Positions 1 to 64,000 of a DNA stretch of 64,000 nucleotides are shown here, in pieces. The stretch lies in assembly GCA_025363755.1 (NCBI GenBank), contig JANYLQ010000012.1, positions 1-64,000 of the forward strand, given 5' to 3'. This DNA is from Hyphomicrobiales bacterium (GTDB lineage Bacteria; Pseudomonadota; Alphaproteobacteria; Rhizobiales; Aestuariivirgaceae). Below the pieces are notes generated by a model that was given only the letters and a program-made list of their open reading frames with translations, was not told the origin of the DNA and did no database searches. Each line of letters starts with the position of its first letter. Position 1 is the first letter of the stretch. The translations under genes were made by a program, and so were the position numbers.

Positions 1-231
1 TTTGCTGACCTCTCATCAGGCAAAGCACAAAGCCTAGCACAGATTGCTTCGACCGCTGGCTGCAATCAATCTCATGTGAGCCGCAGGATTACGCTAGCGT
101 TATTGGCTCCTGATATTGTTGAGATGATACTGGCAGGCACCCAACCACAAACCCTAACACCAGAGAGACTGAAAAAAGCCTGCCCGCTTCCGGCCTCATG
201 GCAAGAGCAGCGGGTGTTGCTCCTCAACTGA
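1..231 (+). CDS. Serine recombinase, C-terminal fragment (cut by window start)
   Basis: The frame is open from base 1 to a TGA at 229-231, giving 76 residues. The segment contains a helix-turn-helix-like stretch (SLAQIASTAGCNQSHVSRR), then LAPDIVEMILAG, a T-P-E-R-L segment and a final W-Q-E-Q-R. This arrangement is typical of the C-terminal end of large 'recombinase family' serine site-specific recombinases found in phages and integrated elements. The catalytic N-terminal resolvase domain lies outside the window, so activity cannot be judged. It lies 295 bp from the 3' end of a tRNA-Gln gene on the opposite strand, so this may be one edge of an integrated element. Confidence 0.7.
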   Translation, partial: FADLSSGKAQSLAQIASTAGCNQSHVSRRITLALLAPDIVEMILAGTQPQTLTPERLKKACPLPASWQEQRVLLLN

Positions 232-526
232 ATAGCATCAAACCAAACCATACTCATTCCGATTGTCGGTTGGGCCGCTCTGTTGCTTTGCAACACATGT
301 AACCAAAGTTGCCCAACGCTGGCGAACATCACGCAAAATTCAACATTAAAACTTCACCAGCCGTGACCGGAACATCAGCGAACAGAGATTTTGACCGGTA
401 CCATTGGCTAAAACCGGCGTTAAATTAGTCTCTGTTGGGTTTAATAAAAAACGATCTGCCACAAACCACGGAAGTTACGCCACTATTTGTGTCACACCTT
501 GTTCCACTCGTTCGGTTCAGTCTGGT

Positions 527-601
527 TGGCTGGGGCGGGAGGGATCGAACCTCCGAATGCCGGAATCAAAATCCGGTGCCTTACCGCTTGGCGACGCCCC
601 A
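527..601 (-). tRNA. tRNA-Gln (anticodon TTG)
   Basis: On the minus strand the sequence folds as a cloverleaf. The acceptor stem is TGGGGCG paired with CGCCCCA, followed by discriminator G and an encoded CCA (527-529). The anticodon stem is CCGGA/TCCGG with loop TTTTGAT, giving anticodon TTG (Gln). The T arm contains GGTTCGATCC. The encoded CCA and intact stems suggest a functional gene. Confidence 0.95.
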
Positions 602-672
602 ACAGCGAAGCGGTCTATAGCCGCTAAGTTTGGGCAGCGCAAACACTTTGGCTCGCGGCGTTTTGTCCGAGC

Positions 673-697
673 AAAAACAGGGTGAATTACCTGTTTT
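673..697 (-). terminator. Rho-independent terminator of the E1/E2 dehydrogenase operon
   Basis: On the minus strand, AAAACAGG and CCTGTTTT form an 8-bp stem just after the stop codon of the E2 gene at 702. The downstream arm runs into a T tract (CCTGTTTTTG). Confidence 0.6.
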
Positions 698-701
698 GGC
701 C

Positions 702-1940
702 TTAAGCCAGCATCAAGGCAGGTTCTTCAATAAAGGCTTTAAAAGCTCGCAACAATTCCGCACCCACCGCGCCATCGACCGCGCGGTGATCACAAGAAAG
801 CGTACATTCCATTAGAGTTTTCAGAACCGGCTGCTTGTTCACGGGTACAAACTGCTCAATGCCCGTCCCCACCGCCAATATTGTAGCTTGCGGCGGATTG
901 ATGATAGCCGTGAATTGTTCGATGCCATACATTCCAAGATTCGAAACAGCGGTTGTCCCACCTGTGTATTCTGGTGGTTGCAATTTGCGGGTGCGGGCAC
1001 GACTTGCCAAATCTTTCATCTCGATGGAAAGTTGCGAGAGCGACTTGTTTTCGGCATTGCGTAGAATGGGAGTAAACAAACCGCCTTCAACCGAAACCGC
1101 CACACCAACATCACTGGACCGGTGTTGCAGAATGCCCTCATCGGTATAAGTCACATTTGCCGCAGGAACGCGTTGCAAGGCAAGCGCTAAAGCCTTGATT
1201 ACATAATCATTAATTGAAAGCTTCCATTTCGGCTTCTTGGTCTCGTCAAGCGGTGCCGTCATATTAATCCGTTCACGGACTAATATTAGCTGTGTGAGAT
1301 CACATTTAGCAGAAAGATAAAAATGCGGAACAGTTTGTTTGGAAAGTGTAAGACGCTGCGCGATCGTACGGCGCATGCCGTCGAGTGGTTTCACATCATA
1401 AGATCCAGCCTGATACATGGCCATGGTGGCTGAGGCATCGGGGGCTGGGGCCGCAACTACTGCTGCAACCGACTTATAACCCTCAACATCCTGAGCGGTA
1501 ATCCGACCACGCGGGCCAGAGCCCATGACTGCGCTCAAATCCAATTTCTTGTGCCGCGCCAAGCGCCGCGCCAAAGGTGTTGCCCGAGTCCCCGACGAAG
1601 AACTTTGAACAATGGTTGCTATTTTTTCAAGCACACCCGATTTTAAAACTTGAGCAGCTTCAACAACGGGGGCCACAGCTTTCGTTTCTAGCACGGCTTC
1701 TCCCGCCGCGTATATCATCGCAACAATTGCACCAATGGGTGTGGCAGCGCCTGATTGCGCTTCAATATTGTTGATGATACCGCCAGCCGGCGCATCAATC
1801 TCGATTGCAGATTTATCGGTTTCCATCTCAAAAAGCACTTGGCCTTTTTTAACAGTGTCACCGTTTTTCACATGCCACTTGGAAATAATACCGGTGGCCA
1901 TATCCATATCGACTTTTGGGAGAATGACTTCGACAGCCAT
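702..1940 (-). CDS. Dihydrolipoamide acyltransferase (E2) of a pyruvate/acetoin-type dehydrogenase complex
   Basis: This is the E2 core of a 2-oxo-acid or acyloin dehydrogenase complex, moving an acyl group from the E1-bound TPP adduct to CoA through lipoate. The 412-residue protein has one N-terminal lipoyl domain with the modified lysine in ETDKS (K43). A peripheral subunit-binding domain follows at about 119-155 (RATPLARRLARHKKLDL). The C-terminal acyltransferase domain carries the catalytic H-x3-D-G at H385-D389-G390. It is the last gene of a leftward E1alpha-E1beta-E2 operon, its ATG abutting the E1beta stop, with a terminator after it. No E3 gene is linked. Sequence alone cannot separate pyruvate from acetoin or another acyloin as substrate. 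A single lipoyl domain and an E1beta without one fit AcoC-like complexes as well as PDH. Confidence 0.9.
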   Translation of the reverse strand: MAVEVILPKVDMDMATGIISKWHVKNGDTVKKGQVLFEMETDKSAIEIDAPAGGIINNIEAQSGAATPIGAIVAMIYAAGEAVLETKAVAPVVEAAQVLKSGVLEKIATIVQSSSSGTRATPLARRLARHKKLDLSAVMGSGPRGRITAQDVEGYKSVAAVVAAPAPDASATMAMYQAGSYDVKPLDGMRRTIAQRLTLSKQTVPHFYLSAKCDLTQLILVRERINMTAPLDETKKPKWKLSINDYVIKALALALQRVPAANVTYTDEGILQHRSSDVGVAVSVEGGLFTPILRNAENKSLSQLSIEMKDLASRARTRKLQPPEYTGGTTAVSNLGMYGIEQFTAIINPPQATILAVGTGIEQFVPVNKQPVLKTLMECTLSCDHRAVDGAVGAELLRAFKAFIEEPALMLA

Positions 1941-2927
1941 TTAAATGCGGCCCTTCACCAAATTGCGCAAGGCTTCAACAATACCGTCGACTTGTGGTAC
2001 AGCGGCCTTTTCCAAAATCGGGCTGTAAGGAATGGGGCTTTCAGCACCCCCCAGTCGCAAGATGGGCGCATCGAGATAATCAAAAGCTTCGCTTTCGGCC
2101 ACCAGCGCGCTGATCTCAGCACCGATGCCAAGGGTTTTGACACCTTCATAAATGCAGGCAAGCCGCGTGGTTTTTTTAACACTGGCAATAATCGTCGCTG
2201 TATCAATCGGGCGGATCGAGCGAAGATCGACCACTTCAACTTCAATGCCTTCTGCCTGCAAAATCTCAGCGGCCTCTAAAGCCTTGTGCACCATGATCGC
2301 AGCAGCAACCACAGTCACATCGCGGCCCTCGCGGGCCACATGAGCCTTGCCGATCGGTGTTAGATAATGACCCTCAGGCACATCGCCTTTAATTTTGTAA
2401 AGTAGCTTATGTTCAAAAATCAAAACCGGATCAGGGTCTTCAATCGCCGCCAGCAACATGCCCTTGGCATCGGCGGGTGTTGAAGGCTCAATCACTTTCA
2501 AGCCGGGCACATGTGCAAACCACGCTTCGAGCGATTGTGAGTGTTGTGCAGCAGCACCCGTGCCCGAACCGCAAGGCATGCGAAACACCACGGGCACGTT
2601 CACTTTACCACCCAGCATATAACGCATTTTAGCAGCCTGATTCACGATCTGCTCCATGGCGAGGCCGGAAAAGTCTGAAAACTGAAATTCCAAAATTGGT
2701 CGCGAGCCTGCAACGGCTGCTCCCACAGCAGCACCCGCGGTGCCTAACTCTGCAATTGGCGTATCCATCACCCTGTCTTCGCCAAATTTATGAACCAGAT
2801 CACCAGTCACACCAAAAGCGCCGCCATAAACGCCAATATCTTCGCCCATGATGAATACACGTTCATCGGCTTCCATGGCAATATCCAATGCTTCGTGCAA
2901 AGCTTGCGCAAAAGACAGTTCACGCAT
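1941..2927 (-). CDS. TPP-dependent dehydrogenase E1 component, beta subunit (PdhB/AcoB-like)
   Basis: This is the beta subunit of the heterotetrameric alpha2beta2 E1 that decarboxylates or cleaves the substrate on thiamine diphosphate. The 328 residues cover the transketolase-like pyrimidine domain (start [18 protein letters not shown], then [14 protein letters not shown]) and the C-terminal regulatory domain (about 200-320). It has no N-terminal lipoyl domain. From general knowledge, the housekeeping rhizobial PdhB usually carries one and is about 460 residues, so this looks like a second, AcoB/BKD-type complex. The stop is followed directly by the E2 start, and its start overlaps the E1alpha stop by one base, so the three are translated as a unit. 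Confidence 0.9.
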
Positions 2928-3952
2928 TATGCAATTTCCCTTGCATAAACATCGCGTGTCACATCCTCGGGCACAGGGTCGGTTCCGCTACGCGCAAAGT
3001 TAAAACCATCTTCAATCTCAGCTTTAACACTAGCCTGCACGGCATCAATATCGGCTTGCTTAAAAATACCCATATCCAAAAGTTCTTTTTCAAAAAGCGG
3101 AATGGGGTCACGCGCCTTCCACTCTTCGATCTCTTCTTTCGTGCGATACTTATTGCGGTCGCTGCGTGAGTGGCCGCGCGTGCGATAAGTTTTGCATTCG
3201 ATCAATGTTGGCCCTTCACCACGGCGCGCGCGTTCAGTGGCCACCACCATGGCTTCGGCGACGTCAGCGATGTTGTTACCGTCCACAATCACGCCCGGCA
3301 TGTTATAGGAAGAGGCGCGGTCAGCCACATTGGGTACAGACATCGAACGATCAGTCGAAACCGACATACCGTAACCATTGTTTTCGCAAACATAGACAAC
3401 GGGTAATTTCCAAACCGCGGCGAGATTCAGCGATTCATGAAACGCGCCTTCATTCGATGCGCCGTCACCAAAAAAACACACAGCCACATCATCGCGCTTT
3501 TGCTGTTTGATGGCCAATGCCGCACCCGTTGCCAATGGCAAACCGCCGCCGACAATTCCGTTAGCACCCAAATTGCCAGTTTCCGGATCAGCGATGTGCA
3601 TCGAGCCGCCGCGGCCCTTGCAATAGCCTTCTTCTTTGCCAAAAAATTCGGCGAACATGTATTTGGCTTCAGCACCTTTGCCGATGCAATGGCCGTGGCC
3701 ACGATGGGTAGAGGTAATGTAGTCGGTTTTACGCAGCCCCATGGTGATGCCAACAGCCGAGGCTTCTTGGCCGATTGATAAATGCATGGTCCCGTGGGTG
3801 AGGCCGCGAATGTAAGAGTCCTCAGCCATCTCCTCGAACATGCGCACCAAATGCATTTTGCGCAAAGCTTCCTTCAACGCAGCGGGAGAAGTGTTGGCGT
3901 AGAATGGACGTTGGTTTTTGCCGAGGTTGGCTTTTTTGAGTGCGGAATTCAT
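2927..3952 (-). CDS. TPP-dependent dehydrogenase E1 component, alpha subunit (PdhA/AcoA-like)
   Basis: This E1 alpha subunit binds thiamine diphosphate. The TPP motif runs from [10 protein letters not shown] (GDG at about 162-164) to ENN (about 190-192). HRGHGH and the GRGGSMH segment are characteristic of the PDH/acetoin-dehydrogenase alpha family. I start it at the ATG at 3952 ([10 protein letters not shown]), 341 residues, with ACAGG about 5 nt upstream. The frame stays open to a GTG at 3994, but that codon sits inside a terminator-like leader hairpin and has no ribosome-binding site. It is the first gene of the operon. Upstream is a strong sigma-70-type promoter (4040-4067). The substrate may be pyruvate, acetoin or a related acyloin. 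Confidence 0.88.
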
Positions 3953-3970
3953 GAGACCTGTTTCGATTTC

Positions 3971-4029
3971 AAAAATAAAAACGAGCGTGGCCACGGTTAG
4001 GGAGAACCGGGGAGGAGAAGGCCACGCTC
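3971..4029 (-). promoter_or_regulatory. Terminator-like leader hairpin (possible attenuator) before the E1/E2 operon
   Basis: On the minus strand GAGCGTGGCC (4029-4020) pairs perfectly with GGCCACGCTC (3992-3983), followed at once by GTTTTTATTTTT. The loop holds a nested CGGTT/AACCG helix. The element lies between the promoter and the E1alpha start, so it has the form of an intrinsic terminator inside the mRNA leader. Confidence 0.6.
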
Positions 4030-4039
4030 TGAAGTTTTA

Positions 4040-4067
4040 ATTATACTTTTGCGGTTTTAAAAGTCAA
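4040..4067 (-). promoter_or_regulatory. Sigma-70-type promoter of the E1/E2 dehydrogenase operon
   Basis: Read on the minus strand, TTGACT (-35, 4067-4062) and TATAAT (-10, 4045-4040) are separated by 16 bp. The predicted transcript starts near 4033, immediately before the leader hairpin. Confidence 0.7.
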
Positions 4068-4293
4068 TATGTAACATAATAAGAGTTGCGATTGATAAAC
4101 GCGAATTCCTTCACCGCACAACTCAACGTTAAAGCAAAATGAATTTAAACCCATAAATAGAAATCAACTCTAGATGGCCTAAATGCTTCGCGCAGGCGAT
4201 TTTCAAGTGCGAGCTACCCCTCTAGCAGCCAGACCAAAAAACGCCTCAAGCGACCCTGAAAATAGATTTAAATGCTACGTGAAGATATTACTT

Positions 4294-5070
4294 CTAGTAT
4301 TGATCCCGGATAGCGGAAAGTTCACCCGCCAACTTCTTAGAATCGCGGTCATTCACCGCTTGTTGCATAGAATTTAAGCGCGGCAACATCAGCGCGCCGA
4401 CAATGGCGAAGAATTCATCATCGCCGATTCCTTTGATAGCACCACCCTCTTCCGCCAATAACAAAGCCAAGCAAGTGGTAGCGCACACCGCAACATTCGG
4501 ATCGCCATCTCCCAAAAGCTTGCCCGTGTTTCGCAATACCCCATGCCGCGCGATCGGCGCCGCTTCCACCAAGGCCAAAAGAGTCTGGCTCAAAAACTCA
4601 AGCTTATCAGCAGGCGCTTTAGCCAAAGCCAATTCACGCCGCGCGGCATCGATACGGTGTTCGAGCACCAGATAAGGCGGCTCAGCCCATCGCGACAGAA
4701 CGTTCTGGCAGCTGCGGAAAAAATAAGCGTTGAAAATCGGGTTTTCGACCAGCTTATTATGGCTGATGGCGGTTTGCACTTCATCCATAAAACCAGTGGT
4801 AAAAGGCGATGGCAATTTGCGCCAATTAGGAAGCAAAAGCCTGATCGAAAGATTACCGCCCTTGGTCATCACATCATCGACTACACGGGCCACTCCGGCA
4901 ACCATACGCGAGAGGAAAGTGGATTGGCGCGGGAACGCAGTGCCCTGCCCATCAGCATTACGCATATCACGGACATAAAACTGCGCGGTGCGCAGACTGT
5001 CGCGAAATCCAGCAGCCATGCACCAAGCATGATCAGACAAACGTTCAGCGGTTTTGAATGCAATGCTCAT
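4294..5070 (-). CDS. Hypothetical protein
   Basis: I do not recognise this protein. From ATG 5070 (MSIAFKTAERLSDHAWCMAAG) it has 258 residues, is mostly soluble and alpha-helical in character, and shows no signal peptide or membrane segment. The C-terminal half is rich in Ala/Leu helices. The frame continues upstream to 5235, but that would run into the divergent gene starting at 5123, so the inner ATG is preferred. It shares a short divergent promoter region with 5123-5740. The 220 bp between its stop and the E1alpha promoter hold no gene I can support. Confidence 0.6.
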   Translation of the reverse strand: MSIAFKTAERLSDHAWCMAAGFRDSLRTAQFYVRDMRNADGQGTAFPRQSTFLSRMVAGVARVVDDVMTKGGNLSIRLLLPNWRKLPSPFTTGFMDEVQTAISHNKLVENPIFNAYFFRSCQNVLSRWAEPPYLVLEHRIDAARRELALAKAPADKLEFLSQTLLALVEAAPIARHGVLRNTGKLLGDGDPNVAVCATTCLALLLAEEGGAIKGIGDDEFFAIVGALMLPRLNSMQQAVNDRDSKKLAGELSAIRDQY

Positions 5071-5122
5071 GCGTCCAATTGAGCCTTGCCACGGCCGCTT
5101 CGTCAAGCGATGATATGGTCGC

Positions 5123-5740
5123 ATGAAAACACCGTTAACAACCGATGTTTCGAAAATCGATGATTTGGCCCACGCGGCCAGACGCTTTCGCACAGTGTTG
5201 CAGATGTTCGAAACCAATCTGGATTTGCTGTTCAAAAACTCGTCGCTCTCAACCGTGGTGGATCATGCTGCACTTGCAACGGCGTTTTCAAATTGGCGTC
5301 AGCGCTTTGATCAAACCAAATATCTTGCTGATACCAATCGCCACGACTTTGTGATTTTCGCTGCTGGGCTGATGTTGAAAGAATTGGTTTCGGCATCCCC
5401 GCTGAAAACCCAACCCCGCAAACCAACTGAAGGCGCTGTGGCGGTTGCTTCAACAGATCAGTTATTAACCCGCTGGCCTGAAGGCTATGCCTATACGAGT
5501 TTTTGTTTATCCGTCGCCGGAGCAATTTTGCGCGAAATGGGCGAGACCGAACCGGAAACCGGCGGCCCATCGGACGATCCAGCATTCTGGGACACGTTCA
5601 AAGAAAACACCATGGAAAGTCCAGCTTCAGCAATTGCCTTCTTTGACTTGGTTTGCGGCCAAGAACCAAACTGGGACGCGCCCGATGTGCCATGGATGAG
5701 AAAAGCTTTGAAGCAAAAGCGCGAGTTGTTGAAGGGTTAA
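5123..5740 (+). CDS. Hypothetical protein
   Basis: This is a 205-residue soluble protein of unknown function, starting at ATG 5123 (MKTPLTTDVSKIDDLAHAAR). It has a helical N-terminal half with an aromatic/charged WRQRFDQTKYLADTNRHDF segment and an acidic C-terminal third (GETEPETGGPSDDPAFWDTF). No transmembrane or catalytic motif is visible. Its stop overlaps the stop of the convergent ABC ATPase gene by 4 bp. It is divergent from the neighbouring hypothetical gene with 52 bp between the starts, so the two may be co-regulated. Confidence 0.6.
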   Translation: MKTPLTTDVSKIDDLAHAARRFRTVLQMFETNLDLLFKNSSLSTVVDHAALATAFSNWRQRFDQTKYLADTNRHDFVIFAAGLMLKELVSASPLKTQPRKPTEGAVAVASTDQLLTRWPEGYAYTSFCLSVAGAILREMGETEPETGGPSDDPAFWDTFKENTMESPASAIAFFDLVCGQEPNWDAPDVPWMRKALKQKRELLKG

Positions 5741-6795
5741 CGCACACCAACCCGCGCACCCGTCTCACCATCAAAGATAAACGCGCGGCCCAAATCAAAC
5801 TGCAACGACAAAGGCGTATCGATCGCCGCCTGGTAATCACGAGCCGCGCGGGCCACAATCAGCTGTTCACCATTTTTAACAGCAACCAAAGTTTGATCAC
5901 CCGTAGGCTCCAGCGAATAAAGCGGCGCAGTCAAATGAGCTTTGGTTTTGGTAACAATCATCACATCCTCTGGCCTGATGCCAAAAACAACTTTTGCATG
6001 ATCTGCATGCTTCAAGCCTGAAACACTGACCCCGGGCCCACCGAACACACCTTTGGAAATTGACCCCTTAATCAAATTCATCGGCGTCGATCCGATAAAT
6101 CCCGCAACAAACATATTAGTTGGATTGTTGTAAATCTCATCAGGCGTTCCAAGTTGTTGGATTTTGCCCTTATTCATAATCGCAATGCGGTCAGCCAAAG
6201 TCATGGCCTCAATCTGATCATGGGTCACATAGACAGTCGTTGTCTCCAGCCGCTTTTGAATGTGTTTGAGTTGCGCGCGCATCGACAGGCGCAACTTGGC
6301 ATCCAAGTTCGACAACGGCTCATCCATCAAAAACACCTGCGGCTGGCGCACAATAGCGCGGGCCAAGGCAGCGCGCTGACGTTGACCGCCTGAAAGCGCT
6401 TTGGGCTTACGCTCCAGCAAATCACCCAGCTCCACCATCTCAGCTGCTTTGCGCACCAAGCCATCCTGTTCAGTTTTGGGAACGCCGCGCATGCGCAAAG
6501 GAAAGCGGATGTTTTCATAAATCGACATGTTTGGATAAAGCGCGTAACTCTGAAACACCATGGCCACGTCACGGTCACGCGCGTCCACATCGGTCATGCG
6601 CTGTCCGGCGATATCAATTTCACCGCCCGTTGGCATTTCGAGCCCCGCGATCATCCGCATCGTCGTGGTTTTGCCGCAGCCCGATGGCCCTAGAAACACC
6701 ATGAATTCTTTGTCATTAATCTCAAGATCAATGGCGTCCACACCCACCACTGCGCCCCAAGCTTTGGACACTTTTTTCAAACTGATTGAAGCCAT
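5737..6795 (-). CDS. ABC transporter ATP-binding protein, UgpC/MalK type
   Basis: This is the ATPase subunit of a carbohydrate-type ABC importer acting on the cytoplasmic side of the inner membrane. Visible are Walker A GPSGCGKT (36-43), Q-loop (VFQSYALYP), signature LSGGQ (134-138), Walker B FLMDEP (155-160) and the switch histidine in THDQ. A C-terminal TOBE/MalK-like regulatory domain follows (about 235-352), giving the 352 residues usual for CUT1-family ATPases. It is separated from the permease and binding-protein genes (9279-12630, same strand) by the two plus-strand enzyme genes. It is the only ATPase nearby, so it probably completes that importer. It diverges from the DXR-II-like gene across a 175-bp regulatory gap. 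Confidence 0.93.
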   Translation of the reverse strand: MASISLKKVSKAWGAVVGVDAIDLEINDKEFMVFLGPSGCGKTTTMRMIAGLEMPTGGEIDIAGQRMTDVDARDRDVAMVFQSYALYPNMSIYENIRFPLRMRGVPKTEQDGLVRKAAEMVELGDLLERKPKALSGGQRQRAALARAIVRQPQVFLMDEPLSNLDAKLRLSMRAQLKHIQKRLETTTVYVTHDQIEAMTLADRIAIMNKGKIQQLGTPDEIYNNPTNMFVAGFIGSTPMNLIKGSISKGVFGGPGVSVSGLKHADHAKVVFGIRPEDVMIVTKTKAHLTAPLYSLEPTGDQTLVAVKNGEQLIVARAARDYQAAIDTPLSLQFDLGRAFIFDGETGARVGVR

Positions 6796-6901
6796 TTAGA
6801 TTTTCGCCCTTCCTCACCAGATTAGCCCAACAACCACTCTTGTAAAGTTGGTGGTTTTAGGTTCAAAGCCACAAGCAATTTCTTGCAAGTTGGGCTTCTG
6901 T

Positions 6902-6915
6902 CAATTATAGTACTA
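6902..6915. promoter_or_regulatory. Candidate operator: CAATTAnnnTACTA motif, copy 1
   Basis: CAATTATAGTACTA lies in the divergent gap between the ABC ATPase and the DXR-II-like gene. It overlaps the 10-bp perfect palindrome ATAGTACTAT (6907-6916). The same CAATTAnnnTACTA pattern occurs at 12871-12884 upstream of dxs. A role as the site for the locus's SorC-type regulator is inference. Confidence 0.4.
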
Positions 6916-6970
6916 TTGTTATATCAGAAGATCAAATGTATCTTTTAACTTTTCCGAACAGGAAGCACAA

Positions 6971-8317
6971 ATGTCGAAGAAATCTTACCTGCCGCCACAT
7001 TCTCAAGCCCCCGCTCACGGCCTTGCCGCTGATTTGGCGCGGCGTTTTGCCGAAACTGGCAAGCCGATTCGCGTAGGCTTGATCGGCTCAGGCGAAATGG
7101 GAACCGACATTGTGACCCAGTGCAACCAGATGACAGGCATTACCGTGGCTGCCATTGCCGAGATTAATTCGGGTGCAGCCAAGAAGGCCTATATGATTGC
7201 AGGACGCGACGAGAGCACATTTTTTGCCAGCAACAAGAAATCAGAATTTGATGCTGCTATCGCCGCTGGAAAATCCGCCACCACCGAAGATGCGCAGCTG
7301 GTCTGCAACAGCGAACATATTGATGTGGTCATCGACGCCACAGGCAAACCCGCCGTAGGTGCCGAGATTGGTTTGACTGCTATGGAACATGGCAAGCATC
7401 TCGTCATGATGAATGTCGAAGCTGATGTCACCATTGGCGCATATTTAAAGCGCGAGGCTGCGCGGCTGGGCGTGGTTTATACTTTGGGCGCAGGCGATGA
7501 ACCATCAAGCTGCATGGAGCTGGTGAATTTTGTAACGGGCATGGGCTATCCCATCGTTGCGGCTGGCAAGGGCAAAAACAATCCGCTGAAAATTGATGCA
7601 ACACCTGATGAATATGCCGAGGAAGCCAAGCTCCGCAATATGAATGTGCGCATGTTGGTTGAATTTGTTGATGGCTCGAAGACCATGGTTGAAATGGCTG
7701 CGATTTCCAACGCCACCGGACTGGTACCTGATAAGGCTGGAATGCACGGCCCTTCGTGCTCGATTACCGAACTTGAACATGTTTTGTGCCCAGTCGCTGA
7801 TGGTGGCATTCTTTCGAAAAAGGGTGTGGTGGATTTCTCCATCGGCAAAGGCGTTGCACCCGGCGTTTTCGTAATTGCTGAAATGTCTCATCCGCGCGTC
7901 CGCGAGCGCATGCATGATTTGAAATTGGGTAAAGGGCCATATTATCGCTTCTTCCGTCCTTATCATTTAACGTCGCTTGAAGTGCCGCTATCTTGTGCGC
8001 GCGCTGTGCTCTACGGAATCCCCGATATGCAGCCGCGCGATGTGCCAACTTCTGAAGTTTGCGCTGTGGCGAAAAAGGATTTGAAAGTGGGTGAGCGTTT
8101 AGACGCGATTGGCGAATATACTTACCGCGCTTGGATCATGACGGTTGCCGAAGCTGTGGCTTCCAAAGGTGTTCCTTGTGGTTTGATCGAAAATGGCAAA
8201 GTCACCAAGCCTATCAAGATGGGTGAATTGCTCACCACAGAAAATATCTCAATTGATACCTCCGCTAAAATTGTTACGCTGCGTAAGAGGCAAGACGATA
8301 TGTTAAAAGCCTCATAG
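6971..8317 (+). CDS. DXP reductoisomerase type II (DXR-II/DRL)-like oxidoreductase with SAF domain
   Basis: This 448-residue NAD(P)-dependent oxidoreductase belongs to the 'predicted homoserine dehydrogenase with C-terminal SAF domain' family (COG4091). That family includes Brucella abortus DRL/DXR-II, which converts 1-deoxy-D-xylulose 5-phosphate to 2-C-methyl-D-erythritol 4-phosphate. The Rossmann motif is GLIGSGEMGTD (about 37-46). IDATGKPAVG, HLVMMNVEADV, VAAGKG and NATGLVP are family blocks, and a SAF-like region occupies about 355-430. The ATG has AGGAAG 5 nt upstream. It forms an operon with the PfkB kinase (17 bp gap) inside an ABC-sugar locus that also encodes DXS, which supports a DXP/MEP-related substrate. 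Family members have diverged, so the exact reaction, and whether it runs in the reductive or oxidative direction, is not settled. Confidence 0.8.
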   Translation: MSKKSYLPPHSQAPAHGLAADLARRFAETGKPIRVGLIGSGEMGTDIVTQCNQMTGITVAAIAEINSGAAKKAYMIAGRDESTFFASNKKSEFDAAIAAGKSATTEDAQLVCNSEHIDVVIDATGKPAVGAEIGLTAMEHGKHLVMMNVEADVTIGAYLKREAARLGVVYTLGAGDEPSSCMELVNFVTGMGYPIVAAGKGKNNPLKIDATPDEYAEEAKLRNMNVRMLVEFVDGSKTMVEMAAISNATGLVPDKAGMHGPSCSITELEHVLCPVADGGILSKKGVVDFSIGKGVAPGVFVIAEMSHPRVRERMHDLKLGKGPYYRFFRPYHLTSLEVPLSCARAVLYGIPDMQPRDVPTSEVCAVAKKDLKVGERLDAIGEYTYRAWIMTVAEAVASKGVPCGLIENGKVTKPIKMGELLTTENISIDTSAKIVTLRKRQDDMLKAS

Positions 8318-8334
8318 TTTTATTGGAGGCCAAT

Positions 8335-9282
8335 TTGCCACGTTACGATTACACATCCATGGGGTTCTACACCTATGATTGCTTGGGCTGGCCATACACT
8401 GAAATACCGCCCGGTGGCGGCACGGTATTTATCGATGATCTAACGCTCGCCGTTTCCGGCGCAGGCGGCACTGCGGCCATTGCAGCGGCGAAAATGGGTT
8501 TGAAAACGCTGGCTGTGGCTGGTGTCGGCGAAGATTTGATGGGTGACTGGGTGTTGCAACGCTTGTCGCATTTCGGGGTTGATACCTGGGGTGTGCAACA
8601 CAAACCAGAATGGCGCACGTCATCATCAATTGTCACAACACGTGCCGACGGTTCGCGCCCCGCTCTTCACATGCTGGGTGCCACCAAAGATTTCTTTGTT
8701 GATGATGCCATGATCCCGCGCGTGATTGATGCGAAAGTATTTCACATCGGTGGTGTGGGTTTGATGAGCGCCATGGATCATGGCCAGAACACCGTTGTGA
8801 TGAAAGCCGCCAAAGCGGGTGGAGCAATCACAACCGTAGACGTTTTTGCAGGCTCGCCTAAAGACCTACCTGCCATTGCCTTAGTTCTTCCGTACACTGA
8901 CTATTTCATGCCATCAATCGAAGAAGCCCAATCATTATGTGGCCGCAGCGATTATGGCGACACAGCCAAGTTCTTTTTGGATATGGGTGTAAAAGCTTGC
9001 GTGCTGACGCTTGGCGGCGATGGTGCATATTATCACGACCGCGACGGCACCTCATTCAAAGTACCGGCCTACGATATCAAAGTGAAATGCACTTGCGGCT
9101 GTGGTGATGCATTCAATGCGGGCTTTGCCGTGGGGTTGGTGAAAGATTTTGATCCCGAAACCCGGGTGCGTTTTGCACAAGCAACATCGGCGCTGAATGC
9201 AACAGGACTTGGATCTCAGGCGGGTGTTGAGAGTTTTGAGCACACGCTGAACTTTATGAAAACAATGAAGGTGAAAGGTTAA
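8335..9282 (+). CDS. PfkB-family carbohydrate kinase
   Basis: This is a sugar or polyol kinase of the ribokinase/PfkB fold, 315 residues. The N-terminal signature SGAGGTAAIAAAKMGLKT is present at about 42-59. The second signature is unusual: CTCGCGDAFNAGF replaces the common DTTGAGD, though the catalytic-base Asp (about D258) is kept. I choose the TTG at 8335 as start because GGAGG (8325-8329) sits 5 nt before it. The upstream TTG at 8323 would place the ribosome-binding site inside the gene. It follows the DXR-II-like gene by 17 bp and probably phosphorylates the imported substrate or an early intermediate. The specific sugar cannot be read from sequence. Its stop overlaps the convergent permease gene by 4 bp. 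Confidence 0.87.
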   Translation: MPRYDYTSMGFYTYDCLGWPYTEIPPGGGTVFIDDLTLAVSGAGGTAAIAAAKMGLKTLAVAGVGEDLMGDWVLQRLSHFGVDTWGVQHKPEWRTSSSIVTTRADGSRPALHMLGATKDFFVDDAMIPRVIDAKVFHIGGVGLMSAMDHGQNTVVMKAAKAGGAITTVDVFAGSPKDLPAIALVLPYTDYFMPSIEEAQSLCGRSDYGDTAKFFLDMGVKACVLTLGGDGAYYHDRDGTSFKVPAYDIKVKCTCGCGDAFNAGFAVGLVKDFDPETRVRFAQATSALNATGLGSQAGVESFEHTLNFMKTMKVKG

Positions 9283-10112
9283 CCCTTCACCGCGCCCATC
9301 GTCAGTCCGCGTGACAGGTGGTTTTGAATCGAGATCACCAACAGCAGTGCCGGGAAAAACGCCAAGAACGAGACCAGAGCGATCGCATTATAGATAATGC
9401 CGTCGCTGCCGCCGCTGAAGTTTGCCAGCGCAACCGACAATGGATAGGCATTCTTCGATGCAATGATCAGCGTGAACAAATATTCGTTCATTGCAAAGAT
9501 TGCAGCAATAACCGACGCGGTGATGATGCCCGGCAGACACATCGGGATGATGATCGACCACATGATGCGCAAGTCGGATGCGCCATCGGTGCGCGCGGCG
9601 TCTTCAATCTCATGGGGAATGTCGACCATATAGGAACGGATGATCCACACGACGATGGAGAGATTTGCTGCCGCATAAATCAACATCAACGCCCAAACGG
9701 TATCAAGAATATGCAAGCGTCCGAACAAAACGAACATGGGGATAGCGACAGCGGCGGGGGCCATCATTTTTGTCGAAAGAATATAAAAACCAATATCTTC
9801 ACGACCTTTGAATTTATAGCGCGCTAAAGCATAGGCAGCGGGCACACCGAGCAACAAGCAGATCACAACACTACCAAAAACCGCCATAACGGAATTGACA
9901 AAATAGGTGCCGATGGGCCACTCGTCCCAAATCTTGGCCCATGTTTCAGTTGTAAGTGTCGGGAAATAAATAGGCGTAGGGGCGATGATTTCATTTCGCG
10001 GACGAAGAGCAATTGAAGCAAAAAATATTATAGGCAACAGACAGACCGCCGCCCACAACGCTAAAATGAATTTAGCAACCCAGGTTCCTGACGTGGTTTT
10101 GTTCTTCATCAT
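9279..10112 (-). CDS. Carbohydrate ABC transporter permease (MalG/LacG type)
   Basis: This is an inner-membrane permease subunit with six predicted hydrophobic segments in 277 residues. The EAA-type cytoplasmic loop is seen around EDAARTDGASDLRIMWSIIIP, which contacts the ATPase. Its start overlaps the stop of the partner permease (ATG at 10112, TGA at 10111-10109), so the two are translationally coupled. It is the last gene of the leftward binding-protein/permease operon. The substrate is unknown. The association with DXR-II-like, PfkB and DXS genes suggests a polyol or deoxysugar. Confidence 0.92.
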   Translation of the reverse strand: MMKNKTTSGTWVAKFILALWAAVCLLPIIFFASIALRPRNEIIAPTPIYFPTLTTETWAKIWDEWPIGTYFVNSVMAVFGSVVICLLLGVPAAYALARYKFKGREDIGFYILSTKMMAPAAVAIPMFVLFGRLHILDTVWALMLIYAAANLSIVVWIIRSYMVDIPHEIEDAARTDGASDLRIMWSIIIPMCLPGIITASVIAAIFAMNEYLFTLIIASKNAYPLSVALANFSGGSDGIIYNAIALVSFLAFFPALLLVISIQNHLSRGLTMGAVKG

Positions 10113-11005
10113 TCGGTTCCAGATTTGAAGAAGCGGCGCACCAGCGTCTGTGAAACAACGATTGTGGCGATCAACAACAGCACGGATGCCGCTGAGGCAT
10201 AGCCCTGCTCAAAGCTTTTGAACGCCGTGCGATAAATAAAATAGCTGAGGGTCTCTGTAGCACCACCCGGCGAACCCTGGGTGATGACATGCACCGGCGT
10301 GAACATTGTTAAAATATCTATGCCGCGCAACACCAACCCGATGGCAATCACCGGGCGGATCATGGGTAGCGAGATGTTAAAGAAAATACTGTTCCACGAT
10401 GCACCATCAAGGCGCGCGGCTTCTTCGACTTCCTTGTCCATGCCTTGCAGTCCGGCCACAAAAATAATGAAGAGAAAGGGCGTCCACTGCCAAACATCGG
10501 TGACCACAAGAACCGAGCGGGCAAAACCAGTTGAACCCATAAAATCAATGTTGCCGAAAGTTGAACCAAGCCGCGTCAACAAATCGCTGATGATGCGGCC
10601 ATCATTAAAGATCAACTTCCACAAAAACGAAACCGCAGATGGCATGAACAACATTGGCAGCAAAAAAATAATGCGCCAGGCTTTCACCCATGGATCGCGG
10701 TAGACCAGTGCGGCCAGTGCCATGGCAATCGTAAATTCAATGACGAGCGTGATCGAGCCTAAAACCAGCGTATTGTAAAGGCTTTCCCAAAATGCATTGT
10801 CGACAATCAGTTCTTTGTAATTTTCAAGACCGACAAATTCCAACTTGAATTTACCTGTCATGGTGCTGCGATAGAGCGCATAAATACCGGGATAAAGCGT
10901 GATGCCCAGCAGATAGATCATCGCCGGGGCCAGCAGAAAATAAGGGAACGCCTTGCGCATGAAAGGGCTGCGGCGGCGAATGATTGTAGATTGAAGAGTG
11001 GTCAT
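10109..11005 (-). CDS. Carbohydrate ABC transporter permease (MalF/UgpA type)
   Basis: This 298-residue inner-membrane permease has an N-terminal membrane segment after a basic start (MTTLQSTIIRRRSPFMRKAF). Further hydrophobic segments follow, and the conserved EAA loop reads EVEEAARLDGASWNSIFFNISLP. It is the UgpA/MalF-type partner of the downstream permease, with which it overlaps by 4 bp. It lies 62 bp after the substrate-binding protein gene. Together with the ATPase at 5737-6795 these form a complete CUT1-like importer. Confidence 0.92.
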   Translation of the reverse strand: MTTLQSTIIRRRSPFMRKAFPYFLLAPAMIYLLGITLYPGIYALYRSTMTGKFKLEFVGLENYKELIVDNAFWESLYNTLVLGSITLVIEFTIAMALAALVYRDPWVKAWRIIFLLPMLFMPSAVSFLWKLIFNDGRIISDLLTRLGSTFGNIDFMGSTGFARSVLVVTDVWQWTPFLFIIFVAGLQGMDKEVEEAARLDGASWNSIFFNISLPMIRPVIAIGLVLRGIDILTMFTPVHVITQGSPGGATETLSYFIYRTAFKSFEQGYASAASVLLLIATIVVSQTLVRRFFKSGTE

Positions 11006-11067
11006 TGATTTAGTCCGTAGACCTCAAAAAAAGACGGCAGAGTTTCCCCTGCCGTCCAATATCAAAT

Positions 11068-12630
11068 TCAGAACGGTGCTTTCTTGCCTTTGCCGATCCA
11101 CATGCCGGGTTCAACGGCTGCAAAGTTCATCGGGTCTTTGCCTTTATAGAAGCCATTCTTGGTCATGATGTCTTTAACTTTGACAGCAGCTTGATCAAGT
11201 GCATCCTTCGGCTTCAATTCGCCAACGACAACTTTGTTAATGAGGAAACCGATTTCCTGATCCATCTGGAAACCTTGTGGCAAGCGTGGTGCGCACCAAG
11301 CATAATCCAAAGCTTCAGACCAAACCTTCGCAGGCTGGGACACTGCACGCAATTTTTCATTTGCGAGCACAGACTTATAGCCAGGGGCCACACCATTGGC
11401 ATTGGCTTCGTTCATCGCCATAATCGAAGCCGAGGTTAAGAAAGCAAGCATCAAGAATGCGGCTTCTGGCTCCGGCGATGTGGCAGTGACGCATGATGTT
11501 GAACCTGCAATATTTGGTGGCGCATAAGTGCCACCAGCGACGCGCGGCTCATAGATCGTCATCACGTCATCACCAATCTTGGATTGATCGGGGCGCGTTG
11601 CTTGTGTGCCAGAATCCTGCCAAGAAATGTTGCAAGCGATCTGACCACCAAGCCAAGCAGCACGGTTGGTTGGCCAATCGGCAGCGGCAACACCTTCAAT
11701 GGCATTCTTCGACAAAGCAACGATGGTTTCGAGACCTTTGATACCTGCATCGCTGTTAATCGTTGGTTCCCACTTGTCGTTAAACATTTGCATGCCGTAT
11801 TGGGCTGCAATGTGTTGCCACGTATAAGTAGCCCAGAAACCACGGCCACACATCATGCCGATGGCGTTCACACCTTTTTCAACTTTGTTGAGTTCAGGTG
11901 CCAAGCGGATCATATCATCGTAAGTTGCAATAGACTTTACACGGTCAACTTCGCCACCCAAAACCTTTTTCATGATAGATGGGCGAACGTGTACTTGCTG
12001 GATATCGCAATCGAACGGAATGCCCAGAATGCCCTTGTCGCTCCAATGCCCGTAGTTCAATTGATAGGTTTCATAGAAATCATCAAATGGCAGTTTCCAT
12101 TTGGCGATATATTCGTCCAGAGGCTTTACAAAGCCTTGCGCTCCAAAATCGCCCAGCCATGGCGAGAAGAATTGGATGGCATCGAATGAGGCAGTGCCGG
12201 ACAAGAATTCGGCGACAACCTTATCATACATTGAGTCGTCAGGAATTGGGACAAGCTCAACTTTAATGCCTGAAAGTTCTGCAAATGGTGCCACACCATC
12301 TTGCGCCGATTCCTTGTCGGCAGCACCGATGGCAAAGCGAACTGTTTTGCCCGCATGTTCTTTACGAACCGCTTCCCAATCAACTGTGCGGATCCAATCT
12401 TTCTTTGAATCCCAAAGTTCGTCATTATCGCCAAGCTTATATTGCTCGCGATATTCCTTCTTAACATATTTGCCAACATTGATGGTTTTCAGAACTTCAG
12501 CAGGGTCTTTCATGGCAGCAAAAGCGCTGTTGATGTTGAACATGTTTACACCACCGACGGCTGCAAAAGCTCCCGTGGCAGCCGTGGATTTCAAAAGAGA
12601 TCGGCGGGACAATTTACTGGTCAAGAGCAT
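11068..12630 (-). CDS. ABC transporter extracellular substrate-binding protein with twin-arginine signal
   Basis: This is a periplasmic solute-binding protein of the sugar-ABC type, 520 residues, longer than the usual 420-440. The N-terminus carries a twin-arginine (Tat) type signal: S-R-R-S-L-L-K, a hydrophobic stretch, then an AFA-type cleavage site near residue 38. Aromatic residues that could line a sugar pocket are abundant (for example FWATYTWQHIAAQYG). The ATG at 12630 has a strong CCTCC-complement SD (12638-12642). It is first in the operon with the two permeases and diverges from dxs. The extra 80-100 residues after the signal (a Lys/Trp-rich segment) are a distinctive feature of this subgroup. 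Confidence 0.9.
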   Translation of the reverse strand: MLLTSKLSRRSLLKSTAATGAFAAVGGVNMFNINSAFAAMKDPAEVLKTINVGKYVKKEYREQYKLGDNDELWDSKKDWIRTVDWEAVRKEHAGKTVRFAIGAADKESAQDGVAPFAELSGIKVELVPIPDDSMYDKVVAEFLSGTASFDAIQFFSPWLGDFGAQGFVKPLDEYIAKWKLPFDDFYETYQLNYGHWSDKGILGIPFDCDIQQVHVRPSIMKKVLGGEVDRVKSIATYDDMIRLAPELNKVEKGVNAIGMMCGRGFWATYTWQHIAAQYGMQMFNDKWEPTINSDAGIKGLETIVALSKNAIEGVAAADWPTNRAAWLGGQIACNISWQDSGTQATRPDQSKIGDDVMTIYEPRVAGGTYAPPNIAGSTSCVTATSPEPEAAFLMLAFLTSASIMAMNEANANGVAPGYKSVLANEKLRAVSQPAKVWSEALDYAWCAPRLPQGFQMDQEIGFLINKVVVGELKPKDALDQAAVKVKDIMTKNGFYKGKDPMNFAAVEPGMWIGKGKKAPF

Positions 12631-12870
12631 TTTATTTCCTCCTCAATATTTTTATGGCCGGGTTTTGTGTTGCGCACGCACTTGGCCTTGAGCACGGCAC
12701 AATTTTTTCGGTTTTACCTCATGCGTGAAGCAGCCGAGAAATCAAAATAAATGAATAGATCGTCGCGAAATCAGGGCGATTCTGAGAAAAAGGTTGTTGC
12801 CGTTAATACCCACTGTAACCTCCCTTATTGGCCGCTTGATTTTATTTGCAGCGCGTTTTTATCGATATTT

Positions 12871-12884
12871 CAATTAGCATACTA
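12871..12884. promoter_or_regulatory. Candidate operator: CAATTAnnnTACTA motif, copy 2
   Basis: CAATTAGCATACTA lies 31 bp before the first in-frame ATG (12915) of the dxs frame and 241 bp upstream of the binding-protein gene. It matches the site at 6902-6915 at 11 of 14 positions. TTAGCATACTAA within it is an inverted repeat (TTAG/CTAA). A second small inverted repeat, CGAAA/TTTCG, follows at 12895-12912. Confidence 0.4.
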
Positions 12885-12992
12885 AATTACAATTCGAAAT
12901 GCAAATGTTTCGTTATGGCGTTTTCAATTTCTCTTGGCGATCAGAAAACAGACGGTGTAAGGCTTGACTACGAGACTGCAAGGAACCGAATT

Positions 12993-14912
12993 TTGAACAC
13001 CCAAAGCCCCACTCCGCTGCTTGATATTGCTGATTTTCCCGTCAATCTGAAGAAACTGGACGTCAGCCAACTGCCACAACTCGCTGCGGAATTGCGTGAA
13101 GACATGATCGGTGCCGTTTCCAAAACGGGCGGGCATTTGGGGGCAGGCCTTGGCGTTGTCGAACTGACGATTGCTTTGCATTATATTTTCAACACACCTG
13201 AAGACCGCGTGATCTGGGATGTTGGGCATCAAAGCTATCCCCATAAATTGCTCACCGGAAGGCGAGGTCGTTTTCTAACGTTGCGTCAGGAAAATGGAAT
13301 TTCAGGATTTACCAAACGCACTGAAAGCGAATTTGATCCCTTTGGTGCTGCACATTCATCGACTTCGATCTCGGCTGGTCTCGGCATGGCTGTGGCTCGC
13401 GATCTGCAGAATAAAACCAACAACGTAATAGCAGTAATTGGCGATGGTGCCATGTCGGCGGGTATGGCGTTTGAAGCGCTGAACAACGCAGGGGCAACCG
13501 ATGCACGGTTGATCGTCATCCTTAACGACAATGATATGTCAATCGCCCCACCCTCTGGTGCGCTCAGTTCCTATCTGGCCCGCTTAGCATCAGGTAAATT
13601 CTATAGTGACTTCCGCGATCTCGGTAAAAAGCTGTCATCGCGTTTGGGCAAACGAGCTGAGCGTGCAATCACCCGCGCTGTCGGACATGCGCGGGGTTTT
13701 GTGACCGGCGGCACAATGTTTGAGGAATTGGGGTTTCAATACATTGGCCCGATAGACGGCCATAATTTTGATGTTCTGATCCCCGTGCTCAACAACGTGC
13801 GCGACCATGGCAACGGACCAGTTCTCATTCATGTCGTAACCAAAAAGGGTAAGGGTTATGCGCCTGCAGAGAAGGCAGCCGACAAATATCATGGCGTGAA
13901 TAAATTTGATGTCGTCACCGGAACCCAAAGCAAGGCCGCATCAAATGCACCTGCATATACAAAAGTTTTTGCCCAAAGCCTGATTCAGGAAGCCCAACAT
14001 GATGACCGTATTGTGGGAATTACAGCGGCCATGCCGACTGGCACGGGGCTTGATCTATTTGGCGAGGTTTTTCCAACACGGGTTTTTGACGTTGGCATTG
14101 CCGAGCAACATGCAGTGACATTTGCTGCAGGAATGGCCACCGAAGGCATGAAACCGTTTGTTGCAATCTATTCCACTTTCCTACAACGCGCCTATGACCA
14201 GATCGTCCATGACGTCGCCATCCAAAAACTTCCCGTGCGTTTTCCAATTGATCGTGCGGGCTATGTAGGTGCCGATGGCCCAACCCATTGCGGCGCATTC
14301 GATATTGGTTTTTTGGCATCGCTGCCCGGTTTTGTTGTGATGGGAGCTTCTGATGAAGCAGAGCTCAAGCATATGGTGCGCACGGCTGCAGCCTATGACG
14401 AAGGGCCGATTTCATTTCGCTTTCCGCGCGGAGACGGTGTGGGCGTTGACTTGCCCGAGCGCGGAGAGATTTTGGAAATTGGCAAGGGCCGCATCGTTAA
14501 AGAGGGAACCAAGATTGCGCTGCTTTCTTTTGGAACGCGTCTGGCTGATTGTATTTTGGCGGCGCAAGATTTGGATGCAGCGGGGCTTTCTACAACTGTA
14601 GCTGATGCGCGATTTGCAAAACCTTTAGATTTAGACTTGCTGCGGCGGTTGGCCGTGGAACACGAAGTATTAGTAACCGTTGAAGAGGGAGCAACAGGCG
14701 GCTTTGATGGCCAAGTTTTGCATGCGCTTGCCAACCTTGGTTTGCTTGATCGTGGCTTGAAAATTCGGTGCTTAACATTGAAAGATGAATTTACAGATCA
14801 GGCCAAACCTGAGACGATGTATGGACGAAGCGGTCTTGACCGTGCAGGCATAGTCGCCACGGTGATGTCTACATTGGCGGCCAACGGACAGAACATTTAT
14901 GCCAAAGCATGA
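12993..14912 (+). CDS. dxs: 1-deoxy-D-xylulose-5-phosphate synthase
   Basis: DXS condenses pyruvate with glyceraldehyde 3-phosphate on thiamine diphosphate, giving DXP and CO2. All expected motifs are present: [32 protein letters not shown] (GDG at 150-152), the catalytic Glu in [10 protein letters not shown] (E371, matching Glu370 of the E. coli enzyme), FLQRAYDQ and the [13 protein letters not shown] substrate loop. I start it at TTG 12993 ([12 protein letters not shown]): AAGGAA lies 7 nt upstream and the 639 residues then match family length. An ATG at 12915 is in frame but would add 26 residues foreign to the family and lacks an SD. It sits beside a sugar-sensing regulator, not beside the xseB/ispA neighbours usual for housekeeping dxs in this group, so it may be a second copy serving the adjacent locus. 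Confidence 0.93.
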
Positions 14913-15900
14913 CGATGGCCATATCGGGTCAATAGCGGTGACACCAGTGGATCGTGGTGCAGGCCGCATTGCGCGCAACCGCATGCGCATTGCATGGATG
15001 TACTATGTTGAAGGCCTAACGCAGAACGAAATAGCCGAAAAACTGGGCATCGGGCGTGTGACCGTTGTGCGCAATATCAATGAAGCCATTAAACAGCGCG
15101 AAGTGAAAATCCGCATCGAAGGCGATATCGCAGAGTGCATAGAGATTGAAGACGGATTGAAAAAGGCCTTCAATCTGCAAGATGCAATCGTTGTTCCAGA
15201 ACCAAATAATTCGGCGAACATCGCCAAATCCATTGGAAATGCGGCAGGCATGTTTGTGTCTGATACATTGAAAGATGGAATGTCAGTCGGCGTGGGCTGG
15301 GGTGCAACACTTTATGAGTCGCTGGCCACCCTTACCACGCGCGAACTGAACAATGTGCAGGTAATTTCACTGCTCGGTGGTATCGTTCAGGCCCGAAAAT
15401 TTAATCCGGCGGAATTTGCTTGGCAATTTGCGCGCGCAGTAGGTGCCGATTGTTATTTGTTGCAAGCCCCCGCTGTGGTCGATTCACCAGCCACCCGTGA
15501 GGCCTTGGTTGAACGCTGCGGTTTGCGCGACGTTTTCAAACGTGCTGAGAAGCTTGATATCGCGATGCTCAGCTGCGGCAACATGGAACTCAAGTCGACT
15601 GCGTTTCGATTTGAAATGTTGCCGGAAGAGGATCGTCTCGCTTTGATCAAAGCTGGCGCAGTGGGCGATTTGCTCTATAATTTTTTTGATATCAACGGAA
15701 AAATTGTTGATCACCCTGTGAACAAACGTATTATGTCTATTCCACTGGAACAATTGCGCGACGTGCCGCTGCGCGTCATCTCGGCAGGCGGTGCAGACAA
15801 AATTGAAGCCATCTACGGCGCAATCAAACTGATCAACTGCAATGTTTTGATCACGAATGAGGAAACAGCGTTGGCCTTGCTTAAGAAAATTGGGGGTTAG
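14899..15900 (+). CDS. SorC-family sugar-binding transcriptional regulator
   Basis: This 333-residue protein has an N-terminal helix-turn-helix (about 39-60, [21 protein letters not shown]). A SorC/DeoR-type sugar-phosphate sensor domain follows (about 75-330), with the family glycine-rich [13 protein letters not shown] and a C-terminal region around [15 protein letters not shown]. Members typically respond to phosphorylated sugars and control an adjacent transport/catabolic operon. It overlaps the 3' end of dxs by 14 bp, so the two are co-transcribed. Likely targets are the divergent dxs/binding-protein region and the DXR-II-like/ATPase region, which share a motif. A bidirectional terminator follows its stop. 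Confidence 0.9.
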
Positions 15901-15904
15901 AAAA

Positions 15905-15942
15905 GCCCGCGCCACTCAAAAAAATGAGTGCGCGGGCATTTT
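15905..15942. terminator. Bidirectional rho-independent terminator
   Basis: GCCCGCGCCACTC and GAGTGCGCGGGC form a long stem (15905-15937) with an A/T loop. It is followed by ATTTTG on the plus strand and by TTTTC on the minus strand. It lies between the convergent SorC-type regulator and bioY genes. Confidence 0.85.
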
Positions 15943-15960
15943 GAACGAAAGAGAAATCAG

Positions 15961-16578
15961 TTAGGTTTTACGTCCAAACAAGCTTGCAATGGCAGGCACA
16001 CCAACTCCGGCAAGCACCGCTTTTATCACATCACCGACGATGAAAGGATAAAGCCCCCATGATAATGCCGATGTTGTAGCAGTTGCAGCATCCATGTTCA
16101 TCGTTTTAGAGGCCCATATCGCCAACCAGATGATCCCTGGCACATAAAGCAAAGCACCACCCACCAGAGCAGCCAAGGCGCTTTTCGGGAAAGAACTGGC
16201 CCAGCCGCTTTCAATCAGCTTACCAACCAGCCAAGCAGCCAAGATGAAGCCTACCACATAACCAATCGAGCCTGACGGCAACATATAATCAAGCTTGGAA
16301 TCAAAAAGCCCTGATTTTCCACCAGCAAAAAATGGCAAGCCAACCGCTCCTTCAATTGCATAAAGAAAAAGCGTGGCAGCACCCAGACGCGCGCCATAAG
16401 CAGCACCAATGCCAAGAACGGCCAAAGTCTGCAACGTCATCGGCACCGGATACATCGGAATTGTGACTTGCGCTGCGCCAGCAACAATTAAACTACCGAT
16501 AACGGCTAAAACAATATTGCGAACCAAATTTGAGGATTGTGTTTGTGGCCAGAGCTTATTTGCCAATGTTGCGTTCAT
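15961..16578 (-). CDS. bioY: Biotin transporter BioY
   Basis: This is the substrate-specificity (S) component of an ECF-type biotin transporter in the inner membrane. The 205 residues contain six hydrophobic segments and the BioY-typical VPMTLQTLAVLG and GLPFFAGGKSGL blocks, plus GSIGYVVGFILAAWLVG. The ATG at 16578 is preferred to an upstream in-frame start at 16620, because of family length and the purine-rich GGGAATGGAAC just before it. No bioM/bioN genes are linked, so it may work alone or share distant energising subunits. It is transcribed alone, and its 3' end meets the shared terminator. Confidence 0.9.
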   Translation of the reverse strand: MNATLANKLWPQTQSSNLVRNIVLAVIGSLIVAGAAQVTIPMYPVPMTLQTLAVLGIGAAYGARLGAATLFLYAIEGAVGLPFFAGGKSGLFDSKLDYMLPSGSIGYVVGFILAAWLVGKLIESGWASSFPKSALAALVGGALLYVPGIIWLAIWASKTMNMDAATATTSALSWGLYPFIVGDVIKAVLAGVGVPAIASLFGRKT

Positions 16579-16640
16579 AGTTCCATTCCCTGTTGTTATA
16601 ATGCTTGAATAATGCAGCAATTGACCTGTGGCAACCCGCT

Positions 16641-17474
16641 TTAAAACCTTCTGGATAACATGGCCAGCGCAACCTTATTGAGTGCGCCCCCTGGATCAGC
16701 CAATGAATCCACAACTGTGAAATGGTTCGTGTTAGGCAAACTGAGAATTTTGGGGTGCAGCGATGCCCAAGCTTTCGCGAGGTCTGCCGCCTGTCGGTGG
16801 AATTCTGAGGGTTCATCGCCGCCCACTGCAAGTAAAATCTGCGCTCGCGATTTCACTTTGGCTGTCATCAGGTTCATGGTTGGCGACGCTTGTTCCGTAA
16901 TGCGAATATCAGCATTCATGGTCGTGTGCATCAAAGGTGCAACATCATAAATACCTGAAATTGCGATAGCCCCAGCAATCGGATTTTCCGGCAGACCATT
17001 TGCCTTCCAGTCCGTGGCCAAATGCAAAGCCGCCAAATGTCCGCCCGCAGAATGGCCGGCCACAACAATATTTGCCCGCTCGTCATCATTCAGCATATTT
17101 TTATAAAGATGCACAAAAGCCCGCACAATGCTGCCGCGAATATCACTGAGCGAAACCTCAGGGCAAAGCGGATAATTGATAAGCGCAACGGAAATACCCT
17201 GTTCCACAAAGCCATCCGCCACCCAAGAAGTCTCGACCTTCGAAAGCATCCGCCAATAGCCGCCATGAATGTAAATCAGTGTGCCTCGTGAATTTGGTGC
17301 GCGATAGAAATCCAAAACCTCACGCGAATGCGACCCGTAAGGAACATCCGCATCAAATGCAAATCGTTCCCGCGTCTCAGCCGCCCGAATTTTCCAAGCG
17401 GGAATTATCTCGCTCGCATTGGCAACCGTGGTGCGCGGATTATATTGCAGCTCGTGCCAGTTATGTTCAGTCAT
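16641..17474 (-). CDS. Alpha/beta hydrolase, arylformamidase (kynurenine formamidase)-like
   Basis: This esterase-fold hydrolase of 277 residues has the oxyanion-hole motif HGGYW (70-74) and nucleophile elbow GHSAGG (S142). Asp and His follow near the C-terminus (DEPSEF region; NTNHFTVVD). HGGYW with GHSAGG is the pattern of esterase-type kynurenine/N-formyl-aryl formamidases. Its ATG (17474) overlaps the amidase stop in a TGATG junction, so the two are translationally coupled. The substrate is more likely an N-formyl or amide compound linked to the amidase than tryptophan catabolism, since no other kyn genes are present. Confidence 0.75.
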   Translation of the reverse strand: MTEHNWHELQYNPRTTVANASEIIPAWKIRAAETRERFAFDADVPYGSHSREVLDFYRAPNSRGTLIYIHGGYWRMLSKVETSWVADGFVEQGISVALINYPLCPEVSLSDIRGSIVRAFVHLYKNMLNDDERANIVVAGHSAGGHLAALHLATDWKANGLPENPIAGAIAISGIYDVAPLMHTTMNADIRITEQASPTMNLMTAKVKSRAQILLAVGGDEPSEFHRQAADLAKAWASLHPKILSLPNTNHFTVVDSLADPGGALNKVALAMLSRRF

Positions 17475-18895
17475 CAAACGCGCCTTGGGTCGATTGGCGT
17501 TATCGCCCCTAATCCAAACACATCTTCCATAAACTTAGCCCCCGCCAATAACCTCGCCTCGCCACGATTAGGCCCAATGATTTGCAGGCCCACTGGCAAT
17601 TTGGATTTTGTAAAACCACACGGAATTGAAATTGCCGGGCATGCACACATGGTGGCCACAGCAACAATCAATAGCCAATCAATATAGGTTTCAAATTCAA
17701 CGCCGTTGCAATGTGTTGGATAACGTTGTTCAACGGGGAATGGTTGAACGATGGCGGCCGGGCATAACAGAAAATCATATTCACTGAGGAACTTGCCCAT
17801 CCGGTGAAACAGCATTCCCCGCTGTGCCTCAGCCTTGGCGATTTCATCAACTGAAAGCGCTAGACCTTTCTCTATATTCCAAATCACTTCGGGTTTGAGC
17901 AAATCACGATGATCAATCAAAAGCTGCCGCATACCAACTGCAAAGCCAAGGGCGCGCAACGTTTGAAAACAATTCATCATCTCCGAAAGATCAGGATGCG
18001 CTTCTTCCACAACAACCCCAGCGGCTTGTAACTTCGCACCTGTCGCCATGACAATCTCGGCAACCTCAGGATCAACTGGCGTAATGCCGAGACCTCGGCT
18101 GATCGCTATTTTCTTCGGCTTCCAGCCTTTCGAAATGGCATATGAATAATTGTCCTCGCGCGACAGTGATAATGGATCGCCTGCTTCCGCCCCCACCATC
18201 GCGTCAAATAGTAAAGCCAAATCCGAAACATTGCGCGCCATCGGCCCTTCCAAGCCCAGCGTGCCATCAATCTTTCCGTATACGGACGATGCAACACGGC
18301 CAGGCGAAGGTCGCATGCCCACCACACCACAAAAGCTGGCAGGATTTCGTAGCGATCCCCCCATATCCGAGCCATGCGCCAACCAAGCCATGCCGCTCGC
18401 CAACGCAGCGGCCGCACCACCTGATGAACCCGCCGCCGACAATTTCAAATTCCACGGATTGCGCGTAACGCCAAAAACCTCATTGAATGTATGCGCGCCT
18501 GCGCCAAATTCTGGTGTGTTCGACATCGCGTAAATGACACCACCTTCGCGTTCCAAATGACGAACGAGGATATCAGATTTAGTTGCGATTTTATGAGCAA
18601 AAATCGGCGAGCCTTGCGTGGAGCGAACCCCAGCCACATCGGTTAAATCTTTGATTGGAAGTGGCAGACCAGCCAGCAATCCACGTTCGGAAACCGGCTT
18701 ATGCATCAACTCTGTTGCATGGACGCGGGCACGGTCAAAACACAGTGTCACAAGTGCATTGATACTTGGGTTGACGTCAGAAATGCGACGCTCCAGTGCA
18801 TCAAGGCACTCAAACGGCGTTATGGTTTTTGATTTCAGAGCGGCCACAACATCGACCGCAGACCAGCTGATTAAATCGCGACCGGTATTGTCCAT
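17474..18895 (-). CDS. Amidase (amidase signature family)
   Basis: This is a 473-residue amidase-signature hydrolase. The Ser-cisSer-Lys triad is visible: Lys82 in GLPLPIKD, the cis-Ser in AAGSSGG (about 157-158) and the nucleophile S181 in GSDMGGSLR. The family includes GatA, aryl-amidases and many catabolic amidases. No gatB/gatC neighbours are present, so a catabolic amidase is more likely. It starts 3 bp after the stop of the upstream secreted-protein gene and overlaps the formamidase-like gene downstream, making a three-gene operon. Confidence 0.9.
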   Translation of the reverse strand: MDNTGRDLISWSAVDVVAALKSKTITPFECLDALERRISDVNPSINALVTLCFDRARVHATELMHKPVSERGLLAGLPLPIKDLTDVAGVRSTQGSPIFAHKIATKSDILVRHLEREGGVIYAMSNTPEFGAGAHTFNEVFGVTRNPWNLKLSAAGSSGGAAAALASGMAWLAHGSDMGGSLRNPASFCGVVGMRPSPGRVASSVYGKIDGTLGLEGPMARNVSDLALLFDAMVGAEAGDPLSLSREDNYSYAISKGWKPKKIAISRGLGITPVDPEVAEIVMATGAKLQAAGVVVEEAHPDLSEMMNCFQTLRALGFAVGMRQLLIDHRDLLKPEVIWNIEKGLALSVDEIAKAEAQRGMLFHRMGKFLSEYDFLLCPAAIVQPFPVEQRYPTHCNGVEFETYIDWLLIVAVATMCACPAISIPCGFTKSKLPVGLQIIGPNRGEARLLAGAKFMEDVFGLGAITPIDPRRV

Positions 18896-18898
18896 AAA

Positions 18899-20080
18899 CT
18901 ATTGGTTCGCAATAACCTGCACCCCCAATGTTTTGATCAGGGCTTGCGGTTGGGCCATGCCTGTTGCCATGATTTGCGCAAAAGGAACAGGCGCAGCAGG
19001 GGCCGTTTTTATCTCGATATTTTTAGGATTGTCGAGATAAGCATTAGCTGCATTAGAAAGCATCGTTACAAATTCCGGGTCTTGCAGCTGTGCTGCCATC
19101 ATCGGCAACATACCTTTATATTGATTGATAATGGCCTCTTTCGGTTGGCCCATTTGTTTGGACGCAAGATCCAATAGCTTACCAGTAAGTGAAGCGTCAT
19201 CGAACCGGAGGCTAATTGAATTCAAGGTCAACTGTTGCATCAAGCCCATCATCATCATGCCACTTGCAGCATCGGTCTTGCCCGCATTCTGCTTGGCCAT
19301 GTCTTGCATCTGCTTCAGCAACTGCGGCGTGTAACCCGAAATATCAAATTTAAAATTTAGCTTACCTGCGTTCTGAACGTCAAAAGACTCCTCAGAAATC
19401 GTCAGCTTACCATCAGTGGGATTCCACGAACCTTCCATTGCAATCTTAGCATTGATCTCAGCCAGACCAAGGTTGGTCATAATCTCTTTGTTGGCTGCAT
19501 CATCTTTAGCGGCAGCGATAGCATTGATATACATGTCGAATGGTTTCATTGAGAATGTCATGGGTTGACCAGCAGTATAGGGCGAAACCGTCGCCTCAAG
19601 ACTCCCAAGACGAACGATCTCTTCGCCTGCGGACGTCATAAATTTTGAAGGGCTCATTGAAACGGACTCGTAAAGAATGAGCCCACCTGTTGGATCGCCT
19701 GAATCCGGTGCCGGGATGCTGAGGTTTGTAACCGCGGCCCCACCAAAATCCCATACACCTTCTGGCACAGGGTATTGAGCGGCAGGGGCTGCAATCTGCG
19801 CTATCACATAACCGCCATCCTTTTCCGTAACGCCTTCAAGCTTCAGTTCAGCAACAGTCATCGGATCAGCACCAGATGCCGGACCAATTTTCAAACCTTT
19901 AAGAATAATATCTTCGCCTTGACCCTCAACTGAGTCAGCCTTTGCACTCATTCCGTAAGAAGCAAGTTTTGCACTAAATGTATCCATGAACTTTTGGGCA
20001 TCGACCTCAGCGAGTACTGGAGTGGCAAGCGACAACGCCAAAACTGATGTGGCAAAAAAGATCGTCCGGGCAAAATTCAT
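18899..20080 (-). CDS. Hypothetical secreted protein
   Basis: This 393-residue protein has a clear Sec signal peptide (MNFARTIFFATSVLALSLA then TPVLA, cleavage near residue 24). The mature part is rich in Ala, Gly, Met and beta-type segments with repeated 'LKGLKIGP/ELKLEGV' style strands, as in large periplasmic beta-rich proteins. A Met-rich stretch (SGMMMMGLMQQL) occurs near residue 275. I do not recognise a named domain. It is the first gene of the amidase operon (3 bp gap). The 176 bp between its start and the neighbouring M24 gene's stop hold no supported gene. Confidence 0.65.
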   Translation of the reverse strand: MNFARTIFFATSVLALSLATPVLAEVDAQKFMDTFSAKLASYGMSAKADSVEGQGEDIILKGLKIGPASGADPMTVAELKLEGVTEKDGGYVIAQIAAPAAQYPVPEGVWDFGGAAVTNLSIPAPDSGDPTGGLILYESVSMSPSKFMTSAGEEIVRLGSLEATVSPYTAGQPMTFSMKPFDMYINAIAAAKDDAANKEIMTNLGLAEINAKIAMEGSWNPTDGKLTISEESFDVQNAGKLNFKFDISGYTPQLLKQMQDMAKQNAGKTDAASGMMMMGLMQQLTLNSISLRFDDASLTGKLLDLASKQMGQPKEAIINQYKGMLPMMAAQLQDPEFVTMLSNAANAYLDNPKNIEIKTAPAAPVPFAQIMATGMAQPQALIKTLGVQVIANQ

Positions 20081-20256
20081 TTTAAGGGATTCCTTTGATT
20101 TCTAGCTATCGGGTGGACAATGCTGATTGCACTAAGATCGATGAATAAATATGTCCTATAGTCAGTGCGCTACATATTGCTGCGGGCAAGTTGCCACCAG
20201 AAATGCATATTTGGCAAGAACAAAATCACGCGCCGACAGATGGACGAGGTCAGGCA

Positions 20257-21636
20257 TTACCTCATGACCATCGCTTTATGCGGTGCCAACCAGAAAGGTG
20301 GCAACCATGCCGCCATATTGCTGAAGGGTAAAACTTCTGGCTTCAAACGAATTCCCAAAATACTTGTCATGAAATGGCGTCTCGCTTCAATACGCGCCCA
20401 TGCATCAGGATAGTTATGCTGCAATTCGACCCGCAAATCTGCGTCAGCCAAAGCAATACCGTCTTCAATGTTCGACATGAAATAATCCGTTCCGGTGGCG
20501 GGAATAATATCGCATTGCAAAGCCATGCCGGAAACAAATTTCATATTGGAATTTCTCTTAATCGGCGAATTCACCCATTCGTCAAGTTGGATCAAATGCC
20601 CGGGATTAAGACCGATCCCAAAAAATGGTTCCCCCACATGCGCCATCACCGCATCATAAACCGCACCCCCTTCAACCCCAATGCCAATGGTTTCATACCA
20701 GGCCACTGCAGAGCTAAAATAGGGAGCGACCAATTTCTCCACATAATCCGAAATATGGACGGGAAGTTCACTTGCGCTTTCAACCATAAAGCCAGCGCGG
20801 CAATTGAGTGAGCCCATAAGCCCGTGGCCTACAACAATAGGATCACCTCGGTCGATAATCCGCTCGCTCGGGCTGGGCAAACCATATTTTGCCCGAGGGC
20901 CTGAACACATATTAATGTGAATGGATTGCGGAAAACCATTGAGATTTAGATTGCGACAAGCCTGGTATTCTGAAATGCCAAGCTTAGCGCCCAGAATGAA
21001 ATTTCTGATTGCAGTTGAAGATAAGCACGAAGCATATTCAAACCGCATCAGTTGCGCGGATTCGTTGATCACCCGCAAACCCGAAACTGGATGCATAAAA
21101 ATTTGTGCAGCATTGGTCACCTCACCAAATGTCCGCAATGCCTCGACTAAGTAATGGGGTGTCTCGAACCAATGAGAATCAAATGCGCCTTGCTCCGTTT
21201 CAAAACCCTTCCAACCTGCCAAACCAATCTTCATACCGCTTTTCAGGCCAGCCTGTTTGAGCAAGTCGGCAAGGCCTTTATCTTTATCGCGGGGTTGCCC
21301 CATCAAACTGAGCTGTTGCCACAGCACCCGTTCAAAATGCCCTTGCGCAAGCTCAGCATAGGGGTAGCCCTCATTGCCAGCCAGCAACGTGGGTGTGCGG
21401 TTTGGCAGCACGATATAAAGTGCTTCTTCAAAGCGCGGATCATAGCCCGTGGCCCAACTGATATTGGCCACATGTTCCCGGTCACCATAAATAACCATCG
21501 CATCCAGTTTATGATCGGCCATGCGGCGCAAAAGTTCGGCATGCCGTTGCAGATAGAGAGCAGGCGAAAGCATCGGTTCTGGCCCGGAAAATCCAAACTC
21601 CGGCAACGAAACTTCGGTGTAGTGTGGCTGGCGCAT
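20257..21636 (-). CDS. M24-family (pita-bread fold) peptidase-like protein
   Basis: This 459-residue protein has the creatinase/aminopeptidase-P architecture: an N-terminal creatinase-like domain (about 25-180) and a C-terminal pita-bread domain (about 200-440). Family blocks include NPGHLIQLDEW and GMALQCDIIPATG. The Asp pair normally seen in the first metal-ligand strand is not evident (MGSLNCRAGFMVES occupies that position). It may therefore be a metal-independent, creatinase-like hydrolase rather than a true Xaa-Pro peptidase. It is divergent from gabT (102 bp between starts). Creatinase-like and ectoine-hydrolase-like roles in nitrogen-compound breakdown are possibilities. Confidence 0.75.
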   Translation of the reverse strand: MRQPHYTEVSLPEFGFSGPEPMLSPALYLQRHAELLRRMADHKLDAMVIYGDREHVANISWATGYDPRFEEALYIVLPNRTPTLLAGNEGYPYAELAQGHFERVLWQQLSLMGQPRDKDKGLADLLKQAGLKSGMKIGLAGWKGFETEQGAFDSHWFETPHYLVEALRTFGEVTNAAQIFMHPVSGLRVINESAQLMRFEYASCLSSTAIRNFILGAKLGISEYQACRNLNLNGFPQSIHINMCSGPRAKYGLPSPSERIIDRGDPIVVGHGLMGSLNCRAGFMVESASELPVHISDYVEKLVAPYFSSAVAWYETIGIGVEGGAVYDAVMAHVGEPFFGIGLNPGHLIQLDEWVNSPIKRNSNMKFVSGMALQCDIIPATGTDYFMSNIEDGIALADADLRVELQHNYPDAWARIEARRHFMTSILGIRLKPEVLPFSNMAAWLPPFWLAPHKAMVMR

Positions 21637-21738
21637 GGTGCGGCTCTCTTCATGTCATATCTGGCCCCACTGAATCCGTTTGCGAGACAAAGGTCAACAG
21701 GGCTATGATGACGTATCATTAAAATTCGGAGATTACCC

Positions 21739-23046
21739 ATGAACGCACCCATCAGACACCAACCCGCTGGTTCCAACAAAGCTTGGGTTGAACGCCGCGC
21801 TAAGGCTGTTTCGCGCGGCATTGGCATGGGTGCTCCTGTGATGGCGGCCAAAGCCGAAAACGCCGAAATCTGGGATATTGAAGGCCATCGCTACGTTGAT
21901 TTTGGCGGCGGCATCGCCGTGGTCAACACCGGCCATCGCCATCCATTGGTCATGAAGCGGGTTTACGAACAACTCGAAGCCTTCACCCACACCTGCGCCA
22001 TGGTCATGCCCTATGCGCCTTTCATTGAAGTATGCGAAAAGCTGAACGAGAAAGCCCCAATTAAGGGCGAAGTGAAGTCAGCCCTGGTCACCACAGGCGC
22101 CGAAGCCGTCGAAAACGCAATCAAATATGCCCGTTGCTATACAGGCCGTTCTGATGTCATCGCCTTCCACGGCGGCTTTCATGGCCGCACATTGCTTGGC
22201 ATGGCATTAACGGGAAAAGTTTTGCCATATAAAGCAAAATTCGGCCCCATGCCTGCAGGCATTTGGCATGTGCCATTCCCTGTTGAACACAAAGGCATCA
22301 GCGTTGAAGATTCAATCCATGCAATTGAGCTATTGTTTAAATGCGATGTTGAGCCAGCGCGCGTGGCCGCCATCATCATCGAGCCTGTGCAAGGCGAAGG
22401 TGGCTTTTATATTGCGCCAAAAGAACTGATGGTGCGCCTCCGCCAGCTTTGCGATGAGCATGGAATATTGTTGATTGCCGATGAAATTCAATCCGGTTTC
22501 GGCCGCACCGGAAAATTCTTCGCCATGGAACATTATGGCGTTGAGCCTGATTTGTTGACCACCGCAAAATCCCTCGCAGGCGGCTTCCCGCTTGCCGCAG
22601 TCACGGGTCGCGCCAAAATCATGGATGCGCCAGACCCAGGCGGTATTGGCGGAACTTATGCAGGCAACGCCGTGGCCTGCGCCGCAGCACTTGGCGTGTT
22701 CGAAGCCTTTGAAACTGAAAACCTGCTCGAGAAATCAATTGCCCAGGGTGCTATGATCATGAAGCGCATGCACGCCATCAAAGCCAAAAAGAAGGGCATG
22801 CCTATCGGCGACATCCGCGGCCTCGGCGCCATGTGCGCCTTCGAAATGGTAACCGAACACGGCGGCAACAAGCCAGATGCAGGTGGCGCCAAAGCGCTGG
22901 CTGCAAAATGTTTGGAACGCGGATTGCTGATTTTAACGTGCGGTGTCTACGGTGACGTGGTGCGGCTGCTCACGCCGCTGACTGCGAGTGAAATGATTAT
23001 CAACGAGGGTCTGGATATTCTTGAGGCGGCGGTTTTGGGGAATTAG
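21739..23046 (+). CDS. gabT: 4-aminobutyrate aminotransferase (class III)
   Basis: This PLP-dependent omega-aminotransferase has 435 residues. The Schiff-base lysine is K277 in LTTAKSLAGGFPL. LLIADEIQSGFGRTG carries the cofactor-binding Asp, and VTTGAEAVENAIKYAR, FHGGFHGRT and EPVQGEGGF are GabT-typical. It transfers the amino group of GABA to 2-oxoglutarate, giving succinate semialdehyde. No gabD is adjacent. It is divergent from the M24-like gene, suggesting shared control of an amino-compound catabolic pair. Confidence 0.9.
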   Translation: MNAPIRHQPAGSNKAWVERRAKAVSRGIGMGAPVMAAKAENAEIWDIEGHRYVDFGGGIAVVNTGHRHPLVMKRVYEQLEAFTHTCAMVMPYAPFIEVCEKLNEKAPIKGEVKSALVTTGAEAVENAIKYARCYTGRSDVIAFHGGFHGRTLLGMALTGKVLPYKAKFGPMPAGIWHVPFPVEHKGISVEDSIHAIELLFKCDVEPARVAAIIIEPVQGEGGFYIAPKELMVRLRQLCDEHGILLIADEIQSGFGRTGKFFAMEHYGVEPDLLTTAKSLAGGFPLAAVTGRAKIMDAPDPGGIGGTYAGNAVACAAALGVFEAFETENLLEKSIAQGAMIMKRMHAIKAKKKGMPIGDIRGLGAMCAFEMVTEHGGNKPDAGGAKALAAKCLERGLLILTCGVYGDVVRLLTPLTASEMIINEGLDILEAAVLGN

Positions 23047-23071
23047 TTCGAATATTATGAACGCAAAGTTG

Positions 23072-23698
23072 CTATTTCTCGGAGAGAATTTCGCACATTT
23101 CTTTGCACTCACTTTCAACTGTGACTAAGATTTCTCTCAATTTTACGAAACTGAGTTCGGCTTTTTCTGACTTCAATGATGTGTTTGTGACCCAGACTGG
23201 GGCAATGCCATTGTTCCCCGTTAGCTTGCCCTTTTTTGGATCGTAAATATCTTCGTCAAAATGCCTGACGCGATTTGCCAATTGCCTTAAAGATTTTTCA
23301 TGCGCATCTTCTGAAACAGGTTGCGTGAGAGATTTTGCAATTGCCTTGCTAGAAGTATTTGCCGCATGAAGGTGAAGCAAACAAGTCTCGAAATGACATA
23401 GCGCTAAACGATAGAATCTGGTCTGAGAATTGTTGTGCGGGAGTTTAGAAATATAGGTTCTTAGTCGTTTGCAACCTAAATTGTACTCTTCTCGCGCAAA
23501 GTCCACTCTTCGGAAATACACGACAAGTAGCGCATGAACATGTTTCTTCTATTTCTTTTGCCCAAACATTGTCAACATTTGATACCGAGCAAACTGGTTT
23601 GGACCTCGCCTTATTATTCTTGCGCCGCAAACGTTTATCTTGGACAACTCAGGAGCCACAGTGGTGTCCAGAATTTCATCAGATACTTGCCGACTCAT
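23072..23698 (-). pseudogene. Hypothetical protein interrupted by an in-frame amber codon
   Basis: One reading frame runs from ATG 23698 (MSRQVSDEILDTTVAPELSK) to 23072 and would encode about 208 residues, but a TAG at 23551-23549 splits it. The 5' part is 49 codons. The 3' part is open from the TAG and could restart at GTG 23521 (149 residues, start MYFRRVDFAREEYNLG). The 3' part looks like genuine coding sequence: helical, with RQLANRVRHFDED and a C-terminal EILVTVESECKEMCEIL. I do not recognise the family, though the helical charged character resembles HEPN-like proteins. It lies 24 bp downstream of an antitoxin-like gene. It is either a decayed gene or two small genes. Confidence 0.45.
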
Positions 23699-23722
23699 CT
23701 CAGTTTTCCACTTCCCGTAGCG

Positions 23723-23929
23723 TCACCAGCTTCGCATGCCTTCAGACCACACGCCCTGCTCTTCAATTTTTTTATTGAATGCCGAGATACTTTCGCGGTT
23801 TTCCTCAGCCCAACGTCGCGCAATAAATTCTTTGAGTACAAGTGTAACAGCTGATTTCTTTGTGCGCTCGCCGCTCACTTTCGGCGCTTTGTCAATAAGT
23901 TCTGCATCAAGTGATAGATTTGTTTTCAT
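23723..23929 (-). CDS. Type II antitoxin-like protein (VapB-like N-terminus, CcdA-like C-terminus)
   Basis: This 68-residue protein has an N-terminal ribbon-helix-helix-type segment (MKTNLSLDAELIDKA, then SGERTKKSAVTLVLKEFIARR) as in VapB/DUF2191 antitoxins. The C-terminal ENRESISAFNKKIEEQGVWS matches the toxin-binding tail typical of CcdA. Neither a VapC PIN-domain nor a CcdB gene follows. The next frame downstream (24 bp) is the interrupted hypothetical ORF. It may be an orphan antitoxin, a chimera, or partner of an unrecognised toxin. Confidence 0.65.
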   Translation of the reverse strand: MKTNLSLDAELIDKAPKVSGERTKKSAVTLVLKEFIARRWAEENRESISAFNKKIEEQGVWSEGMRSW

Positions 23930-23985
23930 GTGTGAAGCACCTGATTATCAGTTACACGATCTATTCTAACAGAATCCTAAATGAA

Positions 23986-24058
23986 CGTCATTCCCGCGAA
24001 GGCGGGAATCTCTGTTTTTTGCCCTAAAACGCAGATGCCCGCCTTCGCGGGCATGACG
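23986..24058. repeat. Palindromic intergenic repeat, copy 1
   Basis: CGTCATTCCCGCGAAGGCGGGAAT (from 23986) is mirrored by ATGCCCGCCTTCGCGGGCATGACG (to 24058), with a short unrelated centre. Each half is itself a hairpin and the ends read CGTCA and TGACG. A related element lies at 63153-63238. Such dispersed palindromes are common between genes in Alphaproteobacteria. Confidence 0.75.
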
Positions 24059-24165
24059 ACGTAAGGTGGTGAGACAATCAAAAATAATCGGATTTTAAAA
24101 AAATCTCTCGTTAATCTATCCATCCACATTGCATTAACCCATCACTCTCGATTAAACCCAATCCC

Positions 24166-25113
24166 ATGGCAACCCCCACCCATCGCAATAACCTCATCGG
24201 CATATTCTCGCTAATCCTCGGCATCTTCGTATTCTCAATGCAGGATGCGATTATCAAATCCATCAGCGGCGAACACGCAGTAACACTCGCAATCTTCGTG
24301 CGGGCAATTGTGGCGTTTCCGGTGTTGCTCGCCATGGTGCATTTTGAATGTGGTTTGAAAGGCCTCATCACAAAACAATGGCGCGTTTTGGTTTTACGCG
24401 GATGCATTTTGCTCTGCGCTTACACAACCTACTTCATGGCCTTTCCGGCTTTGCCATTGGCAGAAGCTATTGCTTTGTTCTTTATGGTGCCCTTGCTGGT
24501 CACCATAATGTCTGGCCCTTTGCTCGGCGAAAAAGTAACAGCCCTCGCCTGGGCCGCGGTCGCCATTGGCCTCGTCGGCGTATTCATCATTCTGCAACCC
24601 GGCAGCGCTTTGTTTAATCCGGCAGCTCTCCTGAGCCTCATTAGTGCTGCAACTTATGCGCTCTCAATGATCCTCGCGCGCAAATATGGCAGCGAAACAC
24701 CCTCGTCAGTCATGTCGTTCTACCAGAATGTTGTTTATGGATTAGGTGCTTCAGCCTTCGCTGCAATTGCGGCACTCCTCGGCATGAAACCACCCGGCCA
24801 TCCCAGTTTTGATTTTCTATTTCGCAACTGGGATATGCCCAACAATCATGATCTGTTGCTGATGGGTGCATGTGGTGTGATCGCAGCTGTGGGCATGACA
24901 CTGCTCACCCACGCCTACCGCAAAGGCCAAGCTAACATCGTGACCCCCTTTGAATATACCGGAATGATCTGGGCCGTCGTATTCGGCTTTGCAATTTTCG
25001 GCGAAGTGCCACGCGCCACAACCTTTATCGGCATGGGCCTCATCGCTGCGGCAGGAGTTTTGGCCATGCGAGCTGGCGTCAAAAACATCGAACAACCCGC
25101 CCCTATCAATTAA
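24166..25113 (+). CDS. DMT-superfamily transporter with two EamA domains
   Basis: This is an inner-membrane exporter of the drug/metabolite transporter superfamily, 315 residues. Ten hydrophobic segments are arranged as two EamA repeats (about 10-145 and 155-300). The family-typical first helix LIGIFSLILGIFVFSMQDA and the PFEYTGMIWAVVFGFAIFGE block near the C-terminus are present. The substrate is unknown. The gene is monocistronic, following the palindromic repeat region. Confidence 0.88.
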   Translation: MATPTHRNNLIGIFSLILGIFVFSMQDAIIKSISGEHAVTLAIFVRAIVAFPVLLAMVHFECGLKGLITKQWRVLVLRGCILLCAYTTYFMAFPALPLAEAIALFFMVPLLVTIMSGPLLGEKVTALAWAAVAIGLVGVFIILQPGSALFNPAALLSLISAATYALSMILARKYGSETPSSVMSFYQNVVYGLGASAFAAIAALLGMKPPGHPSFDFLFRNWDMPNNHDLLLMGACGVIAAVGMTLLTHAYRKGQANIVTPFEYTGMIWAVVFGFAIFGEVPRATTFIGMGLIAAAGVLAMRAGVKNIEQPAPIN

Positions 25114-25230
25114 TTTTAAAATGAATGCTGCATGAACCGCGCATTCTGCCTGCGTTCAAGGCAGCTCCGGCATGTTGAGTTTAACGAACGGCGATTACGC
25201 TGTTTAGAATTTCAACTTCAGGAGACGACC

Positions 25231-25689
25231 ATGCTTAAATCATCCCTCATTATCATCAGCACAGTGGCAATTTCGCTTGGTGCATTTTCAAGCTTCGCAT
25301 CAGCCCAACCACTCAACCTCAAACCCATAATGAACTGCAATATCACCAACACCTGTCCAATCATGAAGCCGTTTCCGCTGAAGCCCGTAAGCCTACCCCC
25401 GGTAAAAGTACTGCCTTATCCATTGCCTTTGCCGCCCGCACCAATGCCCAAGCCATCAGGCCCAAACTTCAATGTGAACGTAGATTTAGGTGAAGATGGT
25501 GATTACGGCGATGGCAACATTTCTTGTGGCGAAGGCCGCAACATTGTGCGCCATCACGGTTTCCGCAAAGTGCATGCCGTAGATTGTTCCGGCGACACCT
25601 ATACCTACACAGGCAGGAAGCACGGCGAAATGATGGACATCGAAGTCAGCCTCGATGGTCACATCATGGATGTCAGCTCTTCCTACTAA
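25231..25689 (+). CDS. Secreted protein with a cysteine-containing C-terminal module (paralogue 1 of 3)
   Basis: Starting at ATG 25231 (SD GGAG 7 nt upstream), the 152-residue product has a Sec signal peptide (MLKSSLIIISTVAISLG, cleavage after ASA). A proline-rich linker follows (PLPLPPAPMPKPSGP). The C-terminal module of about 55 residues (ISCGEGRNIVRHHGF, then VDCSG, YTYTGRKHG and IEVSLDG) recurs at the C-terminus of the proteins at 52027 and 52563. The two conserved Cys could form a disulfide. Function is unknown. An extended in-frame start at 25132 is rejected because the signal peptide would become internal. Confidence 0.7.
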   Translation: MLKSSLIIISTVAISLGAFSSFASAQPLNLKPIMNCNITNTCPIMKPFPLKPVSLPPVKVLPYPLPLPPAPMPKPSGPNFNVNVDLGEDGDYGDGNISCGEGRNIVRHHGFRKVHAVDCSGDTYTYTGRKHGEMMDIEVSLDGHIMDVSSSY

Positions 25690-25697
25690 ATATAATG

Positions 25698-25732
25698 GGG
25701 CGGCTCTGTGAAATCACAAAGCCGCCCTTCTT
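25698..25732. terminator. Bidirectional rho-independent terminator
   Basis: GGGCGGCT (25698-25705) pairs with AGCCGCCC (25720-25727), with inner TGTG/CACA pairing, followed by TTCTTATT. It separates the secreted-protein gene from the convergent gfa gene. Confidence 0.8.
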
Positions 25733-25733
25733 A

Positions 25734-26390
25734 TTACGCCTCGCGGTAAGCGCCTGATTTCTTGGCCGCTGCTGTCGCCAGATAATCCATCAAACCCGGA
25801 TTAAGCGCATCATAGGGCTCTAACCCCAAAGCCTTCAAACGCTTGCGAATAGCGGGCATTTTGGAAGGTGGCACACCGCTTTCAATCACTGAAGAAACAA
25901 AAGCCGCAAAGCCCGGAGGCGACCACCCCTTATTCTTCGAAAGCTCAGTGTGCACAAAAGTCAGGCCTTGGAAGGGGTGGCCCTCTCTACGCACTGGCCC
26001 ATGCATATGCGCACCGCAGCCAGAGCAAGCATGGCGCAAAATCAAAGCTGAGGTATCGACCACATGCAGTTTATGACCATTCGCAGTCACTTCAACTTTG
26101 TCGCTCGGAACCACTGCCACGACGGAGAAGATCGCACCTTCTGGCTTCCAACATTTGGTGCAACCGCAGGCATGATTATGTGCTGATTGTGAATGCAATG
26201 CCACGGTCACTGGGTCTGTTGCGCAATTGCAAGTGAGCGTGCCACCAGCAAAATTCTTAAGCCCAGCCTTGGCGAACCCCTTATCAATTGACGGATGCAA
26301 CTTGATTGCAGGCGCACTTGGTTTTTTGGCTTTCACGGTCTTTTTCTTCGCCGCTTTCTTAAGGGCTTTTTTAACTGCTTTTTTTGCCAT
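25734..26390 (-). CDS. gfa: S-(hydroxymethyl)glutathione synthase (Gfa), with Lys-rich N-terminal extension
   Basis: Gfa is thought to accelerate condensation of formaldehyde with glutathione. The 218-residue protein carries the zinc-binding cysteines of the family: [21 protein letters not shown] and [13 protein letters not shown]. The C-terminal region ([13 protein letters not shown]) is also characteristic. The first 25 residues are an unusual AK/KK-rich tail ([20 protein letters not shown]) that is not part of the enzyme fold. It is 24 bp downstream of the class III alcohol dehydrogenase gene, so the two enzymes act in sequence: formaldehyde to S-hydroxymethylglutathione to S-formylglutathione. 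No S-formylglutathione hydrolase gene is seen in the cluster. Confidence 0.88.
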
Positions 26391-26414
26391 ATCATTCCTC
26401 CTGTTAAGTTGAAC

Positions 26415-27524
26415 TCAAAACACAACAACACTCCGAATAGATTCGCCCTTATGCATTAAATCAAACGCATCATTAATTTTCTCTAGTGGCAAAATATGCG
26501 TGATCATGGGATCAATCTCAATTTTGCCATCCATATACCAATCAACAATCTTGGGAACATCCGTCCGCCCTCGCGCACCGCCAAAAGCTGTACCACGCCA
26601 TGAACGGCCAGTGACCAATTGGAATGGCCGTGTCGAAATTTCTTGGCCTGCACCCGCAACACCAATGATGATCGATTGTCCCCAGCCCTTATGCGCGGCT
26701 TCAAGCGCAATGCGCATGACCTTCACATTGCCGATACATTCAAAAGTGTAATCCGCGCCGCCGCCCGTCAGTTCAACCAAATGCGCCACCATATCGCCGG
26801 AAACCTTCGAGGGATTAACAAAATGCGTCATGCCAAATTTACGGCCCCACGCTTCCTTGTCGTCATTCATATCAACGCCAACAATTTGCCGCGCACCCGC
26901 AAGGCGCAAACCTTGGAGTACATTCAGACCGATGCCGCCTAAGCCAAACACAATCGCTGTTGAACCAATCTCAACTTTGGCCGTGTTAATCACGGCGCCA
27001 ACTCCCGTCGTTACACCGCAACCGATGTAACAAATCTTATCAAAAGGCGCGTCGCTGCGCACCTTGGCCAATGCAATTTCGGGAAGCACGGTATAATTCG
27101 AGAACGTCGAACAACCCATATAGTGATGAATCATCTGACCCTTGTATGAGAACCGAGAAGTGCCATCCGGCATCAAACCCTTGCCTTGTGTGGTACGAAT
27201 CTTTTGACAAAGATTGGTTTTGGGATTGAGGCAATACTCGCACTCGCGGCACTCGGGCGTATAAAGCGGAATGACGTGGTCACCCTTTTTGAGTGACTTA
27301 ACCCCCGGCCCAACATCGACCACCACGCCCGCTCCTTCATGGCCCATGATCGCAGGAAACAGTCCTTCAGGATCAGAACCCGAAATCGTAAACTCATCTG
27401 TGTGGCAAACGCCTGTGGCTTTGATCTCAACCAAAACTTCGCCCTCGCGCGGCCCTTCCAAATCCACTTCAACGACTTCAAGTGGTTTACCAGCTTCAAA
27501 GGCCACAGCAGCACGAGATTTCAT
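26415..27524 (-). CDS. frmA: S-(hydroxymethyl)glutathione dehydrogenase / class III alcohol dehydrogenase
   Basis: This NAD-dependent zinc enzyme oxidises S-hydroxymethylglutathione to S-formylglutathione. The 369-residue length is typical. The catalytic zinc site is in GVCHTDEFT and [12 protein letters not shown], and the structural zinc cysteines are in [15 protein letters not shown]. The Rossmann motif is [17 protein letters not shown] and the C-terminal block [20 protein letters not shown] is characteristic of class III ADH. The start is ATG 27524. It is the first gene of a two-gene formaldehyde-detoxification operon with gfa. Confidence 0.95.
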
Positions 27525-27671
27525 TAATATAATACTCCAAATTCAATAGGATAGGTCAAATGTATTAAGTGAACTACGCAAGTGTTCAAAAGTAATATTA
27601 AAAACCTAAAGTGACGGTTGAACAATAATCCTCCCACACTTTATTCATAATTTCAATCTAGCAGCAAGGCC

Positions 27672-28433
27672 ATGACATCAATCTTCGCAATTGCTGCAGC
27701 AACACTCGCCGTGGCGTGTTCCACTGCCTTAGCACAACCCTTATTGGAACCCGAGTTACGACTAAGTATTTTTCCAAATGCGGTTCCGCGTGTTGCACTG
27801 ACCTTTGATGCTTGCAGCGGCAAGACCGACGAGCGCATTTTGCAAACTCTTATCAGCAACAAAATTAGCGCAACGATTTTCGTCACCGCGCGCTGGATCA
27901 GGCGTAATCCGCAAGCCATCGCCGAGATCAAAGCCAACGCTGATTTGTTCGAAATCGAAAACCATGGTGCCAAACATCTTCCAATTGTCGACTTCCCAAT
28001 CAAAGTTTTTGGATTGCAAGCAGCCGGTTCGCCCGAAGCCGTTCGTACCGAAATTGATGGCGGCGCAAAAGCCATTGAAACAGCGTTCGGAAGCAAACCC
28101 AAATGGTTTCGTGGCGCAACGGGTCTCTATTCGGCGTCAGCTGAAAAAACCATCGCCGAAATGGATTACAAACTTGCCGGATATTCTGTTCATGGAGATG
28201 GCGGTGCCAGCTTCTCGAGCAATAAAACAGCAAGCACCTTTAGCGCCGCCAAAGATGGCGACGTGATCATCGCCCACATCAATCAACCATCAAAGCCCGC
28301 GGGTGCAGGCGTTGTCGAAGGCATTCTCAAATTAAAAGCTGATGGATTTGTGTTTGTAAAATTACAGGATGGATTTGAGCAGCCCTCGCCTCAAATCAAT
28401 ATCTGCAATCGTTGTGCAGATAGCGCGCACTAA
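27672..28433 (+). CDS. Polysaccharide deacetylase family protein, secreted
   Basis: This 253-residue protein begins with a Sec signal peptide (MTSIFAIAAATLAVACSTA, ending ALA). A NodB-homology carbohydrate-esterase-4 domain follows. Visible motifs are the catalytic Asp in ALTFDACSG, the His-x3-His metal site in ENHGAKH, FRGATG and a C-terminal VIIAHINQP. Likely activity is removal of N-acetyl groups from a cell-envelope glycan in the periplasm. The exact polymer is unknown. Its 3' end overlaps the convergent SH3-domain gene by 38 bp. Confidence 0.85.
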   Translation: MTSIFAIAAATLAVACSTALAQPLLEPELRLSIFPNAVPRVALTFDACSGKTDERILQTLISNKISATIFVTARWIRRNPQAIAEIKANADLFEIENHGAKHLPIVDFPIKVFGLQAAGSPEAVRTEIDGGAKAIETAFGSKPKWFRGATGLYSASAEKTIAEMDYKLAGYSVHGDGGASFSSNKTASTFSAAKDGDVIIAHINQPSKPAGAGVVEGILKLKADGFVFVKLQDGFEQPSPQINICNRCADSAH

Positions 28434-28710
28434 CCCAACCTTCATTTCTAGCATCCGTCGTTGAAGCAACCTTGTACCAATTGCCACGACGATCAAAAAC
28501 TTCCACGGTATCGCCGTTGAACAATTCGCCGACCTGAGAAGCAGCACGCTTAGGCCCAGCACGAACCGCCAGAAAGCCTGAGCCAGTGCGCGGATTATAA
28601 CGGCCTGAAAGACCATACACCGCGCCCTCGCAATATTGGGCAAAGGCAGCGCTGGAATTGAAAACGCCCAGAATGGCCACAGCAGAAAATAGAATGAACA
28701 TTTTGCGCAT
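28396..28710 (-). CDS. SH3b-domain secreted protein
   Basis: This 104-residue protein has a signal peptide (MRKMFILFSAVAILGVFNSS, cleavage near AFA) and a single bacterial SH3 domain (about 45-100). The typical SH3b pattern is present: LAVRAGPKRAASQVGELFNG, then DRRGNWYKV and GWVSARYL. Such small proteins usually bind cell-wall peptides or act as accessory envelope proteins. Two cysteines (after the signal, and in NDCRY) could form a disulfide. It overlaps the convergent deacetylase gene by 38 bp. Confidence 0.8.
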   Translation of the reverse strand: MRKMFILFSAVAILGVFNSSAAFAQYCEGAVYGLSGRYNPRTGSGFLAVRAGPKRAASQVGELFNGDTVEVFDRRGNWYKVASTTDARNEGWVSARYLHNDCRY

Positions 28711-28788
28711 AATTTGAAATCCTCAAAATATGCCCCCAACGTATTATGCTGAAAATGAGCCCCTTTGTCAGCAGGTTTTTGAACTGGC

Positions 28789-29880
28789 CTACAGCCCGCC
28801 TACTTGCCCACGGTGCCGTAAAAACTGATCGGCCAACACACATGCCATCATCGCCTCACCCACCGGAACTGCGCGAATACCGACACATGGATCATGCCGA
28901 CCTTTAGTGACGATATCTGCATCTGCACCTTGCGCTGTGATCGTTTTGCGCGATGTCAAAATTGATGAGGTCGGCTTCACAGCAAAGCGCACTACTACAT
29001 CTTGCCCCGTCGATATGCCGCCCAAAATGCCACCCGCATGATTTGACATGAATTCAGGTTTGCCATGGCGCATGCGGATTTCGTCGGCATTGTCTTCACC
29101 TTGCAAAGCAGCCGAAGCAAAGCCAGCACCAATTTCAACACCCTTCACGGCATTGATGCTCATCATTGCCGAAGCCAATTCAGAATCGAGTTTTGCATAT
29201 AACGGCGCACCCCAACCAGCGGGAACACCCGATGCCGTTACTTCAATGATTGCCCCAATCGATGAACCGGATTTGCGAATACCATCAAGATAGGCTTCCC
29301 AGTGTTTTGCAGCCTTCGCATCTGGGCAAAAGAATGGATTGCGCTCAACTTCGGCCCAATCCCAATTTTTATTATCAATCTTTTGGTCACCCATCTGAAT
29401 TATGCAGCCACGAATCGTAACACCCGGGATAATTTTGCGTGCCACCGCACCAGCCGCCACACGCGATGCTGTTTCACGTGCCGATGAGCGCCCGCCCCCG
29501 CGATAATCACGAATGCCATATTTGGCTTGATAAGTCAGATCAGCATGACCAGGGCGGAATGTATCACGAATTTCGGAATAATCTTTCGAACGCTGATCGG
29601 TATTTTCAATTTGCAACATAATGGGTGCACCCGTGGTGCGCGGTCCATTCGTGCGCTCATCTTCAAAAACGCCAGAAAGTATTTTCACCAGATCAGCTTC
29701 TTGCCGCTGCGTTGTAAACCGCGATGTGCCGGGTTTGCGCTTGTCGAGAAATCCCTGAATATCGTCCGGTGTCAACGCGATGTCGGGCGGGCACCCATCC
29801 ACCACGCAGCCAATCGCTGGCCCATGGCTTTCGCCAAAAGTTGTAACCCGGAAGAGATGGCCGAATGTGTTGTGTGACAT
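28789..29880 (-). CDS. aroC: Chorismate synthase
   Basis: AroC performs the last common step of the shikimate pathway, converting EPSP to chorismate with reduced FMN as cofactor. The 363-residue length is standard. Signature segments are [14 protein letters not shown] near the N-terminus, [19 protein letters not shown] in the middle and [18 protein letters not shown] near the C-terminus. It follows the histidine phosphatase and fabI on the same strand with short gaps (10 bp), forming a housekeeping operon fabI, phosphatase, aroC. Confidence 0.97.
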
Positions 29881-29890
29881 GAGCTTCTAA

Positions 29891-30502
29891 TTAAGCCGCA
29901 TTGTGATTTGCGTCAAACCAATCAATCTGGCCATTCTGCAACCGGCAATAACAACCTTGCGGCGTTCTCAAACCGACTATGTCCGCAGGCTTCATTCCCA
30001 CCACATAGCCCATCAAACAACGCCCGACTGCACCATGAGCAACGACTAGCACTGGCGAGGTCAAAGTTGACAACCAATCATCTACACGCGCCACGCCGTC
30101 TTCGTAACTTTCGCCACCCTCAGGCCGCCAGAAATATTTTCCCTCAGCATCAGCAGGATAAACGGGCGAGTCTTTCAACTCCCAAAACGGTTTGCCCTCC
30201 CAAATACCGAAGCCTAGCTCACGAACGCGGGGCTCAGTTTTAACACTGTCCATGGAAACACCAAGTGCAGTGGTGATATAGCCCATGGTTTGTTGCGCAC
30301 GCCTTTGTGGTGAACACACATATTGAAAGCCAACCAGTTCTTGGCGCTTTTCCGACAACGCCCGTGCCACATCCTGCGCCTGCTGCTCGCCATGCGCATT
30401 CAAATCAGTTTCAATGGAACCTTGCACCAAACCCATGCGGTTCCAATCGGTCTCGCCGTGACGAATAAAATAAATAACCGGCAGATTTTTATTCAGGGGC
30501 AT
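29891..30502 (-). CDS. Histidine phosphatase (phosphoglycerate-mutase-like) family protein
   Basis: This 203-residue phosphatase of the branch-1 histidine phosphatase superfamily has the phospho-accepting RHGE motif in FIRHGETDWN (near residue 14). The second catalytic His is in VLVVAHGAVGRCLMG. I use the ATG at 30502. A TTG two codons upstream is possible. The gene overlaps the fabI 3' end by 14 bp, so it is translationally coupled. Small-molecule phosphomonoester cleavage is likely; the substrate is unknown. Confidence 0.88.
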   Translation of the reverse strand: MPLNKNLPVIYFIRHGETDWNRMGLVQGSIETDLNAHGEQQAQDVARALSEKRQELVGFQYVCSPQRRAQQTMGYITTALGVSMDSVKTEPRVRELGFGIWEGKPFWELKDSPVYPADAEGKYFWRPEGGESYEDGVARVDDWLSTLTSPVLVVAHGAVGRCLMGYVVGMKPADIVGLRTPQGCYCRLQNGQIDWFDANHNAA

Positions 30503-31313
30503 TATCAACTGACATATCAGGCGCGTCTGGGTTCTTCATGCCAACCACATGATATCCGGAATCGACATGATGAATTTCGCCTGTCACACCGCGCGACAAA
30601 TCTGACAGGAAATACATGCCAGCATCACCCACTTCTTCGGTCGTCACAGTGCGGCGCAGCGGCGAATTATATTCATTCCATTTCAGGATGTAACGGAAGT
30701 CGCTGATACCCGAAGCTGCAAGCGTTTTAATTGGCCCAGCAGAAATCGCGTTCACCCGAATATTCTTAACGCCCAAATCAGCTGCCATATAGCGCACTGA
30801 TGCTTCTAGCCCGGCCTTAGCCACACCCATCACATTGTAATGCGGCATCCATTTTTCGGCGCCATAATAAGTCAGCGTTAAAAGCGAACCACCATTGGGC
30901 ATCATCTTTTCCGCACGCTGAGCAACTGCCGTGAAACTATAAACACTGATGAACATTGTGTTGGTGAAATTGGCTGCCGACGTATCAACATAGCGCCCAC
31001 TCAGTTCATTCTTGTCGGAAAAACCAATGGCGTGAACCACAAAATCCAGCGAACCCCATTTTTCCTTGATCGCGTCAAACGTGGCATCAATTGACGCCAT
31101 ATCGCTCACATCGCACGGCAAAACCAAAGGCGAATTCACTTCAGCAGCCAAAGGCTCAACCCGCTTTTTCAATGCATCGCCTTGATAAGTGAAAGCCAAC
31201 TCAGCGCCATGTTGAGCGCAAGATTTTGCAATGCCCCAGGCAATCGACCGATTATTGGCAACCCCCATAATCAGGCCGCGTTTGCCAGCCATTATGCCCT
31301 TGTTTTCGCTCAT
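30489..31313 (-). CDS. fabI: Enoyl-[acyl-carrier-protein] reductase (NADH), FabI
   Basis: FabI performs the final reduction in each round of type II fatty acid synthesis. The 274 residues include the cofactor-binding GVANNRSIAWGIAKS, the DFVVHAIGF strand, the Y-x6-K active site in YNVMGVAK and the substrate loop NAISAGPIKTLAASG. The C-terminal YFLSDLSRGVTGEIHHVDSG is diagnostic of FabI among SDR proteins. It is first in the operon with the histidine phosphatase and aroC. Confidence 0.96.
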   Translation of the reverse strand: MSENKGIMAGKRGLIMGVANNRSIAWGIAKSCAQHGAELAFTYQGDALKKRVEPLAAEVNSPLVLPCDVSDMASIDATFDAIKEKWGSLDFVVHAIGFSDKNELSGRYVDTSAANFTNTMFISVYSFTAVAQRAEKMMPNGGSLLTLTYYGAEKWMPHYNVMGVAKAGLEASVRYMAADLGVKNIRVNAISAGPIKTLAASGISDFRYILKWNEYNSPLRRTVTTEEVGDAGMYFLSDLSRGVTGEIHHVDSGYHVVGMKNPDAPDMSVDNAPE

Positions 31314-31403
31314 TTTTAATTAGCACCCAAAATAAAGACAGAATCTGCCCAAGCCCTCGTTGGCTAATGGCACAGTTAATCTTTGAAATAAAGGGAAGCC
31401 CAA

Positions 31404-31445
31404 TTGACAAATTGTTACCGATTATGTATTTAACTTATTAGTTAA
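31404..31445 (+). promoter_or_regulatory. Promoter and candidate ArsR-type operator
   Basis: TTGACA (31404-31409) and TATTTA (31427-31432) are spaced 17 bp apart upstream of the ArsR-type gene. The inverted repeat TTAACTTATTAGTTAA (31430-31445) overlaps the -10 element, a position suited to repression by the downstream regulator. Confidence 0.5.
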
Positions 31446-31464
31446 TTAAATGATTGATTAAATA

Positions 31465-31785
31465 ATGCTTGACTCTCTGAGCCTCAAACTTCAGGCACTG
31501 TCTGACCCAACGCGCCGCGCCATTTTAGCGAAGCTTAAGTCTGGCAAAGCTACAGTCAATGAGCTGGCAGAACCGTTCGCCATCACCCTGCCTGCAATTT
31601 CAAAACACATCAAAGTGCTAGAAAACGCAGGCCTCATCATCCGCAGCCGAAATGCCCAGCAGCGCCCCTGCAAACTTTCGACCGGCGGCCTGAAAGAGGT
31701 TGATGACTGGATGAACAATTATCGTGAGATGTGGGAACAACGGCTCGATCGTCTCGAGAACTACATAGAAAAAATCAAGGAGTGA
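31465..31785 (+). CDS. ArsR-family transcriptional regulator
   Basis: This 106-residue winged-helix repressor contains LQALSDPTRRAILAKLKSG and a recognition helix in ITLPAISKHIKVLENAGLI. No Cys-Val-Cys metal-binding motif is present, so it belongs to the metal-independent group commonly paired with SRPBCC (AHSA1) genes. It is 5 bp upstream of such a gene and leads an operon that probably continues through the DHFR-like gene. An inverted repeat over its -10 suggests autoregulation. Confidence 0.9.
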   Translation: MLDSLSLKLQALSDPTRRAILAKLKSGKATVNELAEPFAITLPAISKHIKVLENAGLIIRSRNAQQRPCKLSTGGLKEVDDWMNNYREMWEQRLDRLENYIEKIKE

Positions 31786-31790
31786 AAATC

Positions 31791-32756
31791 ATGCCCAATC
31801 TTGCTTATTCTATTCTGCCAAAAGACAAACCGCAAATTATCACCACGCGCGTGATTGCGGCGCCACGTGAACTTGTTTGGAAAGTTTTGACCGCCCCAGA
31901 GCATCTGAAACATTTCTGGGGGCCAGACGGCTTCACCAACACATTTACCAAATATGATTTGCGCGTCGGCGGTGAAGCGCTGTTCACCATGCACGGCCCA
32001 GATGGCAAAGATTGGCCTAATCGCTTCAGGTTCCTCACCATTGATCCGCCCAATCTCTTGGTGTGGAGTCATGATGACGGCAAAAATGATGGTCATCGCT
32101 TCAAGGGTGAACTTGAGCTTTTTGAAGAAGGCAACAAAACCCGCATTGAACTTCGCTTGAATGAAGCAAGCATCGCCGCGCGTGATGCCATCGGAAAATA
32201 TGCCATTGCAGGCGGCATTCAAAACATCGAGCGCCTTGCAGCGTATGTAGCGCCAATGGCAGACCCTTTGAACAAATTCGAAATCGAACGTGTTTTCCCA
32301 GTTTCACAAAAACACCTTTTTGAAGTATGCAGTCAAGTTGAACATCTCAAACATTGGATGTCTCCTGCGGGCATGACGGTCATCAAAGCCGAACAAGATC
32401 TAAAGCCCGGCGGGCACTATCATTATGGCCTTGCAACGACTGACGGCCATGAAATGTGGGGCATGGTCAACTACAAGGAAATCACGCCGCATTCGCGCTT
32501 GGTCTATGCGCAAAATTTCTCGGACAAAGACGGCGGTGTCACCGCCCATCCAATGGCACCCAACTGGCCAATGGAAATGATAACGATATTTGACTTCATT
32601 GCAGAAAGTGCAAGCCAGACTCGGTTGAAAATCACCTGGATCAACGCCCGCATTTCTGACGAAGAAGCCAAGACCTTTGCTGACGCCCATGCTGGAATGA
32701 CCGGTGGCTGGACGGGCTCACTGGATAAACTGCAAGAATACCTGAAACAGAATTAG
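31791..32756 (+). CDS. Tandem SRPBCC (AHSA1-like) domain protein
   Basis: The 321-residue product consists of two START/Bet v1-like (SRPBCC, AHSA1 subgroup) domains, at about 15-150 and 160-320. Each shows the family pattern: a first strand, then 'LVWKVLTAPEHLKHFWGPDG' in the first copy and 'HLFEVCSQVEHLKHWMSPAG' in the second. I start it at ATG 31791, preceded by AAGGAG with good spacing. A start at 31731 would overlap the regulator gene. The domains bind hydrophobic ligands. The tandem arrangement and ArsR partner are typical, but the ligand is unknown. Confidence 0.88.
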   Translation: MPNLAYSILPKDKPQIITTRVIAAPRELVWKVLTAPEHLKHFWGPDGFTNTFTKYDLRVGGEALFTMHGPDGKDWPNRFRFLTIDPPNLLVWSHDDGKNDGHRFKGELELFEEGNKTRIELRLNEASIAARDAIGKYAIAGGIQNIERLAAYVAPMADPLNKFEIERVFPVSQKHLFEVCSQVEHLKHWMSPAGMTVIKAEQDLKPGGHYHYGLATTDGHEMWGMVNYKEITPHSRLVYAQNFSDKDGGVTAHPMAPNWPMEMITIFDFIAESASQTRLKITWINARISDEEAKTFADAHAGMTGGWTGSLDKLQEYLKQN

Positions 32757-32764
32757 GATTTGAA

Positions 32765-33409
32765 ATGAGCAAGTTACGCGTTGAGAGTTTCATGATTTCT
32801 GTGGATGGATTTGGATCTGCACCTGATCAGAGCATGGAGAACCCCTTCGGGGTGGGCGGAGGGGTGCTGACGGGGTGGTTCCGCAAGACTAAAACCTTTC
32901 AAACCATGGTAGGAGGCAAGGGTGGCAGCACCGGCGTTGACGACAGCTTTGCCGCGCGTGGCTTTAGAAACATCGGGGCCAACATCATGGGACGCAACAT
33001 GTTTGGCCCACAGCGCGGCCCTTGGGCCGATGAAGAATGGAAAGGCTGGTGGGGGCCTAACCCGCCCTATCACTCACCTGTGTTTGTGATAACCCACAAT
33101 CGGCGCCCCACCTTGCCGATGGAAGGTGGAACTGTGTTCGAATTTGTCAGCGGCAATCCGCATGATATTCTAGCGCGCGCCAAAGCGGCAGCAAACGGCA
33201 AAGACATCAGGCTCAATGGCGGCGTGCAAACAGTTCGGACTTTTCTTAAAGCTGGCTTGGTGGATTACCTGCATGTAGTGATTGCCCCAGTTACGCTGGC
33301 GGCAGGTGAAAACCTATTGCAAGGCATTGATTTGGCAGAGCACGGGCTTTTTTCCAAAACGGTTGTGCCCGGTGAAGGGGCCATGCATCTGGTTTTTGAA
33401 AAGCGATAG
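32765..33409 (+). CDS. Dihydrofolate reductase family (RibD C-terminal-like) protein
   Basis: This 214-residue protein has the DHFR/RibD-C fold. It shows an N-terminal strand with MISVDGFGSAPDQSMENP, the GRNMFGPQRGPW motif, a PVFVITHN segment and a C-terminal VDYLHVVIAPVTLAAGENLL. These proteins are NADPH-dependent reductases of unknown specificity, often linked to SRPBCC genes as here (8 bp gap). It is not the housekeeping folA by sequence pattern. Confidence 0.85.
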   Translation: MSKLRVESFMISVDGFGSAPDQSMENPFGVGGGVLTGWFRKTKTFQTMVGGKGGSTGVDDSFAARGFRNIGANIMGRNMFGPQRGPWADEEWKGWWGPNPPYHSPVFVITHNRRPTLPMEGGTVFEFVSGNPHDILARAKAAANGKDIRLNGGVQTVRTFLKAGLVDYLHVVIAPVTLAAGENLLQGIDLAEHGLFSKTVVPGEGAMHLVFEKR

Positions 33410-33486
33410 ACGCAACTGCGCTTCTTGCTGGACGAGCCCATCAGATGGGCATACAAAACAAACTGACAAAACCTTAGGAGTCCAGA

Positions 33487-34011
33487 ATGCTGACAGCGCT
33501 TATTATCTTAGCCATCTTGATCATCGCATTGTTGGCCATTGCAGCGTCCCGGCCAAACACGTTCAGCTTGTCACGCAGCGCGGATATCAATGCCCCACCA
33601 GAAAAAATATTCTCGCATCTCAATGATTTTAAAAACTGGGGCGCTTGGTCACCGTGGGAGAAAATGGATTCGGATATGAAGCGCAATTTTTCAGGTTTAG
33701 CTTCTGGCAAAGGTGCTCTTTATTCGTGGGTAGGCAATAAAAAAGTTGGTGAAGGAAATATGGAAATCACCCGCTCGGTTCCATCTTCAAACATTGAACT
33801 CAATCTCAATTTTCTAAAACCATTCAAGGCGAGCAACGTGACAGAATTCAAAATTACGCCAAACGGCAATATGACCAATGTGCATTGGGAAATGCGTGGG
33901 CCTCTGAACCTGATGATGAAGGTCATGCACATGTTCATGAATATGGACTCTATGGTCGGCAAAGATTTTGAAGCAGGGCTGGCTAATCTAAAATCGATTG
34001 TGGAGCGTTAA
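33487..34011 (+). CDS. SRPBCC family protein with N-terminal membrane segment
   Basis: This 174-residue protein has an N-terminal hydrophobic helix (LTALIILAILIIALLAIAA) that probably anchors it in the membrane. An SRPBCC/polyketide-cyclase-like domain follows, starting RSADINAPPEKIFSHLNDFKNW. It is the third ligand-binding SRPBCC unit within 2.5 kb. It is preceded by a 77-bp gap after the DHFR-like gene and lies 9 bp before pdxH, so it may be co-transcribed with both. The ligand is unknown. Confidence 0.82.
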   Translation: MLTALIILAILIIALLAIAASRPNTFSLSRSADINAPPEKIFSHLNDFKNWGAWSPWEKMDSDMKRNFSGLASGKGALYSWVGNKKVGEGNMEITRSVPSSNIELNLNFLKPFKASNVTEFKITPNGNMTNVHWEMRGPLNLMMKVMHMFMNMDSMVGKDFEAGLANLKSIVER

Positions 34012-34020
34012 AGCTTCACC

Positions 34021-34653
34021 ATGGCATTTAAAGATATGAGCATCCTCACCGCATCCGCAGGCTTTGCCGAGCGCGACGATCCTTTCAATCTGTTCGCAGA
34101 ATGGTTGAAAGAAGCCGAAGCTAAAGAGATCAATGATCCCAACGCCATGTCCTTGGCCACAGTCGATGAAGAAGGCCTGCCCAATGTGCGCATGGTTTTG
34201 CTTAAGGGCTTTGACGATCGTGGTTTTGTGTTTTACACAAATTTTGAAAGTCAAAAGGGCCAGGAAGTGCAGAGTGCCATGAAGGCTGCAATAAACTTCC
34301 ATTGGAAATCCCTGCGCCGCCAAGTGCGCGTGCGTGGGCTTGTTGAAAAAGTAACCGATGCAGAGGCTGATGAATATTTCAAATCCCGTCCACGAGACAG
34401 CAGGATCGGCGCGTGGGCTTCGCAACAATCGCGCCCGCTTGAAGGCCCGTTTGCCTTAACAGCAGCTGTGGCCACATATGCTGCAAAATACGCTATCGGA
34501 GATGTGCCCCGCCCACCCCATTGGAGCGGCTTTCGCATTTTGCCATTAAGCATTGAATTCTGGCACGACCGCCCGTTTCGCTTGCATGACCGCGTGGTTT
34601 TCCGCCGCGCCAATCAAAGCTCGCCATGGACAAAGGCGAAGCTTTACCCTTAA
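34021..34653 (+). CDS. pdxH: Pyridoxamine 5'-phosphate oxidase
   Basis: PdxH is an FMN enzyme that oxidises pyridoxamine/pyridoxine 5'-phosphate to PLP. The 210 residues contain [22 protein letters not shown] (FMN binding), [24 protein letters not shown] and the C-terminal [18 protein letters not shown] signature. The whole family length is present. It lies 9 bp after the membrane SRPBCC gene. Confidence 0.96.
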
Positions 34654-34670
34654 GTCATAACGTCTTCGCC

Positions 34671-34813
34671 CGCGACAGCGGGAGAAGAAAGGGGCCCGTC
34701 CGACGTAGCGTAGCGAAGACGGATGGGATAGATGAGGGCCACTTTGCAGCACGCACTGCCCCTCACCTATCCCATTGCGTGGCAATGGGCCCCTTTCCTC
34801 TCCCGCTTTGCGG
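34671..34813. repeat. Long imperfect palindromic intergenic repeat
   Basis: CGCGACAGCGGGAGAAGAAAGGGGCC (from 34671) is mirrored imperfectly by GGGCCCCTTTCCTCTCCCGCTTTGCGG (to 34813). An inner GATGGGATAGATGAGGG pairs with CCCCTCACCTATCCCAT. It fills the gap between pdxH and the transsulfuration enzyme gene, and could form a long cruciform or RNA hairpin. It has no ORF. Confidence 0.7.
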
Positions 34814-34845
34814 TAGAGGACGTTGCAACCAATTTGAGAACATAA

Positions 34846-35988
34846 ATGTCCAACCGCACTCTCCGCGCCGAAACTATCGCAGCCCACGCCCTTCGTGCAA
34901 TCGACGCCGCTACGGGCGCTGTCGTTCCCCCGATTTATCTCTCCACGACTTACGCCCGCGACGAAAACTATGCGCCGCTTCTGAAAGAAAATTACGTTCG
35001 CTCCGGCAGCCCCAATGTGTGGCAAGCTGAAGACACCATAACTGCGCTCGAAAAAGGCGCAGCCTCGCTTCTGTTCGTCTCCGGCATGTCGGCCATCAGC
35101 ATCTTGCTTGAAACCGTCCCTATGGGCGGCCACGTCGCCGCTCAACAATCGATGTATTACGGCACGCGCAATTGGCTTGAACGCCTAGCCGAAAAAGGCC
35201 GCATTACACTCACCCTTTTTGATGCCGGTGACAGGTCAGCACTTGCAAATGCGCTGCGCCCCAACACCGATCTCGTTTGGATTGAAACCCCGTCTAACCC
35301 CATGTGGGATGTGATCGATATTGAAGCCGCAGCCAAGGCCGTGCATAAAGTGGGCGCAATCCTCGCCATTGATGCAACAGGCACAGCCGCCGTCACGACA
35401 CAGCCACTCACCTTGGGTGCAGATATCGTGTTCCACTCCGTCACCAAATATCTCAACGGGCACTCTGACGTTTTGGGTGGCGTGCTCGTAACGCGTGAAG
35501 TCAATGCGCGCTGGGCCGAGATTGCTTCAATACGCAATAAAACCTCATCACCGCTGCCACCTTTCGAATGCTTTCTGCTCATGCGCGGCATGCGCACGCT
35601 TCATATACGCTATGCTCAAGCCTCAGCCAATGCGCTGGCCATCGCACGCCATTTCTCCAACCATCCAAAAGTTGAAAAGGCCTTATATCCCGGCCTCGGC
35701 TCGCACCCCAGTCACGACATTGCAAAACGCCAGATGACCAATGGCTATGGCGGCATGATGTCTCTTTTGCTGAAAGCCAATTTCGCAGCATCGCAAAAAT
35801 TCTGCACCAGACTGGAAGTGATCACCCCTGCCACGTCGTTAGGTGGCGTAGAATCCTTAGCCGAACACCGCAAGACTGTTGAAGGCCAGGCAAGCCCCAC
35901 GCCCGATAATCTGGTGCGCTTCTCAATCGGCATTGAAAATGTAAATGATCTTGTCAGTGATATCGAACAAGCCCTAAACGGCTTATGA
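34846..35988 (+). CDS. Transsulfuration-family PLP enzyme (cystathionine beta-lyase/gamma-synthase type)
   Basis: This 380-residue Cys/Met-metabolism PLP enzyme has the Schiff-base lysine K201 in FHSVTKYLNGHSD. Also visible are VSGMSAIS, the MYYGTRNWL block, WIETPSNPMWDV and the C-terminal SLGGVESLAEHRKT (beta-lyase-like). The family covers cystathionine beta-lyase, gamma-synthase and related lyases, and metC is the best guess in this group. It is transcribed toward phoR but separated by 63 bp. Confidence 0.85.
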   Translation: MSNRTLRAETIAAHALRAIDAATGAVVPPIYLSTTYARDENYAPLLKENYVRSGSPNVWQAEDTITALEKGAASLLFVSGMSAISILLETVPMGGHVAAQQSMYYGTRNWLERLAEKGRITLTLFDAGDRSALANALRPNTDLVWIETPSNPMWDVIDIEAAAKAVHKVGAILAIDATGTAAVTTQPLTLGADIVFHSVTKYLNGHSDVLGGVLVTREVNARWAEIASIRNKTSSPLPPFECFLLMRGMRTLHIRYAQASANALAIARHFSNHPKVEKALYPGLGSHPSHDIAKRQMTNGYGGMMSLLLKANFAASQKFCTRLEVITPATSLGGVESLAEHRKTVEGQASPTPDNLVRFSIGIENVNDLVSDIEQALNGL

Positions 35989-36051
35989 AGATGCAAGACT
36001 TTCAACTTCACAGTATTGATCTAATTCATCGCTATCAGCTGAGGCGTGAAC

Positions 36052-37077
36052 ATGAATTTTGATACGTCGCAGCTTGACTCTCTTGTGGGTGCGCTGCCAG
36101 ATCCGGCAATTGTTGTCGTTGAAACGGGCGAAGTTGTAAGCGCAAATGAACCTGCTTGTGCACTTCTCGAAGTTTCACCCGTTGGCAAACATCTCACTTT
36201 GGCTTTGCGTGCGCCGATTGTTTTGCAAGCAGTCAATGATGCGATCATAAAACAAATCTCCTCGCAGGTTGAACATGTCATTCGCGCAACAGTTCCGCGA
36301 ACGCTTGAAATTTATGTCTCTCCTCTTGGCCAGCAAGACGGCAAAGCCCGCATTGCTCTTATCATCCTGCGTGATCTTACCTATGAGCAACAGCTCGAAC
36401 GCATGCGTGCCGATTTCGTTGCCAATGCCAGCCATGAACTGCGCACTCCACTGGCTTCAATTTCCGGCTTCATCGAAACCATGCAAGGTGCCGCAAAAAG
36501 CGATCCAAAAGCCCAAAAGGAATTCTTGGGCGTCATGAAAGCCCAAGCCGACCGCATGTCACGCCTGATTGATGACCTGTTGTCGCTAAGTCGTATCGAG
36601 ATCAATGAACATCTGGCCCCATCAGGCCAAGTCAATTTGGTTGATGTCGTTAAAAAAGCAAAAGACATTTTATCTCCAACTTCGAAAGAACAAAACTGCG
36701 AAGTCCGCATCAACTTGCCCGAATCCCTTTCAGTCACCGGTGATGAAAGCCAGCTCTCACAAGTGATCATCAACTTGATCGAGAATGCGTTGAAATATGC
36801 TGCCTCGGGCAAATTCATTGACATCGAAGGATCAGAGCAAGATGGCTCAGTACATCTTATGGTGCGTGACCATGGTCCCGGTATCGCCGCGCAACATGTG
36901 CCGCGCCTGACTGAACGATTTTACCGTGTGAACGTGCAAGACAGCCGCATGCGTGGCGGCACAGGGCTTGGCCTTGCCATCGCTAAACACATTATCAACA
37001 GGCACCGGGGAAAGTTGTTAATAGAATCCGTGGTCGGCGAAGGAAGTCAATTTTCAATTCATCTTCCAAGCATATAA
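36052..37077 (+). CDS. phoR: Phosphate-regulon sensor histidine kinase PhoR, without transmembrane segments
   Basis: This sensor kinase phosphorylates PhoB when phosphate is scarce. The 341 residues hold a PAS-like N-terminal domain (about 8-105), the dimerisation helix with the phospho-accepting His in NASHELRTPLAS (H128), the N-box VIINLIENALKYA, G1 RDHGPGI and G2 GGTGLGLAIAKHI. No hydrophobic membrane segment precedes the PAS domain, unlike most PhoR proteins. I use ATG 36052 because GAGG sits 7 nt upstream; a GTG at 36046 is too close to it. It begins the phoR-pstSCAB-phoU-phoB cluster, which supports the PhoR assignment. Confidence 0.88.
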   Translation: MNFDTSQLDSLVGALPDPAIVVVETGEVVSANEPACALLEVSPVGKHLTLALRAPIVLQAVNDAIIKQISSQVEHVIRATVPRTLEIYVSPLGQQDGKARIALIILRDLTYEQQLERMRADFVANASHELRTPLASISGFIETMQGAAKSDPKAQKEFLGVMKAQADRMSRLIDDLLSLSRIEINEHLAPSGQVNLVDVVKKAKDILSPTSKEQNCEVRINLPESLSVTGDESQLSQVIINLIENALKYAASGKFIDIEGSEQDGSVHLMVRDHGPGIAAQHVPRLTERFYRVNVQDSRMRGGTGLGLAIAKHIINRHRGKLLIESVVGEGSQFSIHLPSI

Positions 37078-37112
37078 TATACAATAATATACAATAATAT
37101 CAATAGATTAAA

Positions 37113-37141
37113 CTGTCATATAAATGAAATAAACCTGTCGC
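37113..37141 (+). promoter_or_regulatory. Pho box upstream of pstS
   Basis: CTGTCAT (37113-37119), ATGAAAT (37124-37130) and CTGTCGC (37135-37141) are three 7-mers on an 11-bp period separated by 4-bp AT-rich spacers, the layout of PhoB binding sites. It lies about 60 bp upstream of pstS. A short tandem repeat (TAATATACAA, about three copies, 37075-37104) precedes it. Confidence 0.7.
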
Positions 37142-37202
37142 AATACTGTTATGGTGAAAACCTAGATAGGCCCTCGTAAAAGAGAGACAGGAGAAACACA
37201 CA

Positions 37203-38243
37203 ATGAACCGCATTCTGATGACCGCAAGCGTTCTGGCCATGATTGCCAGCCCAGCATTTGCCGCCCGCGACCAAATTCGCATCGTGGGCTCGTCCACCGT
37301 ATATCCATTCACCACCGCTGTTGCCGAAGCTTTCGGCAAAGCCACAAAAATGAAAACACCCGTTGTTGAATCAACTGGCACAGGCGGTGGCATGAAACTG
37401 TTCTGCGCTGGCCTTGGCGACGACAAGCCTGACTTCGAAAACGCATCACGCCGCATCAAGAAATCCGAATTTGATGATTGCGTAAAGAATGGCGTAACCG
37501 ACATCGTTGAAATCAAAGTTGGCTTCGACGGTCTGTCAATTGCTCAGTCAAACAAAGGCAAGCCCTTTGCTTTGACCAAGCAACAAGTGTTTTTGGCGCT
37601 GGCTAAAATGGTTCCAGATAAGGATGGCAAATTGATTGCCAACCCGAACAAAATGTGGAGCGATGTTGATGCTTCACTGCCAGCATCCAAAATCGAAGTT
37701 CTGGGCCCTCCTCCAACCTCAGGCACACGTGATAGTTTTGCCGAACTTGCCATGGGTGCAGGTGCAGAGACCATTCCTGCCTTGAAAGCCATGAAGGAAA
37801 AAGATGCAAAAGCTTTTGACGCAGTGTGGAAGACAATGCGCGAAGATGGTGCTTATGTTGAAGCTGGCGAGAACGACAACCTCATCGTTCAAAAGCTTGA
37901 AGCAAATCCAGATGCCGTTGGCGTTTTCGGATATTCCTTTCTTGAACAAAATAGCAAAGCTTTAAATGATATCAAAATTGATGGCGTTGGCGCAACTTAT
38001 GAAACCATTGCAGATGGTTCTTACAAAATGTCACGCCCACTCTTCATCTATGCCAAGAAGCAACACATGGAAGTTATCCCCGGCATGAAGGAATTCATCG
38101 CTGAGTACACTTCGGACAAAGCTTTGGGCGAAGATGGCTATTTGGCTGCCAAAGGCCTCATCACATTGCCAAAAGATCAAGCGGCTAAGTCTGTTGAAGC
38201 TGCTAAATCTCTAGCGATTATTTCTGCCGATGGTTTGAAGTAA
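37203..38243 (+). CDS. pstS: Periplasmic phosphate-binding protein PstS
   Basis: This high-affinity phosphate receptor of the PstSCAB importer has 346 residues. It has a Sec signal peptide (MNRILMTASVLAMIASPAFA). The phosphate-site motifs are IVGSSTVYPFTTAVAE, STGTGGGMKLFC and PPPTSGTRDSFAEL. It is the first gene after the Pho box. A hairpin followed by T-rich sequence lies after its stop, which would favour higher expression of PstS than of the membrane genes. Confidence 0.95.
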   Translation: MNRILMTASVLAMIASPAFAARDQIRIVGSSTVYPFTTAVAEAFGKATKMKTPVVESTGTGGGMKLFCAGLGDDKPDFENASRRIKKSEFDDCVKNGVTDIVEIKVGFDGLSIAQSNKGKPFALTKQQVFLALAKMVPDKDGKLIANPNKMWSDVDASLPASKIEVLGPPPTSGTRDSFAELAMGAGAETIPALKAMKEKDAKAFDAVWKTMREDGAYVEAGENDNLIVQKLEANPDAVGVFGYSFLEQNSKALNDIKIDGVGATYETIADGSYKMSRPLFIYAKKQHMEVIPGMKEFIAEYTSDKALGEDGYLAAKGLITLPKDQAAKSVEAAKSLAIISADGLK

Positions 38244-38260
38244 ACGAGAGTGGAACAGGG

Positions 38261-38302
38261 GGAGAGTCCGCGGATGAACCGGCTCTCTCTTTTGTTACTT
38301 TT
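38261..38302 (+). terminator. Weak terminator/attenuator-like hairpin between pstS and pstC
   Basis: GGAGAGTCCG and CCGGCTCTCTC (38261-38289) form a stem with one mismatch, followed by TTTTGTTACTTTTTT. Partial termination here would raise the PstS:PstCAB ratio. Confidence 0.5.
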
Positions 38303-38349
38303 TTAAATTGCGTGTGCGTTTTTATTTGTCTTGAGAGGAACTGATTGCT

Positions 38350-39528
38350 GTGATCTTGTGGAGCATCCTCATAATTCTCGCTGCTGCAGTGGGTGCTTTT
38401 TTGTTTGCGAAATCGCAAGCAACGACGCTGCAAACGGCCAATACCGGCAGATTAGCCTCATTGCCGGGCCAACACGGTTTGCTTGCCGCTGCCGTTGCAA
38501 TGCTCGCGGGTCTTGCAGGTGTTCTTGTCTCGATTCCATTTTCCACGTCTTTTGCATGGATGATGCCTGTGCTGGGTGCCGCAGCTGCAACAATTGCCGC
38601 ATTCTTCACCATTTCGCGCATCACGCCTAAGTGGCATGCGCGCAACAAATTTGAAGCCATCGTGATGGGTGTTTTGATCGCCTCTTCGATTGTCGCCATT
38701 CTAACGACCGTCGGCATTTTTGCGTCAGTGGTTTTTGAATCCGTCGCATTTTTCCGTCAGGTTAATATTTTCGAATTTCTGTTCACGACCCAGTGGTCAC
38801 CCACTGGAACGCCTCCCGCATTCGGGTTCATTCCCTTACTCACTGGCACATTGCTAATCACTTTCATCGCAATTGCAGTGGCAACGCCGCTTGGTTTGTT
38901 TGCGGCGATCTTTTTGGCTGAGTACGCATCGCCAACATTGCGCCGCTGGATGAAGCCCGTGCTTGAAATGTTGGCTGGTATTCCAACTGTTGTGCTCGGC
39001 TTCTTTGCGGCATTAACGGTTGCACCATTGATCAAGCACAGTGGTAACGCCATTGGCCTAGATGTGGCTTCAGAGTCAGCGCTGGCCGCAGGATTGGTCA
39101 TGGGCATGATGATTGTACCGCTCATTTCGTCTTTGTCCGATGACATTATCAACGCTGTGCCCCAATCCTTGCGTGACGGCTCATACGCCATGGGTGCAAC
39201 CAAATCAGAAACCATCAAGCGCGTCGTTTTGCCAGCCGCCCTACCTGGCATAATGTCTGCGGTTATGCTTGCCATATCGCGCGCCATCGGCGAAACCATG
39301 ATTGTGGTCATGGCTGCGGGTCTTGCCGCAAATTTGACATTCAACCCCCTTGCCGCTGTGTCAACGATCACCGTTCAAATCGCAACCTTGTTGGTGGGCG
39401 ACCAGGAATTTGACTCGGCCAAAACCCTTTCAGCATTTGCTTTGGGCATCGTGTTATTCTTCATCACACTGGCGCTGAATTACATCGCAATGCGCATTGT
39501 TCAAAGATACAGGCAAGCCTATGATTGA
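38350..39528 (+). CDS. pstC: Phosphate ABC transporter permease PstC
   Basis: This inner-membrane permease of the phosphate importer has 392 residues. Three N-terminal hydrophobic segments precede the conserved permease core (about 165-385, LLTGTLLITFIAIAVATPLG). The EAA-like loop is DGSYAMGATKSETIKRVVLP, followed by SRAIGETMIVVMAAG. The start is a GTG at 38350 with GAGAGGAA upstream. The N-terminal extension relative to short PstC proteins is of the kind seen in Alphaproteobacteria. It is 106 bp after pstS, and its stop overlaps pstA by 8 bp. Confidence 0.93.
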   Translation: MILWSILIILAAAVGAFLFAKSQATTLQTANTGRLASLPGQHGLLAAAVAMLAGLAGVLVSIPFSTSFAWMMPVLGAAAATIAAFFTISRITPKWHARNKFEAIVMGVLIASSIVAILTTVGIFASVVFESVAFFRQVNIFEFLFTTQWSPTGTPPAFGFIPLLTGTLLITFIAIAVATPLGLFAAIFLAEYASPTLRRWMKPVLEMLAGIPTVVLGFFAALTVAPLIKHSGNAIGLDVASESALAAGLVMGMMIVPLISSLSDDIINAVPQSLRDGSYAMGATKSETIKRVVLPAALPGIMSAVMLAISRAIGETMIVVMAAGLAANLTFNPLAAVSTITVQIATLLVGDQEFDSAKTLSAFALGIVLFFITLALNYIAMRIVQRYRQAYD

Positions 39529-40750
39529 ACTCTCAGCAAAAGGCTCAAATGGCCTGCTCGCAAAACGTTATGCGTCAGAAAAGCGTTTCCGCGCTTATGG
39601 TGCGATAGCGCTCGCGCTCACCACAATATTCTTGGGGTTTCTTCTGTATGATATCATCAGCAAAGGTTGGCCCGCATTTTTCGAAAGCCATTCCAGCCTC
39701 GAAATGAAGATCGATCCCGATAAGGTTGCCGCGGGCGATATTGCCAATGGTGATTTCGCAGCGATTATTAAACAGTCTGTCCGCGAGCAATTTCCTGATA
39801 TCGAATCTCGCGCCGACAAAAAGACTCTCGCCAGTTTCATTTCGCAAGCCGCAGGTGATGAGCTGCGCAATATGGTTTTGGCAAATCCAGAATTAATCGG
39901 CCAGACTGTAAAAGTAGATTTGCTGCTCTCTGCCGACGCTGATCTGTATTACAAAGGCCTTATCGAAACTGACGATAAGCTGCTGCTCGATAAGTTCAGT
40001 GCAAAATTACCTGTCACCCAATCGATATCATGGCGCTTCTGGACTAATGGTGACAGCCGCGAACCTGAATTGGCGGGCCTTCTCGGAGCAATCAAAGGTT
40101 CATTGTTCACGGTTGGCATAGCCATTTTCATCGGATTGCCTCTGGGCGTGTTTGCGGCGATCTATCTCGAACAATTTGCCCGCCGAAACCGCTGGACGGA
40201 TTTGATCGAAGTCAATATCAACAATTTGGCTGCCGTACCATCGATCATCTTCGGCCTGCTGGGCTTGGCTATGTTCCTGAATTTCTTCGGTCTACCGCGT
40301 TCTGCCCCGCTGGTTGGTGGCCTTGTTTTAGCATTGCTCGTGCTTCCCACCATCATCATCGCATCGCGCGCCGCTTTGCGTGCTGTGCCGCCATCAATTA
40401 AAGAAGCGGCTTTAGGCGTGGGCGCATCAAAACAACAAGCGGTTTTCCATCACGTGTTGCCATTGGCTCTACCCGGAATTTTAACTGGAACGATTTTGGC
40501 ACTCGCGCGCGCCTTCGGGGAAACAGCACCCTTGTTGATGATTGGCATGGTGGCATTCATTGCCGATGTGCCTCAAAGCCCCACCGATGCCGCAACCGTT
40601 TTGCCCGTGCAAATTTACCTCTGGTCAGATTTACCCGAACTCGCATTCAAATCAAAAACCGCCGCCGCTATCATCGTCCTCATTGGCATTTTGATGTTGG
40701 CAAATGCCCTCGCAATTTATATGCGCCGCAAATTTGAGCGTCGCTGGTAA
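39521..40750 (+). CDS. pstA: Phosphate ABC transporter permease PstA
   Basis: This is the partner permease of PstC, 409 residues from ATG 39521, which overlaps the pstC stop. An N-terminal membrane helix (about 28-48) is followed by a long periplasmic region (about 55-180) with DPDKVAAGD and a charged helix. The conserved permease core follows ([55 protein letters not shown]). The periplasmic insert is larger than in E. coli PstA. The gene ends 8 bp before pstB. Confidence 0.93.
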
Positions 40751-40758
40751 GGAAAATC

Positions 40759-41574
40759 ATGAACCAGATGTCAACAGCCAGAGCGACCGAGTCCAACACC
40801 CAAATGGTGGGTGAAAGAACAACACGGATTTCAGCACGCAAGGTCAATATTTACTACGGCGAAAAACATGCGATCAAAGATCTTTCAATCGAAATCCCAG
40901 ATCGTTCGGTTTCTGCTTTTATCGGCCCATCGGGTTGTGGAAAATCGACATTTCTGCGCGCTATTAACCGCATGAATGACACGATTGAAGGTTGCCGTCT
41001 CACGGGTGAAGTACGTTTGGACGATAAAAACATCTACGATAAGGATGTTGATGTTGTGCAGCTGCGCTCACATGTCGGCATGGTGTTTCAAAAGCCCAAC
41101 CCATTTCCAAAATCGATCTTTGAAAACGTGGCCTATGGCCCGCGCATTCATGGGCTAGCTAAGAACAAAACTGACTTGGAAGAAATGGTGGTTGCAAGTT
41201 TAAAGAAGGCCGGTCTTTTTGAAGAAGTAAAAGACCGGCTGGATGCGCCCGGCACAGGCCTTTCCGGCGGCCAGCAACAGCGCCTCTGCATCGCACGAGC
41301 CATTGCTGTAAATCCTGAAGTGATCCTGATGGACGAACCTTGCTCAGCGCTTGACCCCATCGCCACTGCCCGCATTGAAGAATTGATTGATGAATTACGT
41401 CAGAACTATTGCATCGTCATCGTCACCCACTCGATGCAACAGGCGGCGCGTGTTTCGCAGCTCACAGCATTTTTCCACCTAGGAACCTTGGTTGAGACCG
41501 GCGACACCAACAGCATGTTCACCAATCCCCGAGATAAACGCACACAAGACTACATCACAGGCCGTTTCGGCTAA
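40759..41574 (+). CDS. pstB: Phosphate ABC transporter ATP-binding protein PstB
   Basis: This ATPase of the phosphate importer has 271 residues. Walker A is GPSGCGKST, the Q-loop is [20 protein letters not shown] (PstB-specific), the signature is [14 protein letters not shown] and Walker B is [13 protein letters not shown]. The C-terminal [11 protein letters not shown] is diagnostic of PstB. It sits between pstA (8 bp) and phoU. Confidence 0.97.
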
Positions 41575-41594
41575 TATGAAATTTGGAGGCCAAA

Positions 41595-42305
41595 ATGCCT
41601 GATCACATCGTCAAAGCCTATGACCTGGATATCCAGTCACTCAAAACCATGCTCGCTGAAATGGGCGGTTTGGCTGAAGAACAACTGCACAATGCGATTA
41701 TCGCTTTAACAAAGCGCGATGTAACGCTCGCGGACTTAGTGATTGTACGCGATGAAAAGCTTGATCAACTCGAACGACAGATCGAAGAAAAGGCAATCCT
41801 AACCATCGCTAAACGCCAGCCAATGGCGCTCGATTTGCGTGAAATTATGGTGGCCATTCGCGTGGCAGGCGATATTGAGCGCATCGGCGATCTTGCCAAA
41901 AATACGGCCAAACGCACCCATGCCATCACTGAACCGCTGCCGCGCAGGCTTTCCCCCGGTCTCACCCGCATGGGTCAAATGGCGCAGGCCCAACTCAAAA
42001 ACATCCTTGATGCTTACTCCCACGGCGACGACGTAAAAGCCTTGGCCGTGTGGCGCGCTGACGAAGATTTGGATGCGCTTTATAATTCTATTTTCCGCGA
42101 GCTTCTCACCTATATGATGGAAGACCCGCGCAATATCGGCCTTTGCACCCACCTGTTGTTTGGCGCAAAAAATCTGGAACGCATTGGCGATCACACCACC
42201 AATATCGCTGAAAACACCTATTACCTTGTGCACGGGAAAACCATCGGCGAAGATCGCCCGAAGAAAGATGTCACTGCCATGATGTCCACGTCGGATCTCA
42301 AATGA
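41595..42305 (+). CDS. phoU: Phosphate-signalling protein PhoU
   Basis: PhoU links PstSCAB transport to PhoR inhibition when phosphate is plentiful. The 236 residues form two three-helix PhoU repeats (about 1-115 and 116-220) with metal-site motifs RVAGDIERIGDLAKNTAKR and KNLERIGDHTTNIAEN. The ATG at 41595 has GGAGG 6-7 nt upstream, so I prefer it to the in-frame start at 41583. It overlaps phoB by 4 bp (ATGA). Confidence 0.95.
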   Translation: MPDHIVKAYDLDIQSLKTMLAEMGGLAEEQLHNAIIALTKRDVTLADLVIVRDEKLDQLERQIEEKAILTIAKRQPMALDLREIMVAIRVAGDIERIGDLAKNTAKRTHAITEPLPRRLSPGLTRMGQMAQAQLKNILDAYSHGDDVKALAVWRADEDLDALYNSIFRELLTYMMEDPRNIGLCTHLLFGAKNLERIGDHTTNIAENTYYLVHGKTIGEDRPKKDVTAMMSTSDLK

Positions 42306-43003
42306 GCGCGTCTATTCTCGTCATCGAAGACGAAGAACCGCTGCAAGTTTTGCTGCGCTATAATTTGGAGTCTGAAGGCTACAAGGTGCGCCACTCGGCC
42401 CAAGGCGAAGATGCGCTTTATCTTGTGGGTGAAGAAAAGCCTGATTTGATTTTGCTCGATTGGATGCTGCCCGGTATCTCCGGCATTGAAGTGTGCCGTC
42501 TGATCCGCGCCAAGCCCGAAGCTCGTGATATTCCAATCATCATGTTAACCGCAAGAAGCGAAGAAGCCGAGCGCGTGCGCGGCCTGGCCACTGGTGCTGA
42601 TGATTATTTGGTAAAGCCATTTTCTGTTCCTGAACTATTGGCCCGCATCAAAACAATTCTGCGCCGTGTGAACCCAGATGCTGTAGCCGAACAATTAAAG
42701 GCCGGAGACTTGGTGCTCGACCGCAAAACCCGCCGCGTCAACCGTGGACCTCGCGACATCAATCTTTCACCCACAGAGTTCCGTCTGCTTGAACAGCTGA
42801 TGAAAAACCCCGGCCGCGTCTATTCGCGCAGTCAGTTGCTTGACACCGTATGGGGCCGTGATGCATTTGTCGATGAGCGCACAGTGGATGTGCATGTGGG
42901 CCGCCTGCGCAAATCCCTGTCGCGCGGCAGAGAAACGGATCCCGTCCGCACTATCCGCGCCATGGGCTATGCCTTTGATGAGCGGTTTGGCCGAACAGGT
43001 TGA
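42302..43003 (+). CDS. phoB: Phosphate-regulon response regulator PhoB
   Basis: PhoB is the DNA-binding response regulator that activates Pho-box promoters after phosphorylation by PhoR. The 233-residue protein has a receiver domain with acidic pocket (IEDEE) and phospho-accepting D53 in LILLDWMLPG. An OmpR-type winged helix follows (about 130-230, LSPTEFRLLEQLMKNPGRVYS then VDVHVGRLRKSL). It overlaps phoU and closes the pho/pst cluster. Confidence 0.95.
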   Translation: MSASILVIEDEEPLQVLLRYNLESEGYKVRHSAQGEDALYLVGEEKPDLILLDWMLPGISGIEVCRLIRAKPEARDIPIIMLTARSEEAERVRGLATGADDYLVKPFSVPELLARIKTILRRVNPDAVAEQLKAGDLVLDRKTRRVNRGPRDINLSPTEFRLLEQLMKNPGRVYSRSQLLDTVWGRDAFVDERTVDVHVGRLRKSLSRGRETDPVRTIRAMGYAFDERFGRTG

Positions 43004-43067
43004 TCTAGGCTTGCATGTCTGCGCTGGGAGCATTACATCTGCACCCAAAGCAATTTGAAAGTAGATC

Positions 43068-43355
43068 ATGAACCCCTTTGTCTGGCTCGTCTTCCAAGTC
43101 ATCGATATTTATTGGTATATCATTCTGGCCACCGTCGTAATCAGTTGGCTGACATCATTCAACATTATCAACAACAGCAATCCCTATGTGCGCCAAGCCT
43201 ACCGCGTGCTTTATAAATTAACTGAACCAGTGCTAGGCCCAATCCGCCGCATTCTGCCAGACTTGGGCGGCCTTGATTTTTCACCCGTCGTGGTGTTGTT
43301 TGCCTTGCAATTCCTAAAACAATTTATCGCCTATTACCTGTTGAGGTATATTTGA
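43068..43355 (+). CDS. YggT-family membrane protein
   Basis: This 95-residue inner-membrane protein has two hydrophobic segments (about 1-30 and 70-92) flanking the YggT signature region: VISWL, NPYVRQAYRVLYKLTEPVLGPIRRILP. Family members influence osmotic tolerance and cell-envelope maturation in various bacteria, and the role here is unknown. It overlaps the DUF167 gene by 4 bp, a pairing commonly conserved (yggT-yggU). Confidence 0.9.
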   Translation: MNPFVWLVFQVIDIYWYIILATVVISWLTSFNIINNSNPYVRQAYRVLYKLTEPVLGPIRRILPDLGGLDFSPVVVLFALQFLKQFIAYYLLRYI

Positions 43356-43660
43356 GCGAGCTTTTAAGACGAACATCCAAAGGCTTATTTATTCACATTC
43401 ACGCCACGCCAAAATCGGGGCGCAATCAAATCGTAGGCCGAACTGACGATGGGGCTTTGCAAGTCAAAGTGACTGCAATTCCAGACAAAGGCAAAGCCAA
43501 TTTGGCGGTGATTGAAACATTGGCAAAAAACATCGGCGTGGCGAAATCATCCTTCGAACTTGTAGCCGGTGAAACAAATCTCAATAAAGTGTTGCGTGTC
43601 ACTGCCAACGAAACCACCATCAACGCGTGGCTGGTGGACTTCCAAGAAAAATTAAAGTAA
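43352..43660 (+). CDS. DUF167 (YggU) family protein
   Basis: This 102-residue protein has the DUF167 pattern: IHATPKSGRNQIVG, LQVKVTAIPDKGKANLAVIETLAK and ELVAGETNLNKVLRV. The start is TTG 43352 with GAGG 5 nt upstream, overlapping the yggT stop. Function is unknown. It is a small alpha/beta protein usually found beside yggT as here. Confidence 0.9.
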   Translation: MSELLRRTSKGLFIHIHATPKSGRNQIVGRTDDGALQVKVTAIPDKGKANLAVIETLAKNIGVAKSSFELVAGETNLNKVLRVTANETTINAWLVDFQEKLK

Positions 43661-43669
43661 TTTTGAATA

Positions 43670-44260
43670 ATGAAAAAGTTCGCGGCCTTACTCACGCTTC
43701 TGGTTATTCCAAGCGTCGCCTTTGCTGCTAATACCAGCGTTTACACCAAATATAATTTGGACAAATGCCCGAAGTTAGATGTTGGCAATTCCGACGAGGG
43801 CGATAGCGGCTCATGGCTCTGCAAAGGCTATGGCAATTTAAAAATCTACTTTGCAGAAGGTGATCTACGCCAATTTGTAGCCTTTGGAAAATCGCCCAAA
43901 CAGCATTGCGCAGCAGAACAAACTTTCAGCGGCTTCAACAGTGCCAATAACACAATTGAATGGCGCCTAAACAAGGGCAAACCATTTGCGGCCATTCAAC
44001 GTTGGACCGTCTCTTACGATCCTGCGGACTCAGTTAAGACCAAAACCTGGCTCGTCGTCACCAGGATAGAATCTGACAATTCCTGTCATATGGCCGTCAT
44101 TGAAGGAGCTTTTCCCAACGCAAATATCAAAGCGCGGGAGATCGCAGATTCATTGGCCGAAAAATTTGAGTGCGGCGTGAGCAGTCAAACCGCAATTACG
44201 CTGCCAACGACAGATAAAGCCCAAGCGAATATTGCTGATGATAGCTGTGAGAAATATTGA
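43670..44260 (+). CDS. Hypothetical secreted protein
   Basis: This 196-residue protein has a Sec signal peptide (MKKFAALLTLLVIPSVAFA, cleavage after residue 19). The mature part has six cysteines and the segments DEGDSGSWLCKGYGNLKIYF and WRLNKGKPFAAIQRWTVSYD. I recognise no named domain. It begins 10 bp after the DUF167 gene and may be co-transcribed with it. Its stop is 4 bp from the convergent UPF0114 gene. Confidence 0.7.
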   Translation: MKKFAALLTLLVIPSVAFAANTSVYTKYNLDKCPKLDVGNSDEGDSGSWLCKGYGNLKIYFAEGDLRQFVAFGKSPKQHCAAEQTFSGFNSANNTIEWRLNKGKPFAAIQRWTVSYDPADSVKTKTWLVVTRIESDNSCHMAVIEGAFPNANIKAREIADSLAEKFECGVSSQTAITLPTTDKAQANIADDSCEKY

Positions 44261-44263
44261 CGC

Positions 44264-44782
44264 TCATTCTTCCTTTTTGTCGTTCTTCGTCGCCGTCATC
44301 ACCCGGTCAATATAAGCCAACAACAAAGCTGATAAAACAAAAGCCATATGCACAATGGTGAGCCACATGATTTTGCTTTCGGTATATTTGTCCGCGTTGA
44401 GAAATATCTGCAAAAGATGAATTGAAGAAATTGCAACGATCGTTGAAGCCACTTTAATTTTCAGAGAGCTCGCATCAATTTTCCCGAGGAAAGAAAGCTC
44501 GCCACCTTCGGCATTATCGAACTTGCTCACAAAATTTTCGTAACCTGAGATAATCACCATCACCACAAGGCTGGCCACCAAGCTGGCATCAATCAAACTT
44601 AATATTTTGAGAATAGCTTCAGTCTCTTCCAAATCCATCACATGGCTGAAATATTCCCAAAGTTTGCGCATGAACGAAATCGCATAAAGACCAAGTGCTG
44701 CCGTAAGCCCGAGATAAAAAACCACCAAGAGCCAGCGCGAAGCAAGGATCACATATTCAACAGCGTGTTCAAGTTTTTTCAT
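44264..44782 (-). CDS. UPF0114 (YqhA-like) membrane protein
   Basis: This 172-residue integral membrane protein has four hydrophobic segments. It starts with the family pattern EHAVEYVILASRWLLVVFYLG, and VMVIISGYENFVSKFD and SLKIKVASTIVAISSIHLLQ follow. Function is unestablished for this family. Its start overlaps the terC stop by 4 bp, so the two are co-expressed, which suggests a shared role in ion or membrane homeostasis. Confidence 0.9.
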   Translation of the reverse strand: MKKLEHAVEYVILASRWLLVVFYLGLTAALGLYAISFMRKLWEYFSHVMDLEETEAILKILSLIDASLVASLVVMVIISGYENFVSKFDNAEGGELSFLGKIDASSLKIKVASTIVAISSIHLLQIFLNADKYTESKIMWLTIVHMAFVLSALLLAYIDRVMTATKNDKKEE

Positions 44783-45768
44783 GGATGTTGTACCGACTCA
44801 TCATTACGGGTTTTCCAAAGAGAGTATAAAATACCGCCCGCCAATATCGCAACAGTGACAAAGAGCGAAACTGCGGTGTCAATTTTCACACCCATCGGCA
44901 CCAAGAAAATCTTTATGCCCACGAGTGTAAGGATAGCCGCCAAAGAAGTTTGCAAATATTTGAACCGGTGGATGGCAGCGGCCAGAGCAAAATAAAGTGA
45001 GCGTAATCCCAAAATAGCAAAGATGTTGGAGGTATAAACAATGAACGGGTCTTGTGTCACAGCAAAAACGGCGGGCACTGAATCCACTGCAAAAACCAAA
45101 TCAATAATTTCAACAAGAATCAGAGCGACCAATAACGGCGTAAGATATGTTTTAAGCTTACCGGTTGCCGGATCAATCTTCTGGGTCGTGAATTTTTCAC
45201 CATCCAATTCAGTGCTGACCGGAAACCGCTTACGCAGCAATTTCAACGCAAAATTGTTTTCCATATCAGGTGCATGATCTTGTTTACGAAACGTGTTGAT
45301 GCCCGTGAAAATCAGGAACGCACCAAACAAAAAGAGTATCCATGAAAATGACGTAACAAGGGCCGCGCCCACGCCAATCAACACAGCGCGAAACACGATC
45401 ACGCCCAAAATACCCCAGAACAAAACCCGGTGCTGATACATGCGCGGAATGGCAAGAAAGGTGAAGATAGTGGCGATCACAAACACATTATCCATCGCCA
45501 AGGATTGTTCGATTAAATAGCCCGTGTAAAATTCAAGTCCACTCTGCGCGCCCCTGGCCCACCAGACCCAACCACCGAATGCGGCAGCGATAGCCACATA
45601 GAAGGCATAAAGTTTGAAACTTTCCTTGGCGGCAATCTCACCCGTCTTTTTATGTAACACGCCCAGATCGAAAACCAGCAATGCCACAACCACTGCTACA
45701 AAAGCATACCAAAAATAAAGTGGTGTCCCAAGAAATTGGCTGGTGGTGACAGTTTCGATGAATGCCAT
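44779..45768 (-). CDS. TerC-family integral membrane protein
   Basis: This 329-residue protein of the TerC/Alx family has about nine hydrophobic segments. The conserved acidic transmembrane motifs are FDLGVLHKK, EQSLAMDNVFVIATIF and LVEIIDLVFAVDSVPAVFAV. Members are implicated in Mn2+ export and metal supply to secreted proteins. It is co-translated with the UPF0114 gene. Its mRNA leader contains an inverted repeat that would mask the ribosome-binding site (see 45773-45846). Confidence 0.92.
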   Translation of the reverse strand: MAFIETVTTSQFLGTPLYFWYAFVAVVVALLVFDLGVLHKKTGEIAAKESFKLYAFYVAIAAAFGGWVWWARGAQSGLEFYTGYLIEQSLAMDNVFVIATIFTFLAIPRMYQHRVLFWGILGVIVFRAVLIGVGAALVTSFSWILFLFGAFLIFTGINTFRKQDHAPDMENNFALKLLRKRFPVSTELDGEKFTTQKIDPATGKLKTYLTPLLVALILVEIIDLVFAVDSVPAVFAVTQDPFIVYTSNIFAILGLRSLYFALAAAIHRFKYLQTSLAAILTLVGIKIFLVPMGVKIDTAVSLFVTVAILAGGILYSLWKTRNDESVQHP

Positions 45769-45772
45769 ATGC

Positions 45773-45846
45773 GGCCCTCTGATTTGATGTTGTTCAAATC
45801 AGCTCCGACATCGCGCAACACCCGAAAGCATTACGCCAGAGGGGCC
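45773..45846 (-). promoter_or_regulatory. Structured 5' leader of terC that can mask the ribosome-binding site
   Basis: Read on the minus strand, GGCCCCTCTG (45846-45837) can pair with CAGAGGGCC (45781-45773), which contains the terC ribosome-binding site just before ATG 45768. Between them lies a perfect inner hairpin, CTGATTTG/CAAATCAG. The layout is that of a switchable leader. I could not match it to the yybP-ykoY manganese riboswitch consensus. Confidence 0.5.
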
Positions 45847-45965
45847 CGGCGCTGACCTTTTACAAATAGTGTACAAAATGTAATGTTCAAGAGGTCATTT
45901 AACATTTTTTGAAAAGCCTATAAGTTTCAGCTATCTAAAATAAAACTCTGGATAATTTCAACGCC

Positions 45966-46871
45966 ATGCCCCACCCCACCCCCATCACCTGCATTGCCAA
46001 ATCAAATGACCGCCTCGGCGAAGGCTGCATGTGGGATGACAAGGAGCATGTTCTCTGGTGGCTGGATATTGCACTGCCGTCACGCATCCACAAATTCGAT
46101 CCTGCTACAGGCGCACATCGCAGCTGGCAGTTTAATGTGATCTTGACGGCGATGGCCTTAAATCCAGACGGCACGTTGCTGGTGGGAGGCGAGCATGGGC
46201 TTTATCATTTCAGCCCAGCTACAGGCGCGCTCACCGAATTCGTCCAACCCGAAAGCCTTAACGGCAATCGCGGCAATGATGGTGCAGCAGATGCCGCAGG
46301 CCGCTTTTGGTTTGGCACCATGCAGCAAAACATTGGACCAAAGGGGGAAGACCTCGACATCACAAGAAACTCCGGTGCGCTTTACCGTATCGAGAAAGAC
46401 GGCACGTCGACCAAGATGTTTGAAGACGTAGGCGTTTCCAATGGCCCCTGCTGGTCGCCCGATAACAAGATTTTTTATTTCTCGGATTCACGCGCTCAAA
46501 TCATCTGGGCCTTTGATTTTGATTTAAGCACTGGCTCTCTCTCCAACAAGCGTATCCACAACGACACAGGAGATCACGGTTCCCCTGATGGCGCGACGGT
46601 GGATGCCGAAGGGTTCATCTGGTCGGCCCGCTGGGAAGGCAGCTGCATATTGCGCATCGACCCACGAGGCCGCATTGATCGCATTGTCGAAATGCCAGCC
46701 TCACGCCCAACTTGTGTGTGTTTTGGCGGCGCAAGCCTTGATACACTATATGTAACCTCATCGAAGGCCCACGTGGCGGATGCTGTGTTACAGCGCTATC
46801 CATTGCAAGGTGGCGTCTTTTGTTTTGATCCACATGTAAAAGGTTTTGCCAAACACCGCTTCGGCGGCTAA
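45966..46871 (+). CDS. SMP-30/gluconolactonase-family sugar lactonase
   Basis: This 301-residue six-bladed beta-propeller lactonase has family blocks RLGEGCMWDDKEHVLWWLDI (metal-binding Glu near residue 19), GNDGAADAAGRFWFGTM, SNGPCWSPDNKIFYFSDS, GSPDGATVDAEGFIWSARW and ASRPTCVCFGG. It hydrolyses an aldonolactone to the aldonic acid. It is first in a rightward sugar-acid operon (AraD1, DgoK, DgoA, SDR, MFS). Confidence 0.92.
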   Translation: MPHPTPITCIAKSNDRLGEGCMWDDKEHVLWWLDIALPSRIHKFDPATGAHRSWQFNVILTAMALNPDGTLLVGGEHGLYHFSPATGALTEFVQPESLNGNRGNDGAADAAGRFWFGTMQQNIGPKGEDLDITRNSGALYRIEKDGTSTKMFEDVGVSNGPCWSPDNKIFYFSDSRAQIIWAFDFDLSTGSLSNKRIHNDTGDHGSPDGATVDAEGFIWSARWEGSCILRIDPRGRIDRIVEMPASRPTCVCFGGASLDTLYVTSSKAHVADAVLQRYPLQGGVFCFDPHVKGFAKHRFGG

Positions 46872-46901
46872 TTGTATGACAATTCATGGGAGCGAGCTAA
46901 A

Positions 46902-47897
46902 ATGAACCTCATTCAATTTGTCGATGGCAAAAGCAAACGTGCAGTTGGCTTGGTCAGCGGGGCTAAAATCATCAAGTTGAAAAGCGTTGACCGGATGACG
47001 GCGCTCGCGACCCGCGCACTCAAAGATGGCAAGTCGCTCAATGCGACGGCCAAAGCTTTGGCCACCACAACGTTGGAAGACTATGCAGCAGCTTTAAAAG
47101 AAAAGCGTATTCTGCCGCCCCTCACCCATGATGATGCCGCCCATTGCATCATCACGGGAACTGGCCTCACCCATCTCGGTTCAGCTTCGGCGCGTGATTC
47201 AATGCACCAAAAACTCGGTGGCGGAGAAGCGGCGCTCACCGACTCGCTCAAAATGTTTAAAGCGGGCCTCGAAGGCGGCAAGCCCGCCAAGGGCCAAGCA
47301 GGTGTTCAGCCAGAATGGTTTTACAAAGGCGATGGCCGCTGGCTCGTCCCCCCCGGCGGAGCCCTGCCCAAACCATCATTTGCACTCGATGGCGGTGAAG
47401 AACCAGAACTTGCGGGCCTTTATATGATTGACGCTAAAGGCCGCCCCATACGTCTGGGTTTTGCCATCGGCAATGAATACTCTGATCACATCACCGAGCG
47501 CCAAAATTATCTGTTGCTCGCACATTCCAAATTGCGCCATTGCGCAATCGGCCCTGAAATGGTTTCAGGCGCAATCCCTGCCAGCATTGAAGGCACCAGC
47601 AAAATTCTCCGTAAAGGCCAAGTAGTCTGGCAAAAGCCATTTCTAACGGGCGAAGCCAACATGTCTCACACGATAGCCAATCTCGAATATCATCATTTCA
47701 AATATGATAGTTTCCGCGTGCCAGGCGATGTGCATATCCATTTCTTCGGCACCGCCACGCTCAGCATAGTTGATGGCTTCCAGACTGAAGATGGTGACAT
47801 ATTCGAAATTGAAGCCAAGCCTTTTGGTGCAGCGCTGCGCAACCCACTCAAAGCCATGAAACAAACCTTCAAACCAAGTGGTGTTAAAGCACTGTGA
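46902..47897 (+). CDS. AraD1-family (FAH-fold) sugar-acid enzyme, GguC-like
   Basis: This 331-residue protein has the fumarylacetoacetate-hydrolase fold, AraD1/GguC subgroup. It shows the start MNLIQFVDGKSKRAVGLV, THLGSASARDSMHQKL, EWFYKGDGRWLVPPG and IGNEYSDHITERQNYLLLAHS, with metal-ligand acids. Such enzymes act on 2-keto-3-deoxy sugar acids, for example as dehydratases of arabinonate-type intermediates. ATG 46902 is preferred to the earlier in-frame start at 46872, which directly abuts the lactonase stop. It overlaps dgoK by 4 bp. Confidence 0.88.
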   Translation: MNLIQFVDGKSKRAVGLVSGAKIIKLKSVDRMTALATRALKDGKSLNATAKALATTTLEDYAAALKEKRILPPLTHDDAAHCIITGTGLTHLGSASARDSMHQKLGGGEAALTDSLKMFKAGLEGGKPAKGQAGVQPEWFYKGDGRWLVPPGGALPKPSFALDGGEEPELAGLYMIDAKGRPIRLGFAIGNEYSDHITERQNYLLLAHSKLRHCAIGPEMVSGAIPASIEGTSKILRKGQVVWQKPFLTGEANMSHTIANLEYHHFKYDSFRVPGDVHIHFFGTATLSIVDGFQTEDGDIFEIEAKPFGAALRNPLKAMKQTFKPSGVKAL

Positions 47898-48787
47898 CCA
47901 AACCTTTCATCGCCCTAGATTGGGGCACCACGTCCTTCCGCGCTTATCATGTGGACAGCGACGGCAAAGTGATCAACCAGTTCGCTGATGCAGAGGGCAT
48001 TTTGGCAGTCAAAGATGGCGCGTTTGAAGCCGTTCTTGAAAGACATATCGGCAGTTGGGATAAATCACTGTCGGTGCTTGCATCAGGCATGATTACTTCA
48101 AGACAAGGCTGGATCGAACGCCCCTATGTTGATTGCCCTGCAAGTGCGGCAGATTTGGCCAAAGCCATTCATCAACACAAAACCAGTTCCGGCCGCACCA
48201 TTCATTTTATCACGGGACTCCATCTCAAAAGTCCAAGCATCGGCCATGACGTAATGCGCAGCGAAGAGGTGCAAGTGTTTGGCAGCTTGGATACAGGCGC
48301 ACATCACTTCGTCACGCCCGGCACGCACAGCAAGTGGATCGATGTCGAAGGTGACCGAATCACAAATTTCGCAACTTATATCACAGGCGAAACCTTCTCG
48401 CTCATGCGCAACAATTCCATTTTGGGTCGATTGATGAAAGATGACGCTGATGATGAAGCAGCCTTCAACCAAGGTGTTGAAAAAGCTTTTGCAGATCCAG
48501 CGGGATTATTGCATTCGCTCTTTTCAGTGCGCAGCCTCGGCCTCTTCGATGTGCTGAAGCCAGAACAGCTCTCATCATATCTCTCAGGCATTGTGATTGG
48601 CACTGAAGTGGCTCACGCCACATTGAGTAATGATCGATCAGCCAAATATGTCGTATTGGCATCTCCAAATATTGGCACGCGTTATTTGCGTGCGATGAAA
48701 ATCGCAGGTCTCGATGTGGATTATGGCGATCCACTTTCTATCGTCAAAGGCGAAGCACTCATCGCCAAACATGCAGGAATCATATGA
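47894..48787 (+). CDS. dgoK: 2-dehydro-3-deoxygalactonokinase
   Basis: DgoK phosphorylates 2-keto-3-deoxygalactonate at C6. The 297-residue protein opens with the phosphate-binding IALDWGTTSFRAY of the actin-fold kinases. It continues with LASGMITSRQGWIERPYVDCP, TPGTHSKWIDVEG and a C-terminal block around SLGLFDVLKPEQLSSYLSG, typical of DgoK. The start overlaps the AraD1 gene and the stop overlaps dgoA (each 4 bp), so the enzymes are produced together. Confidence 0.93.
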   Translation: MTKPFIALDWGTTSFRAYHVDSDGKVINQFADAEGILAVKDGAFEAVLERHIGSWDKSLSVLASGMITSRQGWIERPYVDCPASAADLAKAIHQHKTSSGRTIHFITGLHLKSPSIGHDVMRSEEVQVFGSLDTGAHHFVTPGTHSKWIDVEGDRITNFATYITGETFSLMRNNSILGRLMKDDADDEAAFNQGVEKAFADPAGLLHSLFSVRSLGLFDVLKPEQLSSYLSGIVIGTEVAHATLSNDRSAKYVVLASPNIGTRYLRAMKIAGLDVDYGDPLSIVKGEALIAKHAGII

Positions 48788-49413
48788 TGACACTTGAAGA
48801 CGCATTAGATGCATGTGGCATCGTCGCAATCCTTCGCGGTGTAACGCCAGATGAAGTGGTGGCCGTTTCGCAAACGCTTTACGATGCGGGCATTCGCGTG
48901 GTTGAAGTGCCGCTCAATTCGCCAGAGCCATTTGTTTCAATCGAAAAACTTTCAAAAACCTTCGCAGGTAAAATGGTCGTCGGTGCTGGCACAGTTTTAA
49001 CCGTGCAAGATGTGAACCTCCTCAAAGCTCATGGTGGCCAGATTTCGGTTTCGCCCGATTGCAATGAAGCGACAATTTCTCGTGCCGTTGAATTGGGCAT
49101 GGTGCCCCTACCCGGCGTATTTACACCAACCGAAGCCTTCGCTGCCCTTCGCGCCGGTGCCAAGCACTTAAAGCTCTTTCCCGCCGAAGTGGCCAGCCCT
49201 GCCACAATCAAAGCCTGGAAAGCTGTTTTGCCAAAACATGTAAAAATCTATGCCGTTGGCGGCGTCACTCCTGAAAATATGGGCGATTGGTTGGCTGCTG
49301 GAGCATCCGGTTTTGGCATAGGCTCCAGCATTTATAAGCATGGCATGAGCATGGCGAAAATCAGTGAATCAGCGCATAGTCTGGTTTCAGCTTGGAAACG
49401 CGCAAAAGGATAA
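48784..49413 (+). CDS. dgoA: 2-dehydro-3-deoxy-6-phosphogalactonate aldolase
   Basis: This class I aldolase splits KDPGal into pyruvate and glyceraldehyde 3-phosphate. The 209 residues form a TIM barrel. Key residues are E41 in [11 protein letters not shown], the VVGAGTVL strand, SVSPDCN, and the Schiff-base lysine K130 in KHLKLFPAE, followed by [19 protein letters not shown]. It overlaps dgoK by 4 bp. With dgoK it gives the lower half of De Ley-Doudoroff-type galactose or galactonate catabolism. Confidence 0.93.
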
Positions 49414-49415
49414 TC

Positions 49416-50156
49416 ATGAAAGTCGCATTGGTCACAGGTGCAGGGTCAGGCATTGGTAAGGCTTGCGCTACCGCCTTGAGTAAAGCTGGCTATGCCGTTG
49501 TGCTGGCGGGCCGTCGCGCTGATGCATTAGAAGTTGTGGCAGCAACCATCAGCAGCGAAACCCTGTGTGTGGCAACCGACATCACTGACCCTCAATCCGT
49601 TGCGGCTTTATTTGCAGCCACACATAAAAAATTTGGCCGTCTTGATGTGCTCTTCAACAATGCAGGCACAGGCGCACCCGGCACTATTCTGCTCGAAGAC
49701 CTAACCTTCGAACAGTGGCAAAATGTGGTGAACACCAATCTCACGGGCGCATTCCTGTGCACCCAGCAAGCCTTCAAAATCATGAAGGCCCAAACGCCGA
49801 CAGGTGGCCGCATCATTAATAATGGCTCGATTTCCGCTCATGCGCCAAGGCCCAATTCATCACCTTATACGGCGACCAAACACGCCATCACCGGCCTCAC
49901 CAAATCCACATCTCTCGATGGCCGCAAATATAACATCGCCTGTGGCCAAATCGACATCGGCAATGCCGCATCTGATATGACCGCCCGCATGAGCGGCGGC
50001 GTTCCTCAGGCCAATGGCACGATCATGCCAGAGCCAACAATGGATGTTGAAGATGTGGCCCGCTCGGTAGTCTTCATGGCATCTCTGCCACTCGATTCAA
50101 ATGTTCTCACCATGACAGTGATGGCCACAAAGATGCCGCTGGTCGGTCGCGGCTAA
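49416..50156 (+). CDS. Short-chain dehydrogenase/reductase, putative sugar dehydrogenase
   Basis: This 246-residue NAD(P)-dependent SDR has [12 protein letters not shown] (cofactor), NNAGTGAPG, the catalytic Ser in [10 protein letters not shown] and the Y-x3-K pair in YTATKHA. ATG 49416 follows AAAGGA and lies 2 bp after dgoA; the in-frame start at 49392 would lie within dgoA. By context it may oxidise the free sugar to the lactone that the SMP-30 lactonase opens, but the substrate is not readable from sequence. Confidence 0.88.
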
Positions 50157-50159
50157 ATT

Positions 50160-51311
50160 GTGTTCAAACTAACCCCCCGACTTACGATCCTGATCGTGTT
50201 TGCTGCCTTTGGCACATTGGTCGGCAGCAATGCAGGTTCATTTCCAGTTCTTGTGAAGCAAGCTGCGGTTTCTCGCGAAGCATTTGGCTTCATGGGTGGC
50301 CTTGGCATGCTCGCAAATATTACCGCATTATCGCTCGGCGGATTTATCAACCGACACGCTGACCACCGCACCATGTTGTTGTTGATGCTGCCCTTGGGTT
50401 TGGTATCTCTTTGGTACACGCTGATCGTGGGATCGCCACTGAGCTATGGGTTATCCGTAATTATATTCAGCTTCATTTTGGGTACGACCGACATTTTTAT
50501 GAATGCCGAAGCCTCCTTCGTCGAGCAAGATGTTGGCAAACCTATTTTCAGTTCTTTCCACGGCAGCGCCATGTATGGCATCGCCTTTGGCGGATTGTGC
50601 AGCAGTCTCGTTTCAACGTGGTATGGCCCTTGGGCTGCGGGAATCATTTCAATTCCTTGCGTTATCTTTGCAATCTACGCCGTCTACATGACAATCCCCC
50701 ATCGCCCAATCGCGCGCCACCAAGAAAACCCAAAGAGAGTAGTTCTACCGCGCAAGCTTCTCACTTTTGTAGGCATTGCCGCTGGCTTGAATGTCTCCTG
50801 CGAAGTGGCCTCGATCCAATGGGCTGGGCAGTTGCTGGAATCAATTGCCCCTCAACTGGCCGCTTATTCCGGATTGGGCTTGGCCTTCTACGGCATATGC
50901 AGTGGTTCAATGCGCTTTGCGGGTGATGGCTTGCGAGCCCGCTTTGGCGATCAGCGCACCATGGTTACTTCGCTGTGCTTTGGAATCATCGGCTTAGCAG
51001 TATTAAGCTTCGAACCCGGCTTCTGGGTTTCAGTGATCGCTTTTGCAGCCGTTGGCGCAGGACTTTCAATCGTGTTCCCATGCCTGTTTGCTTTAGCCGC
51101 TAAATTGGTTCCAGAAGCGCGTGCAGCAGCTTTGGGTTATGTTTCTATGGTCGGCGGCCTGCCGCGCATTTTGTTACCTTGGGTATTGGGATTTCTGGCA
51201 CAACATTATTCATTGAGCGCCGTGTTTGGCGCTTGTGTCGTTGTCGCTTCAACCGCTTTGATTATAATTATCAGCACTTTTGCAAAAACTGATGCGGCCG
51301 TCATAAAATAA
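50160..51311 (+). CDS. MFS transporter
   Basis: This 383-residue major-facilitator protein has about twelve hydrophobic segments in two halves. The first is LTILIVFAAFGTLVGSNAG and a long central loop around residues 185-200 (PHRPIARHQENPKRV) is visible. The GTG start at 50160 is 3 bp after the SDR stop, so it is the last gene of the sugar-acid operon and probably imports the sugar or sugar acid. A strong terminator follows at once. Confidence 0.9.
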   Translation: MFKLTPRLTILIVFAAFGTLVGSNAGSFPVLVKQAAVSREAFGFMGGLGMLANITALSLGGFINRHADHRTMLLLMLPLGLVSLWYTLIVGSPLSYGLSVIIFSFILGTTDIFMNAEASFVEQDVGKPIFSSFHGSAMYGIAFGGLCSSLVSTWYGPWAAGIISIPCVIFAIYAVYMTIPHRPIARHQENPKRVVLPRKLLTFVGIAAGLNVSCEVASIQWAGQLLESIAPQLAAYSGLGLAFYGICSGSMRFAGDGLRARFGDQRTMVTSLCFGIIGLAVLSFEPGFWVSVIAFAAVGAGLSIVFPCLFALAAKLVPEARAAALGYVSMVGGLPRILLPWVLGFLAQHYSLSAVFGACVVVASTALIIIISTFAKTDAAVIK

Positions 51312-51346
51312 GGGCGTTGTCTTTCAACAACGCCCTCGGTATTTTT
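51311..51346. terminator. Rho-independent terminator after the sugar-acid operon
   Basis: AGGGCGTTGT (51311-51320) and ACAACGCCCT (51327-51336) form a perfect 10-bp stem with a 6-nt loop, followed by CGGTATTTTT. The minus-strand side (TTATTTTAT) may also end the hsp20 transcript. Confidence 0.88.
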
Positions 51347-51794
51347 AAGCAGCCTTACTTGTATCGATGGCCTTCAACGTCACACCTTTACCAATTGGAA
51401 TTTGGCGTGGTTTCAAGGCTTCGGGCACTTCGCGCTTCAAAGCGATATGTAGCAAACCATTGTCCATATCAGCGCCTTTCACCTCAACATGATCGGCAAG
51501 CTGGAAGCGGCGTTCAAAACCACGAGCCGCGATGCCCTGATGCAAAACTTCGCCAGATTGATGCTTGTCAGCTTTTTTGCCACTCACAGTCAAAGTATTG
51601 CCCTTGGCTTCGATGTTCACATCCTGCGGGCCAAAGCCAGCAATGGCGATGGTAATACGGTATTCATCATCGCCGACGCGCTCGATATTGTAGGGTGGAT
51701 AGGTTGTTGGTTCTACAGCAGCAGCCTCGTCCAACATACGGAAAAGGCGGTCAAAACCAACTGAGGAACGATAGAGGGGGGTATAGTCAAACAT
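51345..51794 (-). CDS. Hsp20-family small heat-shock protein
   Basis: This is an ATP-independent chaperone of the alpha-crystallin family, 149 residues, IbpA-like. The N-terminal segment is FDYTPLYRSSVGFDRLFRML. The alpha-crystallin domain (about 35-130) contains YPPYNIERVGDDEYRITIA, the RGFERRFQLADHVEVKGAD strand pair, GLLHIALKREVPE, and a C-terminal I-x-I tail near RQIPIGK. The ATG at 51794 is preceded by AAGGAG, which lies inside a hairpin. The leader looks like a ROSE-type RNA thermometer. Confidence 0.93.
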   Translation of the reverse strand: MFDYTPLYRSSVGFDRLFRMLDEAAAVEPTTYPPYNIERVGDDEYRITIAIAGFGPQDVNIEAKGNTLTVSGKKADKHQSGEVLHQGIAARGFERRFQLADHVEVKGADMDNGLLHIALKREVPEALKPRQIPIGKGVTLKAIDTSKAA

Positions 51795-51856
51795 GTCATA
51801 TTCTCCTTAAAGCAATAGTGACTTTTACGTTTGTGGACCCAACATGGCATCCACAA
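51795..51856 (-). promoter_or_regulatory. Candidate ROSE-like RNA thermometer in the hsp20 leader
   Basis: On the minus strand GTCACTATTGCT and AGGAGAATATGAC (51822-51795) fold back across a 3-nt loop (TTA), ending right at the ATG. The pairing TTGCT to AGGAG places the ribosome-binding site in a weak helix with a G-G opposition, a hallmark of ROSE elements. A second hairpin, TTGTGGA/TCCACAA, lies upstream at 51831-51856. Confidence 0.65.
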
Positions 51857-52026
51857 CGCAGTAGTTAGGAAGGGGTTTTACGGTTTCAAGGGGGTCAAAA
51901 TCGAATATGAACGCCAGATGAACGAAGCCTTCCGGTTCTGTTCAAGTTCGAGGGCCTAAACCCTATCCCAAGATGGCCAATCGGGGGCCGTCACATTCGG
52001 GACGCTAAACCAGTTAGGAGTTTGCC

Positions 52027-52440
52027 ATGTTAAAGAAAACCATTTTTGCCGCTGTAGCCGTTGCTTCAGTAGTAACCCTCGCCTCAGGATCCGCAAAGGC
52101 CGATCCAGATATCTTCTTTGGTATCGGGTTTGGCGGCGGCCCAGGCTTCCATCATCCACACGGTGGCTATTTCCCACCTCCTCCACCGCCAGAGCCCGTA
52201 TTTTGGGGCGACGACTATGGCTATCGCCCTCACCATCGCCCGCGCTTTGAGGAGAGCTATTATTCACGCGTAAGCTGCGCAGGTGGTGCAAATATTCTGC
52301 GCCGTGCTGGTTTTCGCGGAGTGGAAGCTGATGATTGCTCAGCGCCAACCTACAGCTACCAAGCTTGGCGTCATGGCGAACAGTTCGACATTGAAGTGAG
52401 CAGCCGTGGCCGTATTATTTCGGTTGATCCAGCCTATTGA
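52027..52440 (+). CDS. Secreted protein with a cysteine-containing C-terminal module (paralogue 2 of 3)
   Basis: This 137-residue protein has a signal peptide (MLKKTIFAAVAVASVVTLASG, ending SAKA). A Gly/Pro/His-rich low-complexity middle follows (GFGGGPGFHHPHGG and a PPPPP run). The C-terminal module of about 55 residues (VSCAGGANILRRAGF, DDCSAPTYSY, IEVSSRGRI) is shared with the proteins at 25231 and 52563. The ATG has AGGAG upstream. Function is unknown. The histidine-rich middle could bind metal. Confidence 0.72.
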   Translation: MLKKTIFAAVAVASVVTLASGSAKADPDIFFGIGFGGGPGFHHPHGGYFPPPPPPEPVFWGDDYGYRPHHRPRFEESYYSRVSCAGGANILRRAGFRGVEADDCSAPTYSYQAWRHGEQFDIEVSSRGRIISVDPAY

Positions 52441-52451
52441 GCTATAAAAAC

Positions 52452-52492
52452 GGGCGGACCGGGATTTCCTCGTCCGCCCCTCATTTCATTTG
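52452..52492 (+). terminator. Rho-independent terminator
   Basis: GGGCGGAC (52452-52459) pairs with GTCCGCCC (52472-52479), followed by CTCATTTCATTT. It lies directly after the gene at 52027-52440. Confidence 0.7.
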
Positions 52493-52562
52493 CCGTATTG
52501 ATGCCGCTTTTATGCTATGATTATTATCTAATGCAGAGGCATTGGAATTTGGAGAAGTGGCT

Positions 52563-53225
52563 ATGTTTGCAAAGCTGATGACAGCTGCGGTTTTTTCAAC
52601 AGTTATTGGCCTGACAATGGCAGCCCCCGAGGCGCAAGCCCGCCGCTTGTTCTGGTGGCAACAAATGCCGCCTGAAAATGGCGGTGGCTATGATGTTTAC
52701 GGCGATGGTCAGGATGTGAATGATGGCCAAGATGCTTTTGCCCAAGATCTCTTCAATCAAGAACAATACGACCAATATATGCAGGAGATGAACCACCGTC
52801 GTCATCGCCGCATTTACGATCAATCTTATTATGACCCCCAGGTCGAAAATCCCGATAACCCCATGCCGCACGCGCCAAAGCGCAAGGTTTTGAAATTCAA
52901 GAAGCCCGTCAATCCGGGTGTCGCGAGCGTCAAGCCAGCGCCAACCAGTATAAAGAAGCCTGCAAACCCGCAAATGGCAACAAAAGCACCGCCACGGGTT
53001 GCCCCGCAAGGTGTCGAGAAAATCACCAATGATGCCCCTGCAAAATCAGCCTCTGTAAGCTGTTCAAAAGGCGCATCAATCGTCACAAGCTATGGCTTCA
53101 GCGCTGTGACTTCAAAAACCTGCACGGGCGGCACTTTTGTTTACGGCGCAACCCGCAGCGGCAAAAACTTCGAAATCCAAGTGAGCGCCGCCAGCGGCGA
53201 GCTGACGGCAGTAAAAAAACTGTAG
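52563..53225 (+). CDS. Secreted protein with a cysteine-containing C-terminal module (paralogue 3 of 3)
   Basis: From ATG 52563 (GGAG upstream) the 220-residue product has a signal peptide (MFAKLMTAAVFSTVIGLTMA, ending AQA). An acidic Asn/Gln/Asp-rich segment follows, then an HRRHRR patch and a Lys/Pro-rich stretch (about 95-155). The C-terminal module (VSCSKGASIVTSYGF, KTCTGGTFVYG, IQVSAASGEL) aligns with the modules at 25231 and 52027. It lies 122 bp after the previous paralogue, suggesting tandem duplication of the module with divergent linkers. The in-frame start at 52542 is less likely. Confidence 0.7.
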   Translation: MFAKLMTAAVFSTVIGLTMAAPEAQARRLFWWQQMPPENGGGYDVYGDGQDVNDGQDAFAQDLFNQEQYDQYMQEMNHRRHRRIYDQSYYDPQVENPDNPMPHAPKRKVLKFKKPVNPGVASVKPAPTSIKKPANPQMATKAPPRVAPQGVEKITNDAPAKSASVSCSKGASIVTSYGFSAVTSKTCTGGTFVYGATRSGKNFEIQVSAASGELTAVKKL

Positions 53226-53434
53226 CTCTACCTGAACTTTGAAAACGTGTCTTTGCCACTGCTGTGCAATGTCTGCGATCTCTTGGTTTGAAAACTTACA
53301 GTTTTAACAACCAAACAGTCGTCAAGGCCCAGGAACAGAAATAACAAAATAATAGCACCCGTTTCAAACTAGCCGATAGGTTGACTTACTAAAGAGCGCA
53401 GCATAGGGATAATACAACTTTACGCGATGTAAGA

Positions 53435-53908
53435 ATGGTGATCTCAATGGTCTCGGCTGTGTTGCTCAAAGGTAAAAGCGGAAATGCCCTGATGTGGAAC
53501 TTGAGCGCGGATGTTGGGGTTGGAAAACCCAACCACGCCGACGACGTTGAATTTGTGCGTTTTGGTTATTTCCTGATGAAAACCAATCCTACCAGTCAAC
53601 CCTTTCTTACTCAACAAGAACGCAGTGCGTTGGCTAAGCTACGGGTCAGTGGCGGTTTTGGGGACGATTTGGCTCTATGTATTCGTGAGCACGAAGTGTC
53701 CAGAGGCGGCACTCAAGATGGTTTTGTAAGTCCAATGAAGAATGTACAAGTAACGCAGGGGTCTTATGATCCTAAACACCGATGGATTGTTCATGTTCTG
53801 AATGTCAATATGATTCAAATGACCAGTACGTTTCCACGAATCGATCTGCATGAGCTGTCAGGTCCAAGCATAACTGAATCAGTGGCTAAAATTTGCAACT
53901 TTAAGTAA
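53435..53908 (+). CDS. Hypothetical protein
   Basis: This 157-residue soluble protein is of unknown function. Notable segments are LKGKSGNALMWNLSADVGVG near the start, DDVEFVRFGYFLM, LRVSGGFGDDLALCIREHE and SYDPKHRWIVHVLNVNM. It has no signal peptide or membrane helix. The start at 53435 has only a weak SD, and 53447 is an alternative. It stands alone between a secreted-protein gene and an insertion-sequence remnant. The 209 bp upstream contain no other gene. Confidence 0.55.
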   Translation: MVISMVSAVLLKGKSGNALMWNLSADVGVGKPNHADDVEFVRFGYFLMKTNPTSQPFLTQQERSALAKLRVSGGFGDDLALCIREHEVSRGGTQDGFVSPMKNVQVTQGSYDPKHRWIVHVLNVNMIQMTSTFPRIDLHELSGPSITESVAKICNFK

Positions 53909-54020
53909 ATGCAGCGATAGATGGCTACAGTAATCGGATCATTCCAATTTGGCGGCATATTGACAACAACGTCAACTGTGAAGAACTGCAGTTTAAAACG
54001 GATTGAAGTTTTTTCAGCGA

Positions 54021-54310
54021 AAAGAGCGCGCTCAAAAATAGACACAAAAGATTTCTCAACCAGTTGAGCACGAGGTAGAAGTTGTTGCCTGCTGCTGCGC
54101 AGATGACACTATGAGCATCGCCTTGGGTATGGGCTAGGAAGTCTCGTGCCTCGCGGCGCTTGTTCTTGATGTTTCCGATGGCTGCTGGCCCGACGACGGC
54201 GTGGCACTTCATTTGGTTTTCCATCGCCAGAGAGACCCGGCGTTTCTTCCCATGGGTGGGGACGCAAAACTTGTCGGCGTCGGATACTCTGTGGCCGCGA
54301 TAGCCCCACG
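54021..54310 (-). pseudogene. IS5-family transposase remnant (C-terminal part)
   Basis: On the minus strand the translation between about 54310 and 54021 contains GYRGHRVSDADK, GKKRRVSLAMENQMK, AVVGPAAIGNIKNKRREARD and AAAGNNFYLVLNWLR. This is the order and spacing of the C-terminal third of IS5-group DDE transposases, with the catalytic Glu region degenerate (VGPAAIG where VEPVIGH is usual). No N-terminal two-thirds is found upstream, so only a fragment remains. Terminal inverted repeats were not identified. Confidence 0.75.
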
Positions 54311-54409
54311 TCTGATGAAAACGCCACAAGCGGAAACTCCAGTTAATCGAATGCCAAAAAACTCTAACACTTGTTATTGAGCGGTATTTGTGAATAAACC
54401 CCGCCCACG

Positions 54410-55363
54410 ATGCAGCTTTACCCCACAGTTCAAAATCGCGAGCCCATTGGCAGTCAAGTCCACGACGTTGTGACCGCAGATCGCATTCGCCTGCGCGCAA
54501 TTACCATTGTTCCTGAAAACGCCAAGCGTGGCACAGTGGTTGTCTTGAATGGCCGTACTGAATTTGTGGAGCGCTATTTTGAAACTTTTGGCGATCTCAC
54601 CAAACGCGGGTTCGCCGTGGCCAGTTTTGATTGGCGCGGCCAAGGTGGTTCCCAACGGCTTTTGAAAAACCCCTTGCGCGGCTTTGTAAAATCCTTTGCC
54701 GATTACGACAAAGATTTAAAGGCCGTCATGGAAAGGCTGGTTGAGCAGCAATGCCCAAAACCCTATTATGCTTTGGCACACTCAATGGGTGGGCAGCTTC
54801 TGCTGCGGGCCTTGCGTGACCACAATTATTTTACCCGCGCCGTGATGACTGGCCCTTTACTAGGCTTTCACTTTGGCAGGTGGCCTAAATGGCTTGTTCC
54901 AATTTTGACTTTCATCGTGAAATATTGCGGCTTTGGCTGGATTTACATCCCCGGTGCAAGTGCAAAGCCCGTGGTGCAAAAGAGCCAGTTCGCCGGCAAT
55001 ATACTCATGTCTGACAGGGGCAGGTGGGAACGCGATGTTGCTATACTCGCAGCCCATCCACAGCTTGGTCTTCGCGGTCCGACTTACAGCTGGCTGCGTG
55101 CCGCCATGATCAGCATGTCGCGCTTGCGTCGTTGGCCTCGCAAAAAAGGTCCATCCTGCCCCACTTTGATTGTGCTGGCAGGCAATGACCGGGTGGTGGA
55201 TAACCGCGAAACACGTAACTTTGTGGCAAGGGCACCGGGCTTTTCCTTGACAGTTTTGGATGGCTCTGAACACGAGATTCTGAACGAAACCAACGCCATT
55301 CGCGAACGATTCTGGGCGGCATTTGATGCCTTTATCGCCCCTCAAAACAATTCTCAGCGATAA
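54410..55363 (+). CDS. Alpha/beta hydrolase, lysophospholipase-like
   Basis: This 317-residue serine hydrolase resembles PldB/monoglyceride lipases. It shows VVVLNGRTEFVERYFETFGDL, SFDWRGQGGS, the nucleophile elbow AHSMGG, then a C-terminal LIVLAGNDRVVDNRET (Asp) and GSEHEILNE (His). No signal peptide is seen, so it acts in the cytoplasm or at the inner face of the membrane. Lysophospholipid or monoacylglycerol hydrolysis is likely. It follows the IS remnant and precedes typA by 70 bp. Confidence 0.87.
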   Translation: MQLYPTVQNREPIGSQVHDVVTADRIRLRAITIVPENAKRGTVVVLNGRTEFVERYFETFGDLTKRGFAVASFDWRGQGGSQRLLKNPLRGFVKSFADYDKDLKAVMERLVEQQCPKPYYALAHSMGGQLLLRALRDHNYFTRAVMTGPLLGFHFGRWPKWLVPILTFIVKYCGFGWIYIPGASAKPVVQKSQFAGNILMSDRGRWERDVAILAAHPQLGLRGPTYSWLRAAMISMSRLRRWPRKKGPSCPTLIVLAGNDRVVDNRETRNFVARAPGFSLTVLDGSEHEILNETNAIRERFWAAFDAFIAPQNNSQR

Positions 55364-55433
55364 ATTGCTTTGTCATGTTGCACATGCTAAGTGGCCGGAA
55401 ATCCCTAACGCTTAAATGAAAGTTGGCGCCATT

Positions 55434-57266
55434 ATGAATTTGCGCAATATTGCTATTATTGCCCACGTAGACCACGGCAAAACCACATTGATCGACCGAT
55501 TGCTGTCGCTCTCGGGCTCGTTCCGCGAAAATCAGAAAGTGGCTGAACGCGCCATGGATTCCAATGATCTGGAACGCGAACGCGGCATTACCATCTTGGC
55601 CAAAGTGACATCGCTCACATGGAAAGACACGCGCATCAACATCGTGGATACGCCAGGCCACGCCGATTTCGGCGGTGAAGTTGAACGTATTTTGAACATG
55701 GTAGATGGCGCCGTTCTTCTGGTGGACGCTGCTGAAGGCCCAATGCCACAAACTAAGTTCGTGCTGCAGAAGGCCTTGAAGCTTGGCTTGAAGCCTATTG
55801 TTGTGATCAACAAGATTGACCGTCCCGATGAACGCCATGTTGAAGTTGTCAACGAAGTGTTTGACTTGTTCGCGGCCTTGGATGCTTCTGACGAGCAGCT
55901 CGATTTCCCAATTGTTTATGGTTCAGCAAAAAACAGCTGGATGAGCCTTGATCCAAAAGGCCCACAAGAAAACATGGACGCGCTGTTTGATAAAATCGTC
56001 AGCCACTTCAAGCCACCGGTGATTGAAGAAGGTCCATTCCGCATGTTGGTCACCACGATTGAAGCCAACCCATTCTTGGGCCGCGTTCTGACGGGCCGCA
56101 TTCGCTCAGGCTCGGTTAAAGCCAACCAAGCGATCAAGTCGCTTGGCCGCGAAGGAAACACTGTCGAGACCGGCCGTGTTTCGAAAGTGCTGTCTTTCCG
56201 TGGTTTGGAGCGCATTCCAGTTGATGAAGCCTTTGCCGGCGATATCATTGCAATTTCAGGTCTCACCACCACAACAGTGGCTGACACGATTTGCGATCCA
56301 ACGATCACCACGCCAATCCACGCACAACCAATCGATCCACCAACTCTGACCATGACCTTCCGCATCAATGACGGCCCACTGGCTGGCAAAGAAGGCGACA
56401 AGGTTCAATCACGCGTTATTCGTGAACGTCTATTGCGCGAAGCTGAAGGCAACGTGGCACTCAAAGTTTCTGCTTCTGAATCAGAAACTGACGCATTCGA
56501 AGTGGCTGGCCGCGGTGAATTGCAATTGGGCATTTTGATTGAAACCATGCGCCGCGAAGGCTTTGAACTCACCGTGGGTCGTCCCCGCGTTGTATTCAAG
56601 ACCGATCCTGAAACCGGCGAAAAACTTGAGCCGATTGAAGAAGTGATCGTCGACGTTGATGAAGAACACACAGGCATCGTTGTGCAGAAACTTTCAGAGC
56701 GCCGCGCCGAAATGCGCGACATGCGTCCATCAGGTGTTGGCCGCCAACGCATTATGTTCCACGCGCCAACCCGCGGATTGATCGGTTATCAAGGCGAGTT
56801 GATGTCGGATACACGCGGCACCGCCATCATGAACCGCATTTTTCACGCTTACGCACCTCATGTTGGCGAAATTCCGGGCCGCTTTACAGGCGCACTTTTG
56901 TCTAACTCTGACGGCGACGCTGTGGCTTATGCTATTTTCAACCTGCAAGATCGCGGGCCGATGTTCATCGAACACGGCACCAAAGTTTATGCCGGCATGA
57001 TTATTGGCGAACACACGCGCGGCAATGATCTTGAACTCAATGTGATCAAGGGCAAAAAGCTCACTAACGTGCGCGCATCCGGCAAGGATGAAGCCGTTGT
57101 GCTGACACCACCAATCAAGATGTCGCTTGAAAAAGCGCTGGCTTATGTTGGCGAAGATGAACTTGTTGAGATCACCCCAAAATCCATCCGTCTACGGAAG
57201 ATATATCTCGATGCAAACGAAAGAAAGCGCATGAGCCGTGCGAAAGATGCCGATAGCGCTGCATAA
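55434..57266 (+). CDS. typA: Translational GTPase TypA/BipA
   Basis: TypA is a ribosome-associated GTPase related to EF-G that helps 50S assembly and stress adaptation. The 610 residues carry G1 AHVDHGKTT, switch I RERGITI, G3 [12 protein letters not shown]4 [10 protein letters not shown] and the C-terminal TypA-specific domain ([20 protein letters not shown]). I start it at ATG 55434 ([17 protein letters not shown]), the family start. An ATG six codons earlier (55416) is in frame. Its terminator lies inside the opposite MBL gene. Confidence 0.95.
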
Positions 57267-57268
57267 AG

Positions 57269-58210
57269 CTAATCGATTTTAATACTTTGGCCGATTTCAC
57301 TCACAATGAAATCGGCCTTTTTTATTTTGTGAAGTGCCATCGCTTCTTCCAATGCCAACACAGGCGCATCCACCGCCTCATCGGTGAGTTGCACCGTGGC
57401 GTGATGAATGGCCAAACTCTTCGCACTTTCCAAATCCAAATGCGCCTGCACAGCCTCTTCCGGATTCATATGCTGAGGCTTCATAAACCAGCGTGGTTCA
57501 TAGGCTCCAATCGGAAGCAAAGATAATCGCGGCGCACCAAATTTCGATCTCACTTCACGAAAGGTCTCGCCCGTTCCATATCCCGTATCGGCAGCGAAAT
57601 AAATTATGCCGCCTTGCGTCTCAATTACAAATGCGCCCCACAAGGCCTTGTTCGTATCGCTGACACTTCGTTTCGACCAATGCAGAGCAGGCATTAAAGT
57701 AATCCGCGCTTCACCGTGTTTAATTGACTGCCGCCAATCAAGCTCCATACACGGATAATTTTTAACATATCGACCATTATTCAGTGTCGTGATCAATTTA
57801 GGATCATGAATTTTCTTCAACGCCGCAAGCGCTGGTGCGTCCAAATGATCAAAATGATTATGGCTTAACAAAATCAAATCAATTGGCGGCAAGTCCGCAA
57901 TCGAAATTCCCGGATCGCGAATACGTTTTGGGCCAGCAAACTGAAACGGGCTGGCACGCTGCGAAAAAAAAGGATCAGTGAGAATATTTAATCCGGCTGT
58001 TTGAATGAGAACGGTGGAATGGCCAATCCACGTCACGCTTAAATCTTTGCCCGCAACTCTCGCAGGCGGTGAAACGTGAAGTTTGTTTTCAACACGGCGC
58101 GGCCATTTCTGGCGGTTTCCACTGAGTTGCCACTTCATTAAATCTTTGAATTTTGCTTCGCCCATATGGCCCGGCAGCACAAACCGGCCGTCACATTTCT
58201 CATAATTCAT
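57269..58210 (-). CDS. MBL-fold metal-dependent hydrolase (NAPE-PLD-like)
   Basis: This 313-residue metallo-beta-lactamase-fold hydrolase has the zinc motif SHNHFDHLD (H117-x-H119-x-D121-H122) and the WIGHSTVLIQ strand. FAADTGYG and a late LAIHHATVQLTDE provide further ligands. The overall pattern resembles N-acyl-phosphatidylethanolamine phospholipase-D-like proteins, so a lipid phosphodiester is a candidate substrate. It starts 3 bp after the chaA stop, forming an operon. Its last codons encode, on the opposite strand, the typA terminator. Confidence 0.87.
   Translation of the reverse strand: MNYEKCDGRFVLPGHMGEAKFKDLMKWQLSGNRQKWPRRVENKLHVSPPARVAGKDLSVTWIGHSTVLIQTAGLNILTDPFFSQRASPFQFAGPKRIRDPGISIADLPPIDLILLSHNHFDHLDAPALAALKKIHDPKLITTLNNGRYVKNYPCMELDWRQSIKHGEARITLMPALHWSKRSVSDTNKALWGAFVIETQGGIIYFAADTGYGTGETFREVRSKFGAPRLSLLPIGAYEPRWFMKPQHMNPEEAVQAHLDLESAKSLAIHHATVQLTDEAVDAPVLALEEAMALHKIKKADFIVSEIGQSIKID
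57289..57323 (+). terminator. Rho-independent terminator of typA, inside the opposite gene
   Basis: GGCCGATTTCA (57289-57299) pairs perfectly with TGAAATCGGCC (57307-57317) across a 7-nt loop and is followed by TTTTTTATTTT. It lies 22 bp after the typA stop, within the last 20 codons of the convergent MBL-fold gene. Confidence 0.9.
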
Positions 58211-58213
58211 GGT

Positions 58214-59311
58214 CTAAGGAATAGCCGACAAAAACAAAAAGACGAAGAAAATGACAAGATGAACTGAACCTTGTAAAATTGTCGTTCGCCCAGTAGCCAA
58301 GGTGATTGAGCTGACAAATACAGTCAATATCAACATTACACTTGCTTGTGGGCCAATACCCAAAGCCAGCTTGGCATTTTGCCAAATCGAATAAATCGCT
58401 AAAACTGGAATCGTAAGACCGATCGTCGCTATAGCTGAACCCAGAGACAAGTTAAGACTGGTCTGTAGTTGATTTAACCTGGCAGCACGTACAGCGGCAA
58501 AACCTTCCGGCAACAAAACAACCAACGCAATGATCACACCCACGAATGCAATCGGCAACCCAGCAGCCACGACCATATTGTTGATTGGCTCTGACAAGAA
58601 TTTAGCCAATAGTACAACGACCACTAATGCGATGGGTAAAAATACTGAACTTAAAACGACTGTTCGGTTTGCAGGCTTTAAAGAGTGGTGATTTTCATCT
58701 TGCGCTGTTACAAAATAATCATGATGCAAAACGGTCTGCACAAAGACAAAAATGCAATAAAGCGCCAGACTCACAACACCAACAAAACCCAACTGAAAAG
58801 CTGTATAATAGGGGCCCGGAGAAGAGATTGTATAAGTTGGCACAATCAGAGAGATCGCAGCAAGTGTGGTGAGTACACTGAGCGCGGCAGCTGCCCCATC
58901 AAGTTTGAAGGTTTGTTCGTGGTGCTTGGCGCCCCCCACCACAAGGCACAGACCCACGATACCATTAAGCACAATAATTAAAGCCGAAAAAATGGTATCC
59001 CTGCCGATAAATTCAGCGCCCAATTTCCCCGATGACATTTGCGATATGATTAGACCAGATTCGATAATAGTGACGGCGAGCGCCAATATAACCGAGCCCA
59101 AAGGTTCCCCAACTTTAAGCGCCAAAATTTCCGCATGATGAACGGCAGAAAACACCGCCGCTCCCAAAAGCAAGGCAGCGACAATGATAACTGCGATATG
59201 CGTTTCAGGGATGAGATGTAAAAACTTCAGAGCAAGAAAGATTACGCCAAGCGCCAAACTTGATGTGAGCAATAAAGGCAACTTATCGATATTTATAGAA
59301 TTCATAGACAT
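58214..59311 (-). CDS. chaA: Calcium:proton antiporter (ChaA/CaCA family)
   Basis: This 365-residue cation/proton exchanger has about eleven hydrophobic segments. The two alpha-repeat motifs of the CaCA superfamily are GEPLGSVILALAVTIIESGL (about 68-87) and PEGFAAVRAARLNQLQTSLN with LGSAIATIGLTIPVLA (about 270-305). It exports Ca2+ or Na+ in exchange for protons across the inner membrane. It is first in an operon with the MBL-fold hydrolase (3 bp gap). Confidence 0.9.
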   Translation of the reverse strand: MSMNSINIDKLPLLLTSSLALGVIFLALKFLHLIPETHIAVIIVAALLLGAAVFSAVHHAEILALKVGEPLGSVILALAVTIIESGLIISQMSSGKLGAEFIGRDTIFSALIIVLNGIVGLCLVVGGAKHHEQTFKLDGAAAALSVLTTLAAISLIVPTYTISSPGPYYTAFQLGFVGVVSLALYCIFVFVQTVLHHDYFVTAQDENHHSLKPANRTVVLSSVFLPIALVVVVLLAKFLSEPINNMVVAAGLPIAFVGVIIALVVLLPEGFAAVRAARLNQLQTSLNLSLGSAIATIGLTIPVLAIYSIWQNAKLALGIGPQASVMLILTVFVSSITLATGRTTILQGSVHLVIFFVFLFLSAIP

Positions 59312-59393
59312 GGCTAGGTTCCGTCAAGGAGCCAAGCTAGCCAATCTAAAATGATTTGGCCAGCAGCGGGTTCTGCTGGCCAAACAAATAAGT

Positions 59394-60773
59394 TTAAACC
59401 GTTCGCAAATACCACTCATAGTCGCGGAGCGTTGGTTCAGAGAAGAAACGGTCTGCTTCAACTTCTTTAAGCGTACAATAAGTATCAACAAACTGCTTGC
59501 CAAAATACTCTTTCAAAACTGGTGCGCGGTAGAACGCATCAATGGCTTCAAACCAATTGCCCGGAATGTGTTTCGAGCGACGTTGATAACCATTACCTTC
59601 AATCGGCGCACCCGGATCAAGCTTTTCTACAATGCCATGATGCATACCCGCCAATATCGCGCCCATCACAAGATACGGGTTGGCATCGGCACCTGAAGGG
59701 CGATGTTCAATGCGGCAAGATTTGGCTGGGCCCGCAGGAACGCGCAATGCCACCGTGCGATTATTGATACCCCAGCTTGCAGCAACCGGCGCATAAGAGC
59801 TGCGACGGAAGCGGCGATAGGAGTTTGCGTTGGGTGCAAATATCAACATCGATTCCGCCATGGTCTGTTTCAACCCGCCAATCGCGTTAAGCAGCAATTC
59901 ATTCTGCGTCGGATCTTCGGCCGTAAATAAATTCACGCCATGCTCATCTTCCAAGCTCACATGGATGTGCATGCCACTACCCGTCCACTCGGCATAAGGT
60001 TTGGCCATGAAAGTGGCACAAAGACCATGCTTTTCAGCAGTGGCCTTGATCAATCGCTTCAACATAATGCCTTCGTCGCAGGCGTCTAAAATATCTGTGC
60101 GGTGACGCAGAACAATTTCCATCTGGCCGGGACCATATTCGGAAATCAACGTCTTGGCAGGCAGATCCTGGATTTCGCAATATGCATAAAGGTCTTTGAA
60201 GAACGGCGCGAAGTCATCCAAATCGGCCATATGATAAGCTTGATAATGGCGTGGCCGTGATTCATTGACCAATGAACGAGGCGGTGTTGGCACGCCTTCA
60301 TAGGCTGACTTTCGGTCCATCAGATAAAATTCAAGCTCAACAGCACCAACGGGGTTCATGCCCAGTTCTTCTTTGAAACGCTTCACCACGCTTTGCAGCG
60401 CGTTGCGCGGATCAGCATAATGCGGAACGCCGTCAAGATCACACACATGGGCTGTATATTGCGCCGATGGCTCTTCGATCCATGGAATGCGAACGAAGGT
60501 TCCAGGGATGGGCCACAACACGACGTCGCGGTCGCCCTCGTCAAACACCAATCCGGTTTCGGGAACGTCTTGTCCTGTCATGTCCAGCACAAGTGCCGAG
60601 ATCGGCAGGAAGCGACCATCATTCCAAGCCGGAACCACCTCATCACGACGCAACATTTTTCCGCGGATCACACCGCACATATCAGTCCAAATCACATGAA
60701 CCGATGTGATATCAAGATTTGCATCAAGAAATCGTTGGGCCTCAGCACCAAGCTTCGGGGTTACGATAGCCAT
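59394..60773 (-). CDS. Glutamine-synthetase-family protein (gamma-glutamyl-amine ligase type)
   Basis: This 459-residue ATP-dependent ligase has the GS fold: beta-grasp N-terminus (about 15-110) and catalytic domain with GAVELEFYL, ISEYGPGQMEIV, GSGMHIHVSL, NSYRRFRRSSYAPVAASWG and RIEHRPSGADANPYL. The missing regulatory features and overall pattern match PuuA/GlnT-type gamma-glutamyl-polyamine or gamma-glutamyl-amine synthetases rather than housekeeping GlnA. It is 24 bp downstream of a class III aminotransferase gene, so the pair probably handles an amine-derived carbon/nitrogen source. Confidence 0.88.
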   Translation of the reverse strand: MAIVTPKLGAEAQRFLDANLDITSVHVIWTDMCGVIRGKMLRRDEVVPAWNDGRFLPISALVLDMTGQDVPETGLVFDEGDRDVVLWPIPGTFVRIPWIEEPSAQYTAHVCDLDGVPHYADPRNALQSVVKRFKEELGMNPVGAVELEFYLMDRKSAYEGVPTPPRSLVNESRPRHYQAYHMADLDDFAPFFKDLYAYCEIQDLPAKTLISEYGPGQMEIVLRHRTDILDACDEGIMLKRLIKATAEKHGLCATFMAKPYAEWTGSGMHIHVSLEDEHGVNLFTAEDPTQNELLLNAIGGLKQTMAESMLIFAPNANSYRRFRRSSYAPVAASWGINNRTVALRVPAGPAKSCRIEHRPSGADANPYLVMGAILAGMHHGIVEKLDPGAPIEGNGYQRRSKHIPGNWFEAIDAFYRAPVLKEYFGKQFVDTYCTLKEVEADRFFSEPTLRDYEWYLRTV

Positions 60774-60797
60774 TTTTTAACTCCAGTAGCGGCTTTT

Positions 60798-62177
60798 TCA
60801 AGCAGCCTGTTTGATCAACTCATCCGTACACTGATCTAATGTTGCGATCAATTTATCGACATCGCCCATTGTTGTTGCTGGGCAGATGAGCATCATATTA
60901 TGAAATGGCGTGATGACCACGCCACGGTTTAAAAGATAGTAATGCACCGCCGTATCAATCGGCTGGTGGATCACCTTGGAAGCATCGCGCCCACATCGAG
61001 GTGGTGCTTCAACGCACATAAACTCGACGCGGGAACCCACGCGAGTTACGTGCCACGGAACTTCATATTTGATAATGACATCTGCAATGCCCCGTTCCAG
61101 CCTGCGCGCCAGAACGATAAGAGCAGCAAATGTCTCCTCTGTCATAAACTCTTTCAGCACTGTTTTAATGAGTGCCATTTGAATGCGTGAACCAGAAAGC
61201 GTGGTGCCGATGCCTGATCGACCATCACCACGCTGAGCCAAATAGCTCTGAATGCGCTTTTGAACTTCTGCGCTGAAGCCATAAAGTGCTGCAGGGATGC
61301 CTCCTGCTATAGGTTTGCCAAACACCAGTCCGTCTGGTTTGATGCCCACAACTTTTGCATAGCCGCCAGGGCCTGATGACAAGGTATGCGTTTCATCAAA
61401 AATAAGAAGTGTGCTCGTTTCAATCGTCAGTGCACGGAGCTTTTCGAGGAAACCTGCGTCCGGCAACACCATGCCGACATTGGTCATGACGGGTTCGGCT
61501 AAGACACAAGCCACGTCACCTTCGCGCAGCGCAGCTTCAAGAGCTGGCACATCATTAAACTCAACGACTTTCGTATGCGCCGTCAAATCACGCGGCTCAC
61601 CCACCAAACCATCAACCATTTCAACTTTGCCATTGTCAGCGGTCACAAATGTATCGTCCACACAGCCATGATAAGCGTGATTGAAAATCAAAATCTTACT
61701 GCGGCCTGTAATAGCTCTGGCCCAGCGCAGCACGGCACGGTTTGCATCCGAGGCAGTTGCAGTCACTTGCCAAAATGGCAAACCAAAGCGATCCTCCAGT
61801 AATGTGCCAACCTCGACAACATCGCTGGAAGGAAGCATTGTGGTAAAACCATTATGAGCTGCTGAGGCCAACACATCCGCAATCACTTTTGGCGAATGAC
61901 CAAACATGGCACCCGTGTCGCCCAAGCAAAAATCAGTATACTGATGATTATCGGCATCAGTTAAAACTGTGCCACTGGCTTTTTCGATAAACAGCAAAAA
62001 GGGCAACCCCCAATCCACCATCCAATGCATGGGAACGCCACGCAGCCAATTTTTGGAAGCCTCTAACGAAAGTGCCTGGGATTTTGGGTTACGTTGGACA
62101 TAGAGCTTTTTTTCTCGCCCCAACATGGCCTGAATGGCACTGTCCGTTATTTTTGACTTCACGATAGCCTTGCACAT
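60798..62177 (-). CDS. Class III (HemL-like) PLP-dependent aminotransferase
   Basis: This 459-residue omega-type aminotransferase, close to glutamate-1-semialdehyde aminomutase-like enzymes, has the Schiff-base lysine in GLVFGKPIAGGIPAAL and the cofactor Asp/Glu in LLIFDETHTLSSGPGG. VTATASDANRAVLRWARA and FNHAYHGCVDDTF are also family-typical. The start is uncertain: ATG 62177 (MCKAIVKSK) has little SD, a GTG at 62162 has AAGG upstream, and the frame is open to 62246. It leads an operon with the GS-like gene and diverges from the D-amino-acid transaminase gene. Not housekeeping HemL by context. Confidence 0.85.
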   Translation of the reverse strand: MCKAIVKSKITDSAIQAMLGREKKLYVQRNPKSQALSLEASKNWLRGVPMHWMVDWGLPFLLFIEKASGTVLTDADNHQYTDFCLGDTGAMFGHSPKVIADVLASAAHNGFTTMLPSSDVVEVGTLLEDRFGLPFWQVTATASDANRAVLRWARAITGRSKILIFNHAYHGCVDDTFVTADNGKVEMVDGLVGEPRDLTAHTKVVEFNDVPALEAALREGDVACVLAEPVMTNVGMVLPDAGFLEKLRALTIETSTLLIFDETHTLSSGPGGYAKVVGIKPDGLVFGKPIAGGIPAALYGFSAEVQKRIQSYLAQRGDGRSGIGTTLSGSRIQMALIKTVLKEFMTEETFAALIVLARRLERGIADVIIKYEVPWHVTRVGSRVEFMCVEAPPRCGRDASKVIHQPIDTAVHYYLLNRGVVITPFHNMMLICPATTMGDVDKLIATLDQCTDELIKQAA

Positions 62178-62260
62178 TGTTAATGATGGGTGGCTTGTAG
62201 CTGGGCGATTTGAGGAAGCCAACCCCCTCGGTTCGCACTGCACCAATTAAGGAACGAATG

Positions 62261-63103
62261 ATGAATCGAATAGTCTATGTGAATGGTGAATATGTGCCCG
62301 AGGCCGAAGCCAAAGTTTCGGTTTTTGATCGCGGGTTTTTATTTGCCGATGGTGTTTATGAGGTCACCCCCGTGGTGAATGGCAAGCTTGTTGATTACGA
62401 CCCGCATATGGAGCGTTTGGATCGCTCGCTTAAAGAACTCAAAATGGCATGGCCCTGCAACATCGTTGCAATGACGGCGATGCATAATGAGCTGATCAAG
62501 CGCAATAACTTGACCGAAGGTATTATCTATATGCAGGTCACGCGCGGTGTTGCCGACCGACAATTCAATTTTCCCAAAGATATTATTTCTTCGCTGGTGG
62601 CTTTTCCGCAAGTGATGAAATTGGTAGACAACCCAAATGCTCGCACTGGCGTCAAAGTTGTGACCACGCCCGACATCCGCTGGCTGCGCCGCGATATTAA
62701 ATCAATCATGCTGCTGGCCCCCGTGCTGGGCAAGGAAGAGGCTTACCAGAAAGGTGCTGCTGAGGGCTGGATGGTGGAGGATGGTTTTGTGACTGAAGGC
62801 ACATCATCGAATGCCTATATTGTTATCGGCGATAAGATTATCACGAGGCCTTTGTCGAACAGAATTCTGGCAGGCTGTACAAGGCGCGCACTTTTCCGCT
62901 TGGCGAAAGAACATGGTGTGGGAATTGAAGAACGCCTGTTCACACCCGAAGAAGCCTATGCCGCTGATGAAGCCTTCCTCTCAAGCGCCTCACAATTCGT
63001 AATGCCCATCACCGAAATCGACGGCCACCGCATCGGCGGCGGGCAACCGGGGCCAGTGGTGAGGAAGTTGCGGGAGATATTTCTGGAAGAGGCGCAGTCA
63101 TAA
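62261..63103 (+). CDS. D-amino-acid transaminase (fold IV)
   Basis: This fold-type IV PLP enzyme of 280 residues begins MNRIVYVNGEYVPEAEAKVS, followed by VFDRGFLFADGVYEVTPV. The catalytic Lys is in LLAPVLGKEEAYQKGA, and VTEGTSSNAYIV binds the cofactor phosphate. This pattern is typical of D-alanine/D-amino-acid aminotransferases. Of two adjacent ATGs (62258, 62261) the second has better spacing from AAGGA. It diverges from the class III aminotransferase, which supports a shared role in amino-compound metabolism. Confidence 0.88.
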   Translation: MNRIVYVNGEYVPEAEAKVSVFDRGFLFADGVYEVTPVVNGKLVDYDPHMERLDRSLKELKMAWPCNIVAMTAMHNELIKRNNLTEGIIYMQVTRGVADRQFNFPKDIISSLVAFPQVMKLVDNPNARTGVKVVTTPDIRWLRRDIKSIMLLAPVLGKEEAYQKGAAEGWMVEDGFVTEGTSSNAYIVIGDKIITRPLSNRILAGCTRRALFRLAKEHGVGIEERLFTPEEAYAADEAFLSSASQFVMPITEIDGHRIGGGQPGPVVRKLREIFLEEAQS

Positions 63104-63152
63104 AGAGGATCGCGCAAAAAATAATTCAAGCACCTATTTTAACTAATAAATA

Positions 63153-63238
63153 CCGTCACCCCGGCGAAGGTCGGGGCCGGGCTAAAAATCACCAGTGAAG
63201 TTAGAAAGCCCAATCCCGGCCTTCGCCGGGATGACGGT
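63153..63238. repeat. Palindromic intergenic repeat, copy 2
   Basis: CCGTCACCCCGGCGAAGGTCGGGG (from 63153) is mirrored by ATCCCGGCCTTCGCCGGGATGACGG (to 63238), with an unrelated centre of about 35 bp. The CGTCA/TGACG ends and CGAAGG/CCTTCG cores match the element at 23986-24058. It lies in the 247-bp gap between the transaminase and the betA-like gene. Confidence 0.75.
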
Positions 63239-63350
63239 AAAAAACGGTGGGCCATGCCGTTTCTGGGACGCCAGAAACAAAAGGCCCACCCAGCTGTTTG
63301 ACATCGTGAAGTATTTTTTTGGGGGTGCCGATCAATAGGCAGCTTGGAAA

Positions 63351-64000
63351 CTACCTCTGCCGCGTCTTCCAATTTGGATTAATCCATGGTTCCTGATTTG
63401 ATGGCGACAGCATTGGTTTGCCGAGAATGTGATCTGAGGCCTTTTCGCCGATCATCAATGTGGGCGCATTCAAATTGCCGTTGGTTACCTGTGGCATGAT
63501 GCTGGAATCGACAACGCGCAATCGCTCCAAGCCGATCACGCGGCATTCGGGATCGACGACGGCGAGTTTGTCTTTTATCGAGCCCATCTTTGATGTACCG
63601 CACGGGTGATAGGCGCTTTCGGCGTGTTCGCGGATGAATTGGTCGATTTGATCGTCGGTCACGGCGGCGGCACCGGGTTGAATTTCTTCGCCCGCATAAG
63701 GCTTCATGGCATCTTGTTTGAAAATCTCGCGCGTTAAACGGATGCAGGAGCGGAACTCTTCCCAGTCATCAGGGTGGCTCATATAGTTGAACAGGATTTT
63801 GGGGGCGGCGGCTGGATCATTATTCAGTATACGGACAAATCCGCGAGACTTGGTGCGCATAGGCCCCGTGTGCACCTGAAATCCATCGCCATCAAATGCC
63901 GCCTTACCATCATAGCGCATGGCGGCGGGCAGGAAGTGATATTGAATGTCGGGATATTCGATGCCAGCTTTGGAACGGATAAAAGCGCAAGATTCAAAAT
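63351..64000 (-). CDS. betA: Choline dehydrogenase-type GMC oxidoreductase, C-terminal part (cut by window end)
   Basis: The minus-strand frame is open from the window end to a stop at 63351 and covers the C-terminal 215 or so residues of a flavin GMC oxidoreductase. Segments include [19 protein letters not shown], the active-site His in [12 protein letters not shown], and [20 protein letters not shown] with [10 protein letters not shown], which binds FAD. The [12 protein letters not shown] and [12 protein letters not shown] pattern is that of BetA, which oxidises choline to betaine aldehyde. The FAD-binding N-terminus lies beyond the window. Confidence 0.88.

Follow-up and report, generated by a model that had tools for sequence, protein, structure and literature searches.

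A DXR-II locus with a linked E1/E2 dehydrogenase complex in an Aestuariivirga-like alphaproteobacterium: a candidate operon for methylerythritol catabolism

Results

Gene content of the locus

The window analyzed here is a stretch of 64,000 nucleotides at the start of contig JANYLQ010000012.1 from an Aestuariivirga-like alphaproteobacterium. The importer, oxidoreductase, PfkB kinase, DXS, and SorC-type regulator named in the initial annotation were all found in place with Pfam and NCBIfam profiles. The oxidoreductase, a DXR-II (DRL) of 448 amino acids (6971..8317, forward strand; PF21135, E=1.1e-67), is followed by a PfkB-family sugar kinase (8323..9282, forward; PF00294, E=8e-36) starting at 8323 or 8335. 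The 17-bp gap previously claimed between the two is given by the second TTG at 8335, which is preceded by GGAGG. The CUT1 ABC importer is complete and encoded on the reverse strand, with a MalK/UgpC-like ATPase carrying a TOBE/OB domain (5737..6795), a GlcU/MalG-like permease (9279..10112), a UgpA-like permease (10109..11005), and a substrate-binding protein (11068..12630) that exceeded the cut-offs of PF01547 and PF13416 and has a TAT-like signal (PF10518, 20.8 bits, just under the cut-off of 22.7). Comparison of the substrate-binding protein and the kinase with solved structures and characterized NCBIfam subfamilies returned no match that gave a substrate. The frame of DXS is open on the forward strand (12846..14912; TIGR00204, 799.9 bits against a cut-off of 465.95), and translation probably begins near 12993, where a TTG follows AAGGA. 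As claimed previously, dxs overlaps the gene of the SorC/DeoR-type sugar-binding regulator (14899..15900, forward; PF04198, 212.7 bits, E=7e-63), by 14 bp; HTH-type matches were found at residues 26-71 of the regulator, most of them just under cut-off.

Missing from the initial gene list were the three genes of a TPP-dependent dehydrogenase complex, which proved central to understanding the locus, and two conserved uncharacterized genes. The complex is encoded on the reverse strand by E1alpha (2927..3994), E1beta (1941..2927), and the E2 dihydrolipoamide acyltransferase (702..1940; PF00198, PF00364, PF02817), the latter with one lipoyl, one E3-binding, and one catalytic domain. The uncharacterized frame at 4297..5235 (reverse, start uncertain) matched no Pfam family and has relatives in 11 of 117 fetched loci, at 41-95% identity. 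The other uncharacterized protein, of 205 amino acids (5123..5740, forward), matched no solved structure and no Pfam or NCBIfam family. It travels with the operon, with relatives in 31 of the 117 fetched loci (26 of them among the best 80 loci described below), many at only 25-35% identity and with E161, N162, G179, P182, W184, and P187 invariant.

Two short elements were found in the intergenic regions. The element CAATTANNNTACTA, noticed by eye upstream of DXR-II (6902..6915, forward), has a second exact match before dxs (12871..12884, forward), and a count of its matches with one mismatch was weakly above chance (chance mean 0.28; at least two matches in 3 of 100 shuffles). The element ACGAAACATTTGCATT (12898..12913, reverse), between the substrate-binding protein gene and dxs, was an exact match and the sole one in the window even at up to three mismatches. 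Its core AAACATTTG occurs upstream of the substrate-binding protein gene in all 11 related loci examined, and the full 16-mer in eight of these. ACGAAACATTTGCATT is a putative conserved SorC-type operator, and the sole dxs of the genome lies behind it.

DXR-II identity and isoprenoid entry

The DXR-II/DRL family, on which Sangari reportedly worked in 2010, includes the Brucella enzyme of structure 3UPL, which the window oxidoreductase resembles in sequence, active-site residues, and tree position. The window protein scored above cut-off for PF21135 (DRL_cat, 227.6 bits) and PF03447 (N-terminal NAD(P)-binding, 31.6 bits), and matched 3UPL with E=3e-175. All of the substrate-binding and dimer residues listed here from PMC3847144 (Thr229, Lys191, Lys193, Arg320, Tyr322, Glu174, Phe178, and His250 in Brucella numbering) are present in it, while Thr229 and His250 are absent from three outgroup copies of the same order and family. 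At the divergence site Val351 the window has Thr, and the 75 other main-clade rows included 49 with Val, 15 with Thr, and 10 with Ser. A tree made by a quick method, with SH-aLRT support only, no DXR-II row dropped, and no DLO-labeled rows, placed 3UPL and the window in one 89-row clade (support 97), separate from the outgroups. Judging from sequence, the COG4091-type oxidoreductase is a genuine DXR-II, as the initial annotation had suggested. A second DXR-II paralog, 53-57% identical, exists in the genus and family, and in several genomes its neighbors include an FGGY kinase and another CUT1 importer.

One DXS, one DXR-II, and IspF were identified in this genome (a draft of 64 contigs, 100% complete), while a search of the whole draft returned no DXR-I and no second dxs or dxr of either type. 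Hence, the dxs and DXR-II of the window are the MEP-pathway entry of the genome. The initial annotation had set such a housekeeping role against its sugar pathway; the role itself stands, but the conserved presence of E1/E2, kinase, SorC, and importer or PTS genes contradicts the notion that the pair is simply housekeeping. DXR-I was likewise found in none of 37 genomes of the genus. Among 36 genomes that the analyst selected from the 80 loci described below, DXR-I was kept in 16, all carrying the E1-linked form of DXR-II, which indicates that DXR-II is not required for isoprenoids everywhere; a normal DXS was present in 35 of the 36. In addition, dxs lies at the DXR-II locus in only two of the best 80 of 573 relatives besides the window, and the sugar genes therefore probably predate dxs at the locus.

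Conservation of the neighborhood

Relatives were found with the oxidoreductase alone, and the best 80 of 573 confirmed relatives, which lean toward close kin, were compared over flanks of up to 10 kb; three contigs were shorter than 4.5 kb, and contig ends cut off some genes. E1alpha lies directly downstream of DXR-II on the same strand in 60 of these 80 loci, with E1beta and E2 also present in 57, and an adjacent E1alpha is missing from the remaining 20. Given this frequency of adjacency, the association of DXR-II with E1alpha is not a matter of chance. It was found in the Rhizobiales, Rhodospirillaceae, Burkholderiaceae, and Comamonadaceae; in the window, E1alpha is displaced from DXR-II. 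SorC is often also at these loci, together with an interchangeable uptake set, either an ABC importer with PfkB or a glucitol-type PTS: in the flanks of the best 80 of 573, the glucitol PTS occurs in 15 and the window-type CUT1 importer in 15, never both, and the PTS and PfkB never co-occur. For example, Terrarubrum has SorC, enzyme I, PTS-Gut, DXR-II, E1alpha, E1beta, and E2. A lipoamide dehydrogenase is added at the loci of Rhizobium, Shinella, and Priestia.

The relatives searches cover kin near the window, and the distribution in Bacillota was taken from three annotated records of a plasmid collection. In Priestia, one stretch contains E1alpha-E1beta-E2-E3, SorC, MFS, SorC, DXR-II, and an FGGY kinase. 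The Listeria locus is composed of SorC, DXR-II, GutM, and PTS-Gut; E1/E2 genes are absent from the DXR-II loci of Listeria and Ligilactobacillus, where PTS-Gut and SorC are present. A literature search with the Listeria locus tags gave nothing useful.

The linkage was also examined at the level of genomes. An E1alpha ortholog (E<=1e-110) was found in 30 of 44 relatives with DXR-II against 3 of 76 without (120 relatives; Fisher 2e-14, kinship ignored), where a DXR-II match required an E-value of <=2.5e-63, weaker matches and one short fragment (G013) being left out. The ortholog was thus missing at this threshold from 14 of the 44. Completeness was 66-82% for the three genomes with E1alpha but no DXR-II, and most of the 33 E1alpha-bearing genomes came from one genus. 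In one close relative (locus L039, genome G016), DXR-II, PfkB, and dxs lie together, and no E1alpha ortholog was found at the same threshold.

The E1/E2 complex

The pyruvate dehydrogenase (PDH) complex supplied the nearest named profiles and solved structures for the window E1/E2. However, the window E1alpha scored 377 bits for TIGR03182, under the PDH equivalog cut-off of 393.85, while the genome's own PDH E1alpha, on contig C29, scored 491.3 bits, about 97 over the cut-off. The two share 38% identity and fall in separate clades, and the E1/E2 genes were thereby ruled out as the PDH of this genome. Two further operon E1alphas scored 377.4 and 384.1 bits, the Paracoccus aco E1alpha 335, and the Priestia operon E1alpha 396.7, just over the cut-off. 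The window E2 was under the PDH cut-off of TIGR01349 (412.7 against 445 bits). For E1beta, NF006667, a PDH E1beta subfamily, gave 404 bits, over its cut-off of 321, and PRK11892 gave 396.7 bits, under its cut-off of 454, the N-terminal 140 positions of the latter model being absent from E1beta. The narrow pass of the Priestia E1alpha for a PDH model, the pass of the window E1beta for a PDH subfamily model, and the NCBI annotation of some operon E2s as acetoin or pyruvate dehydrogenase subunits all count against the catabolic reading proposed below.

In the E1alpha tree, the window protein was placed in the DXR-II-operon clade (64 rows, 99/96; 13-row subclade, 100/100) and not in the PDH clade. 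Four rows with extracted frames that were too short (L037, L080, L109, and L139) were left out of this tree and of the residue table, which covered 64 operon E1alpha and 68 operon E1beta rows with nine reference rows each. The window E1alpha has HGTMH where human PDH has RGFCH. Phe61alpha of human PDH is Thr in all 64 operon E1alpha rows and Met81beta is Gln in all 68 operon E1beta rows, while Thr and Gln at these positions were found in none of the nine references. Passages of PMC6168537 and PMC12655727 place both residues in or beside the catalytic site of human PDH. The operon E1 pocket is therefore altered relative to the pyruvate and acetoin dehydrogenases compared. The two positions are imperfect as a PDH marker, as the Priestia E1alpha also has Thr and the Clostridioides difficile E1beta has Met. 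In C. difficile, an E1/E2 set linked to SorC shares the HGT stretch, and no DXR-II was found near it within the approximately 36 kb read.

Comparison with known systems

Polyol catabolic operons with SorC/DeoR-type regulators and either a glucitol PTS or an ABC importer plus kinase are a known kind, and the window shares their layout of importer, phosphorylation, oxidoreductase, and regulator. The window complex also has the E1alpha/E1beta/E2 build of the acetoin dehydrogenase complex (AcoABC), whose oxidative cleavage of a methyl acyloin to acetyl-CoA and an aldehyde would be of the same kind as the reaction proposed below, and the annotation of two operon E2s reads acetoin dehydrogenase E2. 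The E1alpha is 44.9% identical to that of a canonical aco operon on a Paracoccus plasmid, but the pocket residues differ. That reference operon contains an NAD-kinase-like acoX, a sigma-54 acoR, and a butanediol dehydrogenase, the partner genes of aco; none of these was found among the Pfam-scanned genes at 702-16620 of the window or at the annotated DXR-II loci with E1. The MTA-isoprenoid shunt links sugar-phosphate metabolism to DXP as well, starting from methylthioadenosine. None of the families of this shunt, which a passage of PMC10663253 names for Rhodospirillum, was among those found at the window locus.

Discussion

With modest confidence, the locus is read here as a catabolic operon for a methyl-branched five-carbon polyol, for which we infer 2-C-methyl-D-erythritol (ME) as the most likely identity. 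ME or a close relative would be imported, by the ABC importer here and by a glucitol-type PTS elsewhere, and phosphorylated to MEP, which DXR-II would oxidize to DXP. The E1/E2 complex would then cleave DXP to acetyl-CoA, glyceraldehyde 3-phosphate, and NADH, an acetoin-dehydrogenase-type chemistry on a methyl acyloin, and SorC would sense a phosphorylated intermediate. In the absence of DXR-I, the same DXR-II would also have to make MEP for isoprenoids in this organism, with the sole dxs placed in the SorC transcription unit. A dxs within a catabolic unit is odd under any catabolic reading, and the loci and relatives that lack E1alpha, like the C. difficile E1/E2 set apart from DXR-II, also weigh against this one. 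The initial annotation had proposed import and phosphorylation of a polyol feeding DXR-II, which the comparative context favors, and had foreseen the link to DXP, but not E1/E2 as a plausible outlet for it. Its alternative of extra MEP on demand fits less well, as it leaves a CoA-acylating dehydrogenase complex without a function. A retro-aldol cleavage of DXP to hydroxyacetone and glycolaldehyde phosphate was also considered and rejected, aldolase or fsa genes being present at few of the best 80 of 573 loci.

The same catabolic design could serve another substrate, such as a 2-C-methyl-threitol-type stereoisomer or another methyl-branched or 1-deoxy sugar phosphate, which DXR-II would interconvert and E1/E2 would cleave. 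The kinase class and importer do vary between loci, and the paralog with its FGGY kinase and different importer hints at more than one substrate, but this is considered unlikely for the window: its DXR-II keeps the binding residues of the MEP-making enzyme and, as the only candidate MEP synthase found in the genome, should still accept DXP and MEP. A salvage function, in which methylerythritol or deoxyxylulose from outside the cell would be phosphorylated to supplement isoprenoid synthesis and E1/E2 would be incidental, is regarded as quite improbable, since no other partner was counted as often as E1alpha (60 of the best 80 of 573 loci) and lipoamide dehydrogenase is added in three genera. 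The close relative with a sole DXR-II, PfkB, and dxs but no E1alpha ortholog nevertheless fits salvage better than catabolism, and the Listeria PTS-Gut and DXR-II without E1/E2 point the same way.

It is very improbable that a housekeeping DXS and DXR-II merely lie by chance among sugar genes. The enzyme complement of this genome and genus agrees with such a reading, as does one complete genus member in which DXR-II, an EamA transporter, and dxs lie together and no E1alpha ortholog was found. However, dxs is rarely at the locus, and DXR-II keeps its sugar-gene and E1/E2 neighbors well beyond the genus, even where DXR-I exists, and the reading was rejected on the latter ground. Finally, E1/E2 might run in reverse and provide additional DXP by joining pyruvate with glyceraldehyde 3-phosphate. 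A passage of PMC3424233 describes E. coli PDH E1 mutants that raise DXP approximately 20-fold in vivo, which suggests that the PDH-type enzyme class can handle DXP and also speaks for the catabolic reading above. The reverse reading is nonetheless scarcely credible, given a normal DXS in nearly all genomes searched and an importer and kinase that would be pointless.

Beyond ME catabolism at this locus, it is tentatively proposed that DXR-II is primarily catabolic across phyla. It would act in ME degradation, with the start of the MEP pathway reversed and a new thiamine-dependent DXP dehydrogenase (acetyl-transferring; DXP + CoA + NAD -> acetyl-CoA + glyceraldehyde 3-phosphate), while its isoprenoid use in Brucella, in the solo copies of Nitratireductor, and in the Aestuariivirga-like genus would be a later recruitment that allowed the loss of DXR-I. 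A literature search found no description of an ME-catabolic pathway of such design. DXR-II has been treated as an isoprenoid enzyme, with its redundancy put down to gene dosage and fosmidomycin tolerance and its patchy occurrence ascribed to gene loss (PMC3847144, Carretero-Paulet 2013). The presence of DXR-II beside DXR-I and its patchiness are left unsettled in that discussion, which, unlike the proposal made here, does not include a catabolic operon among its explanations.

A catabolic origin, if true, would account for the redundancy and patchiness of DXR-II and predict where it occurs, and methylerythritol would gain a bacterial fate. The methyltetrols 2-methylerythritol and 2-methylthreitol are described in a passage of PMC5559486 as tracers of isoprene-derived forest aerosol, and a route for their uptake and degradation in soil and plant-associated bacteria would therefore matter for carbon flow. 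With an enzyme that cleaves DXP, the 2-oxoacid dehydrogenase family would gain a reaction new to it, one of potential interest for isoprenoid engineering.

DXR-II identity and the MEP-pathway entry

The window comes from a draft genome of 3.2 Mb in 64 contigs (100% complete, 0.24% contamination), for which Aestuariivirga was the nearest named isolate among the matches listed in the DXR-II scan. All genes named in the initial annotation were confirmed, including the DXR-II-like oxidoreductase (6971-8317), PfkB kinase (8323-9282), and SorC-type regulator (14899-15900). Three genes at 702-3994 on the reverse strand had been overlooked: they encode three subunits (E2, E1beta, and E1alpha) of a thiamine-dependent dehydrogenase complex. 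The next gene after sorC (15961-16620), encoded on the opposite strand, specifies a BioY-family transporter.

The oxidoreductase aligned with the crystal structure of Brucella DXR-II along 430 residues at E=3e-175. In the numbering of PMC3847144, with the offset set by ten positions given there, it retains Lys191, Lys193, Thr229, His250, Glu174, Phe178, Arg320, and Tyr322, of which Thr229 and His250 were missing in three more distant family members taken as outgroups. A tree of 113 rows, constructed with a quick method, placed it with its nearest kin in a five-row clade (support 99). The Brucella enzyme was nested in a 44-row clade (support 99) with 41 E1-linked copies, where its position is unsure (long branch, nearest fork support 88).

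Profile searches of the genome identified neither a second dxs nor a classical dxr (DXR-I), the latter by a search that was positive in 10 of 14 control genomes, and DXR-II was present once. The window pair is therefore the organism's MEP-pathway entry. Two further matches to the DXS N-terminal domain were only weakly over the cut-off; one is the genome's pyruvate dehydrogenase (PDH) E1alpha and the other probably a transketolase-sized protein. An IspF domain was found within a 393-codon frame. DXR-I was absent from all 37 genus genomes searched.

Gene neighborhoods of DXR-II

With the DXR-II protein as query, 80 loci on named contigs were collected, the best 80 of 573, to which all fractions of 80 below refer; the sample leans to close kin. 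E1alpha was immediately downstream of DXR-II on the same strand in 60/80 loci and E1beta and E2 were also present in 57/80, while the other 20, a quarter, had no adjacent E1alpha. SorC-type genes occurred in 37/80 loci (28 of these at >=40% identity), the PfkB kinase in 23/80, and a glucitol-type PTS and a CUT1 importer of the window's type in 15/80 each. The PTS co-occurred with neither this importer nor PfkB in any of the 80. Such an exchange, in which an importer and kinase stand in for a polyol PTS or the reverse, would be expected if the DXR-II substrate is a phosphorylated polyol of external origin.

The order SorC, DXR-II, E1alpha, E1beta, E2 was kept in all 11 Burkholderiaceae and Comamonadaceae loci among the 80, followed by GutM, IIC, IIB, and IIA in ten, the eleventh being a short contig. 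An annotated Rhizobium record listed kinase, ABC, SorC, DXR-II, E1alpha, E1beta, E2, and E3; in Terrarubrum, enzyme I and PTS-Gut replace the ABC and kinase genes, and Nitratireductor has PTS-Gut, enzyme I, and SorC. Priestia, a Bacillus relative, carries E1alpha, E1beta, E2, E3, SorC, MFS, SorC, DXR-II, and an FGGY kinase. As counterexamples, Listeria and Ligilactobacillus retain SorC, DXR-II, and PTS-Gut without E1 or E2, the copy on a Phyllobacterium plasmid is accompanied by a sugar ABC importer without E1, and a distant Deinococcus relative is surrounded by surface-polysaccharide genes.

The genus and family also contain another DXR-II paralog, which shares 53-57% identity with the one in the window (L151-L163, L165, L166). 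Eight of these 15 loci include an FGGY kinase, often together with a CUT1 importer of a different type; in L161 the paralog also accompanies Fe-ADH, SorC, divergent E1alpha and E1beta, aldolases, and lipoate ligase. An uncharacterised 205-aa protein (window 5123-5740), for which no Pfam or NCBIfam family and no convincing PDB match was found, may be an unrecognised pathway component. Relatives from Alpha- and Betaproteobacteria, many of them weak (25-35% identity), occurred in 31/117 fetched loci, with E161-N162, G179, P182, W184, and P187 invariant. A second uncharacterised frame (4297-5235), with relatives in 11/117 loci, adjoins this gene in the window, L037, L061, and L099. The 205-aa gene also adjoins a HAD-family phosphatase in L142 (22882-23547) and L174 (16858-17541); apart from the query, 17 of the fetched loci carry such a phosphatase at 28-66% identity, and the weaker matches may be unrelated because HAD enzymes are common.

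Distribution of DXR-I, DXS, and E1alpha

Among 36 genomes hand-picked from the best 80 of 573 loci, 16 also keep DXR-I, and DXR-II was E1-linked in all 16; hence, the E1-linked DXR-II is not required for isoprenoids in every host. The DXR-II copies with none of the partner genes searched for (Nitratireductor L062 and L066, Aquamicrobium L068, and Aminobacter L104) were all in genomes lacking DXR-I, and the Aminobacter genome additionally has an E1-linked copy (L114). DXS was over the cut-off, in one copy, in 35 of the 36 genomes, the remaining draft (G154) having weak matches only. PMC3847144 (2013) described active DXR-II in Chloroflexus and Finegoldia, which lack the remaining MEP-pathway enzymes, and a catabolic role would account for this occurrence.

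In the window, some 3 kb separate the E1 genes from DXR-II, which is on the other strand. The window E1alpha clustered with DXR-II-linked E1alphas (64 rows, support 99/96), within a 13-row subclade (100/100) whose remaining members directly follow DXR-II in Aestuariivirga and kin, and the window genes are thus the same system. The genome's own PDH E1alpha is encoded elsewhere, is 38% identical, and scored 491 bits with the PDH model, where the window E1alpha reached 377 bits, below the cut-off of 393.85. E1alpha is also apart from DXR-II in L037, and about 13 kb away on the same contig in the relatives G007 and G032. At E<=1e-110, an E1alpha ortholog was found in 33 of 120 relatives: 30/44 with DXR-II and 3/76 without (Fisher p=2e-14, kinship ignored).

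The E1 active site

E1 sequences from DXR-II loci were compared with nine reference E1alphas and E1betas, including the genome's own PDH, human PDH, and a canonical aco operon. Human numbering was anchored on Phe61, His63, and Tyr89 (alpha) and Ala36, Tyr37, Met81, and Phe85 (beta), as given in the sources. Phe61alpha was replaced by Thr in 64/64 operon rows and Met81beta by Gln in 68/68, each residue occurring at that position in 0/9 references. An additional His two residues ahead of the Thr was found in 63/64 operon E1alphas and no reference. At a further position, the operon clade and one reference have Asn, and the other eight references have Phe, Met, or Ile. In human PDH, Phe61alpha and Met81/82beta are among the catalytic-site or ligand-contact residues, according to PMC6168537 and PMC12655727. 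These substitutions predict a more polar pocket for the operon E1 than for the compared pyruvate and acetoin dehydrogenases.

The His-Gly-Thr stretch is common to the E1alphas of Priestia and Clostridioides difficile (the latter 50% identical), and the Met81beta position is Gln in Priestia and Met in C. difficile. The C. difficile record (L146 8025-13945; L171 8104-9299) encodes SorC, E1alpha, E1beta, E2, E3, PTS, class II aldolase, and lipoate ligase, with ispD-ispF following; DXR-II was not found within the stretches read.

The DXR reaction is reversible, and DXP is a methyl acyloin (CH3-CO-CHOH-), of which an acetoin-dehydrogenase-type cut would yield acetyl-CoA and glyceraldehyde 3-phosphate. 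The E1/E2 complex may cleave DXP in this manner, as acetoin dehydrogenase cleaves acetoin. In E. coli aceE mutants, DXP rose about 20-fold in cells without DXS and DXR, and the authors considered that the mutant product was perhaps turned into DXP by the cell (PMC3424233); this offers a precedent for a PDH-type E1 that could handle DXP.

A putative SorC operator and the position of dxs

The core AAACATTTG was found upstream of the ABC substrate-binding protein gene (window 11068-12630, reverse strand) in 11/11 related loci examined, and the full 16-mer ACGAAACATTTGCATT in eight. Its single exact copy in the window (12898-12913) lies between this gene and dxs, whose start is likely TTG 12993 behind AAGGA. 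The divergent neighbor detected across the region was sorC in 9/11 loci; in L043 sorC was not detected, and in both L037 and the window, dxs separates the site from sorC. This layout suggests that dxs was inserted into the transcription unit of SorC, and SorC is predicted to bind the site. Control of the DXR-II unit through the same site was not supported, as only 1/17 related loci had the core ahead of DXR-II.

Of the best 80 of 573 loci, only two (L037 and L039) share with the window a dxs gene at the DXR-II locus. In a genus member with four contigs (G027), DXR-II, an EamA transporter gene, and dxs adjoin (L164 5923-10222); DXR-I and an E1alpha ortholog (E<=1e-110) were not found in this genome, and the arrangement looks purely biosynthetic.

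Interpretation of the locus

A salvage locus would fit L039, the genome of which has DXR-II, PfkB, and dxs and lacks an E1alpha ortholog at E<=1e-110. The main alternative is a catabolic operon with a different substrate. Neither catabolism of 2-C-methyl-D-erythritol (ME), nor a DXP-cleaving dehydrogenase, nor such a DXR-II operon was described among the matches listed in the open-licence literature. We infer the substrate, the direction, and the DXP cleavage, and on balance lean toward the locus being a catabolic operon for ME.
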